Shown: positions 1 through 59,348 of the stretch, piece after piece
How the letters are laid out: every line of letters starts with the position of its first letter
How positions within the stretch are numbered: the stretch's first letter is position 1
NCBI GenBank assembly: GCA_035573895.1
Contig: DATLZR010000094.1
Location: forward strand, 1-59,348
DNA: 59,348 nucleotides
Origin: Blastocatellia bacterium
GTDB lineage: Bacteria; Acidobacteriota; Blastocatellia; HR10
Direction: 5' to 3'
Notes under the pieces: generated by a model
What the model saw: only the letters and a program-made list of their open reading frames with translations
Told to the model about the DNA's origin: nothing
Database searches by the model: none
Translations under genes and position numbers: made by a program

Positions 1-1
1 C

Positions 2-931
2 GAGCGTCAGCCGCTCCGCAGCACGTATCGTGGCTATGAAATTATCACCGTCGCTCCGCCGAGTTCAGGCGGAGTCGCCCTCATCGAGATGCTTAACATG
101 CTGGAAGGCTACAATCTGGCCGAACTGGGGCATAACTCGTCAGCCTATCTCCACCTCCTGGTGGAGGTCATGCGCCGGGCTTTCGCCGATCGCGCTCAGT
201 TTTTGGGTGATCCTGATTTCTCGCGCATTCCTGTAGCGGGACTCACCTCACGTCGCTATGCCGAACAACTGAGAAAAACAATTGACCTCACGCGGGCTAC
301 CCCAAGCGCATCCCTCCGTCATGGCGATCCGTTCCCGTACGAATCTGACCATACCACCCATTTCACCGTCGTTGACCGAGCGGGCAATATCGTCACCAAT
401 ACCTACACGCTCAACGGCAGCTATGGCAGCGGTGTGACGGTCACCGGCGCCGGATTTCTTCTCAACAACGAGATGGATGATTTCACTTCCAAGCCAGGCG
501 TGCCCAACATGTTTGGGCTCATTCAGAGCGAAGCCAACGCCATCGGCCCGCGGAAACGCCCTCTCTCGGCCATGACGCCGACCATAGTGCTCAAGGACGG
601 CAAGCCGTTCTTTGCCCTGGGCAGTCCTGGTGGGCCGACCATCATCAACACGGTTCTTCAGGTCATCCTCAACGTGATTGATTTCAAGATGAATATCCAG
701 CAGGCGGTTGACATGCCCCGCATTCATCACCAGTGGCTGCCGGATGAGATCGTCTACGAACCCTTCGGCCTCTCCCGCGATACGATCGAGGCCCTGCGCG
801 CTCGCGGTCATCGGTTCACCGAGCGACCGAGGCTGCTCGGCGACGTGCAGGCGATCATGATCGAACCGGAGACAGGCGTACGATTGGGGGCGTCCGATGC
901 GCGGATGGACGGTAAGCCCGTAGGGTATTGA
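2..931 (+). CDS. ggt: gamma-glutamyltranspeptidase, C-terminal part (5' end outside window)
   Basis: The reading frame is open from the first bases, so the start lies upstream of the window. The visible part holds the end of the large subunit (PPSSGGVALIEMLN region) and the whole small subunit. The autocleavage and nucleophile motif is DHTTHFTVVD; the first Thr of TTH (codon 353-355) should be the N-terminal nucleophile by comparison with E. coli GGT. The conserved LLNNEMDDF and the GSPGG oxyanion region follow. The enzyme hydrolyses or transfers gamma-glutamyl groups (glutathione), normally in the periplasm. The next gene is another Ntn-hydrolase on the same strand, but a good promoter lies between them, so co-transcription is not required. 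Confidence 0.93.
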   Translation, partial: ERQPLRSTYRGYEIITVAPPSSGGVALIEMLNMLEGYNLAELGHNSSAYLHLLVEVMRRAFADRAQFLGDPDFSRIPVAGLTSRRYAEQLRKTIDLTRATPSASLRHGDPFPYESDHTTHFTVVDRAGNIVTNTYTLNGSYGSGVTVTGAGFLLNNEMDDFTSKPGVPNMFGLIQSEANAIGPRKRPLSAMTPTIVLKDGKPFFALGSPGGPTIINTVLQVILNVIDFKMNIQQAVDMPRIHHQWLPDEIVYEPFGLSRDTIEALRARGHRFTERPRLLGDVQAIMIEPETGVRLGASDARMDGKPVGY

Positions 932-945
932 GAGTTGCTTCCTTC

Positions 946-973
946 TTGACTTCAAGGGCGAGATCGCTATAGT
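946..973 (+). promoter_or_regulatory. sigma70-like promoter for the acylase gene
   Basis: TTGACT (946-951), 16-bp spacer, TATAGT (968-973). Only nine bases separate the -10 box from the ATG at 983, and no Shine-Dalgarno is visible, so the transcript may be leaderless. Confidence 0.5.
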
Positions 974-982
974 TTTCCGCCC

Positions 983-3115
983 ATGAAAGGTCCAGGCAAG
1001 AGAATAGGTCTCGCCGTCATCGGCCTGCTTTGCGTAGGCAGTGTCGTCTCACCCTTGCCGATGCGGCACGCCGCTGCGGAGGCAGTAATCTATCGGGACG
1101 AGTTCGGCATCCCCCATATCTTCGCCGACACACTCGAAGCCGCCGCCTATGCTGTTGGTTACGCTCAGGCCGAGGATCGTCTCGAAGAACTGCTGAAGAA
1201 TTATCGTCGGGCCACCGGAACGATGGCCGAAGTTTTCGGTCCCGAGTATTTCAGTTCAGATTACACGCAGCGCGTCTGGCGGCACGCCGAGGTGAGCCGT
1301 CAACGCTACGAGCAGGTCAGTCCAAAGATGCGGGCGGTCATCGAAGCCTTTATCGAGGGCGTCAAAGCCTTCATGAAGGAGCACCCGGAAAAAGTTCCTC
1401 AATGGGCCCAGGAGATTCACCCCTGGAATGTCATCGCTCTCTCGCGCTTCATCATTTTCGGCTGGCCGCTTGGCGAAGCGGCAGGTGACTTGCGCCGGGC
1501 GGGAATCCCCGTCCAGCCGCCGACTTATCGGGGATCGAACGAAGTGCTCATTGCTCCGCAGCGCACGGCCATGCGCGCTCCCATCGCCATCATTGATCCT
1601 CACCTCAGTTGGTACGGCGAGTTTCGTTTCTATCAAGTCCGCATCTATGCTGGCGATTTCAAAGTCTCCGGCGTGTCCATCCTCGGCGTTCCGATTCCGG
1701 CACTCGGCCACAGTCAGTACTGTTCGGTCGCCATGACGACTGGAGGTCCCGATACATCCGATGTCTACGAGGAGGAGATCAACCCGGAAAATCCTCGCCA
1801 GTATCGCTACGACGGGAAATGGCGCGATATGACCGTCCGCAAGGAACGCATCGGTGTGAAGAAGGGGGACCAGATTGACTGGGTGGACGTGGAAATCGAG
1901 TACACTCACCACGGACCGGTCGTTGCCCGGAAGGATGGAAAGGCTTATGCCATGGCGGTTCCTTACGCCGAGGAGGTGGGCCTCTCGGATCAGGTCTATG
2001 AGATGATGACGGCGCGGAATCTGGAGGAGATGAAGAAGGCCCTCGGCCGTCTCCAGCTTATGGCCCAGAACATCATGGTCGGCTGCGTGCAGGGCGATAT
2101 TTATTACCTGCGCACCGGGCGCGTGCCGATCCGACCGAAAGGCGTTGATCCGAGCCGTCCAATTCCCGGCAATACCTCGGCCACCGAATGGCAGGGGATT
2201 CATCCGCTCAGCGATCTCGTGCAGATCACGAATCCCCCGTCGGGCTACATGCATAACTGCAACGTCACGCCCTTCGCCATGATGAAGGATAGTCCGCTCA
2301 CGCCGGAGAAGTATGCTGCCTATCCTTATATCTACAATGCCAGTCGCACGGCACCGCGCCATCAGCGCGGCGAGATGATGACCGAACTTCTCGACGCTGC
2401 CACGAATGTCACCGACGAACAGGCCATAGAGATCGCTTTTAATACGCAAGTGTGGTACGCCGAATTGTGGCAGGCGCGATTGAAAGAGGCGTGGACGCGA
2501 ACGCCCGATACCGACAAAACCGAGGACATGACGGTCGTCTACTCTCTCATTCAGGGGTGGAACCGGCGCAGCGATCCTGATTCTGAAGGAGCGTTGGCTT
2601 ATTACGCTTTCAAAAAGGGATTGGGGCCGACGCTGGCGCCGCTGGTTGATCCTCCGGCGTCGGTGACGGATCAGGAATTGGTTCAGGCCGTAGCTCGTGC
2701 GGCTGAATGGCTGAAGACGACGTTTGGCTCGCTGCGCGTCCCCTACGGGTGCTATTTCCGGGTCGGACGGCAGGGCGGCAAACGAACCTGGCCCGTCGGG
2801 GGAGGCTCGCTCAACAGCGGTCCGAACAACGTCGGAATGGCGACGATTCGCGCTATCGGATTTTCGCCCGTCGGTAATGAGATGGTCGGTCGTAGCGGAC
2901 AAACGTCAACCCAGATCGTCATCCTCACCAATCCTCCTCGATCATATTCAGTGGTCCCGCTCGGTCACAGCGATGATCCCAACAGCCCTCACTGGGACGA
3001 TCAGGCGGAGAAACTCTTCAGTCGGGGCCGCGCCGCTCCCACCTATTTCATGCGGCGGGACGAGTTGCTCAAGCACGTCACCGCGCGAAAAGTCCTCCGC
3101 TATCAGGCGAAGTAA
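983..3115 (+). CDS. penicillin acylase family protein (secreted Ntn-hydrolase)
   Basis: 710 aa. The N-terminus has a basic start and hydrophobic stretch (residues about 5-32), a probable signal peptide. The alpha-chain motif [12 protein letters not shown] and GYAQAEDRL follow. The motif YRGSNE places the likely autocatalytic nucleophile at Ser185, after which the beta chain begins; PHLSW and [19 protein letters not shown] match the family. The enzyme would be a periplasmic amidase acting on an N-acyl compound (acyl-homoserine lactone, penicillin-like or lipopeptide); the substrate cannot be read from sequence. It stands just downstream of ggt, giving two autoprocessing hydrolases side by side. 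The ATG at 983 is chosen because it follows a promoter directly and starts the signal peptide. Confidence 0.9.
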
Positions 3116-3193
3116 CGACCACCCGCGCGGCTTATGGCTTCGGGCGCGGATGCGAAGCCTGCGACGGATTTGGTGCATATCGCGCGTCTCGCT

Positions 3194-3223
3194 TTGACAG
3201 CTGGAGGGGAGACGCTGTATAGT
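3194..3223 (+). promoter_or_regulatory. promoter upstream of cobalamin riboswitch
   Basis: TTGACA at 3194-3199, 18-bp spacer, TATAGT at 3218-3223. It lies about 40 bp before the riboswitch and about 260 bp before the TonB receptor start, which explains the long leader. Confidence 0.5.
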
Positions 3224-3261
3224 CCCATCTTGTTTTTTGATCTTTGACAGCTTTCTTTGCG

Positions 3262-3437
3262 CAGAGGGTGAACGGGAAGTGTGGTGAAAATCCACCGCTG
3301 CCCTCGCAACTGTGAGCGGCTACGAAATCCTCACAGCCACTGTCGGGAGATGGTCTCTTCAAGCTCTGAAGAGGCTGGCCCGGTGGGAAGGCCAGGAGAG
3401 TAGGCTCGATGCCGCAAGCCAGGAGACCGGCCCGCTG
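3262..3437 (+). promoter_or_regulatory. cobalamin (B12) riboswitch
   Basis: The leader carries the standard landmarks in order: GGGAAGTGTGGTGAAAATCC (P3 region), CCGCTGCCCTCGCAACTGTGA (core), a CCACTG element near 3337, GGGAAGGC, and the B12-box region GATGCCGCAAGCCAGGAGAC with GGCC. Downstream, CCTCCGT (3451-3457) can pair with ACGGGGG (3461-3467), or its CCTCC can pair with the GGAGG (3477-3481) of the receptor's ribosome site. That gives a plausible translational switch: B12 binding would hide the ribosome site. The mechanism is inferred; the riboswitch class is clear from sequence. Confidence 0.93.
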
Positions 3438-3485
3438 CGTTCCAAATTAACCTCCGTCTTACGGGGGTCGAGACAAGGAGGGATT

Positions 3486-5840
3486 ATGATGAAACGTCTG
3501 ATCGGTTACTCGCTCAGTCTATCCTGTTTCCTCTTCTCAGTCATTCCACTGCTTCACCCTGCCGTTGCTTTGTCCGCACCCTTTGCCCCGGGCCTCCGGG
3601 TGCGCGTCCTCGATCCGGCGGGCGATTCAATTCGAGGCGCGCGCGTTCGGCTCTTCTCGCGCGACGGATTGCAATGGACTGCTGTGACCGACGACAGCGG
3701 CATCTGCGAATTTGCCCGCGTCCGCTCCGGGGACTATCTTCTCGACATCGAAGCTCCGGGCTTCCGCCAACAGGTGATGACCCTGAGAGTGACCGGGGCT
3801 GAGGATCAAACGGTCGAGGTGACGCTATCGGCGGCCGGTGTGCGCGAGGAGCTGGTTGTCACGCCCAGCGGAACTCCACAATCGGTGGACGAGGCCGCCA
3901 AGTCTATCTCGGTTGTCAGCGCGGACGAGATCGAGCGACGAAACGAATACTCGCTCATCGAGTCGTTGCGTCCGGCAGCCGGAGTCCGGACGGTTCAGCT
4001 CGGCGGGCCCGGTGGGTTCTCGAAGATTTTTGTCCGGGGACTCCGCGTGGCTGACACGTCGCTTCTCCTGGACGGCCTGCGCGTGCGCGATGCCGCCGAT
4101 TTCCGCGGTAGCGCCAATCCGCTTCTCGAGGACATTCTCGTCACGAATGTCGAGCGGATTGAAGTATTGCGCGGTTCCGGTAGCTCCCTCTACGGGAGTC
4201 ATGCTGTCGGTGGCGTCATTAATATCGTCCCGGCGGGAGGAGGAGGTCCCTTCGGATTTGACCTCGGCTTCGAGGGGGGAAGCATGGGATTTTTCCGCGA
4301 GCACGCTCAGCTCAGCGGAGGTACGACGAACCTCGACTATAGCGTCGCCGCTACCCGGCTCGATGTGACTCATGGCGTTCACGGTCAGGACGTCTTTCGG
4401 ACGACGAGCCTCGGCGGACGCATTCATTACACCATCGCTCCGAGTGCACATCTGCGCGGAACCGTTCATTTCAGCGATGGGATGAAACGGCTCAGCGAAA
4501 GCCCGTTCCCCATCGGACCGCCCGGCAATGAATTCGGATTTGCGACGGGTAATGGTCCGGTCGCCGGATGGGTCGAAAATCAGCCCGATCCGGATAGCTT
4601 CCGCGACGGCCGTATGTTTGTGGGCTCCGTCGTCTTCTCCGGACAGGTTGGTGGTTTCTATGGCTACTCGGCTTCATTCCAATCCGTTGTAACTGATCGG
4701 ATATTCGACGACGGTCCGGCTCAGAGTGCGAGGGCGAAGGATCTCGGTCTCTTTGAGTTTCCCTCGATCTTTCGCAGCGATGGGCGGATCGAAACGTTCA
4801 ACGTCACCAACACGATTCGCGCGGGCAGGACTCATCTTGTGAGCCTGGGCATCGAAGTCGAAAGGGAATCATACACGCAGGAATTTCAATCGCCGGGATT
4901 CTCCACGCCCGCGACGACTGACCGCCAGCGATCGCTCGCCTTCTTTGCTCAGAATCAGGCGAGGTTTTTCGATGGGCGGTTTCAGGTTGCCACCTCGTTT
5001 CGCACGCAGAGTTTCTCACTTCGCAATCCGCAGAGCGTGCCGGAAGTTCAGAATATCCCCATCCCTCGGGCCTATGTCGGCGACGGTTCGATCGCCTATT
5101 CCGTCGCCCGAACGGGAACGAAGTTCCGCGCCCATGTGGGGAATAGCTTTCGTGCGCCGAGCCTGAGCGAACGATTCTCCACCTTCCGGGGTCAACGGGT
5201 CGGAAATCCCTTCTTGCGGCCCGAACGTGCCCTCTCGCTAGATGGCGGCCTGGATCAAATCCTCTGGGGAGGGAAAGTGCGCGCGTCGGCGACCTACTTT
5301 TATACCCGATTGCAGGAAGTGATCGTCTCGACCGCGCTCTTTCGCACGGTGAATGCGCGAGGGGCGCTGGCTCGCGGGTTTGAATTCAGCCTGGAAGCGT
5401 CGCCCTCGAGCGGACTCGTTGTCAATGCTGCCTACACCTATGCGAACTCGGCTCAGGTGCTCCCCGGCACGACGTTGCTCGCCGATAATCGGCGACTTCC
5501 CTCAGGTGCAAGCCTTCAGTCTTTCAGCATCCCGCGTCACACCTTCAGCCTCGAGGTCAATCGCAGTTTCCGGCGCGGTTTGAACATCACCTTCGATTTC
5601 ATTTCGGTCAGCCGCCATAACTTCCCGTTGTTTGATCCGCTCTTCTTCTCGCAGGTGATCTTCCCGTTCGACGGTTACTTTAAAGCCGATCTGGGCGCGA
5701 GCTTCACGAGGGCCGTCGGCGAGCGGTGGCGTGTGACCCTTTACGGCAAGGTGGATAATCTCTTTGACCGGAGGATTATCGAGGAAGGATTCCGTGCGCC
5801 GGGTGCTGTCGGAATCGGCGGCATCAAGTTCCAGTTCTAG
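3486..5840 (+). CDS. TonB-dependent outer-membrane receptor, BtuB-like role (cobalamin uptake)
   Basis: 784 aa from ATG 3486, which has an AAGGAGGG ribosome site; an upstream in-frame extension would lie inside the riboswitch and is rejected. Residues 1-30 form a signal peptide. Residues about 36-115 are a carboxypeptidase-regulatory-like beta domain, a feature common in Bacteroidota and Acidobacteriota receptors. A TonB-box-like stretch REELVVTPS (about 118) precedes the plug (LLDGLRVRD, VERIEVLRGSGSSLYGSHAVGGVINI). The rest is a 22-strand-type barrel ending in Phe (KFQF). The B12 riboswitch makes cobalamin or a cobinamide-like corrinoid the likely ligand. Energy would come from an ExbB/ExbD motor such as that at 34-36 kb. 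No BtuC/D/F genes are near. Confidence 0.92.
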   Translation: MMKRLIGYSLSLSCFLFSVIPLLHPAVALSAPFAPGLRVRVLDPAGDSIRGARVRLFSRDGLQWTAVTDDSGICEFARVRSGDYLLDIEAPGFRQQVMTLRVTGAEDQTVEVTLSAAGVREELVVTPSGTPQSVDEAAKSISVVSADEIERRNEYSLIESLRPAAGVRTVQLGGPGGFSKIFVRGLRVADTSLLLDGLRVRDAADFRGSANPLLEDILVTNVERIEVLRGSGSSLYGSHAVGGVINIVPAGGGGPFGFDLGFEGGSMGFFREHAQLSGGTTNLDYSVAATRLDVTHGVHGQDVFRTTSLGGRIHYTIAPSAHLRGTVHFSDGMKRLSESPFPIGPPGNEFGFATGNGPVAGWVENQPDPDSFRDGRMFVGSVVFSGQVGGFYGYSASFQSVVTDRIFDDGPAQSARAKDLGLFEFPSIFRSDGRIETFNVTNTIRAGRTHLVSLGIEVERESYTQEFQSPGFSTPATTDRQRSLAFFAQNQARFFDGRFQVATSFRTQSFSLRNPQSVPEVQNIPIPRAYVGDGSIAYSVARTGTKFRAHVGNSFRAPSLSERFSTFRGQRVGNPFLRPERALSLDGGLDQILWGGKVRASATYFYTRLQEVIVSTALFRTVNARGALARGFEFSLEASPSSGLVVNAAYTYANSAQVLPGTTLLADNRRLPSGASLQSFSIPRHTFSLEVNRSFRRGLNITFDFISVSRHNFPLFDPLFFSQVIFPFDGYFKADLGASFTRAVGERWRVTLYGKVDNLFDRRIIEEGFRAPGAVGIGGIKFQF

Positions 5841-5879
5841 GCGCAGGTGATCATCGCCGAGCGCGAGATACCCATCACC

Positions 5880-6001
5880 GCCGGTGGGCGGCGAAAGGCC
5901 CCACGAGGGCTGCCGCCGCCCCCGGCTGTCATCTTCCCTACGCGCGCTTAAGTCGTAGCCGCGTGCACGACCGGGGAGGTAACGACCCTGCGGAGTCAGG
6001 G
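5880..6001. terminator. hairpins between convergent genes
   Basis: Two GC-rich inverted repeats lie between the receptor (plus) and the 6063-6695 gene (minus). GCCGGTGGGCGGC (5880-5892) faces GCCGCCGCCCCCGGC (ending 5926), and CCCTG (5986-5990) faces CAGGG (5997-6001) inside an outer CCGG/CCGG pair. There is no clear U-tract, so bidirectional termination is inferred. Confidence 0.35.
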
Positions 6002-6062
6002 ACCCGGCCTATCAAAATCTACGGAAGAGGAAAACCGAACCAGGGAAATTTCATCCCTCCGG

Positions 6063-6695
6063 TCAGTGTTGCTTGGACGACGGGGACTTGAAAATGCGAT
6101 CTCCTGCAAACGCATTGAGCGCGTTGTGGCGCAGCCGTGTGGCCGTTCGGATGGCGTCGCTCACGTCTCCGCTCTGACTCAGGGGAATGAGCCGCTCGAT
6201 CTGTTCGAGCGTGCGAATCTGTTTACGAACTTCGAGATCGAAATCTCGGTAGGCGGATTTACGACGGCTCGGTTTGGGCGAAATCGTCTCGATGAGCGAG
6301 TAGGCGTAGGTGACGAGCACCTTGTACTCGTGACTGATCCGGCTGATTTCGCCGTATTCTTCGCGCAGAGCATGCTGGCGAATGAGGTCCAGTCGTTGCG
6401 CGGCGAACTTCAGCAGGAGCTTCATGCGCTTGCCGATATTGGACTGGCGACTGAGTTCTGCGCGCTCGCTCGGTGCGAGCAAAGCCTGAACCGTCTGCTC
6501 GTCCGGGGCAGTTTGACCTGTGACCTCCGACCCCTGCCGAAGCGAGATCGTGGACTCCATCCGCTCGCGTCCCGGCGCGGCCGGAGAGGAGGCCCCCGCA
6601 GGCCGAATCGGGAGGAATAAGTTTGCGACGATGCTCCAGACGAGAAAGCACGCAATCATGAAACGCCCCCCGTGATGTCCTCGCCGAGCGATCAT
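6063..6695 (-). CDS. hypothetical exported helical protein
   Basis: 210 aa, no family recognised. A hydrophobic N-terminal segment (about residues 13-35, MIACFLVWSIVANLFL) is a signal peptide or anchor. The rest is mostly helical and charged, with repeated R/K/E and a region (KFAAQRLDLIRQHALREEYGEI) that could form coiled coil. Its ATG overlaps the stop of the TPR gene by four bases (ATGA), so the two are translationally coupled and probably act together, perhaps as an envelope pair. The function cannot be told from sequence. Confidence 0.75.
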   Translation of the reverse strand: MIARRGHHGGRFMIACFLVWSIVANLFLPIRPAGASSPAAPGRERMESTISLRQGSEVTGQTAPDEQTVQALLAPSERAELSRQSNIGKRMKLLLKFAAQRLDLIRQHALREEYGEISRISHEYKVLVTYAYSLIETISPKPSRRKSAYRDFDLEVRKQIRTLEQIERLIPLSQSGDVSDAIRTATRLRHNALNAFAGDRIFKSPSSKQH

Positions 6696-8182
6696 CTCTT
6701 TGACTCCTTGCGTCGTCTCTTTGCTTCCTCAATGAGGCGTTTGAGCGCCGGGATGCGCAGACGCGCGTTCTCGATCTCGTTCTTGTGTTTGAGTGGATCC
6801 GCCAGAGCGATGAATTTCTCGTAAAGGGTCATGGCCGGCTCGTACTGCCCTAATCGGTCGTTGCAGATGGCGAGGAAATAATAGGCGACGGGTTGCTGCG
6901 GCTGTCGCTCAACAATCCAGCCGAAATGATGGGATGCTTGCGCATAGTCTTTCAGCTCGTAGAACGCCGTGCCCAGGCCGGCGTGGGCATGGGCATTCTC
7001 AGGGTCGCGGGCGAGCACTGCCCGGAATTGCTCGAGGGCATCGGTAAAACGCCGGCTCTTGAGAAGTGCCGATCCATAGTTAGCGCGAAACACAAGGTTG
7101 CTCGGCTCCAGCGCGACCGCGCGCCCGTAGGCGCGAACGGCTTCCTCCGCATCGGTGGAGAGGAGCAGTTCCCCTAACCGGCCCCAGGCGGTCGCATCAG
7201 TGGGGAAAAGTTCCGTTGCTCGCCTGGCTTCGGCGAGAGCGTCTGCGATCCGTCCCGATTTCGCCAGCCAGGCTATTAATCGCTCGCGGGCCGGACGATT
7301 CTTCGGATCCTCCAGCAGAAGCTTCTGACAGAGGGCGATAGCCTGATCGTCCTTGTTGATGTGCGCGTAAGCATCGGCCAGTTGCAAGGCCCGGTCGGGT
7401 GACGGATCAACTTTCTGAAGGATTTCCAGGTCCTCCACGGCGCGGAGATAATCCTTCCGCTGGAGCAGCAACCGGCTGCGTCCCTCTCGAGCCAGGCGAT
7501 CGTTCGGATCGAGAGCGAGGGCTCGACTGTACTGCTCTATGGCGTCGTCCGTCCGACCGGCCTGTTCGTACGCCGCGCCCAGCAGACTGAAGGCTTCGGC
7601 AGGGGGCGCCTCACGGGCGATTACCTGTTGCAGTTCGGTAATGGCGCGATCCAGAGCGCGACGCGATAGAAAGAGCGACGCCAGATTCAACCGCACCCGG
7701 GGCCAGCCGGGATCTCGCGCGAGCGCCTTCGTCAACTCCTCTTCCGCTCGGGCCGGATCATTCTGCCGGATGAAAAGTTCCGCTTGGAGATTATGCACCC
7801 GCGCGAAGAAGGATCGGACAGAAGGGTCGGCTGCGGCGGGATCGGGCAAAAAGTCTTTTTCCAATTCGATCAGGCGTGCGAGGTCGCGAGCGGCTTGTTC
7901 CATCTGTCCGAGGGAAAGCTCTGCCAGGGCCCGCTGGTAGAGGGCCTCGGGGAAGTCGGGGATCAGCTCCAGAGCCCGGCTGTAGTGAGCAATGGCTTCC
8001 GTCAGATGGCCTTGGGCGTGAACCTTCTGACCCTCTTCAAATTCCCTTACCGCCTGCTGGCGCACATCGGCTTCGGCGACAGGACGCGGGGGCGACGACG
8101 GTCGAGAGGGTTTTTGCGGGCTCCCCCCGGAGCCCACCACGAGCGCGAGCAGGAGAAAGGATGTCCGCACACCCTTGCTCAT
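6692..8182 (-). CDS. TPR-repeat protein, exported or lipid-anchored
   Basis: About 496 aa from the ATG at 8182. A GAGG box lies about 12 bases upstream, and this start begins a signal peptide (MSKGVRTSFLLLALVVGSGG); an upstream in-frame ATG at 8227 would add 15 residues. After a Pro-rich linker (residues 22-36) the protein is almost wholly tetratricopeptide repeats. Typical lines include AIAHYSRALELIPDFPEALY, AIEQYSRALALDPNDRLA and EAVRAYGRAVALEPSNLVF, at least ten in all. TPR solenoids serve as protein-protein scaffolds; the partner is unknown. It shares a transcript with the exported protein at 6063. The divergent BMC shell gene begins 140 bp away. Confidence 0.85.
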   Translation of the reverse strand: MSKGVRTSFLLLALVVGSGGSPQKPSRPSSPPRPVAEADVRQQAVREFEEGQKVHAQGHLTEAIAHYSRALELIPDFPEALYQRALAELSLGQMEQAARDLARLIELEKDFLPDPAAADPSVRSFFARVHNLQAELFIRQNDPARAEEELTKALARDPGWPRVRLNLASLFLSRRALDRAITELQQVIAREAPPAEAFSLLGAAYEQAGRTDDAIEQYSRALALDPNDRLAREGRSRLLLQRKDYLRAVEDLEILQKVDPSPDRALQLADAYAHINKDDQAIALCQKLLLEDPKNRPARERLIAWLAKSGRIADALAEARRATELFPTDATAWGRLGELLLSTDAEEAVRAYGRAVALEPSNLVFRANYGSALLKSRRFTDALEQFRAVLARDPENAHAHAGLGTAFYELKDYAQASHHFGWIVERQPQQPVAYYFLAICNDRLGQYEPAMTLYEKFIALADPLKHKNEIENARLRIPALKRLIEEAKRRRKESKR

Positions 8183-8322
8183 CCCGATGACTATCCTCAC
8201 TGTTTGTCGCCGGAGATGGTAGCACATTTTGCCACCTGATGCATCTTCCGTTCAAAGCCGGTTCTGTGATAGCATAACGGCACCGTCAGCGAATACGAAT
8301 GTCGAGGAGGGATCAGAGGACA

Positions 8323-8733
8323 ATGGGATTTGAAGCACTCGGAATGGTCGAAACGAAGGGGTTCGTCGGCGCTGTGGAGGCAGCCGATGCCATGGTGAAG
8401 GCGGCCAATGTGAGACTGATCGGTCGCGAGTATATCGGTTCGGGTTACGTGACAATCTTCGTGCGCGGGGACGTCGGGGCAGTCAAAGCGGCCACTGATG
8501 CCGGAGCCGCTGCCGCCCGGCGTGTCGGCGAACTGATCAGCGTTCACGTCATTCCCCGACCCCATCCTGAAGTCGAACGCATCCTGCCCAACGGCGGAGG
8601 CGTCATCGAGGGAGAGGCGCGTGAGATTCCCGTCCTGACCGGCGAAGGGGGACAGGCTCTCGCCGAGCGCAGCGCCAACGTTCTCGAATCGGAAACCGAT
8701 ACGGCCCGGCGTCGCAGACCAAACCGGAGTTGA
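8323..8733 (+). CDS. bacterial microcompartment shell protein (BMC-H hexamer)
   Basis: 136 aa from ATG 8323, preceded by AGAGGA at proper distance. Residues 1-90 are a classical BMC domain: [32 protein letters not shown], then the pore-side stretch [19 protein letters not shown] and [10 protein letters not shown]. The family tiles the facets of polyhedral protein organelles (PduA/EutM/CcmK). The chain is about 40 residues longer than PduA; the extra C-terminal tail (from residue about 90) is charged and ends RRRRPNRS. It sits 40 bp before a CoA-acylating aldehyde dehydrogenase, the usual signature cargo. No other shell gene adjoins; a pentamer gene lies at 39272. Confidence 0.95.
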
Positions 8734-8773
8734 ACAGGTCGAGTCACGCTTTTCGGGCTGATAGCCGTATCCT

Positions 8774-10558
8774 ATGCTCAGCGATCAGGATTTGGTCTCC
8801 ATTCAACAAGCCCGCGAACTGGTCCAGCGGGCAGCCGACGCTCAGCGAGCCCTGGCCGAGTTCACACAATCCCGGGTTGATCGTGTCTTTGCCGCAGTGA
8901 CCGAGGCCGCTCTGGCTCAGTCCGAACGACTGGCCGAGATGGCCCATCAGGAGACCGGCTATGGCAATGTGGCCGATAAGACGATCAAGAATCGTTTCGC
9001 GGCGCTCTGCGTCTACGAGGCGTTTCGTGATTTGAAGACCTGCGGCATCATCCGTGAGACGGAGAGCCTCATCGAAATGGCCGATCCGCGCGGTGTTGTT
9101 GCCGCCATCATTCCTTCGACCAATCCCACCTCAACCACCATCTACAAAATTCTCATTGCCCTCAAAGCCCGCAACAGTATCGTACTGAGTCCGCACCCGG
9201 CTGCCGTGCGCTGCATCAGCGAAACTGCCCGGATCTTGCGGGAGGCGGCAGTTGCCGAAGGTGTGCCGCCGGATGCGATTGGATGCCTCACGGTTCCCAC
9301 TCTGGAGGGAACGCAGGAACTCATGAAGCATCGGCTCACCGCCGTCATCCTGGCCACCGGTGGATTGGGACTTGTGCGTGCTGCCTATTCCAGCGGCAAA
9401 CCCGCCTTCGGCGTGGGGCCGGGTAACGTTCCCGCCTACATCGAGCGGTCGGCCGATGTTTCCAAAGCGGTCAACGATATTGTCACCGGGAAGTGTTTCG
9501 ACAATGGAACGATCTGCTCTTCAGAACAGGCGATCATCGCCGATGCTGCCGTGGATGGTGCCGTGCGGGAAGAGCTGACGAAGCTTGGGGCATACTGGTT
9601 GAGCCCGGACGAGATTCGCGCTCTGGAGCCGCTGGTCATCTTACCGACCCACACGGTGAATCCTGCCGTCGTCGGTCGGCCTGCCACCCGCATCGCGGAG
9701 ATGGCCGGGCTCTCCGTCCCGCCCTCGACACGGGTGCTGGTGGCTCCGCTCAAGGGCGTGGGCAAAGAATATCCGCTGTCGCTCGAGAAGCTGTCCCCCA
9801 TTCTCGCCTATTACACGGTACCCGATTGGCGCGCCGCTGCCGAACTGTGCCAGGCGATTCTTCGCGCTGGGGGAACCGGCCACACGCTGGCCATTCACTC
9901 GCGAGATCGGCAGATCATCCGCGAGTTTGCCCTGCGTCAGCCGGCAGCCCGAATCGTCGTCAATACGCCGGCTCCCCACGGATCCGTGGGCTTGACGACC
10001 GATTTGCCTCCCAGCATGACGCTTGGCTGTGGATCGTGGGGCGGCAATATCACTTCGGATAACATCTCGCCGCTTCACCTTCTCGATATCAAGCGCATCG
10101 CCTTCGAAACCAAGCCATATGCCGCCGAGCGATTGGCTCAGGCGCGACCTCAGCCCGCGCGCGCTGCCATGGCGCCTCCGCCGGAACGTCTTCGGATTGA
10201 TCGGGCCACTCTCGAAGCCCTGGTCGAACAGGTTTTGCTCTCGAAACTCGCTGGTCATTCGACCGTCCCGAAGAGTGTCCCTTCCGCTGTAGCCGAACCC
10301 GCGTCCTCGCCATCGTCTTCAGTGGGAGCAAACGTCCCGTCGGGAGGCTGCCCGGCGTGCGCTCCCGCCGGCTCGTCGAGCACTGAAACTCACCTCTCAC
10401 CTTCGACGGCTCGGCCTGCGGTTGTGGATTTCGTCTGCGAAGAGGATGTGAAAAAGGCTCTTGCCGAGCGGCGAAAAATTTATATCAACAGTCGGACCAT
10501 TATCACGCCGGCAGCCCGCGACCTGGGCGAGGCGCACGATGTTTTCGCCCGTGAGTGA
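8774..10558 (+). CDS. CoA-acylating aldehyde dehydrogenase, BMC cargo (PduP/EutE type)
   Basis: 594 aa. The catalytic motif [12 protein letters not shown] places the nucleophile at Cys248, as in the acylating dehydrogenase half of AdhE; GVGPGN and [10 protein letters not shown] are also family marks. The enzyme would oxidise an aldehyde with NAD+ and CoA to acyl-CoA inside the shell. After residue about 455 the chain has a Pro/Ala linker, then an amphipathic helix [15 protein letters not shown] (478-492) that looks like an encapsulation peptide. A second low-complexity linker with a CPAC motif follows. A last module (about 552-594) contains [21 protein letters not shown], resembling the ITPEAR segment of EutQ. 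It lies directly after the shell gene, probably in one operon. Confidence 0.93.
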
Positions 10559-10658
10559 TCATACGGATGCCGGGATTGTGCCGCACACAGCCGCCGTCTT
10601 CCCTTCGCTCTTTCCAGAGGTTGGTGCGCCCTAGCATACTTTGTGCCGGTAGAGTAGC

Positions 10659-11630
10659 GTGGTGAACGAGGCCACCGTCACTGGAGCCGACATTTTCCAG
10701 GCACGACAACGCCTTCGCCCGTATGTGTGGGAGACGCCGTTGGTTCGCTCGTACGCCCTCTCGGAGGCGAGTCGCGCCGATGTCTATCTCAAGCTGGAAA
10801 ATGTTCAATTCACCGGTTCTTTCAAACTGCGTGGCGCGATCAACGCCCTGAGCTTGCTGGCACGCTCCTCGCCGGGCCGTAACGTGCTCACCGTGTCGGC
10901 GGGAAATCACGGACGCGCGGTTGCTCTGGCGGCGGAGATTTTCGATCTTGCGGCGACGATCATCGTCCCTCGGTCCGCTCCCCGGACGAAAATCGAGGCC
11001 ATCGCCCGCCATCGTGTGCGTTTGATCCTTCGCGGTGAGAATTACGATGAAGCCGAGCGTCATGCCCGTGAGCTGGCAGCGACGTCCGACGCTGTTTTCA
11101 TCTCCCCCTACAACGACCGGGAGGTCATCTGCGGTCAGGGAACGGTCGCCCTGGAGATGCTGGAGGCTGTCCCCTCGCTTGACATCATCCTCGTGCCGGT
11201 GGGAGGCGGGGGCTTGCTGGCCGGAGTGGCCCTGGCCGCTAAATCTCTCAATCCGAAGATTGCCGTCTACGGCGTGCAGTCGGAGAATTCACCAGCCATG
11301 TATGAATCGCTCCGGGCGGGCCGCATCGTCCAGATCGTGGAAAAGGAGTCGCTCGCTGATGGGCTGGCGGGAAACATCGAACCCGGTTCCATGACGTTTC
11401 CTCTCGTCGAGCGGTATGCCGACGGAGTCATCCTCGTCAGCGAGCACGCCATTGCCGATGCTATTCGTTTTCTCCTCGAGCACGAACATCTGGTTGTCGA
11501 AGGAGCCGGGGCTGTTGCCGTAGCGGCTTTGCTGAGTCGGGCATTTGAACGTCCGGGGGCGCGGATCGGAGTCATTTTGAGTGGAAGCAATATTGATCTG
11601 GAACAACTTCTCCGGGTGGCAGCGGGGTGA
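10659..11630 (+). CDS. threonine/serine dehydratase, PLP-dependent (biodegradative type)
   Basis: 323 aa, GTG start (10659 or the next GTG at 10662); both are weakly supported by ribosome sites. The fold-type II PLP site is clear: FTGSFKLRGA, with the Schiff-base Lys at about residue 56, SAGNHGRAVA, and the phosphate-binding PVGGGGLLAGVA. No ACT domain follows, so it matches the catabolic TdcB/serine racemase length rather than biosynthetic IlvA. It would convert threonine to 2-oxobutyrate and ammonia. With the threonine dehydrogenase and CoA ligase at 14.4-16.9 kb it gives the locus two routes of threonine breakdown. The gap from the aldehyde dehydrogenase is 100 bp, so operon membership is uncertain. 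Confidence 0.9.
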   Translation: MVNEATVTGADIFQARQRLRPYVWETPLVRSYALSEASRADVYLKLENVQFTGSFKLRGAINALSLLARSSPGRNVLTVSAGNHGRAVALAAEIFDLAATIIVPRSAPRTKIEAIARHRVRLILRGENYDEAERHARELAATSDAVFISPYNDREVICGQGTVALEMLEAVPSLDIILVPVGGGGLLAGVALAAKSLNPKIAVYGVQSENSPAMYESLRAGRIVQIVEKESLADGLAGNIEPGSMTFPLVERYADGVILVSEHAIADAIRFLLEHEHLVVEGAGAVAVAALLSRAFERPGARIGVILSGSNIDLEQLLRVAAG

Positions 11631-11689
11631 TCTCTTGCTTCCGTGCGTGAAAGTAGACTAGGCTATCGCCCCATTGAGGAGGAACGGCC

Positions 11690-12463
11690 ATGCATACGCG
11701 AGACCTGTTCGATTTGACCGAGCGTGTTGCCATCGTCACCGGTGGAGCTGCCGGAATCGGTCGGCAGATGACCGACGCGCTGGCCGATATGGGAGCGCGC
11801 CTCGTGCTAGCCGCCCGCAAACTCGACCGGTGCCAGCAGGTGGCCGAAGAATTGAGTCAGCGCGGAGTGACCGCTCTGGCTCTGCGATGCGATGTCACCA
11901 GCCCCGACGACGTCCAGAATCTGGTCGCCGAGACACTGCGAACCTTCGGGCGCATAGACATCCTCGTCAATAATGCGGGTGTCACCTGGGGGGCTCCGGC
12001 GGAGGAAATGTCGCTCGCCGACTGGGACAAGGTCATCCGCACCAATGTGACGGGAACGTTCCTGTGCTCGCAGGCAGTTGGTCAGGTGATGATCAGACAG
12101 CGGCGCGGCAAGATCATCAACATCGCATCAGTCGCGGGACTCTTCGGATCGCCGCCGGAGATCGTGGATGCCGTGGGCTATAGCGCGAGTAAAGGGGCGA
12201 TCATCAGCTTCACCCGCGATCTCGCCTGCAAATGGGCCCGCCACAACGTCCACGTCAACGCGATTGCGCCGGGATGGTTCCCCTCGCGCATGAGCCGCTG
12301 GATTCTGGAACACCGCGGAGAGCGCATCCTGCCGCATATTCCCCTCGGTCGGTTTGGCGGCGAAGACGATCTCAAAGGGGCTATCGTCTTTCTCGCCTCG
12401 GATGCCTCGAACTACGTCACAGGCCAGGTTCTCGTCGTGGATGGCGGAATCTCGATCTGGTGA
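11690..12463 (+). CDS. short-chain dehydrogenase/reductase (SDR)
   Basis: 257 aa with a strong GAGGAGGAACGGCC ribosome site. Classical SDR motifs: TGGAAGIG (NAD(P)-binding), NNAG, and the active-site YSASK with Tyr164 and Lys168; it ends VTGQVLVVDGGISIW. The overall look is that of gluconate 5-dehydrogenase or 3-oxoacyl-ACP reductase relatives. The substrate is not determinable. Its place between threonine catabolic genes and close to BMC cargo allows a role in an amino-alcohol or ketone step, but that is inference. A TTGCTT-N18-TAGGCT promoter-like pair lies just upstream. Confidence 0.9.
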   Translation: MHTRDLFDLTERVAIVTGGAAGIGRQMTDALADMGARLVLAARKLDRCQQVAEELSQRGVTALALRCDVTSPDDVQNLVAETLRTFGRIDILVNNAGVTWGAPAEEMSLADWDKVIRTNVTGTFLCSQAVGQVMIRQRRGKIINIASVAGLFGSPPEIVDAVGYSASKGAIISFTRDLACKWARHNVHVNAIAPGWFPSRMSRWILEHRGERILPHIPLGRFGGEDDLKGAIVFLASDASNYVTGQVLVVDGGISIW

Positions 12464-12608
12464 CGTTGTTGGGCCTGCGCTCTGGACCCAACCAGCCTGG
12501 CCCGGGCGCGAGAAGGAAGCGGGGAACCCGCCAGCAGTCGTCCCTCAAGAGGGCAACGCTGAGAATCAACCCCGGACGAGAAGTTTAATTTGCGCGGGCG
12601 AGTCGGCC

Positions 12609-14225
12609 TCACTCGCGGAGGCGCTCGAGATAAACTTTCACGGCCAGCTTGGCCAGATACCAGACCTTGCCCAAGGAGAGCTTGCCATCCTGGCCGCGAA
12701 ACAATCGGCCGAGAAGCTGATCTCTCAGATGGCGCGTCTCGCGCTTGAAGAGGTATTCGCGGGCAAACGGTCGTGCGATCTCGATGAAGTTGAAGTCGGG
12801 ATCAATCGCAATGCCGATCCCCTCGAGTTCCATCAGCGCCCGTATCATCCGGGTGAAACGCACGGGAATCTTGAAGGGATATTCGTAGACGACTTCGGCG
12901 ACCTCGTAGGTCAACTCTTTGAAGTTCACCTCGCTCAACTTCAAACCCAGGTATTCGCGGAAAAGGTCTTCCACGACCGGACGGATCGTTCGGGGATCAA
13001 CCTGGGGATCGAGAAATTCCAGGTGGATGAGATCGTCAACCAGGCCGGCGACATCCCGGTTGAGGATATGGAAGAAGGCGTCAATCATCAGCCCTTGAAG
13101 CCGTGCATCAATCGTTCCCGTCATGCCGAAGTCGAAGAAGGCGAGCCGCCCGTCGGGCATCACGCGAAGATTTCCCGGGTGTGGATCGGCGTGGAAGAAT
13201 CCGTCCTCGAGCATTTGCTTGAGATAGGTTCGGGCCAGGAGCCGGTTGATCTTGTAAGGAGTGATCCCCTGGCGAAGGAGCGCCTCGACATCGGTCACCT
13301 TCCATCCGTGAATGAACTCCATCGTGAGAACGCGCTCGGTCGTATATTGCCAGTAAATCTTCGGCACATAGACCTCTTTCCACCGGCGAAAGTTTTCGCG
13401 GAAGCGATCGGCATTGCGCCCCTCCTGGATGTAATTCATCTCCTCAAAAATGGTCAGGCCGAATTCATCGAGGACGCCAGTCCAATCCACGCCGCGAAAG
13501 AGCCGGGGATAGCGTTTGAGGAATCGGGCAATGCGTTTGAGGATGATGAGGTCGAAGCTGATCGCTTTCTTCAGGTGAGGCCGCTGGACTTTGACGGCGA
13601 CTTCCTCACCCGATGGGAGCCAGGCGTGATAGACCTGACCGAGACTGGCCGAGGCAATCGGTGTCCATTCTATCCGCGCGAAGATTTGATCGGGTGGTGC
13701 GCCCAGTTCCTCGGTCAGGATGCGGGCAGCGACAGCGTTGGGGAAGGGAGGAACTTCGTCCTGGAGTTTCGCCAGCTCGATCAGATAAGGGACCGGGAGC
13801 AAATCGCCTCGCGTGGCCAGGGCCTGACCGATTTTGATGAACGTCGGGCCGAGCTTGACCAACCGCTCGCGGAGCCAGATGGCCTGTCGGCGCAAACGCT
13901 CTTCTTTCTGGAGCGCTTCCTGAGCGAGAATTTTTCTCACGACGCGCTGGAGCAACCGCTTGATCCGCCCCCGCACTTTCTCTCGGTCCATCGCCGCCAG
14001 TGCGTCCAGGTAGATGTAGGCGGCAAAAAGAATTAGGACGCCGATGATTTGTGCGGCCCGCAGCCATCCCTTCACCCCGACCTTGATGGTGGAGTCGCCC
14101 GATGAAAGCTGAGCGGATTCTTCAGATCCCTCCGCCTTCAACCTCTGAGGAGAACGATGTCCATCAGCCCCCCAGAGCCGTTTCACACGATGTGCGATGG
14201 CAGCGCCACTCAGTGTTTTCTCCAT
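12609..14225 (-). CDS. ABC1/UbiB-family atypical kinase
   Basis: 538 aa from the ATG at 14225, which has GAGAGG seven bases before it; a TTG five codons upstream is less likely. Residues about 45-80 hold a hydrophobic segment (AAQIIGVLILFAAYIYLDAL). The KxGQ signature of the family appears as PTFIKIGQALATRGDLLP, the Ala-rich nucleotide loop as ASASLGQV, the lysine as VAVKVQRP, and catalytic motifs as FFHADPHPGNLRV and FFDFGMTG. Members (UbiB, COQ8) support quinone biosynthesis or lipid homeostasis at the membrane. No quinone pathway genes are near. The gene is oriented against its neighbours and looks independent of the threonine cluster. Confidence 0.92.
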   Translation of the reverse strand: MEKTLSGAAIAHRVKRLWGADGHRSPQRLKAEGSEESAQLSSGDSTIKVGVKGWLRAAQIIGVLILFAAYIYLDALAAMDREKVRGRIKRLLQRVVRKILAQEALQKEERLRRQAIWLRERLVKLGPTFIKIGQALATRGDLLPVPYLIELAKLQDEVPPFPNAVAARILTEELGAPPDQIFARIEWTPIASASLGQVYHAWLPSGEEVAVKVQRPHLKKAISFDLIILKRIARFLKRYPRLFRGVDWTGVLDEFGLTIFEEMNYIQEGRNADRFRENFRRWKEVYVPKIYWQYTTERVLTMEFIHGWKVTDVEALLRQGITPYKINRLLARTYLKQMLEDGFFHADPHPGNLRVMPDGRLAFFDFGMTGTIDARLQGLMIDAFFHILNRDVAGLVDDLIHLEFLDPQVDPRTIRPVVEDLFREYLGLKLSEVNFKELTYEVAEVVYEYPFKIPVRFTRMIRALMELEGIGIAIDPDFNFIEIARPFAREYLFKRETRHLRDQLLGRLFRGQDGKLSLGKVWYLAKLAVKVYLERLRE

Positions 14226-14322
14226 TGTCTGCCCTCTCAAGTATATCCTTCGAGGTCGAAGAGGTAAATCGCGATAACCTTCGCATTTGCCGGTTATCTC
14301 GTTGTCCTGACATTTGAGCGCG

Positions 14323-14351
14323 TAGCTTTTCCCCGGAAGCAGGGATATAAT
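14323..14351 (+). promoter_or_regulatory. promoter for threonine dehydrogenase-like gene
   Basis: TAGCTT (14323-14328), 17-bp spacer, a perfect TATAAT (14346-14351). The -35 is weak. It lies about 45 bp before the chosen ATG at 14397. Confidence 0.5.
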
Positions 14352-14396
14352 TCAGGCCGGGTGGTGCACATCATAACACGATACGAGGATGTCTTT

Positions 14397-15560
14397 ATGC
14401 GCTGCTTGCGAAAGGAAGCCCTGGATCGTGATGGATTGATCCTTCGCGACGTCGCCGAACCTGAATTGCGTCACGGAGAGGTGAAGATCAAAGTCCTGGC
14501 GGCTTCCGTGTGCGGGACCGACAAAAGCATTTATACCAGTACCCGTCATCGAGCCATCGTCGAGGAAATGATCCGCTATACTGGGCGGGTGGACCATTAC
14601 ACTCCCATTATCGTCGGACACGAATTCTGCGGCATTGTCGAAGACGTCAGTGATGATCCTGCCGAGCTGCACACACCGGGGCTCACACGGGAACTTGTCG
14701 TGGAAAAGGGCGATTATGTGACGGCCGAGATGCACATCCCCTGCGGTCACTGCCTGCTGTGTCGGACGGGAAGTGAGCACATTTGTCTCAATGTGAGGGT
14801 GAAGGGCGTACATCTCGATGGCTGTTTCGCCGAATACGTGGTTGTTCCCCGACGTAACGTCATTCTTCTGGGCAAGCAGGGGGACCTGTCGCAGGTCCCT
14901 CCTCGGATCGCGGCCTTTCTCGATGCCTTTGGTAATGCGGTGCACACTGTGGAAACGGCCCACGTCAGCGGGAAGACTGTTGCCATTCTCGGCCTGGGGC
15001 CGCTGGGCCTCATGGCGACGGCACTGGCGAGAATCTATGGAGCGGCGCGGATCTTTGTCACCGAGGTCGTTGATACGGAGCACCGCTTCGCCCTGGCCCG
15101 CGAGTTCGGCGCTGATGGATGTTTCGATACCGCCCGCTCCTCCGAAGAGCTGTACCAAATGATCCGCGACTCGGAAAAAGCAGCCGGCGGAGTGGATGTG
15201 GTCCTGGAGATGTCGGGCGCTCCCTCGGCCTATCGCGATGCGTTCGAGATTGTGCGCAACGGGGGAACAGTCGTTCTGCTCGGAATTCCTCGTGAGTCGG
15301 TTGACTTTGACTTCGCCAATTATGTCGTCTGGAAGGGAGTCACCATCAAAGGCGTCTTTGGCCGGCGGATGTTCCAGACCTGGGAGACCATGCTCAAGCT
15401 CTTGCGCAACGATATCGGTGGACTCAAGGAGAAGCTCGGTCGGCTCGTCTGGCCCCGGAGTTTCACCCTCGACGAATATGAAGCCGCGTTTGAGACGCTG
15501 CTCTCAGGTCAGGCGGAGAAGCTCATCTTCACGCCCAATCCCCGGGATTTTTCCGGCTGA
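14397..15560 (+). CDS. tdh: L-threonine 3-dehydrogenase-like zinc-dependent dehydrogenase
   Basis: 387 aa from ATG 14397 (GAGG eight bases upstream); a GTG at 14361 would start almost at the promoter. Medium-chain dehydrogenase features: SVCGTDKSIYTS and GHEFCG (catalytic zinc), the structural-zinc cysteines CGHCLLCRTGSEHIC, and the Rossmann motif ILGLGPLGLMA. CFAEYVVVPRRN matches Tdh. An insertion of roughly 25 residues after CGTDKSIYTS (STRHRAIVEEMIRYTG) makes it longer than E. coli Tdh (341 aa). The expected reaction is threonine plus NAD+ to 2-amino-3-oxobutyrate, and the next gene encodes the ligase that uses that product, which supports the call over a generic sorbitol-type dehydrogenase. 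Confidence 0.85.
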   Translation: MRCLRKEALDRDGLILRDVAEPELRHGEVKIKVLAASVCGTDKSIYTSTRHRAIVEEMIRYTGRVDHYTPIIVGHEFCGIVEDVSDDPAELHTPGLTRELVVEKGDYVTAEMHIPCGHCLLCRTGSEHICLNVRVKGVHLDGCFAEYVVVPRRNVILLGKQGDLSQVPPRIAAFLDAFGNAVHTVETAHVSGKTVAILGLGPLGLMATALARIYGAARIFVTEVVDTEHRFALAREFGADGCFDTARSSEELYQMIRDSEKAAGGVDVVLEMSGAPSAYRDAFEIVRNGGTVVLLGIPRESVDFDFANYVVWKGVTIKGVFGRRMFQTWETMLKLLRNDIGGLKEKLGRLVWPRSFTLDEYEAAFETLLSGQAEKLIFTPNPRDFSG

Positions 15561-15614
15561 CGGCGACGAAGGAGAATTGTTCCTGCGGCTTGTCACAACG
15601 CCCGAGATGTTGAA

Positions 15615-15690
15615 AAAGAAGCCACCAGTGACACCAATTCTCACGAAGAGAAAAATCGGAGAGATTTTGCGAAATCAGTGGCTTTTCTGA
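15615..15690 (+). other. structured leader before kbl
   Basis: AAGCCAC (about 15620) can pair with GTGGCTT (about 15679-15685) around an inner hairpin AAAATC-GGAGA-GATTTT. It fills the gap between tdh and kbl just before the ribosome site GAGGAGG. It may be a regulatory stem or an mRNA processing site; function unknown. Confidence 0.3.
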
Positions 15691-15705
15691 GAGGAGGTGG
15701 GAGAG

Positions 15706-16941
15706 ATGGTGACGATTGAAGAACTCTATCGCCTCATGGCCCGCGACGTTGAGACGCTGAAGGAGACTAAAACCTACAAATTTGAAGTTCCTCTGGAGAG
15801 CGAGCAAGCGGGGGTGGTGCGCGTCAACGGCCGGGAAGTCATCATGCTGGCCTCGAATAATTATCTCGGCCTGGCGAATCACCCAAAGGTCAAAGAGGCG
15901 GCCGCACGCGGTTTGCGCGAATACGGGTTCGGGCTCGCCTCGGTCCGATTCATCTGCGGGACTCAGAAGATTCATCGGGAGCTGGAGGAAAAGATCGCCG
16001 CTTTCGTCGGCTGTGAGGACGCGATTTTGCACTCGTCCTGCTTCACGGCCAACGAAGCCTTCTTTTCGGGTCTTCTCGCCAACGATTTCGGATTTCGTGA
16101 CTACCGGGATGTGATCTATAGCGATCAGCTCAATCACGCCAGCATCATTGATGGGGTGCGCCTCTGTCGCATCATCGCTAAATCAACCGAGTCGAAAGTC
16201 TATGCTCATCGAAAGACCGATGAGTTGCGCCAGATGCTGGAAGCCGATCAGGCCGAGGGCTACCGGATCAAAATCATCGCCACTGATGGAGTGTTCTCGA
16301 TGGAAGGGGACCTGGCTCCACTGCCGGAGCTGGTGGCGTTGGCGCGGCGTTTCCAGGCTCTTCTGATGGTGGACGACTCTCACGCCACTGGCGTGCTGGG
16401 GGCGCGAGGGCGGGGGACTCATGAGGAACTCGGCGTATTCGGCCAGATTGATGTGATCACCGGAACCTTCGGCAAGGCGCTCGGCGGAGCCTGTGGAGGA
16501 TTCATCGCGGGAAAGCGAGAGCTGATTGATTTGCTTCGACAGAGGTCTCGACCCTATACGTTCTCCAATACGATGCCGCCAAGCGTCGTCTGCGGATCAA
16601 TCGCGGCCCTCGACCTGCTCATGTCGGATACGTCGCTCATTGACCAGCTCCGGGAAAACACCGCCTATTTCCGGCGCGAGATCGCGAACCTCGGATACAC
16701 GATCCTCGAAGGCCATCATCCGATCGTTCCCATCATGCTCGGAGAGGCCGCGCTCGCCATGGACATGAGCGTGGCGTTGCTCGACGAAGGCGTCTACATC
16801 AAGGGACTGTGGTACCCGGTCGTTCCCAGAGGCGAAGCGCGATTGCGAGCACAGATTTCGGCGGCTCACACGCGCGAGCATCTCGATCGGGCGCTGGAAG
16901 CCTTTGAGCGGGTGGGGCGCCGATTCGGCATCACACACTAG
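15706..16941 (+). CDS. kbl: 2-amino-3-ketobutyrate CoA ligase (glycine C-acetyltransferase)
   Basis: 411 aa; ATG 15706 follows GAGGAGG at 8 bases, and the GTG at 15697 lies inside that site. It belongs to the alpha-oxoamine synthase family, with [11 protein letters not shown] at the N-terminus, [15 protein letters not shown], and the PLP lysine at residue 257 in [13 protein letters not shown]. Length and motifs fit Kbl better than BioF or Hem[17 protein letters not shown] and the tdh neighbour. It cleaves 2-amino-3-oxobutyrate with CoA to glycine and acetyl-CoA. Together with tdh it completes threonine conversion to glycine. The stop codon lies inside a 32-bp tandem duplication. Confidence 0.92.
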
Positions 16942-16978
16942 GGGTCGGGCGCCAATTCGGCATTGCGCACTGGAGGTC
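16915..16978 (+). repeat. 32-bp tandem duplication spanning the kbl stop
   Basis: Two directly adjacent 32-base copies (16915-16946 and 16947-16978), both starting GGGCGCC and ending GGTC, with 26 of 32 positions equal. The first copy contains the kbl stop TAG; in the second this is TGG. Confidence 0.85.
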
Positions 16979-17011
16979 ATCTCAGTAGGCGTCCCTGGCA
17001 CCGACCGGCAA

Positions 17012-17037
17012 GGGAGGCTATAAGATCGCAGCCTCCC
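17012..17037 (+). terminator. hairpin after kbl
   Basis: Perfect 8-bp stem GGGAGGCT / AGCCTCCC with a 10-base loop, 70 bp after the kbl stop. It is followed by CTTC rather than a T-run. Likely an end-of-operon terminator. Confidence 0.5.
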
Positions 17038-17314
17038 CTTCAGGGCAGGCTTTCGGACACCAGATGCCTTTTGAAAAACCCTTTTGAATTACGGATAATG
17101 GGTCGGGGGCTCGAAGCTTGGAAATCCGAAATGTGCCCATTCCGCAATTTGTAGGAGGCGATCTTCGTGAATCACCACTGGGATGAACCACCAAGGGCCA
17201 TTGTCCTGCGCTTCGTCTCGTGAGACGATCTACAAGAATAAACGTCTTCTGCCCGACCAGCGTGCTGGTTTGAATAGGTGGCTCTGGTAAGCTGGTGGCG
17301 TGACTCGAAAACCC
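17038..17314. other. gap without convincing gene
   Basis: Between the kbl terminator and the extended end of the Res gene. A short frame begins at a GTG behind TAGGAGG near 17168 but stops after 18 codons. I see no conserved motif. Confidence 0.5.
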
Positions 17315-17418
17315 TCACGGGCGTTCCCAAGCTTCTGCACTTCGTCGTGCAGCTTCCCGCACCCCACTTGGCACCTTGCACACGACAAATGCCCATCGCC
17401 CAAACTCCCCATGATGGT

Positions 17419-20097
17419 TCACGGCCCGCACCCACCGCCGCGCCGCCGCCTCCTTCTGCCGATCCTGCTCGGTCTCAACCCTTTTACTTCCAAAATGACC
17501 TTGACTTCGCTGCCGTCCGGCAGCCGCCAGCGAATGAGATAATCCGGGCGATACTCATGTCTCGCGCCGAGCCATTCATAAGGAATAGTGAAATCGAGGT
17601 GGTCATTGCGCGCGTAGGCGATGACCTCCGGGATTCGCTCCAACTGATACGCTACGCTATGCTCCCATTTTGGCGCATCCAGCACGACGTGGCTGATGTG
17701 GCTTTTCGAGGTCCCCACCGTCGGGCGCACCGTGCGGAAAAGGGCTTCCGATGTGGAACCGATGGGGCGAAACCGCTCGATCACTGGCAGCAAAGGTGGC
17801 TCGCCAGCTTCCGTGTCGGGCTCGATCGCCTCAGTCAGTCGCTCGATGATGCGTTGCTTGTATTTGAGCAGAGCGATTTCTTCCAGCGGCACATCTGGAT
17901 CCGCGAGGATAACACGCTCCTCCAAATACTGCCAGACGATGTTCAACACCTGCGGGAAAAGAATGTGCCGTGCGATCCAGTGGTCGCGTTTGTCCTTGAG
18001 GCGATGGGTGAGTTCAGCGGCAATTTCGTAGACCGTTGCTTGCAGGCGCTTTTCGCGGTGAAACGGATTGCGGTCATGCGAGACCTCCGGGCCCGGACCG
18101 AGGCGATCAGGGCGACCAATGCGAAAGCCCGCAGCGGGCTTCACAACCACTTCCGTCGGCTCGTGTGCCGGGTCAATCTTCAGGTAAGGCACATCCTTGA
18201 GGTTCACTCGAATCTTCTGACGCACGTCAAACACGTAGCCTTCCACGCGTGGGAAGGTGATTTCCAGATGCTTGCGTTCAGGTAAGGCTCGCACTAATGT
18301 GGAAACCTTTTGCACTTCCGTGCGCCCAAGTGGTTTCTTCTTGACAGGAATGACTTCAAATGGGACGCCGTAAATGTCCACATATTCGGGCTCGGTGAAA
18401 TCATCGTAGTTCATCCTTCTTAAGCCTCGTCCCACAACCTGCTCACACAAAAGCTGCGAAGTGAAGGCTCGCAATCCCAGAATCTGCGTCACATTTTGTG
18501 CGTCCCAGCCTTCATTCAACATTCCGACCGAAACTACACATCGGATATCCTTGCCCGGTGGGTCACCTTGTCCTTCCCATTCAGTTTTGCCGATGGTATC
18601 CACAGTTTTTCGCAGCCGTTCAGCGGTCTCTTGCTTCGTCTCTCCGTCCACCGCACTTTCTGCTTCCGCAAGAAGTTTGGAGTCAATGCGGAAGGTGTAT
18701 TCCCTATCATCCTCATTCTTCAATTCGGGCAGCACATTCCCGTGCGCAATGTGCTGGTGCACGAGCTTGGCAAGGTCAGTGTTATCACAGACGACGATGA
18801 GTACAGGAGGCACGGGCGATTTTGCCCTTTGAAACTCTGCGAAGGTCTTCTTCCACTCTGATGCCAGTGTGACCAATGCGCCTTCGGCTTCACGCAGCAC
18901 GGATTCTGGCTTGGCACGGCGACGGGCAGTCTGCCGCTCGGAGGCGGGGAGTTGCCGATTAATGTGCTCCCACAACCGAAAGTATTTGGGAATGAGCGCG
19001 CCAGTATTATCATCCACTGGCACACGCGGGATTTTCACAATGCCCGATTCAATCGCATCTACCAGGCCAAAATCAGAAACGATCCATGGAAACGGCGCGC
19101 CCTCTTCGTAGCCGCTACCTTTGATGTAGAATGGTGTGGCAGAAAAATCGGCGCAGAAGTTAATGCCGCGCACGGCGTTGATTTTGTCCAGACCGCTGAC
19201 CCAGACAGTCGCCTCCTCCCGTTCCGCGATCTCCTCCGCCGAGAGCCGGCTTCGGAGTTCTTCAGGCAAGGGCGCCGGGCGATAGGCGTGATGGGCCTCA
19301 TCGTTGATGACCAGGATGTTCTGCTTGGCGCCTAACTCCCTCAGCACGCGTCGGCAAAACGCCGCGTCGCTTTCCACCCCGCGTTGCACAACGCTTTTTG
19401 AGCGGCTATCGTCCTTGGGTTGAAAGAGGTGCCAGTTCGTGATTTGAAACCTGCCCTGCTGCAGACGTTCCATCAACCCGCGCGGTATGAGGTCAAATTT
19501 CTCGTAATAGTTTCCCGGCTTCCAGGGCAAAAGCACTTGCAGCCGTTCCCGGATGGTCAAGTTCGGGCAGACCAGGAGAACGGCATCGGAGAAGCGGCGG
19601 TCTTGAGGGCGGGCGAGCTTATTGAGCACCTGCCAGGCAATGACCATGCCCATTACGACCGTTTTGCCGCTGCCGGTGGCCATTTTGGCTGCATAGCGGG
19701 TGAGAGCATTGTCCTTTGGGATGGCGATGCCCTGTTTTTCGGCCGGGGATGCTTCGATCAGCCAGATGAACGTTTCCGCAGCTTCACGCTGGCAGAAGAA
19801 GAGCTTGCGCTCCCGGTCGGGATTGTTCCAGTGATGGAGCAGCTGCCGCGTGATAGGCGTTACGCCCGGGTACCCTTGCGCGCGCCAGGCTCTGACCCGC
19901 TCGCGGATGGTATTGACCACCTCCAAGGGAACGAATTCTTCCTCAAGGATCGCCATCTGCGGCCCGCGCGTGCGCGCCTTCAGGTAATAACCCGCCGGCC
20001 GCCGGCCCTCCCGCAGGACGGGCTGCCTCTGTTCATATGCCCAGTAACGGGTGGGTTCTTCAAAGGGGGAGTTGATAATGGGATTATCAACCAGCAC
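17419..20097 (-). CDS. DEAD/DEAH helicase-nuclease, type III Res-like; C-terminus frameshifted
   Basis: 892 aa as read. Superfamily 2 helicase motifs: KMATGSGKTVVM (Walker A), VINDEAHHAYR (DEAH), DFSATPF, and LCEQVVGRGLRRMNY (motif VI). The C-terminus has a PD-(D/E)XK-type core, DGSEVKVILEVKG. Right after EVKG the frame is lost: the -1 frame continues ETEQDRQKEAAARRWVRAVN, then HHGEFGRWAFVVCK, to a stop at 17315. The original gene therefore probably spanned 17315-20097. The break lies in AAAAGGGTT (about 17478-17486). In the family this protein pairs with a Mod methyltransferase to cut unmodified DNA. A GTG start at 20097 overlaps the GGCT-like gene. It may still have ATPase activity; nuclease integrity is doubtful. 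Confidence 0.88.
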   Translation of the reverse strand: MLVDNPIINSPFEEPTRYWAYEQRQPVLREGRRPAGYYLKARTRGPQMAILEEEFVPLEVVNTIRERVRAWRAQGYPGVTPITRQLLHHWNNPDRERKLFFCQREAAETFIWLIEASPAEKQGIAIPKDNALTRYAAKMATGSGKTVVMGMVIAWQVLNKLARPQDRRFSDAVLLVCPNLTIRERLQVLLPWKPGNYYEKFDLIPRGLMERLQQGRFQITNWHLFQPKDDSRSKSVVQRGVESDAAFCRRVLRELGAKQNILVINDEAHHAYRPAPLPEELRSRLSAEEIAEREEATVWVSGLDKINAVRGINFCADFSATPFYIKGSGYEEGAPFPWIVSDFGLVDAIESGIVKIPRVPVDDNTGALIPKYFRLWEHINRQLPASERQTARRRAKPESVLREAEGALVTLASEWKKTFAEFQRAKSPVPPVLIVVCDNTDLAKLVHQHIAHGNVLPELKNEDDREYTFRIDSKLLAEAESAVDGETKQETAERLRKTVDTIGKTEWEGQGDPPGKDIRCVVSVGMLNEGWDAQNVTQILGLRAFTSQLLCEQVVGRGLRRMNYDDFTEPEYVDIYGVPFEVIPVKKKPLGRTEVQKVSTLVRALPERKHLEITFPRVEGYVFDVRQKIRVNLKDVPYLKIDPAHEPTEVVVKPAAGFRIGRPDRLGPGPEVSHDRNPFHREKRLQATVYEIAAELTHRLKDKRDHWIARHILFPQVLNIVWQYLEERVILADPDVPLEEIALLKYKQRIIERLTEAIEPDTEAGEPPLLPVIERFRPIGSTSEALFRTVRPTVGTSKSHISHVVLDAPKWEHSVAYQLERIPEVIAYARNDHLDFTIPYEWLGARHEYRPDYLIRWRLPDGSEVKVILEVKGLRPSRIGRRRRRRGGGCGP

Positions 20098-20566
20098 CGG
20101 GCGTGTCTCCCTTTAAACATTCTATTTCGCTGAGTTGCCGGATGTAATCCTGCGGAAGATTGTGCTCTTTGGCGCCCTTAATTAAACACTCGAGGTAATC
20201 GCAGCGTGGCCTAAGGCCCTCTTTAACCTTGCTGTCCGCAGCGATGTATGACATAGCCTTTATCACGTCATGTTCTGTTTCTACTTGCAATCTAACACAC
20301 TTATAATGTTCTGGTACGCCTTCGTAGCGGTTCAATTTCCGAAGCTCCTGCTTGCTGAGTAAGTAGAGAACCCCGTATACGATGCCTCGCTCACTCGGTC
20401 GAATATTGGCGTACCCGCTTTCATCATTGGCAACCTTGTTGAAAACCAGTTCGTAGCCGCGTATCATACCAACTGCCCATTGCATACTGCTCCGACCAAT
20501 TCGAGCCTCAAGGCGCTTGGAGTCCATGTTCGATCCATAAGCGAAATACCAAACGAGGAATTTCAT
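20087..20566 (-). CDS. gamma-glutamylcyclotransferase-like (AIG2/GGCT fold) protein
   Basis: 159 aa. The hallmark substrate-loop motif YFAYGSNM is at residues 7-14. GIVYGVLYLLSKQELRKLNRYEGVPEHY matches the region around the family's catalytic Glu, here probably in KLNRYEG. Such enzymes make 5-oxoproline from gamma-glutamyl compounds, but the fold is also found with unknown roles in mobile and defence loci. It overlaps the start of the Res gene by 11 bp and follows the DCD-AAA gene by about 80 bp, so it reads as part of the island transcript. Its link to defence is not established. Confidence 0.85.
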   Translation of the reverse strand: MKFLVWYFAYGSNMDSKRLEARIGRSSMQWAVGMIRGYELVFNKVANDESGYANIRPSERGIVYGVLYLLSKQELRKLNRYEGVPEHYKCVRLQVETEHDVIKAMSYIAADSKVKEGLRPRCDYLECLIKGAKEHNLPQDYIRQLSEIECLKGDTPGAG

Positions 20567-20645
20567 GAGATTACCCTCTGGCTAAGGTCCATCAGCTTCA
20601 CTACTTCCTTGCCCCATTAATTACTTGAATGCGCATACCCAAGTC

Positions 20646-21968
20646 TCATGGTGAACTTATCCTCTTCTCCCGGTCCTCGATTTCTTTCAATTGTTCTTTT
20701 GATACTGATGGCCCTGACAGCTTTTTTTCGATTCCTTCTAAAATATCTTGCAGCGTAATAGGCAACAAATGATCCTCTTTTATTTCTTCATCCGGATCCC
20801 TTCCTAAGCTTGGATTCCTTTGTATTTGTCGCATAAACACCTCATGAGCCACTCGATCAATCAGAAGTCGAATATCCGCTCCTGTCCACCCATCCAACTT
20901 GTCGGCTAATTCCTCAAGGGTCTTATGGTCTCGAAGTTCACGACTAATTGGTCTATTTGCCAAAGCTGAGCGTAGCAATTCCATACGTGCTTCTCGGTCA
21001 GGTAAAGGAACCTTTAAACACTGATCAAAACGCCCAGGGCGCAAGAAGGCTTCATCAATGTTTCCAGGCTTATTTGTAGCACCGATAATGAGGACCGGCG
21101 CATTTTGCTCAAAAACTTTGGTAAAAAGACGCAGAAAGGCGGGTATAATTCGTTGCATGACCGTAGACGTTTGCACGATTTCTCTAGCAGCAAGCAAGGC
21201 ATCCGCTTCATCAATGAAGATGACAACGCGAGGTTTCTGAAGGGCTTCCTGAAATATCCGTTCCAGGTGCTGCTCGGGTTCACCGGGAAAACCTCGCACA
21301 ATGGAAGGACTAATTTCGATGAACTCCGCATCTATTTCCTTGGCAGTTGCTTTGGCAATAAGGGTCTTACCCGTACCTGGAGGTCCATACAGAAGTAAAC
21401 CTCCACCCACTCGCAATCCGTATTTTTCCGCAACCCTGGGGTTAAGGAACGGTTCGATCATCCGTTCTCGTATAAACCTCTTCACATCCTCTAGTCCTGC
21501 GACGGATTGAAAACCCTCTTTCGGTCTATAACTAACCAGCGCCTCCTGAGAAGGGAGCTCCTTGATGGGAAAATGCGCAAGAAGTTTACGAGTTATATCA
21601 GGGCCATAGGATGCAAAAGCTGGAATTTGCCACCCAGCCCTTGTTCGGGTCATTGTGAGACCGGTTGGTTTGAAGATCTTCGTTCTGGCGTCGCTAACGG
21701 CTTTGATCTCGCCTGCAGGTTTTACTCGTATTTGGTAAGGAAATGCCCCACCCCATGCCTCGGGTTCCAAGTTCCAACCAGGGTCTGACACGGCAACGAA
21801 AATGCCGAACAGCACGTCTGCCTGACAGTTGTAAAGGAAGCAGATATCTCCTTCCCTTACTCCTTTCCGATAATAATCAATTTTATCACCAAAAAGATTA
21901 CGTTCGAGGCACTCATCTTGAGTTTTATTGGAACAGATCCAGATCGAACAATTTATTTCGTTGCTCAT
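20646..21968 (-). CDS. DCD/EVE-like domain fused to CDC48-type AAA+ ATPase
   Basis: 440 aa from ATG 21968, chosen for its strong AAGGAGGAGAAC ribosome site; a start 24 codons upstream is not supported. Residues about 5-125 read like a DCD (development and cell death) domain: WICSNKTQDECLERNLFG, GDICFLYNCQADVLFGIF, and WGGAFPYQIRV. DCD is known mainly from plants and belongs to the PUA/EVE-like folds. Residues about 150-400 are an AAA+ module: LLYGPPGTGKTLIAKA (Walker A), VVIFIDEADALLA (Walker B), IGATNKP (sensor 1), RPGRFD (arginine finger region). The C-terminal tail is charged. It may sense a modified base or nucleotide and remodel a partner; this is inference from the domain class and the island context. 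Confidence 0.85.
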   Translation of the reverse strand: MSNEINCSIWICSNKTQDECLERNLFGDKIDYYRKGVREGDICFLYNCQADVLFGIFVAVSDPGWNLEPEAWGGAFPYQIRVKPAGEIKAVSDARTKIFKPTGLTMTRTRAGWQIPAFASYGPDITRKLLAHFPIKELPSQEALVSYRPKEGFQSVAGLEDVKRFIRERMIEPFLNPRVAEKYGLRVGGGLLLYGPPGTGKTLIAKATAKEIDAEFIEISPSIVRGFPGEPEQHLERIFQEALQKPRVVIFIDEADALLAAREIVQTSTVMQRIIPAFLRLFTKVFEQNAPVLIIGATNKPGNIDEAFLRPGRFDQCLKVPLPDREARMELLRSALANRPISRELRDHKTLEELADKLDGWTGADIRLLIDRVAHEVFMRQIQRNPSLGRDPDEEIKEDHLLPITLQDILEGIEKKLSGPSVSKEQLKEIEDREKRISSP

Positions 21969-22142
21969 GTTCTCCTCCTTTTGATGTCTTATCATTTTTC
22001 CTTTCGTCAGCCAGAAGGGGAGGGAGGTGGTGCCGAGCACCCTCCGCCCATTGAGGCAGTCCGAATAGCTTCAGTACCGTTTGTTCTGTCGGACCAAGAA
22101 AGGGCATGTTGTTACGGTCGTGCCCTGAGAGACGGACCGATT

Positions 22143-22366
22143 TCAAAGCCTGTCTATTGTCTCTAACGGCATCACCCTCACCGCCTCGTTCCCTCGGGAA
22201 TCCATCACCTTGATGCCGGTGCACCTGTGCTCGCCGGATTTGAAGCGGAACGAGACAGTGCCGTGCGTGCGCTCAAATGCTTCAGGTTCAATTGTAGCAC
22301 GAAAGGCATTCTGAAGTTTTCCCATGCATTCGAGTCGCCGGGGAAGAAGGCCCGCTGGATCTGCAA
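22143..22366 (-). pseudogene. C-terminal remnant of a Mod-type DNA methyltransferase
   Basis: Two overlapping frames give one sensible tail. The first reads QRAFFPGDSNAWEN; after a one-base slip in an A-run (22317-22320) the other frame continues KLQNAFRATIEPEAFERTHG, TVSFRFKSGEHRC, GIKVMDSRGNEAVRVMPL, and stops at 22143. In my knowledge of the family, endings of the form FFPGD.AW, GTVS.PF..GEH and KV.D.RGNE belong to the large Mod proteins encoded beside Res of the 17419 type. It begins immediately after the DUF499 stop codon. The matching N-terminal remnant is at 32918-33433. Confidence 0.55.
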
Positions 22367-22381
22367 GGACGAGTAACCATC

Positions 22382-25027
22382 TCAGCTCAGTTTTTCTTCC
22401 TCCCACTCAAAGGAAATGCCGTAGTCTCGAAGTAGCTTCTCAATCTCCGCTTTCTTTTTCGCCAGCTCTCCGGTAGGCTCGCGTAGCTCGACGTTAACCT
22501 GTGCGCTTGCGTTCCTCAGCAGATCAACGACCTTTTGGACGGGGTAAAAATGGCTGGTACTTGTCTGTAGACGAAGGCCTGATACTACTGGTCGCTGTCC
22601 CTCACCCGCAGGTTCGACCTTCTCCAGTCCTATATGTTCCTTCGATACGATCGTGACACGGTCCTCTAGAAGCACCCCCGCAGGGACCAATTCACCGAAG
22701 TAAACCCGCCCACCCACTTTTACCCCGAACCTCGCCTGTTTGACGCCTTCCTCAACGGCACGGGAGATGGCTTGCTTCGGCTCGGTGAGCAAGGGAGCCC
22801 CCGGTGTGCCTACAAAGGCACTTGCCACCTGGTCCAATGAAATTTCCCTGTCCTTCGCAAGTATTTTTTCCGACAAATACTCCGGACTCACTTCCTTCAG
22901 GAGGAGTCCCTCCTTTTCCAAACGGGCATATACGGCTTCTGCCAGGGTCTTCGCCTTAACCCCTTCAGGGATAGGTCCGGCAGGCAATTCGGAGATGCCT
23001 TCGGGGCTGGGGCGATAGATGCGACTGTATGCAGTCAGCAAAAGCCCCTGAAGCCCGGTCGAAGCGTCCTTGCATTGGGCATCCATCTGCTGGCGGTCTT
23101 CCTCGTCCATCTGCCTGAAAGACCCGGAATTTCGGATGGCTTCCAATGCCAGCACACGACGCATTCTGGCCCTAAGTTGTGAGAGATTGCCCGCCTCGGG
23201 CACGAGAAAGACCAGCATGTTCTTGTGACTGCGGTAGGCTTCACCCGCCTGTTGGGTCACCTCTTTCATCCAGGCTTCCGCCCGGGATCGCTCATGCAGC
23301 TCCAGGGGCAAAACGACAAGCGTTGGCTCTGCGCGGTCCGGCACGCCACGATGATCGAGAGGGGCGACGATGACGGTCAAGGGTGTCTTCCCTTTCCCGG
23401 CGATCTTCTCTAACTCGTTCTTGAGTCCTTCTTGCACCTGCTCTTCGGTGATATCGGACTCATAATCAAGAATAATCTTGTTGAGGTTGGGCTTCGCCTG
23501 GAAGCGATAGCGTTTGTCGCGATAGACCAGATACCAGAGGCGTTCGCGCAGGTGGCTCAACACCTCTGAGATCTGCGCCGGATTGATGTCCGGACGTAAT
23601 AAAGCTGTTCGGATTTCCTCCTCGGTCGCCCCCATATCCCGAGTTGCTGCGGAGATGCTGAAAAGAAAAGCACAGGAAGCCGCCCCTTGAGCCAGTTTTT
23701 CCCGCCGATACTCCTGACCCAGGTCTCTATCAATCTCATCCGCCCGCTGAAGCACATCTCCGGTCACAACTGCATCAAAGCCGCTATCCAGGAGTTTGAC
23801 AACCTCCGCCCGTATGTGCCGGTCCGCAAGGTCTGTATGATGCGGCTGTATGAGAAACGCCGAGCCAGGCCGTTGATTCCAGAGCCTTCTAATCACCATC
23901 GCCAGCAATCGCAAAGCGCCTCGGGTCCGCTGAAACTGCGGATGCGGACCCCAGCGTTCGTAAAGCAAACCGATCAATTCAGGATGGAAGGGATAAGCCT
24001 TAAGCATCCGCCCCCTGTAATCGGATGTGCGCACACGGTCGGGAAAGAAGCGGGCATATTCGTTGTAGTAATCTGCCATAGCGTTGACGACGCGCTTGAT
24101 CTCGCGTTCTTCGCCCAACCATTTGAAGAGCCGCCGTTGCAGGACTCCAAAGATTTCATCTTGAGCGACGGGAGTTTCGACCAGCTCGACCCGCCCCAAG
24201 ACCTTCTTCGCATACTGGAAGAGACGCTCGGCCGCCTCTTGATTCTCTTCGGGAATCTCCAGAGATGACGCCGGCAAAGAAACCACCAGCACGGCTTGAG
24301 GAGAGGCGCTCACCGCCGCCGTCAGCTCCTGCAGAAAGACGCCGGTCTGCTCCATCAAGTTACTGTCGCCAACCTTCACCGCCTTTGCTTTCACCAGGTA
24401 GTCCAGGAGTTCGTCCATAAGAATGAGCGCCGGCTGGGATTCGTTAAGCAGCGCGGAGAGTTTCCCTGCCCCCGGCGCTGTGCGCGCTTCATCGGAGTCG
24501 CGCATGCGCTCATAGAACGCCTTGCCCCCGAGCCGAAACGCCAGTTCGCCCCAAAGCGTGAGGATTTTGCGCCCCTCCACCTCGCGGCCATTTCTGGCAT
24601 CCAGTTCCCGACAATCTAAGACCGCTACGCGGATGCCCGGCGGAATCGTCCGCAGGTTGAGACGTTCTAAGATCGGGCGCACCGCCTCGGCCTCTCCGGA
24701 GGCGTCAGGATGCTTGCAGAGATGGTAAAGCGCCGCCATCGTGTGCGTCTTGCCTCCGCCAAAGGGCGTTTCTAGCCTCAATATGGGAGCGCCAACGCCG
24801 CCTGCAGCGCACAATCGCCCCAAGACGCGCTCCATCAAATTCGCCAGGCTTCGGGTCATGAAGGTTTTGACGAAAAATCGCTCCGGGTCGGTATAATCCC
24901 TATCGGCAGTCCCTTGCTCCACATGGTGCAGGCTGACCGCAAAAAGCGATGGGTCAAGGTCTTTCGCGAACACATCTCCATGAGGTTCACAAATCTCCCA
25001 TACTCGCTTTATGTTTTTGCTTGCCAT
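22382..25027 (-). CDS. DUF499 family AAA+ ATPase (COG1483-type), defence-associated
   Basis: 881 aa. The N-terminal third is a P-loop ATPase: ETPFGGGKTHTMAALYHL (Walker A, about residues 83-100), and LILMDELLDYLVKAKA as the Walker B-like Asp-Glu. The family-specific start IWEICEPHGDVFAKDL and ADYYNEYARFFPDRVR match DUF499 proteins. The C-terminal half is Glu/Lys-rich with coiled-coil tendency. DUF499 genes are regularly found beside DUF1156 methylases in thermophiles and are thought to belong to multi-gene defence modules; exact activity is unknown. It begins 13 bp after the end of the DUF1156 reading frame, so the two are in one operon. Confidence 0.9.
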   Translation of the reverse strand: MASKNIKRVWEICEPHGDVFAKDLDPSLFAVSLHHVEQGTADRDYTDPERFFVKTFMTRSLANLMERVLGRLCAAGGVGAPILRLETPFGGGKTHTMAALYHLCKHPDASGEAEAVRPILERLNLRTIPPGIRVAVLDCRELDARNGREVEGRKILTLWGELAFRLGGKAFYERMRDSDEARTAPGAGKLSALLNESQPALILMDELLDYLVKAKAVKVGDSNLMEQTGVFLQELTAAVSASPQAVLVVSLPASSLEIPEENQEAAERLFQYAKKVLGRVELVETPVAQDEIFGVLQRRLFKWLGEEREIKRVVNAMADYYNEYARFFPDRVRTSDYRGRMLKAYPFHPELIGLLYERWGPHPQFQRTRGALRLLAMVIRRLWNQRPGSAFLIQPHHTDLADRHIRAEVVKLLDSGFDAVVTGDVLQRADEIDRDLGQEYRREKLAQGAASCAFLFSISAATRDMGATEEEIRTALLRPDINPAQISEVLSHLRERLWYLVYRDKRYRFQAKPNLNKIILDYESDITEEQVQEGLKNELEKIAGKGKTPLTVIVAPLDHRGVPDRAEPTLVVLPLELHERSRAEAWMKEVTQQAGEAYRSHKNMLVFLVPEAGNLSQLRARMRRVLALEAIRNSGSFRQMDEEDRQQMDAQCKDASTGLQGLLLTAYSRIYRPSPEGISELPAGPIPEGVKAKTLAEAVYARLEKEGLLLKEVSPEYLSEKILAKDREISLDQVASAFVGTPGAPLLTEPKQAISRAVEEGVKQARFGVKVGGRVYFGELVPAGVLLEDRVTIVSKEHIGLEKVEPAGEGQRPVVSGLRLQTSTSHFYPVQKVVDLLRNASAQVNVELREPTGELAKKKAEIEKLLRDYGISFEWEEEKLS

Positions 25028-25039
25028 CTCGGCACCCTC

Positions 25040-27748
25040 CTATATCGGTAAACTCAACTGCCGGCGCTCTTCAATGGCCCGCATCGCCTGCTTGGTCAAA
25101 GTGGTCCGCGCCGGAAGCAGTTGCCCAAGCGCAGTAACTTCATCCGACAACCCGCTTTTCTCCCATTCGCGCTCGCTTTCGTAGAGCGCCTGAGCAGCTC
25201 GCCAGAAAGCGTGGTCTTCATCGTGAAAGCCCCCGAGGGCCAGAAAACTCGTCAAGCCCTCCGTTTCGCCGCGCTTCCAGAAAAACAGCGCAAGATGCAG
25301 CACATCAATCAGGGGAAGGGTATGAACTTGCCCGTCTTCGAGCGCCTTCCTTAGCGGGCGTAACGAGTTTTCATCCCGTAGCCTTTCCCAGAACGTGGGG
25401 AGTGTCACCTGGTCTCCCTTGCGGGATACCAAGCGTTGCTCGGTGCTCAGCCGATCCAGTTCGGCTCCGAGCGATTTCGCCAATTTGTTCGCCTCATCAA
25501 AGGAAAGCGTCTGGTCACCGTAAGCCCAGCGATAGAGCACATAAAGGCGCGTGGGAGCATCAACCAGCCCCAGCCCTTGACCCAGGCGTTCCAGAGCATA
25601 GTTGGCTACCAGCGTGCGCACTTCATCGAGGAGCTCTTCCACGCCGACCTCGCGGCCGTCGGGTCTGAGCACCTTGCGGTAACGCCCGAAGACGCCCACG
25701 GCCGGACCGATGGCGGAGATGAAAAAGTCCGCACCGCGAATCCCCGCATCCCAGAACTGCATAAGGCGCTCGCGCACGACTTCTCTCAGCTCGCCTCGCA
25801 CCTCGTGATACCAGCCGGTGGGTGCCTCTGGGGACCTTCGGCGACAGGTCATCAGGATGGTGCTTTGCACCGCGCCTTTGCCCCGTTGATGGGTGGAGGC
25901 TTCCATCTCCGTGTGCACGGGCCAGGAGGCTGTGGGATAAAGCCCCGCATCCAGAAGGCTCTGGATGAGGCGTTCCCAGGCGGCTGTGGAGCGATGGGTG
26001 AACATGACCACGCAGATCCCTTCGGGCTTGAGGACGCGGTAGATCTACTTGAAAGACTGCTGCATGAGCCTCCGGTAATGGGCTTCGGCGATCTGCTCGC
26101 CTCTTTTGCCGCCGCCGAAGCGGGCGGGGTTAACGACCGCTTCCTCGTCCTTTGGCGTAAGTTCCGTCTGGAAAGCCTCAGGGTAAAGATCGCCCACCGC
26201 GCGCCGCAGCCAGACATAGAAGAAGTCGGAAAGATCCGCATAGGGCACATTGTCCGCATAGGGCGGGTCAATAACGACGGCGTCAAAGGTATCGGCGGCA
26301 AAGGTAAGGGAAGTTGCCGATCCCAGATGGGCACTGCCAATTTCAGGGGTGTGGCTTTCGCGTTGACAAACCGTCATAATCCGCTCTAAAGATGCCTGCC
26401 AACTTCCAGAAGCGCCGGCGACAGTATTCGCTTCCGCGTATGACCACTGCATATGCAAGTTGTGTCCAGAGAAGGTGTTCCACATCGTCTCGGCTCGGTT
26501 ATCCCATCCTGACAGGAGGCCGTTGTAGTTCTCCACATTTCCCATCGCAAGCCCCAGATATGTCCCCACCGCCTTCGCGAACTCAGCGTCGCCGGTCTCA
26601 CGCAAGATTTCCTGATGTGCCGCCCGCACCCACTTGCCGAAGGTGCACAGCGCCAAAAGCTGGCGGGGATTGAAAAGTTCGTACCATTTTTGAAATCCAT
26701 AGCCACGGCCACTTACGATATTCGGATTGTGCTGATCCATCGGCTCCTCTGGTACCCAGGATAGACCGAATGCCCAGGGGGAGGGTGTCTGGAGGAGTTT
26801 TTGCAACGCTTCTTCCGCTTTCTGGAAAGCTGCCAGGTCCACATCAGTTGCCAGGCGATAGTTTCGCCCTTGCCCTCTGCCCCGTGTTGTCACCACTGCC
26901 ACCAGGCGATGACCCATCCGTCCGGCTTGCGCTTCCGCCTTCACGTATTTGTCCTTCGCTGCGCTGCCGCAGAGGAGACAGACGGCATTAGCACGCCGCA
27001 CCGTGCCCTCTGATGGGTCAAAGTCGAGCTTACGGTCCTGTACCACGGTGAACTCCACCCGCTTTGCCTGGCGGTCTACGAGGGGCTTTAGCGCCACCCG
27101 CTTGTTGGCTTTGCGGGCCAGCCAGAATTGACGGAAGAGCTGGATTTCCGCGCCGCACGAGGGATTGGGACAGCGAATGGTGCGGGACCAGATGTAGGCG
27201 ATTGGCGTCTCACTGTTGACCTTCGGATAAAACTCCGCCAGTTCCTTCCGCGCCTGCTCCAGCACCCATTCACCCCAGCGCTTCACTGCTTCCACAAGCT
27301 TGTGTCCATAGCGCTGAGGGTATTCGATCGTCGCCTTCAGGATGAGGTAGGCGACAGGGTTATATTCCCCGGCATAGGCTTCACAGCCGAGCCTCAGGGC
27401 CTCCAGGGGAATGGAGCCGCCGCCGGCAAAGGAATCCAGCACCTTCGGCCGGGAATCCGGAAAGCGCTTGCGGACGAGGGCTCGCGCCTGTTCGAGGAGG
27501 TAACGCCCCGCCGAATCGCCGTCATGCACCCCCCACTTGCAGAGGTTCGTAATGAACTCTTGCGTAACGTCATCGCTTTCAGGGAGAAGGGCTCCCAGCA
27601 CGGCAGCGCGGGCGACTACCAGAGGTCGGCGTGCCCACCAGACATGGAGCGTGGAGATATGCCCATGCCTGATAGCTTTCTCGCGTCTCGCCTCTTTGGA
27701 GAGGTACTGAATTGGCAAAGCCGACTCAATCAAAAATCGCTGTTCCAT
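25040..27748 (-). pseudogene. DUF1156 adenine-specific DNA methylase, interrupted by in-frame TAG
   Basis: 902 codons read continuously except for one TAG at 26045-26047. The first part (567 aa) starts PIQYLSKEARREKAIRHGHI and WWARRPLVVARAA, contains the SAM-binding DSFAGGGSIPLEA, zinc-ribbon pairs CPNPSC and CLLC, and the catalytic VIDPPYADNVPYADLSDFFY. The second part resumes directly after the TAG with IYRVLKPEGICVVMFTHRS, the normal continuation of this domain. In the family a Glu (GAG) would be natural at this site, so one base change explains the stop. It is either a decayed gene, a split but functional pair (restart at the GTG near 26011), or an error. Partner of DUF499. Confidence 0.88.
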
Positions 27749-27813
27749 GACTTTTATCCTCCTTTTGCTGATGATTGCGCCCAGCCTAACCCCGTTGGTT
27801 GTGGTTCAAGCCC

Positions 27814-27889
27814 GAGTTATTGACCTCTCAATTATTGACTCGAATTGAATGAGGAAGGTCAATAATTTTCTCAGACGGGTCAATAACTC
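27814..27889. promoter_or_regulatory. nested inverted repeats of TTATTGAC, candidate operator
   Basis: Outer pair GAGTTATTGACC (27814-27825) and GGTCAATAACTC (27878-27889) is a perfect 12-bp inverted repeat. Inner pair TTATTGAC (27832-27839) and GTCAATAA (27858-27865) is a perfect 8-bp one. Four half-sites straddle the stop codon of the AlbA-type gene, 66 bp before the DUF1156 start. Part of the sequence is coding (Ile-Ile-Asp), so chance is possible. Confidence 0.45.
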
Positions 27890-29531
27890 TCTTTCGTAAA
27901 GAATACCGCCTGCCGCGTTTTTCTCCGTGGGGCTTCAACCACCCTAGTGCAACAAGTCGTTGGGCGATTTTTCGAGCCTTAATGAGCGATACTCCAAGAG
28001 CCTGGCGAATGTCCTCGTTTTTGACAAACCCTTTCTTGTGCAAGATCGGTTCCAGCGCCACTAACTCCGGAGGCTTTTCCACAGGCGTTTTGGACGGCTC
28101 CTCCACCACTGCATAGATACGACCTTTCGGCCTGGTGAGGCGAACAATGCCTTTACGCATGAGTTCCTTGATGTCGCGGGCAGCGGTGTAGATGTCTACG
28201 CCCACGAGTTTTTGATAGGCCCTGCTGGTAAATCGGCCGCCGTGCTCATGGGCATAAGCCAGAAGCCGAAGTTGATTACGACTCAGGGCTTGACCTTCAA
28301 ATCGTTTTAGCCATCCTACGGTCTGGGGGCTGAAAATCGGTGTGCTTTGCAGGATGACGACGAATCGGCCGCCCTCCAATCGGAACTCGGGCGGCTGCAG
28401 CCATTCCTGTTGCATTACTTCAAACATGCGGGGAATCCCCTCGCCCAATTCTCGCATGTAGCCGAACTCCGTTAGCACTCTGACGACGCGCGGGTTGCGG
28501 GAGGCATGAACCCGATTCCGTTTGAGTAGCTGTTCCAGTGTGACGGGTTCAACTAACTCTCCCGGGCTCGAAATTTCCATTCGGTCGTCAAAGAGATGGA
28601 CTTCAATTTGTGCGCCCTCGATGCCGTAATCGCGGTGGGCAACGGCGTTGACGATGGCTTCCTGCCATGCGAATTCGGGATAGGCTAACCTTTCCTCAAA
28701 GAATAGGTCCACGAGATGTTGACGCTCGGGTATGTGCTGACGGATTTGTGCGTGAGCATTTTCAATGAGGCGAACGAGCGGCATTCCCTCTATCCGAAAG
28801 CGCTTCTCAATGTTCAACTCGGCGCCCGTTCGTCTTTCGGTGCCTCGCCAGCGAATAAATTCGATCCCACAGCGAGGGTGCCAGCGAGAAGGGTCTTTCC
28901 CGAACAGGAGCAAAGCAGCCAATGTCAAGCGAAGTTGCCCATTAACCCTTTCAGCCAGCCGGTAGTGAACAAGGGTATCCTCAGGTGACAGGTTCACCTT
29001 CCCTCGCTGTGCCAGCTCCTCCACTAAGGGAAGGTCTAGATCGTTAAGAGTGGCATTCGCAACAAATTGGATTTCTCTTGCTCGCTGTAAGCGAGAAGCT
29101 TTCATTGCATCTATGTCCTTTGCTGAGAACGGCAGATTCTGCGCCCCTATCCGGAGCAGGTAGCGGCCGTCGGTCAGTTGGTGCACCTGAGCGCTCCAAT
29201 CGGTCTCAAAGACCCAGACCCGTTGACCCTCTAAGGTAATTTCTCTTGGGCAGAACGATAGGCGTGGTTGGATCAAGCCCCTCACTTGCTGCGATGCCGT
29301 GGAAAGATCGTACCGCGAAGGGACTCCTGCGTCGGTTCCATCGTCCTCCAAGCCGAGGACGACCGTGCCGCCATCAGCATTGGCCATGGCAACCAGAGTC
29401 TCGGCGACATCTCGCAAAGAATCTTTGAATGAGCGGGGTTTGAGCTGTCCAGTAGAGCGGTCATAGCAACTCTTGCGCTCTAAAAATTGACCTTCGGGTT
29501 GCTCCCTTAGCCAATCCCATCTGCTGGACAT
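27828..29531 (-). CDS. AlbA_2/Schlafen-type ATP-binding protein with winged-helix domain
   Basis: 567 aa. The N-terminus carries the AlbA_2 (Schlafen-like) domain: EGQFLERKSCYD, AETLVAMANADGGTVVLGLED (about residues 45-65), and YLLRIGAQNLPFS. The middle contains an HATPase_c_4 type region, WQEAIVNAVAHRDYGIEGAQIEV, followed by MELGEGIPRMF-like sequence (MRELGEGIPRMFEVM). The C-terminus has winged-helix stretches (TAARDIKELMRKGIVRL; RQALGVSLIKARKIAQRLVALGWL), so DNA binding is likely. Relatives act as regulators or RNases in stress and defence settings. The ATG lies three bases after the SNF2 gene's stop, showing tight coupling. Palindromic repeats at its 3' end might be its own operator; that is inference. 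Confidence 0.88.
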   Translation of the reverse strand: MSSRWDWLREQPEGQFLERKSCYDRSTGQLKPRSFKDSLRDVAETLVAMANADGGTVVLGLEDDGTDAGVPSRYDLSTASQQVRGLIQPRLSFCPREITLEGQRVWVFETDWSAQVHQLTDGRYLLRIGAQNLPFSAKDIDAMKASRLQRAREIQFVANATLNDLDLPLVEELAQRGKVNLSPEDTLVHYRLAERVNGQLRLTLAALLLFGKDPSRWHPRCGIEFIRWRGTERRTGAELNIEKRFRIEGMPLVRLIENAHAQIRQHIPERQHLVDLFFEERLAYPEFAWQEAIVNAVAHRDYGIEGAQIEVHLFDDRMEISSPGELVEPVTLEQLLKRNRVHASRNPRVVRVLTEFGYMRELGEGIPRMFEVMQQEWLQPPEFRLEGGRFVVILQSTPIFSPQTVGWLKRFEGQALSRNQLRLLAYAHEHGGRFTSRAYQKLVGVDIYTAARDIKELMRKGIVRLTRPKGRIYAVVEEPSKTPVEKPPELVALEPILHKKGFVKNEDIRQALGVSLIKARKIAQRLVALGWLKPHGEKRGRRYSLRKRVIDPSEKIIDLPHSIRVNN

Positions 29532-29534
29532 CGG

Positions 29535-32500
29535 CTACTCCGTCCCCTTCCATTGTTCAATGACAACCTTAATGACATTTACGACGGGTTGAGCACTCAG
29601 GCGAGTTGGGTTCTGAACGGCGTGTAATTTGGGTTCGGTCAGAGCGTTTTCCACGACGTAGAGCCAGTATGAATTGCCAAGGCGCTGCGCCATCTGCCAC
29701 TCGTGGGCTGTCAATTCTACAGGTCCTGTTTCGCTAAAGGCTTTGACCTCTATGTAGCGGATTTCTTCAGTTCCGACAGACAAAATATCATATCCCAAAA
29801 ACTTCTCGGAAACATCTTGGGGTTCCCGTCCATGCTCCCGTTCGTAACGCATTGCTTCGGCCATGCCGGCCTGCTCCACCTGCCGCTTGAGGTCTTCAGG
29901 TTCCGGAGGCGGTCCGGGAAGTTCCACGATTTGTTTGGGCACGATGAGAGCAACGGCAACCAGTTCCGGTTCTAAGAGCATAAGGGTTCGCTCTTTCTCC
30001 AGGGCCTTCAAGCGTTCTCCTCTTTCACGGACCAGCGCTTTGAGGTTCTCTTCCTCTTGGTGAATGGCGATACGCATATCCTCGCCCGCCTCGGCTCGTC
30101 GGTGGTATTCAAAGAGTTTCGCGTTGGATTCGGAAATCAATTGATCAAAGGAATGCTCCAACCACCTCCTTTTGATTTGGCACTCACGGTCGCGGCGGGC
30201 CTGGGCTTCGTCCTGCAGTTCCCCTATCTGCTGGGTCACGTACTGCTGGACGATCCTCTGGACGGCCTCCAGGTTATCCACGGTTTCTGGGGGAGGCGAC
30301 CAGCCGTCAGGGACAGCCCGTAGCTCCCATAGCATTCGGGGGTCCACCTCACGGACTTCTTTGGAATGTCGGTCATAGAAGAGGGCCAATAGTCTTTCAA
30401 TGACAGGTTTCCCATGGCCGTCCTGGACCCGCCCTCGAAAGAGCCAGAGTTGACCATCACGTCCCTTTTCATCGGTGAGCACCCCCTTCACGGGGAGGGA
30501 CGATTTGTTCAGAAAATGCTCGCAGAGGGCTTCGAAGAGTGGATGTCCTGGTGCGAAGAACTCTGCGTTGCCCTCTCGTGCCTTAGAGCGTTCAAAGGCA
30601 ACCCTCAGACCTCGCGCGTAGCTTTCCCCTTGCAGGTGATGCTGGCGCACAAATTCGCGAGGGACGCTTATGTGAAAGATACCGTCTTTCTTCCGATCGG
30701 GGTCCAGGCGCCCACCGACGATGCTCACCGCTAACTGAGTGAACCGCTGAACGTCCCAAGGCACCAGGCGCCTCAGTCGGGAGTCCTGGTCGTCCCGGAG
30801 CACAGCCGATCGGTCAATGTGATGTCCCGCCAGGGCATTTTCCTCCAAGGCCCGGCGGAACTCTTCTAACCGCTTTTCCACATCTATGTCAGTTACCCGC
30901 TCAATTTCACCAGTCCTCTCCTCCACGATGGCTCGCATAATCATCTCTTCCAGTCGCACACCCTCCAGGAGCATTCCGATGACGTCGTATACGGTATCAC
31001 CCAGGCGCTGGCGCATCAGCTCCAGCTTCTGCAGTAGGCGTTGTAAGACCGTCCCCTCACGGGTCTCCGGGTAGAGCAGGTTAAAGACAAAGCACTCACG
31101 GGTCTGTCCGTAGCGGTGGATCCGTCCCATCCGTTGTTCCAGTCGGTTGGGGTTCCAGGGCAAGTCAAAGTTGACCATAAGGCGACAGAACTGGAGGTTG
31201 ATACCCTCGCCGGCGGCATCTGTGGCCACCATGACCTGGACCCGATCGCGGAAGAACCGCTCCTGCTCCACGCGGGCTTGCAAGTTCATATCCCCGTGGA
31301 TCACGGCCACAGGGAATCCCCACTCCTGCTCGAATTTGCGCTTGAGGCCATTTAAGGTGTCTTTGAACTCAGTGAAGACGAGGAGCTTTTCTTCCGGATT
31401 ATGGCGCAAGTGCTCCTCGACCACGCGGCGGAGTTCCTGGACCTTCGCCTCTTCGCCAGCCTTCTCCGCCTGGATGGCCAATTGAATGAGATCATCCAGT
31501 TCCCCGATTTCTTCCCGGAGTTCCTCCGGTGTCTCAGCGGCGGTCACGCCCTCGAGGCGTTCCTGAAGGCTCTCCCATTCGGCATCTGTCAGATCGGCCA
31601 GCTCAGCCAAGTTTTCCTCGTCTAACGCCGGCAGGGCTATTTCTTCAGCCAATCGCCTCTCCCACTCCCTCAAGAGGTTCTGCAATTTGGTGCGCCGACG
31701 GTGTAGCGACTCTCGGATGGCTGCAAGGCTTGATGAAAGCCTGCGTTGCAAGACCGTTAAGGCCAGGGCAACATTGCGACTTCGGCGGTCCGTTTTACCC
31801 GATACGGTCCTATACCAGCGCCGCACGTAAGCCGTGACACTTTCGTAAAGTTCTCGCTCGGCTGCTGTCAGGGTGATACTCAGTGTGCAGACCTCACGTT
31901 TCTTGAAGATTTTGCTCCCGTCCAGGTAAGTCACCTGCTCCTTGGACCGGCGCAGCACAAAGGGCAACCCATTCCCCTCTCGGGCTGCTTCCTTGAGTTG
32001 GGTTTCATTAAAGAAAAGCCGGGGTTCTAAGAGTTCTAACAGCAAAAAGTAAGCTGAATCATCGCCTTTATGAGGAGTAGCTGTCAAAAAGAGAACGTTT
32101 GTCGTCCGTGGGGCAAGGGCTTCGCCTAACAGGTAGCGTTGACTCTTGGCGATTTTACGACCGTAGCGGGTCGCCGAGAGTTTGTGCGCTTCATCAACGA
32201 TTAATAGATCCCATTGGCGCCGAGTGAGCACGTCCATAATCTCGCTCTTCTTAGCGAAGTCCATCGAGGTTATCAATTGAGGATTACGCTGGAAAAACTC
32301 GTCCGAATAGATATTGGAGAACACCCCTCGATCCAGGATCGTGAAGTCTTCTCGGAACCAATCCCCCAGTTCGCGGCGCCACTGGTCCTGCAGGTGAGCG
32401 GGGACGACAATCAAGACCCGTTGTGCCAGACCTCGCGCCTTCAACTCCTTAAGCACCAGCCCCGCCACAACGGTCTTACCCAGGCCGGGGTCATCTGCCA

Positions 32501-32888
32501 GCAAGAAGCGGATCCGGGAGCTTGGAAGGATATACCGATAGACAGCATCCACCTGATGGGGCAAAAGGTCCACCTGGGTCACGCTCACTGCATAATGGGG
32601 ATCGAAGGTGTAGGCCAAGCGCATACGCAGGGCCTCAGCATAGAGTAAGAAGGGGTCACGCGGCAAGAAGTCGGCTCGTAGAAAATCTTCTTTGAGCGTG
32701 GGCAACCGCTTTACTCGTTGGGCGAGTTCTTCAAGCGTGAGGACGAAGGTTTGCGCCTGTCGGCTCTGGCTGGAGATGACCCCAAGGGTGATCCGATCCG
32801 TGGAAGGTTCGGCTCTATAGACCTCGAAAACTTCCGGGTACGGCTCCAGGCGAATTCGCTCACCAGGTTTCGGTAGATCGTGGTTCAT
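29535..32888 (-). CDS. SNF2-family helicase with C-terminal DUF3883 (nuclease-like) domain
   Basis: 1117 aa, ATG with AAGG five bases upstream. Helicase core: FLLADDPGLGKTVVAGL (Walker A, here with Asp for the usual Glu-Met), LLIVDEAHKLSATRYG (DEAH), FLTATPHKGDD, then the second lobe VFTEFKDTL, AGEGINLQFC and RLEQRMGRIHRYGQ (motif VI). A long Glu/Arg coiled-coil follows (about residues 850-970). The end, LGYDILSVGTEEIRYIEVKA, fits DUF3883, a restriction-endonuclease-like fold with E-V-K. Such proteins occur with methylases in phage-defence loci (DISARM-like DrmD proteins are also SNF2 type). It is the first intact gene of the minus-strand block and starts 30 bp after a truncated Mod gene. Confidence 0.9.
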   Translation of the reverse strand: MNHDLPKPGERIRLEPYPEVFEVYRAEPSTDRITLGVISSQSRQAQTFVLTLEELAQRVKRLPTLKEDFLRADFLPRDPFLLYAEALRMRLAYTFDPHYAVSVTQVDLLPHQVDAVYRYILPSSRIRFLLADDPGLGKTVVAGLVLKELKARGLAQRVLIVVPAHLQDQWRRELGDWFREDFTILDRGVFSNIYSDEFFQRNPQLITSMDFAKKSEIMDVLTRRQWDLLIVDEAHKLSATRYGRKIAKSQRYLLGEALAPRTTNVLFLTATPHKGDDSAYFLLLELLEPRLFFNETQLKEAAREGNGLPFVLRRSKEQVTYLDGSKIFKKREVCTLSITLTAAERELYESVTAYVRRWYRTVSGKTDRRSRNVALALTVLQRRLSSSLAAIRESLHRRRTKLQNLLREWERRLAEEIALPALDEENLAELADLTDAEWESLQERLEGVTAAETPEELREEIGELDDLIQLAIQAEKAGEEAKVQELRRVVEEHLRHNPEEKLLVFTEFKDTLNGLKRKFEQEWGFPVAVIHGDMNLQARVEQERFFRDRVQVMVATDAAGEGINLQFCRLMVNFDLPWNPNRLEQRMGRIHRYGQTRECFVFNLLYPETREGTVLQRLLQKLELMRQRLGDTVYDVIGMLLEGVRLEEMIMRAIVEERTGEIERVTDIDVEKRLEEFRRALEENALAGHHIDRSAVLRDDQDSRLRRLVPWDVQRFTQLAVSIVGGRLDPDRKKDGIFHISVPREFVRQHHLQGESYARGLRVAFERSKAREGNAEFFAPGHPLFEALCEHFLNKSSLPVKGVLTDEKGRDGQLWLFRGRVQDGHGKPVIERLLALFYDRHSKEVREVDPRMLWELRAVPDGWSPPPETVDNLEAVQRIVQQYVTQQIGELQDEAQARRDRECQIKRRWLEHSFDQLISESNAKLFEYHRRAEAGEDMRIAIHQEEENLKALVRERGERLKALEKERTLMLLEPELVAVALIVPKQIVELPGPPPEPEDLKRQVEQAGMAEAMRYEREHGREPQDVSEKFLGYDILSVGTEEIRYIEVKAFSETGPVELTAHEWQMAQRLGNSYWLYVVENALTEPKLHAVQNPTRLSAQPVVNVIKVVIEQWKGTE

Positions 32889-32917
32889 CAGACCTTCCTA
32901 ATTCTTTTTCTTTGTGT

Positions 32918-33433
32918 TTAGTAATCGTACCAGATTTTTCGGCCGAGGTTCGCAAGTGAAGGAATCTTCTGATTTTGGACTTTGATTTGCTCTGGGTCGT
33001 GGGGTTTGTCCTTCACGTCGCCGCGGTCAGTGCCCAGTTGGAAGTTAGAGGCATATTTGATGCTGTAGGGCGGATTAATGTAAATCATCTGCACTTTGTC
33101 CGTCAGATCCCCTTTGACAAGGAGCGAGTTGATCACGGTGGGCGAATCGCCCAGAAGCCGGTTCGCCCGGCCAAGCTCGCGTTGATAGAATTCCACCAGC
33201 TTACCGGCGGACAAAGGCGTTTCGTCAAAAAGGTTGAGCTTTAGTGGCTCGGGACCGCGTTTGGTGTAGAGAGTTGCCTGTGTGGGAGCGGGTGCGCATT
33301 GCGAGCCCAACGGCCGTCTGGCGTTCGGGTACTTCTGCAACAGCGCATGAGGAATGACCACCGAGCCTCGTCCTTCAGCCGGGTCCTTCTCGCGCCCGTT
33401 TCGCTTCACGTTCTCTCGAAGCCTCTCTTTCAT
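32918..33433 (-). pseudogene. N-terminal remnant of a Mod-type DNA methyltransferase
   Basis: Read from ATG 33433 it gives about 171 aa: a variable N-terminus, LVEFYQRELGRANRLLGDS, then KVQMIYINPPYSIKYASNFQ and DVKDKPHDPEQIKVQ, after which homology ends and a stop follows. The NPPY block equals motif IV (usually DPPY) of N6-adenine/N4-cytosine methyltransferases that pair with Res of the type at 17419. A full protein needs about 700 more residues. The open frame continues upstream to 33826 but that part looks non-coding. It is cut off just before the SNF2 gene. Confidence 0.75.
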
Positions 33434-33671
33434 GGTGAGTGATAGGACAGCGACCCGTTGCTCCCGATCCTTTCCGCCACGAATTGTAATTGGAGTCACC
33501 CCAAAGTCAATAACTTTGATCCCCAAACACAAACATCCGTCAGACCGGTCAACGGAATCTCCCTCGAACGGCTTTGACCCCTGCGCGTTCCGTACCCGAT
33601 CTTTCAGTCGGTCAGGTGAGTTTTCGAAATGCCCACATTCCCTCCTTAAAGAACTCCTTGATCCGGTCCAG

Positions 33672-33777
33672 GGTCGAACAACGTGATTGCAGGGTCTTTG
33701 CCGGGACATACCGGGACTCGCTGACCCTCCCACGTCGGATCGAACGACGCGTTTCCAAGGTGTTCGCCGGGGTATCT
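33672..33777. repeat. pair of imperfect 40-bp direct repeats
   Basis: 33672-33711 and 33738-33777 match at about 29 of 40 positions, sharing TCGAAC.ACG and GCCGGG, with a 66-bp period. They lie upstream of the Mod remnant and the STAS gene. Function unknown. Confidence 0.5.
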
Positions 33778-33880
33778 CTGTGCGCGACGAAGTGTCATGG
33801 GCAAACATCTTCACGGCGCGACTCATTATGGGACGGGATGATCATATCCGATTTCCTCAGGAATGGCCTGGTTGGCTTCA

Positions 33881-33910
33881 TTGACTTCGGCCTTTGCGGT
33901 CGCCTATAAT
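33881..33910 (+). promoter_or_regulatory. promoter for STAS gene
   Basis: TTGACT (33881-33886), 18-bp spacer, perfect TATAAT (33905-33910). The STAS ATG follows at 33983 after a GAGGAGG site. Confidence 0.6.
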
Positions 33911-33982
33911 GCGGCCTGTTTTCATCCGTAGGGATCGCAGGTAGGAAAAGCAATGAAAGCATCGAGGAGGAAACCGTAAGAT

Positions 33983-34324
33983 ATGACCATCAAGGAACGA
34001 CGAGTCAATGATGTTGTGATTCTGGATATCGAGGGGAAGATTCTACTTGGCGAAGGCGACGTCCAGCTTCGGGAAGCAATTCAGCGGCTGTTACAGTCCG
34101 GGGCGAAGAAGATCCTCCTGAATCTGGCCGATGTGCCCTACATTGACAGTGCGGGATTGGGCGAGATCGTTCGATGCTATACGACGACCCGACGTGAAGG
34201 GGGAGAATTGAAGCTTCTGAATCTCACCAGCCGTATCCGGGATCTGCTCACGATTACGAAACTGATCACCGTCTTTGAGAGTTTCGATACCGAGGAAGCC
34301 GCGCTGAAGAGCTTCGCCAGCTAA
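33983..34324 (+). CDS. STAS-domain anti-sigma factor antagonist (SpoIIAA/RsbV-like)
   Basis: 113 aa, a stand-alone STAS domain of standard length. The phosphorylation loop YIDSAGLGEIVR contains the expected Ser56. The start VNDVVILDIEGKILLGEGD and the ending LKLLNLTSRIRDLLTITKL match anti-anti-sigma factors. When its serine is unphosphorylated, such a protein binds an anti-sigma kinase and frees a sigma factor. No RsbW-type kinase or phosphatase gene lies beside it here, so its partner must be elsewhere. It is expressed from its own promoter, divergent from the defence island. Confidence 0.92.
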   Translation: MTIKERRVNDVVILDIEGKILLGEGDVQLREAIQRLLQSGAKKILLNLADVPYIDSAGLGEIVRCYTTTRREGGELKLLNLTSRIRDLLTITKLITVFESFDTEEAALKSFAS

Positions 34325-34360
34325 GCTCCTGTTTTCACCCGTCGGAGCGGGCGGCGTATC

Positions 34361-34795
34361 CTATCGTCCCGAAAGGATTCGCCACCGCTGCCGATCCATC
34401 GCTGTGGGAAGGGAAATTCGGCTAGCCCCTGCGAGTTTGGCCTCATCGAAAGCGGCAATCATTGCTTCGAATGGAGCTTCGGGTTCTGTATCAATGATCA
34501 CGGGAGTGTTTTTGTTCTGTTCGATCCGGGCCTTGATGGCCGGCCCGAGATCCTCGATGCGAATCGGTTGGTCGTTCAAACGATAGTCCGATGGACCCAG
34601 TACCCGGATGTAAAGCGCTTCTTCGGGCCGTACATTCACGATCAGGTTCGGGTCTTCCGGGGGCAATCCGAAATTTATTCCCTTGATGGCAGCAAAGGCC
34701 GCCGTCAGCATGAAGAAGATGATGAGCAGGAAGGCGATGTCGGCCATCGAGGCCGTGGGAATTTCGGCATTGACTTTTCGTCGAGGAACTTTCAT
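34361..34795 (-). CDS. exbD: ExbD/TolR family protein (second copy)
   Basis: 144 aa, ATG with AAGGA seven bases upstream. One transmembrane helix near the N-terminus, ASMADIAFLLIIFFMLTAAFA, carries the essential membrane Asp in SMADIAF. The remaining periplasmic domain resembles ExbD (PVIIDTEPEAPFEAMIAAFDEAKLAG). It works with ExbB to feed proton-motive force to TonB or Tol. It starts 4 bp after the upstream ExbD copy. Two ExbD paralogues behind one ExbB is a common arrangement in Acidobacteriota and Bacteroidota. Confidence 0.92.
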   Translation of the reverse strand: MKVPRRKVNAEIPTASMADIAFLLIIFFMLTAAFAAIKGINFGLPPEDPNLIVNVRPEEALYIRVLGPSDYRLNDQPIRIEDLGPAIKARIEQNKNTPVIIDTEPEAPFEAMIAAFDEAKLAGASRISLPTAMDRQRWRILSGR

Positions 34796-34799
34796 CGTC

Positions 34800-35234
34800 T
34801 CATCCTTGTCTCCGGGGACCCCGGGCTTCGGTCAGGAAGTAGACGTTTCGCGCCCGGCTTAAGCGAAGCCGTTCCAGGCAAAATTCAATATAGCGGTAAG
34901 CGGCCCGTCGGTCGCCTTTGACGACGAAAGATCGAGCAGGATTTTGACGGAGCACCTCGGCAATAAACCGATCGAGCTGATCCACATTCTCAATCGTCTG
35001 AGAGACCTCTCCGTCGGTTGCTTTGATCACTCCTTCCGCCGTGACCGTCAGCAAGGCGCTGTTTCGGACGATTTCTTCCCGGTTCACCGACGCGGGCAGG
35101 TCCACGACCGTTTGATCGGTGGAGAAGACCGTCGTGACCAGGAAGAAAATGATGAGCAGGAAGGCGATGTCGGCCATCGAGGCCGTAGGAATGGTGGCAC
35201 TCAAGCGATGGACGTGCCGTCGGACGCGAATCAT
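34800..35234 (-). CDS. exbD: ExbD/TolR family protein (first copy)
   Basis: 144 aa. It shares with the following gene the segment IPTASMADIAFLLIIFF, including the proton-channel Asp, but the periplasmic halves differ (here FVVKGDRRAAYRYIEFCLERLRLS). It could form a mixed dimer with the second copy inside the ExbB pentamer. The gene is 63 bp downstream of exbB. No tonB gene is visible in the window. Confidence 0.92.
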   Translation of the reverse strand: MIRVRRHVHRLSATIPTASMADIAFLLIIFFLVTTVFSTDQTVVDLPASVNREEIVRNSALLTVTAEGVIKATDGEVSQTIENVDQLDRFIAEVLRQNPARSFVVKGDRRAAYRYIEFCLERLRLSRARNVYFLTEARGPRRQG

Positions 35235-35297
35235 GATATTTCGTCTCCGGTTGCCACTCCGACGCCCGGATCTCGCGCCATCCGGGGCCGGGACTTC

Positions 35298-35993
35298 TTA
35301 GTTCGCTGCCGCCGCATAACTGGACGGCCCCTGCTCGATCTCCTTGATCGTTTCCAGGAGCATCGCTCCGGCCGTCTCCATGTTGAGCGAGATCTTGCCC
35401 ACGCGCGTCACGAAGTAGTTGTAGGCGGCTTGAGTGGGGAGTGCGATGATCAACCCGGCGGCGGTCGTGATGAGGGCTTCAGAGATTCCGCCCGCGACAG
35501 CTTTCGGATTTCCCAGGCCCACTTCCGCCACCTTGTCGAAGGCGTTGATCATGCCGGTGACGGTTCCAAGAAATCCAAAGAGCGGAGCAATGTTGGCGAC
35601 CGTCGCCAGGATCCAGAGAAATCGCTCCATGCGAGCGACCTCCTGGGTGGCCACGGCTTCCATGGTTCGCTCGATCTCCTCGATGGGCTTGCCGATCTGA
35701 AGCAAACCCGCTTTTATGGTGTTGGAGATGGGGCCTCCCATCGCATCGCAGATTTTGGTCGCCGTCTCCAGATCTCGCGCATGCAGGGCTCGACGCACCC
35801 GACCGACGATCTCCGCCATATTGTCCTTGATGCGATGGAGCGCCCAGGCGCGTTCGATGATCACCACCAGGCCTGCTAGCGAGCACAAAAGCAGCGGCCA
35901 CATGACCGGCCCGCCGCGCACGAAGTAATCTTTCAGTGTTCCCCAGCCAAAGAGTAACAGGGGAGTGTGAAGAACCTCAGGTCCGATGTTCAC
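35298..35993 (-). CDS. exbB: MotA/TolQ/ExbB proton channel protein
   Basis: 231 aa. Three hydrophobic segments: PVMWPLLLCSLAGLVVIIERAW (about residues 30-50), NIAPLFGFLGTVTGMINAF (about 135-160) and ALITTAAGLIIALPTQAAYNYF (about 175-200). The family signature lies in the second and third segments (TVTGMI, TTAAGL). It is the stator of the TonB or Tol motor and leads an exbB-exbD-exbD operon. The TonB-dependent receptor at 3486 is a possible client. Pairing with TolA/TolB instead cannot be excluded, since neither is present. Confidence 0.93.
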   Translation of the reverse strand: MNIGPEVLHTPLLLFGWGTLKDYFVRGGPVMWPLLLCSLAGLVVIIERAWALHRIKDNMAEIVGRVRRALHARDLETATKICDAMGGPISNTIKAGLLQIGKPIEEIERTMEAVATQEVARMERFLWILATVANIAPLFGFLGTVTGMINAFDKVAEVGLGNPKAVAGGISEALITTAAGLIIALPTQAAYNYFVTRVGKISLNMETAGAMLLETIKEIEQGPSSYAAAAN

Positions 35994-36205
35994 CGTTTCC
36001 TTCTCCCTTCGATTTTTAGCACCGATTTTAATTTAGCGTGCTCCAATGAAAAGTCAAGCAACGCCATTCGATGATGAGAATGTCCCCCTCCGGGTGCGAT
36101 CGCGTTTTCGGTGTTTCCCTCTTACCGCGCGTCTTTCTCTTAATCACCCGTTCTGACCCGGGGGACTTGACGTGGGGAAACGCCAACGTCTCCGATCTCC
36201 TTCGG

Positions 36206-36619
36206 TCACTCACCGATGATTTGCACGATGATGCGTCGGCGTCGGGGACGAGTATCGAAATCCACAAGCACAATCTGTTGCCAGGTACCGAGGAGCAGCT
36301 CCTTTTTGCGAAAGGGGACCGTGAGCGAAGGGCCGATGAGCGATGCCCGCAGGTGGCTGTGTCCATTATCGTCAATGGTGTTGTGCCGATAAGGGTGATT
36401 TTCCGGTATCAGCCGACGCACAGCATCCACCAGGTCGGCGACGACGTTCGGCTCGTATTCGATCGTCGTAATGCCTGCGGTCGAACCGGGAACGAAAATC
36501 GTCACGATACCTGATCCTGCCGAGCTTGAAGCGACGATCCTCGCAACGTCCGCGGTGATGTCTTTAACTTCGTCCCGACCGCGCGTTTCGTATGTCAGCT
36601 CCCGTGTTTCGACCGTCAT
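36206..36619 (-). CDS. YjbQ/UPF0047 family protein
   Basis: 137 aa from ATG 36619, which fits the family start (MTVETRELTYETRGRDEVKDIT). Conserved marks: VTIFVPGSTAGITTIEYEP, HPYRHNTIDDNGHSHLRASLIGPSLTVPF and LGTWQQIVLVDFD. The His and Asp residues in the middle block form the presumed active site. A secondary thiamine-phosphate synthase activity has been reported for members, but the true role is open. It stands alone between exbB and serC. A start 29 codons upstream is possible but breaks family length. Confidence 0.92.
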   Translation of the reverse strand: MTVETRELTYETRGRDEVKDITADVARIVASSSAGSGIVTIFVPGSTAGITTIEYEPNVVADLVDAVRRLIPENHPYRHNTIDDNGHSHLRASLIGPSLTVPFRKKELLLGTWQQIVLVDFDTRPRRRRIIVQIIGE

Positions 36620-36997
36620 AGAGAGCCTAATGCTACGTGATGAAGCACAGGTTTTCAAACCGCTCCCGCCCGACTTCTTCGTCAGGGGCAGACCGACACC
36701 ATCCACCCGACAAGACCTCCTCGCGTGGGTTGGAACACGGAAATGGGGTAATCGGACCGATCTCCACCTGGCCCATCACCGAGAATGTCTACAAGCAGTT
36801 AGTCCCGGTTCGAAGGTAAACGCCAGGGAGCGTCTCTGGGGAGAGCGGGCCACTACCCGGAGAGGGAGCGCGGAGGTTCACCCTTTTGCGGCGAGTCAGG
36901 CTGGGAAACACGGGCCTGCACTCGTCCCCGGTGAATTTCCGGCTGTCCTGACCGCTTGGGGTTGCCGAATGTCTTTTCTCCCCCGGCGGATTCCACC
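36620..36997. other. intergenic region before serC
   Basis: About 380 bp between divergent yjbQ and serC. I find no gene or structured RNA in it apart from the serC promoter at its right edge. Confidence 0.5.
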
Positions 36998-37003
36998 TAT
37001 AAT
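36998..37003 (+). promoter_or_regulatory. -10 box of serC promoter
   Basis: Perfect TATAAT 25 bp before the serC ATG; no strong -35 hexamer is seen at 17 bp. Confidence 0.4.
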
Positions 37004-37027
37004 GACCGGTCAATCGGAGTGAAAGCG

Positions 37028-38131
37028 ATGACACATCCGCGAGTTTACAATTTCTCGGCGGGACCGGCGATGCTCCCTCTTTCCGTGCTTCAGCAGGCAC
37101 GGGAGCATCTCATCAGCCTTCCAGGGGTCGGCATGTCCGTTTTGGAGATCAGTCACCGGTCGAGATGGTTCGAAGAGATTCTGGAGGCCGCGGAGGCGAA
37201 TCTGCGTAAGCTCCTTGGTATACCGCCCCACTATCACGTGCTCTTCCTTCAGGGAGGGGCCAGCCTCCAGTTCTCCATGGTGCCGATGAATTTTCTCCGG
37301 GGACGTGGATCGGCTGATTACATCGTGACGGGCTCCTGGGGCGAGCGAGCTGTTGCCGAGGCCCGTCGCGAAGGACGTGTGCGCATTGCCTGGAGCGGTC
37401 GGGACGAAGGCTATGTCCGCGTACCCTCTCCATCGGAACTGGCGGTTGATTCCTCAGCCGCGTACGTTCATTTCACGTCAAACGAGACGATTCACGGCGT
37501 TCAGTTCGCATCCGAACCGGAGGTCGGCGATGTCCCGCTCATCTGCGACGCCTCTTCGGATTTCCTTTCGCGTCCGCTTCAGATCGAGCGATATGCCCTG
37601 CTCTATGCGGGGGCGCAGAAAAACGCGGGGCCGGCGGGGCTCACCATCGTCATCCTCCGGGATGACCTGCTGGAAGCAGCCGCCCGCAATCTTCCATCCA
37701 TGCTGGATTATCGCGTTCATGCGAGCCACCGGTCGGTATACAACACACCTCCGGTCTTCGCCATTTATATCACCAAGCTTGTCACCGACTGGTTATTGGA
37801 GGAAATCGGCGGCCTGGAAAAAATGGCGGCCCGTAACCGGGAAAAGGCGCGTCTGCTCTACGACACGATTGATCGTAGCGATGGCTTTTATCGCGGCCAC
37901 GCGCGACCCGACAGTCGCTCGATGATGAACGTGACCTGGCGATTGCCCTCTGTCGCTCTGGAAAAAGAGTTTCTGCGCCAGGCCGAGCAACGGGGACTCT
38001 ATGAGCTGAAAGGACATCGCTCCGTCGGGGGATTGCGAGCGTCGCTTTACAATGCCATGCCCCTGGAGGGTGTGCGCGCGCTGTGCGACTTCATGAAGGA
38101 GTTTCAGCACGCTCACTCGGTCGCTCAATGA
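37028..38131 (+). CDS. serC: phosphoserine aminotransferase
   Basis: 367 aa from ATG 37028 with GGAG nine bases before it; a start 24 codons upstream would lie before the -10 box and is rejected. VYNFSAGPAMLPLSVL at the N-terminus is the SerC signature. The PLP lysine is Lys198 in YAGAQKNAGPAGLTIVILR, the same number as in E. coli SerC. The enzyme makes phosphoserine from 3-phosphohydroxypyruvate and glutamate in serine synthesis, and also acts in the DXP route to pyridoxal phosphate. Neither serA nor serB is beside it. Confidence 0.96.
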   Translation: MTHPRVYNFSAGPAMLPLSVLQQAREHLISLPGVGMSVLEISHRSRWFEEILEAAEANLRKLLGIPPHYHVLFLQGGASLQFSMVPMNFLRGRGSADYIVTGSWGERAVAEARREGRVRIAWSGRDEGYVRVPSPSELAVDSSAAYVHFTSNETIHGVQFASEPEVGDVPLICDASSDFLSRPLQIERYALLYAGAQKNAGPAGLTIVILRDDLLEAAARNLPSMLDYRVHASHRSVYNTPPVFAIYITKLVTDWLLEEIGGLEKMAARNREKARLLYDTIDRSDGFYRGHARPDSRSMMNVTWRLPSVALEKEFLRQAEQRGLYELKGHRSVGGLRASLYNAMPLEGVRALCDFMKEFQHAHSVAQ

Positions 38132-39233
38132 TGGAGTCAGTGCGGTCCTCTGCGCCGCATAGAGCGTCGCTGAAGAGCTGAACCTGATCGAATCATTAGC
38201 CGACGTTCTTCAATCCGGCCGCTCTTAGAAACGCCCCGATCCCTCTGGGTATATTTGGTAGGGGTTCCCCTGTGGGTTCTTTCCCCGCCTTGGAAGAAAC
38301 GGTCAATCCCGGCTGTTCGATGGTCACTGGTTTGAGGCTCACGCTCCTCATGTGCATCTCGACACGGCCGAGCGTCCCATCGTAGATAGCCTGGTGACGA
38401 AAGCCGGTGAGATGTGTCCGCCAGGTTCTCGATTGATGCGCACCGGGAGGTTGAGAGCGAGCGGAGCCATCACGCCCCCGCCATCATTGTAAGTTCGTTC
38501 GAGAATCGTCCGGTTCTTCCGCGGATCAATCCCGGTCGCGAGTCGGTCATCAGTATGACTCTGGCGGTAGGACCGACTTTCGAAGTGAACGAGCCGATGG
38601 GTAGATGGCCCGCAGTTTCTCCTGAAAGGGTTCGGGTAGTTTCTGCTGCGAAGGGCCGGAGGACGATGATGGGACCCGCCCATCGCAGTGCCCGTTACGC
38701 ATTCGTATCGTTCCGATTGAAGCCTCTCCAGAACCGCACCCCGCTCAGGTAATGGTAAGTTTCCTCGCGCAACGGTATAGCAAGGTCTCAGCAAATATCA
38801 TGCGGAATGGCGATCGAATCCGAGAGAGTACCGGTATCAACGCGAAAGAGTGAGAGAGTATGTCCTCTTTGAACAAAGAGCCCCTTCTCCTGGTGCCGGG
38901 CGACATGGCCGACCTCCCAGCAGAAGCGGATTGACAATAGGCAGTCGGGATGGGGGGAGTAAATCACCGTTCAGATCGTGCAAAGGATCGAACGTGCACT
39001 GTTGGGGTTCGTGCACCCACTCACAGAAAGTTTGGGTTGAAGAAGGAAGCCATTTCCGTCGGTTTCGTCATCATACGACCCGATGCCATAAAGCGGGCAC
39101 TGGCGTTGCCGTCGGTCTCCATCCGCTCCCCGTGTGCTTCCCGCGCGACGTTACGTTCGTTGCCGATGCCATTGGCCTGTCGAGGAGGGAGGACCATGTT
39201 AATCCACATATCCCGTACAGCCGGTAGTGGCTC
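38132..39233. other. 1.1-kb stretch without a convincing gene
   Basis: Short open frames on both strands lack ribosome sites, family motifs or consistent codon use. I see no tRNA, rRNA, or clear riboswitch. It may be decayed coding sequence. Confidence 0.55.
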
Positions 39234-39262
39234 TTGCTTCGATCTCCGACCTAGGCTAGTCT
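39234..39262 (+). promoter_or_regulatory. promoter for the BMC pentamer gene
   Basis: TTGCTT (39234-39239), 17-bp spacer, TAGTCT (39257-39262). Nine bases separate the -10 from the ATG at 39272, with no ribosome site, so a leaderless transcript is likely, as for the acylase gene at 983. Confidence 0.4.
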
Positions 39263-39271
39263 GATGCCATC

Positions 39272-39559
39272 ATGATTCTGGCGCGAGTCATCGGAAACGT
39301 CGTGGCGACGCAAAAGAACGAGCGGTATCAGGGGGCGCGCATCTTGCTCGTTCAACCCATTACGCCTGACGGGAAGGATCATGGTCACCCCCTGGTTGCG
39401 CTCGATGCGGTGCAGGCCGGGATCGGGGATACCGTGCTGGTCGTTCAAGAGGGATGGTCGGCATCAACGGCGGCAACGGGTGAACCGGGTGCTGCTATTG
39501 ATTCGACCATCGTGGGGGTGGTTGATACAATCGAGTTCGTTGCTGACGAAAAACTGTAA
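39272..39559 (+). CDS. bacterial microcompartment vertex protein (BMC-P, EutN/CcmL family)
   Basis: 95 aa, the normal length of the family. Conserved features: MILARVIGNVVATQKNERYQG, the strand LLVQPITPDG, VALDAVQAGIGDTVLVVQEG, and the closing AAIDSTIVGVVDTIEF. Pentamers of this family cap the vertices of the polyhedral shell. It is transcribed alone, 31 kb from the hexamer gene and cargo dehydrogenase at 8.3-10.6 kb, and next to lpxC. Together the two loci supply the minimum needed for a closed shell. The start codon is set by family alignment and the nearby promoter. Confidence 0.93.
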   Translation: MILARVIGNVVATQKNERYQGARILLVQPITPDGKDHGHPLVALDAVQAGIGDTVLVVQEGWSASTAATGEPGAAIDSTIVGVVDTIEFVADEKL

Positions 39560-39804
39560 TGCCATTGGGGTGGCCGCGCCGCATGTGTTATCTCCGGACA
39601 GGGGTGCGGTCCTCTTTTTGCTATCCCGGTGATACTGTGGCCCATAGACCACACACGTGATGCGTAAGTGCAACATGATTAGGGGTCGCCCGGAAGTGCG
39701 CAAGCGAGAGGGCACTCCCGAAAGTGTTTGAAAACCAAGGGGTCACGCCGAGCCTCATTCCGCGCGCAGGCGGCGGCACAGGAATTGCTAACATATCTGT
39801 TGCT

Positions 39805-40785
39805 ATGCTCACGAGGCAAACAACGATCAAGCGGCCGGTCGAAGTCAAGGGGGTGGGATTGCATACGGGCGTCAGCGTGCGCTTGCGGCTTTGTCCGGCA
39901 CCGGCGTACACCGGGATTGTGTTCTGTCGTACTGATCTGGATCGGTTCGAGATTCCCGCTCGGCCCGAGCACGTAGCGCATGTGAGCTATGCGACAACGC
40001 TCGTTCGCCGGGGAGTCATGATCAGCACGGTCGAGCATTTGCTCTCGGCTCTAGCAGGGTGTGGCGTAGATAATGTACTCATCGAGATTGATTCGCTCGA
40101 GGTGCCGATCCTCGACGGGAGCGCTCTTCCATTTGTCGAGATGATCGAGGCCGCCGGGAAGGTCATTCTCGATGCTCCCCGTTACTATCTCCGCGTGCGC
40201 AAGGTTCTTTCGGTCGAAGAAGGGGACAAGCGGCTGACCCTCAGTCCCCACACGACTTTCTCCGTGTCGGGGACGATTGATTTTCCTCATCCGTTGATCG
40301 GGAGACAAACCCTCACTGTGACGCTTGATGAGCCGACCTATTCGCGTGAGATCGCTCCGGCGCGCACCTTTGGCTTTTTGCGGGAGGTTGAGGGGCTTCG
40401 GCGGATGGGCCTCATCCGTGGCGGGTCACTGGAAAATGCCATTGTTCTTGATGGGGAGAGAATCCTCAATCCCGAAGGGTTGCGCTTTGCCGACGAATTC
40501 GTCCGTCACAAGGTGCTGGATCTCATCGGTGATCTCGCGCTGCTTGGCCATCCTCTGCTCGGTCGGATCGAGGCCGAGCGTCCTGGCCATGCCTTGAATA
40601 CGACGGCCGTGCGGAAACTGTTGAGCGATCCACAGGCCTGGGAACTCACGGAGCTTGATGCTCTGGGTTCCGCCGGCCCCTCGGTAGAGAAGCCGGCCAT
40701 TATCCATGCCGAGACAGCTCACCCCGAAGCCGCTTCCGGTTCGAGAAGTTGGTTGATGGCGTTTAAGAGTTCCTCGATGACGTAA
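39805..40785 (+). CDS. lpxC: UDP-3-O-acyl-N-acetylglucosamine deacetylase
   Basis: 326 aa from ATG 39805; an in-frame ATG 27 codons upstream would add non-family sequence. Starts RQTTIKRPVEVKGVGLHTG as LpxC does. Zinc ligands are His in STVEHLLSAL and His/Asp in FVRHKVLDLIGDLALLG; the C-terminal His is in RPGHALNT. It is the committed step of lipid A synthesis in the cytoplasm and proves an LPS-type outer membrane. Its last 67 bp overlap the 3' end of the convergent histidine kinase gene, and its final residues (from about AETAHPEA) are not conserved in the family. Confidence 0.96.
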   Translation: MLTRQTTIKRPVEVKGVGLHTGVSVRLRLCPAPAYTGIVFCRTDLDRFEIPARPEHVAHVSYATTLVRRGVMISTVEHLLSALAGCGVDNVLIEIDSLEVPILDGSALPFVEMIEAAGKVILDAPRYYLRVRKVLSVEEGDKRLTLSPHTTFSVSGTIDFPHPLIGRQTLTVTLDEPTYSREIAPARTFGFLREVEGLRRMGLIRGGSLENAIVLDGERILNPEGLRFADEFVRHKVLDLIGDLALLGHPLLGRIEAERPGHALNTTAVRKLLSDPQAWELTELDALGSAGPSVEKPAIIHAETAHPEAASGSRSWLMAFKSSSMT

Positions 40786-42821
40786 GGTTTTTGGACAAAC
40801 CGGATGTTTGGCGCCGTCAGAATGTCCTGATCAATGTTTTCGCTGTTATAGCCACTGCTCAAGATGACTTTCACCTGAGGATTGATCCGCGTCAGCCACC
40901 GATAACACATAATTCCGCTCATCTTCGGCATGGTCAGATCGAGGATGACGATATCAATGTCGCTCACCCTCTGCTGGTACGTCTCAAGAGCTTCGGCTGC
41001 GTCCGATGCCGTCAAGGTCTGGAAACCGTAACGGTGAAGGATGGCTTGGGCAACGCGCACAACGGCTGGTTCATCGTCTACGATGAGGAGCGTGCGCCTG
41101 GCCGACGATGAGCCCGGATCAGGCATCGGACTATCAGGTGTACCGGATTCAATCGGAGCGGCGGGAAAAAGCAGCGTGATGCGGGTTCCGGCACCCGGTT
41201 TGCTCTCGACGTCAATGAGCCCTTCAAAGCTTCTCACCACGCCGTAGACAATCGCTAAACCCAATCCCGTTCCCCGACCGACCTCCTTGGTGGTGAAAAA
41301 GGGATCGAAAATACGTCGCAAGTTCTCTTCGGCGATTCCCACGCCGGTGTCGCTGACGCTGAGGGCAACGAACTCGCCCGAACGCGCTTCCCCAAGCAGT
41401 GGACGGAACGTGTGCGCGTCAATCAGCCTGTTCTCCGTCTCCAGCGTGAGGGTTCCTCCTAGCGGCATGGCGTCGCGGGCGTTGATGCAAAGGTTGACCA
41501 CCGCCTGCTCGATCTGAGCCGGATCGGCTACGATTGGCCAAAGGTCATCGGCTTTTTTCAGATGGATCGTAATGGTGGGATCAAAGGTCGGGCGGAGAAA
41601 CCGCACCACTTTCTCGACGATCACATTGAGGTTGATCCGCGCCGGGCGGGTCGAAATCTGGCGACTAAAGGTGAGAAGTTGTGTCGTCAACTCAGCCGCG
41701 CGTTTAGCTGCCTGCTCGATCTGCATCAGAGCCTCCCATCGGGGATCGCCCGGACTGGCTTCCCCAAGGAGCAGGGAGGCGTATCCGAGAATCACCGTCA
41801 GTAAGTTGTTGAAGTGGTGGGCGACACCCGCTGCCAGTGTCCCGACGCTCTCCAATCGCTGGGCCTGAACCAACTGTCGCTCCAGCGCTTTTTTCTCCGT
41901 CACGTCAATCAGCGTCCCTTCGTAATAGAGAACTTTTCCCCGGCGATCTGTCACCGCACGGGCATGTTCTTCGACAATGACAACGGTCCCATTTTTTCGT
42001 TTGAGGGCGAACTGAACTCCGGTCAATCTTCCCGTTCGATGCAGTTCAGCGATATTCCTTCGCCGCACGGCGGGATCGAGATAGAGCGTCCGCTCAATGT
42101 CCACCTGCAGTAGCTCATCCAGAGAATCATATCCGAGCATTTTGACGAGAGCGGGATTGGCGGCGAGGATTTTTCCCTCCGGCGTGCTTTGATACATTCC
42201 GACGACGGCTTTTTCGAACATCTCGCGGTATCGCTCTTCGGAGCGGTGGAGGTGTTCGATCAGCTCGGCTTGCCGCAGGGCAATACCGATGTGATGGGTA
42301 ACGGTCCTGACCAGATTAATCTCGGAGGGATTCCAGGAGCGCTGACGGTTCACGATGCCGATGCAGGTGATAGCCTTGAGCACTCCGTCTTGTTCGACCG
42401 CGGCATAGAGGGCGGATCGTGTCCCGAGGGGCTGATACACGCGGGAATAGTAGGGGCGGGTGAGGGGATCATTCTCCACGTCAGCGATGGCGAGAACTCC
42501 CTGATCGCGGACGACCCGAACCAGTTCGCGGAATTCGGACAGCGCATATCTCCGGAGAGCCGAGGGAACACCCGGTTTAAGAAACTCATGCACCGGTTCG
42601 ATGATATCCTCGGCTTCTCGCACTGTGAAAAACAGGCAGCGATCGGCGTCCAGCAAGCGAGCGAGGGCCTCGGTCGCCGCCCGCGTGACGGTGCGCACAT
42701 CGGATGACCGATGAATCTCCAGAGCTAGCCGATCGAGAAGGGCGTCTCGTTCCTTCAGGGGAGACGACTCGGTGATCTCGTGAGATTCGGCGGTATCGGT
42801 TGTGGGGTCAGGCTCTTTCAT
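40719..42821 (-). CDS. hybrid sensor histidine kinase (GAF-PAS-HisKA-HATPase-REC)
   Basis: 700 aa from the ATG at 42821 (GAGGTG upstream), which lies 7 bp after the BON gene's stop; upstream frame sequence overlaps that gene and is rejected. Order: GAF domain (about 30-175, with ADRCLFFTV), PAS (about 190-310, [32 protein letters not shown]), HisKA with the phospho-His in [10 protein letters not shown], HATPase with [17 protein letters not shown] and [11 protein letters not shown], then a receiver with phospho-Asp in [14 protein letters not shown]. There is no transmembrane segment, so it is cytoplasmic. The receiver attached to the kinase suggests relay to an unlinked output. It is likely co-transcribed after the BON gene. 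Confidence 0.94.
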
Positions 42822-42828
42822 TGCATCG

Positions 42829-43449
42829 TCACCTCGCAACCTCAAGATCGTTGACGACCTCCCTGACGCCCTCCACCTCACGAGCGATTCTCTCAGCCAG
42901 CAACTTTTCCGCGAGATTTCGCACCGTGCCACTGAGTCGTACCACGCCTTCCCGACTGGTGACCTTGATGGTCCTGATGTCAAATGCATCCGTGCGATAG
43001 AGGGCGAATTCCACTTCCTTGGAGAGTCGAAGATCCGGATCTTCCTTCGCCGGTGCCGGGGAGCGACTCGGTGCGGCTGTTTGCGAGATCGCAAGATGCA
43101 GGCTAAGTGTCCTGACGCCTGCCACACTTTTCACCAACCTCTCCACCGCCGCCTGTTCTGCTGTAGTGGGAACAATCCCCGTGACGGTGACAGCTCCCTC
43201 GGAGACGACGAACTCCAGCGGAAGATTTCGCAGGGTCGGATCCTTGAGTACGGCCTTCAGGATGGCTGCCTCTATTTCCGCATCTGACGGTTGGCGGAGC
43301 CTGGTCCCTATCCTTCCTCCGGTCAGCCTGCCTACCCTCTCCCTGAGATGGAGCGAACTGAGGTCAGCGTAATGAGAGAAAGCTACCAGGGCTGCCCCTG
43401 TGAGGATGAGGATGATCAAAACCCATCCTTTAGCCGTCAATCGTACCAT
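42829..43449 (-). CDS. protein with two BON domains, membrane-anchored
   Basis: 206 aa. An N-terminal hydrophobic helix (GWVLIILILTGAALVAF, residues 8-24) anchors it. Two BON domains follow at about 55-120 (AEIEAAILKAVLKDPTLRN, VSEGAVTVTGIVPTTAEQAAVERL) and 135-205 (KEVEFALYRTDAFDIRTIKV, REGVVRLSGTVRNLAEKLLAERIA, EGVREVVNDLEV). BON domains bind phospholipid or anionic surfaces in the periplasm, as in OsmY. The gene runs into the histidine kinase with only 7 bp between them, so the pair may share regulation. Confidence 0.9.
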   Translation of the reverse strand: MVRLTAKGWVLIILILTGAALVAFSHYADLSSLHLRERVGRLTGGRIGTRLRQPSDAEIEAAILKAVLKDPTLRNLPLEFVVSEGAVTVTGIVPTTAEQAAVERLVKSVAGVRTLSLHLAISQTAAPSRSPAPAKEDPDLRLSKEVEFALYRTDAFDIRTIKVTSREGVVRLSGTVRNLAEKLLAERIAREVEGVREVVNDLEVAR

Positions 43450-43645
43450 GCCTGAAGCCTAGCGAAACTCCGTTGCCTCGTCAATTGGCCTGCCTGAAGC
43501 GAAAAAGTCCGATATTCTTGCAGGCCGGGGTGGGAGAGACTCCCCATCTTTCGGACTCAAAAGGGCCGATCCGTCCCTCCGTGCGTAGCTGCCGTGCATG
43601 AAGGGGGAGATCGCTCGGCGGGAGCATTTCAGCAAAGAGAAGAAG

Positions 43646-43722
43646 TGGTGCACCCGGCGTGATTCGAACACGCGGCCTTCGGATTCGTAGTCCGACGCTC
43701 TATCCAACTGAGCTACGGGTGC
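43646..43722 (-). tRNA. tRNA-Arg (anticodon ACG)
   Basis: 77 nt including encoded CCA. Acceptor arms GCACCCG / CGGGTGC pair fully; the D-arm has AGCTCAGTTGGATAGAGC, the anticodon loop CTACGAA, and the T-loop TTCGAAT. ACG reads CGN arginine codons after inosine modification. Confidence 0.97.
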
Positions 43723-43739
43723 ACCATGTGGCGACCCAG

Positions 43740-44628
43740 CGGCACACAGAATAACATCGTCACGGCTTTCCTGTCCAGACCGACAGGCCAACCTAACCGG
43801 CTCGGCTTCGGTTCGGGAAAATCTCGGGCTTGACTATGAGCCAATAAAAGAGATTCGATGCCCAATGGCTAAGGCTGATGGCGTTTCTCCTGGAGGCGAT
43901 CGCAAGAACCTAACGGCAGGCACTCACCTCTTCGGGAAGGTCCTCTGAAAATCCTTCCAGAGGGCCTCCCCACCCTTGAGGGAAGAGTTCGCAATGACCT
44001 CCAAAAGCTCGCTCATGGGCCGTTGGGCTTTTCTAGAGAGCTGATCTTTGCCCTGAGCGCGCAGGCCAGTCGCTAGCGACACTTCAGGCATCGGCAAGGC
44101 GAGGGGAGAATCAGGGGGGTGAAGATACGTCCCGGCCATAAGCTGCCGTCCTTATCGAATTGAGCCGCACGAGCCCCCCGAAGGGAATCAATACCTTCAC
44201 AGGTTCCCGCGGGACGGTATCTTTCACCCGAACCAGTCAAGTCTGTCGCTTCCCGACCAGGGGGGATTCAGTGAACAGCCAGAGGCTTCGGCCATCCCTG
44301 ACGCGACCTATGGATGACACAGCAGATCACCGCCTCGCCCGGTCGGGATCCGAAGCGATCTATGGACTTTTCTCCATCGCTTGCTATCATTGCTGGCCTA
44401 TCATGTCAGGGATCGGGCACGATCATATCCGGATAGCACTCCTTCTGTTGTGGGGATGGTCGGCAGCGAGCCGGCGACGGCAACGCGCTCAGTCGGCAGG
44501 CGGCCTCTGCATGATTGACCTCGAATCAGAACTTCATCTCTTTGGCATCCATGACGTGTTCACACCGAACCGTCAACGAGCCCGCAAGACGCGGGCGCTT
44601 GCAAGAGATTTTTGGAGGAAACAGGAAG
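43740..44628. other. gap between tRNA-Arg and the M28 peptidase gene
   Basis: About 0.9 kb. A 71-codon minus-strand frame (43924-44139) has no clear ribosome site or relatives I recognise. A small hairpin CCCGC-AAGAC-GCGGG (44581-44595) precedes the peptidase ribosome site. Nothing else supported. Confidence 0.5.
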
Positions 44629-46314
44629 ATGAGACGGAGAACCCTTAGCGCTCTTGTACTATTTGCGGTGACGTTCGTTTCATGTCAGCAGCAGCCCACG
44701 GAAGCTGTACTCGATGAGGCGCTCAACAGCATCACCGTTGAGAGTCTCGCCGCTCACATCCGGCGTCTTGCTTCGGACGAATTTGAAGGTCGCGCTCCGG
44801 GGACGCGGGGAGAAGAACTGACGATCAATTATCTCGCCGAGGAGTTCAAGAAACTCGGTCTCGCTCCGGGTAATCCCGACGGGACCTATTTCCAGAAGGT
44901 GCCGCTTGTTGGCAGTAAGGTTGATCCATCTGCCGAACTCGTCTTCAGCGTCGGCGGACAAAAAAGGACCTTGCGCTTTGGCGATGACTTCGTCGCCTGG
45001 ACCCGGCGCGTCACCGAAACCTCAAGTATCAACTCGGAGCTGGTCTTTGTCGGTTACGGGATCACTGCGCCGGAATTCGACTGGAACGATTTCAAAGACG
45101 TGGATGTGGCCGGCAAGGTGCTTGTCGTGTTGATCAACGATCCTCCCATCCCCGATCCGACCGATCCAACCAAGCTTGACGAGAAAATGTTCGGTGGAAA
45201 AGCGATGACGTACTACGGGCGGTGGACCTACAAGTTCGAATCGGCAGCCGAGCGAGGGGCTGCCGGAGCCCTCATCATCCACGAGACGGGACCGGCGGGC
45301 TATCCCTGGGAAGTGGTCAAAGGCAGTTGGAGCGGGGAGCAGTTTGATCTGGCTTCACCCGATAAGAATATGTCCGCGTGCGCCGTCGAAGGTTGGATAA
45401 CCTGGGATCAGGCGCGTGCACTCTTTCAGATGGCTGGCCGGGACCTGGAGGCGCTCAAGAAGGCCGCCGTCAGCCGCCAGTTCCGCCCGGTGCCTCTCGG
45501 CGTGACAGCCTCGCTCACGCTGAGGAAGACACTGCGGACGATTGATTCCACCAACGTCATCGCGCGATTGGACGGTAGCGATCCCAAACATAAGAACGAA
45601 TACGTCGTTTACACGGCGCACTGGGATCATCTGGGGATAGGCCCCGAGGTGAAGGGAGATCGCATATATAACGGGGCGCTGGATAACGCGTCGGGGACAG
45701 CGGGATTGCTGGAGATCGCCAAAGTCTACAGTCGCCTGCGCCCGGCCCCGAAGCGATCCATTCTGTTTCTCGCTGTGACAGCGGAAGAGAAGGGGCTGCT
45801 CGGTTCGGCCTATTACGCCCGGAATCCGCTTTATCCGCTGGAGAAAACGCTGGCCGTCATCAATATGGATGGATTGAACGTTGACGGTCGCACACGAGAC
45901 ATCACGATCATCGGGTTGGGGAACTCGACGCTCGATGATCTGGTAAAAACTGTAGCCGCCGAGCAGGGACGGACAATTCGCCCCGATCCGGAACCGGAGA
46001 AAGGATTCTTCTATCGGTCCGATCACTTCAGTTTCGCCAAACAGGGCGTGCCCGCGCTCTTCACCGATTCGGGAATTGACTATGTGGGCAAGCCCGAAGG
46101 GTGGGGGCTGACCATGCGCCAGCGATACACGGCGGAGCGCTATCACAAACCCCAGGATGAATTCGATCCGGCGTGGGACCTGAGCGGGGCGGTCGAGGAT
46201 TTGCGATTGCTCGTGAAGGTGGGATACCTGGTGGCTACTGGCGACCGCTGGCCCGAGTGGAACCCGGGGACCGAATTCAAAGCGATCCGCGAGAAAATGC
46301 TTCAAAAGAAGTGA
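44629..46314 (+). CDS. M28-family zinc aminopeptidase, lipoprotein with PA domain
   Basis: 561 aa from ATG 44629 (GGAGGAAACAGGAAG upstream). Signal peptide with lipobox: [19 protein letters not shown], so Cys would be lipidated and the enzyme held at the envelope. Residues about 125-290 form a protease-associated (PA) insert domain. The dinuclear zinc site reads TAHWDHLG (His331), NGALDNASG (Asp352) and TAEEKG (Glu386/387), with [10 protein letters not shown] giving the last His. It likely removes N-terminal amino acids from peptides, in keeping with the peptide- and amide-cleaving enzymes at the other end of the window. Convergent with the acyltransferase gene. Confidence 0.94.
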
Positions 46315-46365
46315 GACCCGCGGACGTCGCGCGAAAGGTCCTCAACGGAGCCCTCGCCTCACGCT

Positions 46366-47286
46366 TCAGCCGTAGAGGTCGGGTTCGCCCGGTGGGCGCG
46401 TCGCCCACCGTTTGTGGACCCAAACCCAGTGATCGGGATACTGACGCACGAAGGATTCGATCACCTCGTTGAGCCGTTCGGTGTTCACTACGAGATCCTG
46501 TGCGTGGTCACCGGTGCGCACGAGATCAACCGGCGGATCAAAGCGAAGAGTATGCCGTCGCGTCCGCTCGTCCCAGATGAGAAATCCCGGAATGATCGGA
46601 GCGCCGGTCCTCAGGGCGAAACGAGTGAGTATCGGGGAGGTGCAGCAGGTGATGCCGAGGAACTTACAAAAGACGCCCTCCTGAGGCTGAGTGTTTAAAT
46701 CCATGAGGACGCCTACAGCTTCACCGCGACGCAGAGCTGCCAGAACTTGCCGCGCGGCATCCTTCTTATCAATTGGGTGATTGCCGCTGAGCGTGCGGTA
46801 GCGCTCGATCAATCGGTCCAGCAGAGGATTGTCCAGTCGTCGCACGAGGAAATTTAACGGATGGCCGTAGAGGGCATGAGCGAACGGACTCAGTTCCCAT
46901 GCCCCGAAATGCGCCGTAAGGATTAACACGCCACGCCCCTGACGGATCGCCTGCTCATAATGCTCCAGTCCCGCGTACTGAACGACCTCGGCGATATTCT
47001 CGCGGTGCAACTTGGGGAACTGACTGAACTCGGCAAGATGCCGGCCAAGCATTCGAAAGACGCGCCGGAGTAAGTCCCGGCGCTCAGCACGATGGAGATG
47101 GGGGAAGACGAGTTCGAGATTTCTTTCTCCCACACGCCGCAGACGTCGCCAGCCGACATAGACGAGCAAGCCAATGCCTTCTCCCAGCCGCAGGGCCCAC
47201 CGCCGCGGCAAAAGGCCTAAAAATTTCACCACCATCAGTGCGGGGATGTACTCAATGAGGTCACGAAGCCAGTGCCGCCTGCGCAT
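46366..47286 (-). CDS. LpxL/HtrB-like lipid A acyltransferase
   Basis: 306 aa from ATG 47286. Residues about 10-45 include a membrane-associated N-terminal helix (IPALMVVKFLGLLPRRWAL). The acyltransferase HX4(D/E) motif is TAHFGAWE. LMDLNTQPQEGVFCKFLG and TSPILTRFALRTGAPIIPGFL match the second conserved block, and HWVWVHKRW ends the domain. It adds a secondary acyl chain to lipid A at the inner membrane. With lpxC at 39.8 kb it confirms LPS synthesis. The start at 47286 is favoured because it gives the typical family N-terminus; upstream sequence adds only 11 residues. Confidence 0.9.
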   Translation of the reverse strand: MRRRHWLRDLIEYIPALMVVKFLGLLPRRWALRLGEGIGLLVYVGWRRLRRVGERNLELVFPHLHRAERRDLLRRVFRMLGRHLAEFSQFPKLHRENIAEVVQYAGLEHYEQAIRQGRGVLILTAHFGAWELSPFAHALYGHPLNFLVRRLDNPLLDRLIERYRTLSGNHPIDKKDAARQVLAALRRGEAVGVLMDLNTQPQEGVFCKFLGITCCTSPILTRFALRTGAPIIPGFLIWDERTRRHTLRFDPPVDLVRTGDHAQDLVVNTERLNEVIESFVRQYPDHWVWVHKRWATRPPGEPDLYG

Positions 47287-47481
47287 TCCGAAGGGCGCCA
47301 AAGTAGCACAGCTTCTCATGAGCTGTCAAATGGCTCCTCTGGCACGATCCGGCATGGGAGCAGATCGCGGAGTGCGTCGCTTGAGGAAGCGGATCAGGCT
47401 TGGAGGGCGTGGTTATAGGTGCCGACTGAGGCCAGATCGTGTTCATCCGGGGTGATGTATTTTACAGATCAGGACGTCCCC

Positions 47482-48384
47482 TCAAACTGGTTCGACGTGA
47501 ATAGTAATCTGGCAGTGCCCCAGCTTATCCATCAGGCGGTGCTCGATCTCTTCGGTCACCTGGTGGGCGCGACGGAGGTCATAATGGTCAACTAAAACGC
47601 GAAGTTCAATGAAGAGCTTCTCCCCGTCGCTCCGGGAGCGAATATCGTGAACGCTACTGACGCCGGGCACCTGGCGCACGATCTCTTCGATGATTTCCGG
47701 ACGCACCATGGAGGCGTCAACGAGAACAGGCACCGACTCGGTAAAGATTTGCCATCCACCGTAAGCGATCAATCCAGAGATCGCCAGGGCAAACAAGGGA
47801 TCGAGGGTGGGCATCCCGAGGCGAATGAAAAACAGTCCTCCCACCAGTGAGCTGCTGACGAGAATGTCGGTGCGGGTATGGAGGGAGTCTGCCAGAAGGA
47901 AACTGCTCCCCAACTGTCGGCCTCGCTGGCGTTCGTACAGGTAGACGATGACATTGATGACGATCGTGGCGATCATGACAACAAGTGTGAGGTGCGAAAC
48001 CTGAACCCTGATCATCTCCGGATTAAAGAGTCGTCGGATCGCACTCGCTGCGATTTCAAAACAGGTGAACAAAAGCAATCCCCCGAGCGCAAAAGCTGCC
48101 AGGGATTCAATCTTCCGATGACCGTAGGGGTGGCCCGTGTCGGGCGCTGCCGTTGCATACCGAATGATGATGAGTCCGACAATATTATTGAGCGAATCAA
48201 CGGAAGAGTGGGCAGCATCGCTGAGGATACTGAGCGAACGCGCTTTCCACCCGATTACAAGCTTCCCTACAACGACCGTCAGGTTGAGACCGAGGACCTG
48301 GAGGAGCACCCGGCGGACTTGCGTTTGGTAGTTCTCCCGGACCGATGTCCTCAACCGAGGGTCTTTCTCAGGCATCGTTTTCAT
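47482..48384 (-). CDS. cation diffusion facilitator (CDF) transporter
   Basis: 300 aa. Six transmembrane segments, the first at about residues 27-47 (VLLQVLGLNLTVVVGKLVI). The metal site is formed by SDAAHSSVD in TM2 (Asp and the HxxxD form) and ADSLHTRTD in TM5. TGHPYGHRKIE is the usual loop after TM2. The C-terminal cytoplasmic domain (about 215-300, ending CQITIHVEP) has the ferredoxin-like fold. It exports Zn2+, Fe2+ or similar in exchange for protons; the exact metal is open. It stands alone. Confidence 0.94.
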   Translation of the reverse strand: MKTMPEKDPRLRTSVRENYQTQVRRVLLQVLGLNLTVVVGKLVIGWKARSLSILSDAAHSSVDSLNNIVGLIIIRYATAAPDTGHPYGHRKIESLAAFALGGLLLFTCFEIAASAIRRLFNPEMIRVQVSHLTLVVMIATIVINVIVYLYERQRGRQLGSSFLLADSLHTRTDILVSSSLVGGLFFIRLGMPTLDPLFALAISGLIAYGGWQIFTESVPVLVDASMVRPEIIEEIVRQVPGVSSVHDIRSRSDGEKLFIELRVLVDHYDLRRAHQVTEEIEHRLMDKLGHCQITIHVEPV

Positions 48385-48977
48385 TCACGCCAACGTACTG
48401 TTTAGGTTCGCCCCAAGTATAGCCACTGGTAGGAAAATGCTCAACAGGTTCTCCGGTTATGTTTCGCGCGAATGGTTTGCCAACAACTACTGACGACGAA
48501 GAGGGAACAAAGAAAAAGGGTCTACGAGCCTCGTTTTTTTCTCCCCCCTCAGAGCAATTTCCGTTCCTCGGACGTGCCCCCAGGTCAATGTCTCACCTGC
48601 GCACGCAGGCCCTCAGAGGGGGTGCCGGACGTGAAACACCCGGAAGTAGTGCAACGTGGCAGCTTGTTGTCGAGACGCGCCCAGGCAAAGCCTCGTAGGA
48701 CTTAGGCCGCTCGGTAGAGGGCATAAGCGGTCTGATGCAACCGTAGTGTCGGAAAATTTCTCGCCCGATAGTCTAGGTTTCAGCGTCTGTCAGAGTGCGA
48801 GGCTGCGCACGCGGGCGGCCCACCTTCTGAGCAGTTGAACCACACTACCGCGAAAAAGGTCGAGGGAGGGTGCTTCTCGACACCACCGCTTCTTCTCGGA
48901 AAAACCTGCTCGAGACTATCATCGTTTGTTTACCGCCGCAGGACGATCTCCCGAGGAGGATACGAAACTCCACGCGG
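48385..48977. other. gap without recognised gene
   Basis: About 0.6 kb between two minus-strand genes. It holds an ACGA-GCC-TCGT hairpin followed by T7 near 48526-48542, too short to be sure as a terminator, and otherwise nothing I can support. Confidence 0.45.
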
Positions 48978-49958
48978 TCAGTTGCTTGGCTGATCTATTT
49001 TGAATTTCGCAATGAGAAGCTCGCGCTGCGGCGACCCCGGCCTGACACCTATGACTCCGTACCCGTAGAAGTACCCATCTGGACCCCTTACCATAGGGGA
49101 AAGGCGGCCCATTACCTCCACACCGCATAAGTGTTCTCCGCGTTCGTTGAAGATGGCAAGGGATCGCTGCTGGGTGTGAACGTCAACTCGGCGCGCCAGG
49201 ATCATTCCGTCCTTCCAGCCGATGATGTCATCAAACCTCTGGTCACCGGAGAGTGTGCGGATGGGGGATCCCTTGTGATCGAAAATCCGGAGCGCTCCAT
49301 CAGGAAGAAGAGAAAGAATGCGGCCTTTTCCGTCCATTGCGATCTGCGGATGCGTAGGTGAGATCCGCCCAAATAAGGCCCCTTCGACATCCGTTACGAA
49401 TGGGGTGATCTCCCCCGACCGTGAGATCTTGAAGATCATGAAGTCCGTCCCACCTCGAGTGCCTGCCGCATAAATCGTGTCATCTGAGCAGGAGAGAATG
49501 TGATAGGCGTAGAATCCATCGGGGGTAAAAACATGCTCTAATTTCCCCAACGTGTCAAAGACCAGAATCTGATTCCGCCACTGCAGCCCGTACCAGAGCG
49601 CCGACAGGTAGATTCTCCCGGAGTGATAGTGGAGCGATGATACATGCGCCGCCTTGGTATTTTCACCAAAGGGACTCTCCAGCGGCAACAGCCAAAGGAT
49701 CCGCCCCATGGGGTCAGATTTGAGCAAATAGGCGCGCTCGCCTCTTGTACCATCTCGGACGGAGAAGCTCGCGTAAATATTCCCGACCTCATCAACGGCT
49801 ATCTTCACCAGGCTAAGACCCGCAGTCGGAGATATGTCCAGAGGGAGAGACATACGGATGGAAGCAGTCTCTCTCACCTTGCAGGTCGGTGGTTGTCCCC
49901 TGATTGACGTCGCTATAAGAAGCACGCTGCTGAGGATCATAACTGACAATCTCTTCAT
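48978..49958 (-). CDS. secreted six-bladed beta-propeller-like protein
   Basis: 326 aa. Residues 1-21 are a signal peptide (MKRLSVMILSSVLLIATSIRG). The body repeats short motifs of the NHL/6-bladed type: IAVDEVGNIYASF, ILVFDTLGKLEHVF, MIFKISRSGEITPFV, IAMDGKGRILSLLPDGALRIFDHKG, LAIFNERGEHLCG. These give about six blades. Such proteins bind peptides or act as scaffolds at the cell surface. The gene is 77 bp downstream of a Cys-rich small protein gene on the same strand, so the two are likely one unit. No catalytic residues can be named. Confidence 0.75.
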   Translation of the reverse strand: MKRLSVMILSSVLLIATSIRGQPPTCKVRETASIRMSLPLDISPTAGLSLVKIAVDEVGNIYASFSVRDGTRGERAYLLKSDPMGRILWLLPLESPFGENTKAAHVSSLHYHSGRIYLSALWYGLQWRNQILVFDTLGKLEHVFTPDGFYAYHILSCSDDTIYAAGTRGGTDFMIFKISRSGEITPFVTDVEGALFGRISPTHPQIAMDGKGRILSLLPDGALRIFDHKGSPIRTLSGDQRFDDIIGWKDGMILARRVDVHTQQRSLAIFNERGEHLCGVEVMGRLSPMVRGPDGYFYGYGVIGVRPGSPQRELLIAKFKIDQPSN

Positions 49959-50035
49959 AGGCAGTCCCTCCTCTTGATGTTAATTCTCATCAAAGGCGGT
50001 CTCCAGCATCACATTACGGATCATGCCGGTGGTGG

Positions 50036-50380
50036 TTACTCAATACCGCAAGGCACCCACCAGTTGCAAAGCTGCACCGGACAGTTGCCAGATTGTCCTT
50101 GCTCGGGTGGTGTGAAACAGTCGTACGTAGTCAGATAAATGAGAAAATTCCCGGGCCAGGTGACTGCGTCGGTGCACAAGACACACTCTCCCCTGGTATT
50201 GCAACATTTGATAGCGTAATCGAAGCACTCCTGACACAATCCCTACCCTCCTGAGCAAGTGGCCGCGAAGTGCGAAGGGCGGGCAGTGACAACTCTTCCT
50301 CCCCTCACTATCTCAGGCGGTGCGGTCAAGAGGGCAAGCCAAAAGAAGACTGACCCGATGGGGTAAGCTCGCTTTCCCAT
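50036..50380 (-). CDS. small Cys-rich secreted protein, interrupted by in-frame TAG
   Basis: From ATG 50380 (GGAGG nine bases upstream) the frame reads a signal peptide (MGKRAYPIGSVFFWLALLTA) to a TAG at codon 46 (50243-50245), then continues in the same frame for 68 codons to the stop at 50036. The second part starts GLCQECFDYAIKCCN and has ten Cys in about 65 residues, probably a disulfide-rich fold. A second possible start is TTG 50239, with AGGAGG seven bases upstream; translation from it would give a 67-aa protein without the signal peptide. The hydrophobic leader and unbroken frame on both sides of the TAG suggest one secreted 113-residue protein. Nothing in it is recognised. It lies upstream of the propeller gene. 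Confidence 0.5.
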
Positions 50381-51016
50381 AAGCCTAGGCCTCCTTTGGC
50401 GGACCGCATTTTACTCCCTCTCTCTGTATCTGTCAAGGAAGAAATTTCCGCACACGTCCTTTCACTCTGGCCGCCCCCCGTGGGCCATTCCTCCGTCGGA
50501 GTCGCTGAGGGGAAGGCGACTTTGGCGACGGATCATCTTACAGATACGCTCCTCCTGCCTGGCGATCTGGTCCCGAGTTTTCGGCGGGCCATCATGGCAA
50601 TCATCATGCCTGCTCGTTGGGGGGCATCTGTTGCCTTGAACTATAGACGGATGAGACATCGAGCAGAATCCCCTTGACCTGACCTTCGGAGTTGGTCATT
50701 GATGACTATGCCTTCGGTCAAGGGCTGCAGTGGTCCCCCCACATAGATATAGCAGCAGAGTAAGCCGCGGGCCTGTCGTGATTTGACTCTGGAGGTGAGG
50801 GCTTCTATAGTTGCTGCCTCATGAGACGCGGATCCTGGAGGCGGTGTTCGTGAAGATGCGTCCAAGTCATACTGTGGAAAGTTCAAAAAGCGGAGCTTCC
50901 CTCTTGACAGTCAGTGGAGTCATGCGGCATTTGAAAGCGCGAGGAAGGGATGAAAATCGGCAGGCCGGTAGTGAGAACGTGTGCGCCGAACCGGCGTCAT
51001 CGGGGTGGAGAAGGGA
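50381..51016. other. gap before ruvA
   Basis: About 0.6 kb. An 81-codon minus-strand frame (50641-50886) has a plausible coding look (GLLCCYIYVGGPLQPLTEG) but no family, ribosome site or partner. Otherwise nothing supported. Confidence 0.4.
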
Positions 51017-51631
51017 ATGATCGCGCAATTGACGGGAAAGCTTCTCCAGAAACATCCCACAGCCGTTGTCATTGACGTTCAGGGCGTCGGCTACGAGGTG
51101 ATAATCCCGCTTTCGACGTACTATGAGATTGGCGAGGTGGGATCAACCGTTTCGCTTCTGACCTATACTTATGTCCGCGAGGACGCGCTCCAGCTCTACG
51201 GATTCCACACGGCGAGAGAAAGGGATTTATTCCTGCGGCTGATCTCTGTCTCCGGGGTGGGGCCCAAGCTGGCCATTACGATCCTATCGGGTTTGAGCGT
51301 TGACCAGCTCATTCCCGCCATCCGAACTAACGATGTTGCGCGTCTGATGGCTATCCCCGGAGTGGGGAAGAAAACGGCGGAACGGCTCATCGTTGAATTG
51401 CGCGATAAACTCGTCGCCCTGTCGAGCGACGAAGCCGAAGCGGCTTATCGGCAGATGAGCGCCGCTGAAGCCGCCGACGAAGAGGTCAAGCGGGATGTCA
51501 TCTCAGCGCTCATGAACCTAGGCTATCCCCGGCCTCTCGCCGAGCGAGCTGTGACGGCCGCTCTGGAGAGCGAAACTGATCACTCCACCGAATGGATTCT
51601 GAAGCAGGCATTAAAACGCCTGTTCCGGTGA
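51017..51631 (+). CDS. ruvA: Holliday junction branch migration protein RuvA
   Basis: 204 aa from ATG 51017 (GGAGAAGGGA upstream). Domain I: MIAQLTGKLLQKHPTAVVIDVQGVGYEV; helix-hairpin-helix repeats ISVSGVGPKLAITIL and LMAIPGVGKKTAERLIVEL; domain III at the C-terminus (DVISALMNLGYPRPLAERAV) that contacts RuvB. RuvA tetramers bind four-way junctions and load the RuvB helicase. Neither ruvB nor ruvC is beside it. Confidence 0.97.
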   Translation: MIAQLTGKLLQKHPTAVVIDVQGVGYEVIIPLSTYYEIGEVGSTVSLLTYTYVREDALQLYGFHTARERDLFLRLISVSGVGPKLAITILSGLSVDQLIPAIRTNDVARLMAIPGVGKKTAERLIVELRDKLVALSSDEAEAAYRQMSAAEAADEEVKRDVISALMNLGYPRPLAERAVTAALESETDHSTEWILKQALKRLFR

Positions 51632-51779
51632 TGGGGCGGACGAGACGAATTCCCTTTATGCTTTTTCATTCGATATTTGCTGAGCGTTCGCGCGTGTGGG
51701 ACGTACGCACTTACTGCCGGTAGACTGCTTGACGGCCACGGAAGCGGGAAACTACAATAAGGCCGCATTTTGCACAGAC

Positions 51780-51870
51780 GCCGGAGTGGCGGAATTGGCA
51801 GACGCGCCAGACTCAAAATCTGGTGGAAACTGAGCTTTCCGTGTCGGTTCGACTCCGACCTCCGGCACCA
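51780..51870 (+). tRNA. tRNA-Leu (anticodon CAA)
   Basis: 91 nt with encoded CCA and a long variable arm, as expected of class II. Acceptor GCCGGAG / CTCCGGC, D-arm GCGGAATTGGCAGACGC, anticodon stem CCAGA-CTCAAAA-TCTGG with CAA reading UUG, T-arm GTCGGTTCGACTCCGAC. Confidence 0.96.
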
Positions 51871-52012
51871 TTCCCCTGACGAATTAAGCTGCCGAAACTG
51901 ATTCTGGTAAGAGATGAGACTGGCAAAGGGGAGTAATGAAGCGTGCATGATTATCTCGCTATCGAAGGCGTGCTGCCGGTTCGTCGTGCACGATGATGGT
52001 CGGTAGCTGATC

Positions 52013-52455
52013 ATGGGGATGTACGGTCCCAGCGGGCTTGTCGGCGCTACTGCCTCTCTCATACAGCGTCCGGCTCCGGCAACGGCTGTGACGATCACCC
52101 GCTGTCGCGTACGCCGGAGGGTGGCTGAGGAATTCCTCCATCGGGTCGAACAGACAGATGACTTCTTGCGTCTTCTCATTCAAATGGTCAGCCGGGAAGC
52201 GTATGAGCAAGCTCTGAACCACGCCACACTGGAACTGCTTTCAAGCGAGAGCGTTTGGAGCAGTTCCTTTGGGAGTGGATTTCCTCAATGGAAGGAGTCA
52301 AGGAGCAGAAGCCCATTCCCCTGCACCTTTCGCTCAAACAGTGGGAGCTGGTCGAAGTGATCGCCGTCACATTGGGACACTTGAGCCGAATTCAGAAGAA
52401 GATAGAGCAGGGAAGGTATCATTCGCCGACAGAAAGGGTGGCTGATTGTCTTTGA
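52013..52455 (+). pseudogene. possible frameshifted hypothetical gene
   Basis: Two plus-strand frames join sensibly. The first (from 52013) reaches REAYEQALNHATLELL; the other takes over near 52240 with KRERLEQFLWEWISSMEG and runs to a TGA at 52453. Both halves look helical and charged. No family recognised and no firm ribosome site, so this may be a decayed gene or chance. Confidence 0.3.
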
Positions 52456-53017
52456 TCCTCAACGTCTTTGGCATCGGCTTGAGTTCTAATCACGGATAAG
52501 CGGGAGGGAATATGCTCCTCCCCGCCTTCCGCTTTCCGACTGCTGATTTCTGACTCTCACTGTCTTGACCTATATCAAGAACGGCCTTGATCTCGATCAA
52601 TGGCACGAAGGGTTGAACTCAATATAATTGCAGCAGGATCGTGCTGAGGAACCGGAGTTCACAGGCCACTGCGTACTCCTTGGAGCGGTATAGGAGAAAC
52701 TAACCAGAGTGGCTAACAGCGCGGCGAAGTGTGTCCTGGCCCTTTCAATGGCTGCGGCTTGGACCGGCCCATTTCAATCGGCGGAGATTCGGGCAAACCG
52801 TCTGACGTTGGCGCCTGTGCTCGGGTCTTCACAGTCGGGCATAGAACCGAAGATGATCGAGCATCTACAGTAAAGCTAGTGACCCTTCTTTGAATTACGC
52901 CGGAAGCCTCAGCGGGCGAGTTCCAGTTCGAGGTGGAGGATTTCAAACGGCCCATTCTGGCTAGAGCCGGTGGAGGCGGTAGGGTTTCAGATACAGACAG
53001 GATAGTAGGGAGAGTAA
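52456..53017. other. gene-poor region
   Basis: No coding region, RNA or repeat I can support. The base composition and lack of long frames suggest decayed DNA. Confidence 0.5.
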
Positions 53018-53295
53018 GGGATGAAGCGGGTGGAAGTGGTGTCGGGGATGAAGCTCAAAGGGATTGGGGGTCGGGGTCGAGAAGAGTCTCACCCTGCTGC
53101 GAAGGGGCTCTTCATCTATCTGGGTGGTGAGCGAAGCGACTTGGCGGGGACCAGGGTCGCTCAGCGATCGGGGTTAACCTGACGACTGTGGGGCGAGGGT
53201 ATGAATGGACGCAGCAGCGAATGGAGGCTGATGAGGCGTTGGGGAACTCGGTGAACCGCATCCTGGATGAGGAGATGCGTACTACGCATGTCTGA
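53018..53295 (+). pseudogene. remnant of a REP-associated (RAYT-like) or DnaA-HTH type protein
   Basis: Broken frames give AAKGLFIYLGGERSDLAGTRVA and then, after a shift, GVNLTTVGRGYEWTQQRMEADEALGNSVNRILDE in pieces. This resembles the C-terminal helix-turn-helix of RAYT transposases, which often ends with a run of acidic helices. Start and catalytic part are missing. The call rests on pattern only. Confidence 0.3.
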
Positions 53296-53353
53296 CCCCC
53301 TCCGGTTGACCGCTCTTTCACTTGCGCATGCCTGACTGGCTCCGGTTTGACCG
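53286..53353 (+). repeat. imperfect direct repeats, REP-like
   Basis: Copies at 53286-53312 and 53326-53353, both GCATG-C/T-CTGAC...CTCCGGTT(T)GACCG, 40 bp apart and directly after the transposase-like remnant. They could be leftover recognition units. Confidence 0.5.
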
Positions 53354-53523
53354 ACTGTTGGTCCCAGCCCAGACCCGCATGAATGCCGAAACTCAATCCC
53401 GACGGCCCCTACTGACGGTGGGCACATTGAGTGTCTCGCCACGGACAACGGCCTGACGGCCGTCGCCTCAGACCAATCTGTCTGGGCGAATCATTCGTCG
53501 GGGCTGCTCAGGAAAGTTTCACC

Positions 53524-53550
53524 TTGGCATGTGGTTTTGCTCTATATAAT
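53524..53550 (+). promoter_or_regulatory. possible promoter in gene-poor region
   Basis: TTGGCA (53524-53529), 15-bp spacer, TATAAT (53545-53550). The spacer is short. The next real gene, the YD-repeat protein, starts 560 bp downstream. Confidence 0.25.
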
Positions 53551-54112
53551 ATCGCGGCAAGAGGGAGGTTAGGATTGCAAGGTGAGTGGAAGAACCGATC
53601 GAGATTGCTCCTGTTGACTGACCCTTTGCAAGGGGACTGTGCGAGCGCCAGGCTCCAGCGGAAAGTCAGGTTGATCCCCTAAAGGTCAAATGATTATTTG
53701 AAGCGGCAGAGTGAGACGGGTCTCACGATCTGGACAACCTGAGATGTCTCGGACCTCCGCCAATTGAGCGGCTATTCAGGTAAATGGAGGTGGAGTATGA
53801 GCCGTTTTAAGAAGCTCCGCTATCTGTTACCCGGCTCCAGCCCCTCCAAGCGTTTAGGTTAGATCACGATTATACAAAGACTCTTGCGAACGAAGGATTG
53901 GAGACCAGGCTATGACCTGTCTTAAGATTCCTCGCACTTACTTAACGCTGGGGGTACAAGCCTTTCATTTATCGGTGAGGGTGAATGTCTTGAGAAGCCA
54001 TAAGATTCCACTCCTTGGGGGCCTTGGTCGTGTTTCCCTGCTTGCTTCAGCGGGTATCAGTTTCGCCGAATTCGGCTTTTGTGTAATACACTGCTTTATT
54101 TGGAGCTGAGCT

Positions 54113-57100
54113 ATGGTGTGCCTTAGAAATCTCTGCCATTGGGTGGTCCGGATATTCAAAGAAAAAAATGATGAGCAAATTCATGCGCTTGGGGCTGTTG
54201 ATGGGGATCATCTTAGCCACCCTTTGGACAGGTGGTCCCGGCTTCGAGCCACGATCCTTTTCTCAGTTACTGGGTCCGGCCTCGCGATCCTTCTCTGCGG
54301 TCTCGCCACCACATTGTGGCTCGCATCAGGGAACGGATCGCAACGCGATCCCTGTCAGGATTGGAATCCGAGATTTCAGCCGTCGAGTGCGCCCGTCGGA
54401 CAGCCGGAGGTTCAGCTTTCCGTTTCGGTCACCCGCCCGCCGACCCTCCCGCCGGAGTCCTTTCTCGGCGTGGAGTTACAGCAAGCGCCGGAATTCCCCA
54501 GCAATTCTGGAATCATCGTCCTTGGGTGGTCTGGACTCATGGTCCGCATCAGCACATCAGGAGCCCGTCCCGGTAATTACAATGTTCGTGTGATTGTGAG
54601 TCTCAGACTCTCTACCGGCGTGTTCCCTCTCGATTGCCCCGTTCCGTTCACGGTAGGAGGGCAACCACCCGTGGATAATGGCGTGCTGCGGTTCACCAAT
54701 TTCATTGATCCGGTTCAAAAACCTCCCTGTGGCTGCACCGACGGATCGCGCATGAGTTTCACTGCAGGCGAATGCGCCAAATGCGCGACCATTGGCTCAT
54801 ATCCAGGAATTGATCAAGATACTGGCGGCAAAACCGTCTATCTGCATAACGGGGAGTTCGTCCTCCACGAAGTGGACCTGGAGATTCCTGGACGCGGCTT
54901 CAACTGGAAGCACGCCCGATCCTATCGCAGCGGCATCCTCTTCAACGGGCCACAGGGGCAGAGCTGGGAGTTCAACTACAATCGGCGGCTGGTCGTGATG
55001 CTCGGCGGAGAGGTCGTGAGGATGGACGGCTTCGCCCGCGCCGACCTGTATGCGCGAAATCCCGACGGGAGCTATGCGGCCCCTCGGGGATTTTATATCT
55101 CCTTGATCAGAAATCCCGATGGCAGCTTCATGGAGCGGGAGCCCAATGGGACGAAGATCTTCTACAGTCAGGCTGATCGCCAGGGCATCGCCCGGATGAC
55201 ACAGGTGGTGGATCGCAACGGCAACACCATGCGGTTCATCTACAACGAGCAGAACCAACTCATCCGAGTCATTGATACCCTGGGGAGGCCGATTGAGTAT
55301 CGTTACAACGACCAGGGGCGGCTCAGCGAAGTGCAGGATTTCATGGGTCGCTCGATTCGGTTTGAGTATGATGGCAACGGCGATCTGGTGGCGGTGACTT
55401 CGCCTGCCGTCACCGGCACGCCCACCCGAAACGACTTCCCGCAAGGCAAGACGACCCGCTACACCTACTCGTCGGGATTTGCCGATGAACGGCTCAATCA
55501 CAACCTGCTTACGATCACCGCACCCAACGAGGTGGCTTCTGGGGGTGAGCCTCGAATTCGGATCGAATATGACACCACCCCCGCGTCGCTCACGGTGGAT
55601 CGGGTGCTGCGCCAAACCCTCGGAGGCACCAATCGGCCCGCTCAATTCGTCGGCGGAGGAATTCAATTTCGCTCTGATATGCGCATGCCCGCCGGAGGCA
55701 CGATCCGCTATGAGTATCGCTTCTTGGGCATGGTGCCGCCAGGCGATTTCACCTCGCCGGTCAGCCAGACCACCGTCACTGACCGCAACGGCAACCGAAC
55801 CGAGTATCAATTCAATCAACTGGGCAACATCGTGCGCATCCGGGAATTCACCAACCGTGACGTCAGACCAAGCGATCCCGATTTCTTCGAGACGCGCTAT
55901 GAGTATAACCGGGATGGAGAGTTGCTTCGCCAGATCCATCCCGAAGGGAACAGCGTGGAATACGTCTATGATGATCGGAATGCGGATCGCTTCCAGCAAG
56001 GCAACCTGCTGAGGGAAGTCCGACGGCCCGATAGCAAGCGTGGTGGAGACCAGGAGTTCATCGCGCGGGCGATGACCTACGAGCCGATCTACAACCAGGT
56101 GCGGACCGTGACTGAAGCCCGTGGGAATGATCCAACTTATGTCCCACAGAATGGCGGAGCCAACAGCCCTGAGCGATACACCACTGTTTACATCTTCGAT
56201 TATCAGGAAGGGACGAACTTCGCCGCGCTCGCTCGCGAACTCGGAGTAAGCGAGAGTGAGGTGCGGCGACGGTTGCAGGATATTCCCATGGGGCTGGGGG
56301 ATGTGAACGGTGATGGGCGGACGGATCAGATTGCGGGCAACGTGGTGAAGGTGATTCGTCCGACAGCTAATCTGCTGCCTGATTCCAACATGGCGCGGAT
56401 CGAGCGGGACACGCAACAATCCATCGAGGAGACCTACACATATAACCGCTTTGGGCAGTTGATCCGCCAGCGCGATCCCGAAGGCAACGTCACGGTTTAC
56501 AACTATTACCCCGAGAACGATCCCGATGGCGATGGCAAGGATCTGACGCCAGGCGTGAGCAGCGAGCCGTTTGGGTATTTGAAGGAGGAGATGCGCGACG
56601 CCGTGAGTTCGCCGGAGCGGAATTCGGGCACTAACCCCAAGCCGTCTGAAATTCAGCGGCAGTATTTTTATGATCGTGTGGGGAACGTGATCGGCGAGCT
56701 GGATGGTCGCGGAATCTTGACGCGGTATGTAGTCAATCAACTGAACCAGGTCGTTCAAATCATCCGCGCCGCTGATGTTTCGGAGGCGCGGCGCAATGCG
56801 GAAGAGCCGAACTGGGCTGGCTGTGGCGATGCCACACTCGTTGAGTGCAGTCGGAGAATGGTGGCGTTCGGCTATCGCACGAACATATTCTACGACTTTA
56901 ACAACAATGTCATTCGCCGCGAGATCGAAAATCGGGATTCCAACAACGAATCGCTCGCCGGGCAGTTCGTCGAGTACACGATGGCTTACGACATCTTGGA
57001 TAACGAGATCGAGAGGATGGAGGAAGTGAGCGAGAACCCGCGCGAGATTCTGGTCACCCGCTATCGGTACGACCGGAACGAAAATCGCGTGCTGGAGATC

Positions 57101-59348
57101 AGCCCCGTCGCCGTAGCCGGCGACCAACCAAGCAACGTGGTCTCGTACGTCTACGATGAGCGGGATTTGCTGTTCACGTCAACGAGAGGTGGGGTGACGA
57201 ATCAGTTCCGAAGTTTGGAGGCGCACGCCGACATCCCGGAGCGGAACCGCATACCGAATAGCCCTGACATCTCCACCTTTACCCGCGCCTATGATCTGAA
57301 CCGCAACTTGATTCAGCTCATTGACGGCGCTGATAACAATGGCGACGGTCAGCCAGAAGTGACGACGTACCTCTATGATGGCTTCGACCGGCAGGTGAGC
57401 GTCATCGACGCCGTGGGCAACCAGAGCTTCACGCAATATGATCCCGCTGGCAACGTCGTGCGCGTGTCCAACTTCGGGCCGGTGGGCGGCAAGAGCCCGA
57501 CGAGCAATGCCGCCGCCACGTTCGCCCAGCCGCTGACATTGCAAAGTTTCCGCCAGCCGCTCCTCAGTCAGGTCGAGTACAAGTACGATGAGCTGAGCCG
57601 GATGTTCGAGCGCAACGACCGGCTGTTTGTCTACAGCGGAGTGACCTATGTGCGGGCACCGGTGCTCCAAGATGGGCCGCTTGGCCAAAGCAACGATGGT
57701 TGGGTGACGACTCGGTACGAATACGACCGCAAGAGCCGCCGCACCTTCCTGATCGAGGATGACCTGAGCACTTTCCGGACGCTCTATGATGGCGTGGACC
57801 GCGTGATCCGCGAGATCGATCCAGAAGGAAACGAAGTGCGCTATACCTACGACGACGACAACAACAGGACGAAGATCGTCGAGATTGAGATCACCCAGCG
57901 AGACGATGTCGCCGCGGGCAAAGTGCCCGACTTACGCGAAACCTTCACCACGCTCAACGTTTACGACTCGCTCAATCGCCTGATCCGCACGACGGACAAC
58001 ATCGGGCAAACGACGCGCTACCACTACGATAGCCGGGATAACCTCATCTTCACCGCCGACGCTCAGCACTCCAAAGAGGACGCTGATTTGATCGCTGACC
58101 CGTTGGGGCTCTTCCCGGCGGTCGGTCAAGATTCGCGGGGAGTGACACGTATCAATAAGCCTGGCAACACGATGGAGTACTTCTACGACGGCATCAACCG
58201 CAAGATCGCCGAAGTGCGCCACCTGCGTGTGGACGGTCAAGGGAAGAACCCGATTGACACCAGCAACCCGGCCAATCCCGACGGGCTGATCGTGATTGAT
58301 TACGATTGGGACTTGAACAGTCGCCTGGTCGCTATGGCCGACGATGGCAGCCTGCCCGGCGACCAGAACACTTCAATCGGCGTCATTGAGCGGGTCAACC
58401 CTAAGGGCAATGTCACCCGCTATGTCTACGATGACCTCAATCGTCTCAAGCAAGAGATCTTCGACGATGGCACGATCAACGACTACACCTACGATGCCGA
58501 CGATAATCTCGTGCGCATGATTGACGAAAACGGCTCACTCATTCGCAACACGTACGACGGGATCAACCGCCTTGTGCGCAAGGACATTGAGCGGGCGACT
58601 TCCGCCACGCCGCATCCGGCGGGCGGCTTTAAAGACCCGAACGTCACCTGGCAGGTCATTGGCACGACGCTGCAAGAGTTCGAGTACGACGGGCTCTCGC
58701 GCATAACCCGCTCGTTCGACAATAACGAGCCTGACGACGTCGATGACGACGCCACCGTCACTTACGTTTATGACTCCCTGAGCCGCCTGCTCGAAGAAGT
58801 GCAAAATGGCCACGCAGTTTCTTCTCGCTGGTCCGGCGACAACAACCGCATCGGCCTCGTCTACCCCAACGGCCGCGAACTGAAAATCACCTTTGACAAG
58901 CTTGACCGCATCGACCGCATCAGCGACCACGGACTACGGACCAGGGGCAACGGACCAGTTGTAGATTACGATTACATCGGCTCTGGGCGAGTGCTCGAGC
59001 GCACTTATGCGAACGGGGTGCGGCTGACGTATCTGGATGATGCGCGCCAGGAACAGATTGGCTACGATGGGCTCAAGCGGATGGTGCTCCACCGGCATCT
59101 GCGGCAGGATAATAGCCTGGTGGCCAGCTTCGCCTACAGTTACGACCGGGCCAACAACAAGCTCTTCGAGATTAGGCAACACGACAACAACCTCCGCGAG
59201 GACTACACCTATGACTCCATCTATCGCCTGGTGCGCTTCGCCCGCCAGCGGGAGCCGGAGGACACCTGGCAGCTCGACGGCGCGAACAACTGGGCCAGTC
59301 GCCGGGGCGTGGCCAACCAGGTCAATAACATGAACGAGTACGCCTCCT
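54113..59348 (+). CDS. YD-repeat (RHS family) protein, 3' end outside window
   Basis: The frame opens at ATG 54113 (GGAG upstream, TGA just before it) and stays open to the window end, 1745 codons. Residues about 43-72 are a transmembrane or signal-anchor helix (RATILFSVTGSGLAILLCGL). A Pro/Ser-rich region and a small Cys-rich patch (CGCTDGSR, CAKCAT) follow to about residue 230. The rest is YD repeats, of the form Y.YD..GRL......G....Y.YD: for example YRYNDQGRLSEVQDFMGRSI, TYDDDNNRTKIVEI and VYDDLNRLKQEIFDDG. DVNGDGRTDQ and DNNGDGQPEV look like Asp-rich calcium loops. RHS proteins form a hollow shell around a toxin or adhesin at their C-terminus, which is not visible here. No VgrG or secretion gene is near. 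Confidence 0.9.
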   Translation, partial: MVCLRNLCHWVVRIFKEKNDEQIHALGAVDGDHLSHPLDRWSRLRATILFSVTGSGLAILLCGLATTLWLASGNGSQRDPCQDWNPRFQPSSAPVGQPEVQLSVSVTRPPTLPPESFLGVELQQAPEFPSNSGIIVLGWSGLMVRISTSGARPGNYNVRVIVSLRLSTGVFPLDCPVPFTVGGQPPVDNGVLRFTNFIDPVQKPPCGCTDGSRMSFTAGECAKCATIGSYPGIDQDTGGKTVYLHNGEFVLHEVDLEIPGRGFNWKHARSYRSGILFNGPQGQSWEFNYNRRLVVMLGGEVVRMDGFARADLYARNPDGSYAAPRGFYISLIRNPDGSFMEREPNGTKIFYSQADRQGIARMTQVVDRNGNTMRFIYNEQNQLIRVIDTLGRPIEYRYNDQGRLSEVQDFMGRSIRFEYDGNGDLVAVTSPAVTGTPTRNDFPQGKTTRYTYSSGFADERLNHNLLTITAPNEVASGGEPRIRIEYDTTPASLTVDRVLRQTLGGTNRPAQFVGGGIQFRSDMRMPAGGTIRYEYRFLGMVPPGDFTSPVSQTTVTDRNGNRTEYQFNQLGNIVRIREFTNRDVRPSDPDFFETRYEYNRDGELLRQIHPEGNSVEYVYDDRNADRFQQGNLLREVRRPDSKRGGDQEFIARAMTYEPIYNQVRTVTEARGNDPTYVPQNGGANSPERYTTVYIFDYQEGTNFAALARELGVSESEVRRRLQDIPMGLGDVNGDGRTDQIAGNVVKVIRPTANLLPDSNMARIERDTQQSIEETYTYNRFGQLIRQRDPEGNVTVYNYYPENDPDGDGKDLTPGVSSEPFGYLKEEMRDAVSSPERNSGTNPKPSEIQRQYFYDRVGNVIGELDGRGILTRYVVNQLNQVVQIIRAADVSEARRNAEEPNWAGCGDATLVECSRRMVAFGYRTNIFYDFNNNVIRREIENRDSNNESLAGQFVEYTMAYDILDNEIERMEEVSENPREILVTRYRYDRNENRVLEISPVAVAGDQPSNVVSYVYDERDLLFTSTRGGVTNQFRSLEAHADIPERNRIPNSPDISTFTRAYDLNRNLIQLIDGADNNGDGQPEVTTYLYDGFDRQVSVIDAVGNQSFTQYDPAGNVVRVSNFGPVGGKSPTSNAAATFAQPLTLQSFRQPLLSQVEYKYDELSRMFERNDRLFVYSGVTYVRAPVLQDGPLGQSNDGWVTTRYEYDRKSRRTFLIEDDLSTFRTLYDGVDRVIREIDPEGNEVRYTYDDDNNRTKIVEIEITQRDDVAAGKVPDLRETFTTLNVYDSLNRLIRTTDNIGQTTRYHYDSRDNLIFTADAQHSKEDADLIADPLGLFPAVGQDSRGVTRINKPGNTMEYFYDGINRKIAEVRHLRVDGQGKNPIDTSNPANPDGLIVIDYDWDLNSRLVAMADDGSLPGDQNTSIGVIERVNPKGNVTRYVYDDLNRLKQEIFDDGTINDYTYDADDNLVRMIDENGSLIRNTYDGINRLVRKDIERATSATPHPAGGFKDPNVTWQVIGTTLQEFEYDGLSRITRSFDNNEPDDVDDDATVTYVYDSLSRLLEEVQNGHAVSSRWSGDNNRIGLVYPNGRELKITFDKLDRIDRISDHGLRTRGNGPVVDYDYIGSGRVLERTYANGVRLTYLDDARQEQIGYDGLKRMVLHRHLRQDNSLVASFAYSYDRANNKLFEIRQHDNNLREDYTYDSIYRLVRFARQREPEDTWQLDGANNWASRRGVANQVNNMNEYAS

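Follow-up and report, generated by a model that had tools for sequence, protein, structure and literature searches.

The locus described here raises the question of how a defence cassette came to stand between two pieces of a methyltransferase gene that belongs to a different defence system. The window, i.e. the whole stretch of DNA analysed, is the entire contig C94 (DATLZR010000094.1, 59,348 nt) of a Blastocatellia bacterium metagenome-assembled genome (GCA_035573895.1; 3.9 Mb, 184 contigs). Turnover of defence islands is well known, but one seldom sees a replacement of one system by another in which the displaced gene has left both of its ends and a closely related genome retains the undisturbed site. 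We consider it probable that an Hma cassette took the place of mod in an ancestral type III-like mod-res operon, both ends of mod being left behind as relics. The Hma and mod-res systems themselves are already known; what is new is the repeated overwriting of mod by Hma. In the bacteria studied here, one defence system seems to be written over by another repeatedly at one gene, and what remains of the older systems documents this exchange.

Gene order of the island

The island genes form a single run on the minus strand. From 33547 down to 17330, the order is integrase fragment, N-terminal part of Mod, HmaA, Schlafen/AlbA_2 protein, HmaB, HmaC, C-terminal part of Mod, AAA-DCD gene, GGACT gene and Res. 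No Rfam match was found within positions 14000-36000 of the window. The flanks of the island (12609-16941 and 33983-43127) lie on unlinked loci in the relatives from genus g2, which places the island at the breakpoint of a rearrangement. Since the g2 genomes have the kbl flank and the STAS/ExbD flank apart from each other, the window's own empty site cannot be compared directly; an intact site was found in another genus (see below).

Two relics of one mod gene

The initial annotation described the ORF preceding the helicase gene as a Mod N-terminus with an NPPY motif, cut at 32918. The ORF is indeed related to Mod, with the similarity limited to positions 32981-33283 (minus strand), which correspond to aa ~83-188 (191 by profile) of the 962-aa Mod from genome G009 (61-63% identity, E=2e-29 to 5e-30). 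The rest of the ORF, 33278-33547 (minus strand), is an integron-integrase relic (IntI aa ~152-244; TIGR02249, E=7.7e-12; tblastn match to IntI of G017) fused in frame to the Mod relic, so that Mod codons 1 to about 82 have been lost as well. The integrase relic is an internal fragment of only ~90 aa and does not include the catalytic C-terminal part of an integron integrase. Motif IV in the Mod relic is mutated, reading NPPYS versus DPPYG in the intact relatives.

The Mod C-terminal tail, which had been placed at 22143-22366 directly after the stop codon of the DUF499 gene, was recovered as Mod sequence beginning ~15 nt or less from that stop. Its span is 22161-22369 (minus strand; aa ~886-955), and because its tblastn matches are spread over two different frames (22369-22286 and 22319-22161), it is frameshifted. 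The search of the window's own genome with the full-length G009 Mod and its profile retrieved both the N-part (aa 83-191, 63% identity, E=1.1e-30) and the C-part (aa 897-955 by profile, E=9.4e-12), and no intact copy of Mod elsewhere in this genome. No Mod was found in viral contigs. When each remnant was searched separately in the relatives, both led to the same genes, a 1,071-aa frame in G063 and a 965-aa frame in G009, and matched their opposite ends. By homology, the two remnants are real, far beyond chance, and are assigned to opposite ends of one Mod family rather than to different methyltransferase families. All that remains of a full-length Mod upstream of Res is thus aa ~83-191 and ~886-955.

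The N-terminal relic shares 61-66% of its amino acids with the intact Mods, which are 89-92% identical to each other. At codon positions 1 and 2, the relic differs from the intact genes at 37-47 sites per 101 codons, while pairs of intact genes differ at 12-21 sites per 107 codons. These substitutions, together with the frameshifted C-part and the mutated motif IV, show that the window Mod relics are dead and evolve without constraint.

The Hma cassette

The proposal that Mod remnants bracket a block of SNF2, AlbA, DUF1156 and DUF499 genes was borne out, the block corresponding to HmaA, a Schlafen/AlbA_2 protein, HmaB and HmaC. It is, according to profile matches, an Hma system (BREX-related and centred on DUF499) accompanied by a Schlafen/AlbA protein. 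HmaA (29535-32888, minus strand; 1117 aa) is an SNF2-type helicase with a C-terminal nuclease-like NOV_C domain (PADLOC HmaA, E=2.6e-177; Pfam NOV_C, E=4.3e-20). The Schlafen/AlbA_2 protein (27828-29531, minus strand; 567 aa) also carries HATPase_c_4 and a winged-helix end (Pfam SLFN_AlbA_2, E=2.4e-14; HATPase_c_4, E=5e-25). HmaB (25040-27748, minus strand) matches the DUF1156 adenine methyltransferase family in two pieces (PADLOC HmaB, E=4e-106 and 8.8e-21) and is not intact: its two ORFs lie in one frame and are split by a TAG codon at 26045-26047, where five of the six aligned homologues have Glu. HmaC (22382-25027, minus strand; 881 aa) is a DUF499 AAA+ ATPase (PADLOC HmaC, E=1.8e-137; DUF499, E=2.8e-53).

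Hma-like loci have recently been grouped as Type-1 BREX-related systems, and Schlafen companions are reported in many BREX and related loci and taxa (PMC12839542). The window cassette resembles these systems (PMC12839542; PADLOC Hma) in the order of HmaA, HmaB and HmaC and in its Schlafen companion, but differs from them in lying between the ends of a destroyed mod gene and in the in-frame stop of HmaB. The same order of all four genes was found, with frameshifts and without Mod flanks, in the Kapabacteria genome L056. Mod relics were likewise absent beside 12 other Hma loci, several of which have short flanks; the G006 locus runs off its contig. The cassette thus occurs elsewhere without Mod flanks, and neither outcome named in the initial annotation as refuting it (remnants from different methyltransferase families, or the same order and tails common as intact genes) was obtained.

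Intact mod-res operons in relatives

Relatives with the mod-res operon were found, as the initial annotation had suggested looking for: G063 (Res cut), G009, G367 and G001 (mod truncated where the contig ends). Their intact Mod proteins have 962-1,059 aa, and the Res encoded downstream is 81-87% identical to the window Res. The gene order in G063, G009 and G001 is mod, a ~246-aa gene (TIGR04255 in G001), a ~180-aa gene, a 120-aa gene and Res. The 120-aa gene preceding Res has no Pfam match and is read as HEPN-like. The G367 operon is also intact, but its mod and Res are separated by a CBASS cyclase and a Cap15-type 2TM effector (L089:4577-6058).

A defence module nested inside another system's operon is also known from the anticodon nuclease PrrC, which sits in a type I hsd operon. 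The window resembles PrrC in hsd and CBASS in the G367 mod-Res operon in this respect. Nesting of the PrrC or CBASS type, however, keeps the genes of the host operon in place, whereas in the window the methyltransferase gene is destroyed.

Two more distant operons have GmrSD-type genes between mod and res (L107:10351-12141 and L108:4016-5779), where again the slot between mod and res is variable. In G420 (L091), the same mod-res locus is decaying, with Res in pieces, stops in the C-terminal end of Mod and a transposase-like ORF between them.

Res and the genes between mod and res

The claim of a Mod-partner-like Res downstream at 17419 holds: the gene at 17419-20097 (minus strand) encodes a restriction endonuclease of the BPTD_3080 family (NF046055, 961 bits versus a cut-off of 800), the family found after intact Mod in the relatives. 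Its frame is shifted after aa ~876, and the last ~50 codons continue out of frame at 17330-17485. Conservation of these codons is still good, which points to a shift that is either recent or a sequence error. As in BPTD_3080-type mod-res operons, which are type III-like restriction-modification systems, Res passes NF046055 and the relics correspond to the Mod encoded ahead of a Res of this kind in G063, G009 and G367. The window differs from these operons in that Mod is reduced to two relics, the accessory genes are replaced and Res has a 3' frameshift.

In the place of the usual accessory genes, there are an AAA+ ATPase gene with a Dev_Cell_Death (DCD) domain (20646-22040, minus strand; AAA, E=3.8e-32; DCD, E=4e-14; 47% GC) and a GGACT/AIG2-like gene overlapping the start of Res (20087-20566, minus strand; GGACT, E=2.6e-13; AIG2_2, E=1.2e-18). 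The GC content of this region is 47% versus ~57% around it. The genes between mod and Res were exchanged separately from mod. The idea that the AAA-DCD gene regularly accompanies Hma or Res was rejected, since no match at E<=1e-60 was obtained among the other 395 genomes.

The assertion that a four-gene cassette replaced the middle of mod thus stands in so far as opposite ends of one Mod are present; this was not a single simple insertion, with the Mod N-terminus lost and the accessory genes swapped. The further suggestion of nested defence-island growth was not supported. The lost N-terminus, the swapped genes of the mod-res operon, the frameshifted Mod tail and the lesions in HmaB and Res fit displacement and decay better.

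Over 874 codons, the window Res has no such excess: it has 152 differences from that of G001, and its differences from G009 and G367 are no more numerous than those of G001 itself. By this measure, Res has retained its constraint during the decay of the Mod relics. This is unexpected for an orphan subunit; the relics and Res could have had different histories. One explanation would be that Hma replaced Mod functionally, Res being kept as the nuclease with HmaB as the protecting methylase until both were recently lost. The absence of excess amino acid changes in Res despite the decayed relics, the arrangement of all genes in one run on one strand, and the single recent-looking lesion in each of HmaB and Res agree with this. 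We nevertheless regard it as improbable, as no other genome with Hma next to a BPTD_3080 Res was found (the matches lie on different contigs) and a type III Res normally requires its own Mod for target recognition.

In the displacement that we prefer, the ancestor would have carried a type III-like restriction-modification operon composed of mod, accessory genes and a BPTD_3080 res, and the Hma cassette with its Schlafen companion would have replaced Mod codons ~192-880, with both ends remaining as relics. In an intact cassette, HmaB is predicted to mark host DNA, while the HmaA helicase and the HmaC ATPase would block unmarked phage DNA, and the Schlafen protein might act as a back-up RNase (family knowledge; PMC12839542). 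The TAG in HmaB and the frameshift in Res look recent or could be sequence errors. With HmaB interrupted and Res frameshifted, the locus as assembled is probably a decaying remnant.

Recurrence of the exchange and its junctions

The comparison with an intact site was possible for G008 and G009, two genomes of one genus. In G008 (L122:2431-3319, L078), Mod aa 1-44 followed by ~180-200 lie directly upstream of HmaA, and G009 keeps an intact mod-res operon at the site of the G008 Hma operon. The transporter genes adjoining the site are 88% identical in nucleotides and 92-95% identical in amino acids between the two genomes. HmaA of G008 has an in-frame stop, and a DarT-macro gene and an AAA_21 ATPase gene stand between its HmaB and HmaC.

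A second pair of relics was found in the window's own genome on contig C155 (L119), which has Mod aa 124-184 at 9534-9716 and a frameshifted Mod aa 851-939 at 18478-18805. Between them are a C-terminal remnant of HmaA, which shares 64% identity with the corresponding end of the G008 protein, and the type III-C CRISPR effector genes Cmr1, Cmr6, Cas10c, Cmr4 and Cmr5. A piece resembling the end of type I HsdR was also seen there by eye. The replacement is thus recurrent: Hma cassettes of different lineages stand at the mod-res site in the window and in G008, and on C155 the two ends of Mod enclose what is left of HmaA together with the CRISPR genes.

The window arrangement itself rests on one metagenome-assembled genome of 184 contigs, taken as assembled sequence, and a chimera of strain variants joined in the bin would be conceivable on these grounds. 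Such an artefact is very improbable: assembly cannot produce the sequence decay of the relics, Mod N, Mod C and Res follow one another on the same strand as in the intact operon, and the independent genome G008 has the same kind of junction.

In the window, on C155 and in G008 alike, the upstream Mod relic breaks off between codons 184 and 200. After the relic, the window and C155 share ~60 nt of non-Mod DNA (in the window, within the short stretch 32889-32980, minus strand, between the Mod relic and HmaA; local alignment), with p values of 0.002-0.006 that come from simple base shuffles and are a lead only. These ~60 nt are absent from intact mod and from G008. The common stop region and the shared stretch hint at a possible common junction or docking site. 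In the Hma tree, the window Hma groups with those of Kapabacteria and G032 and the G008 Hma with that of G024, in separate clades with full support, so that at least two Hma lineages are involved; the C155 HmaA remnant groups weakly with G008 Hma.

These junctions could descend from one ancestral Mod(N)::Hma junction in this order, inherited or copied, in which the cargo was swapped later (one Hma lineage for another, or Hma for type III-C) and the relics are shared old flanks. The coinciding ends of the relics, the ~60 nt common to the window and C155 and the G008-lineage remnant in C155 speak for such a history, which we regard as possible though not probable. It is opposed by G008, which does not have the shared stretch, by the fully supported separation of the window and G008 Hma clades, and by the 5' ends of the relics and the chromosomal neighbours, which differ between the loci.

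A further reading would regard mod of the BPTD_3080 restriction-modification operons in this order as an exchange site with the break near codons 185-200, at which whole cassettes (two Hma lineages and a type III-C CRISPR module) were swapped at at least three loci, two of them sharing non-Mod DNA at the left end. We put this forward as a rather unlikely proposal. With its repetition within one order, a docking role of mod for defence cassettes can be put to a direct test through the break points. At the borders in the window and C155, no direct or inverted repeats or target duplications above chance were found, so the mechanism of exchange has to be deduced; illegitimate or short-homology recombination would be the most likely one.

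Contig C123 (L121) of the same genome was considered as a third relic pair and rejected, its Mod-Res belonging to a divergent family. At 2760-10318, it encodes a divergent Mod that is split between two frames and a Res that is likewise divergent, together with a gene resembling the HEPN-like gene of 120 aa.
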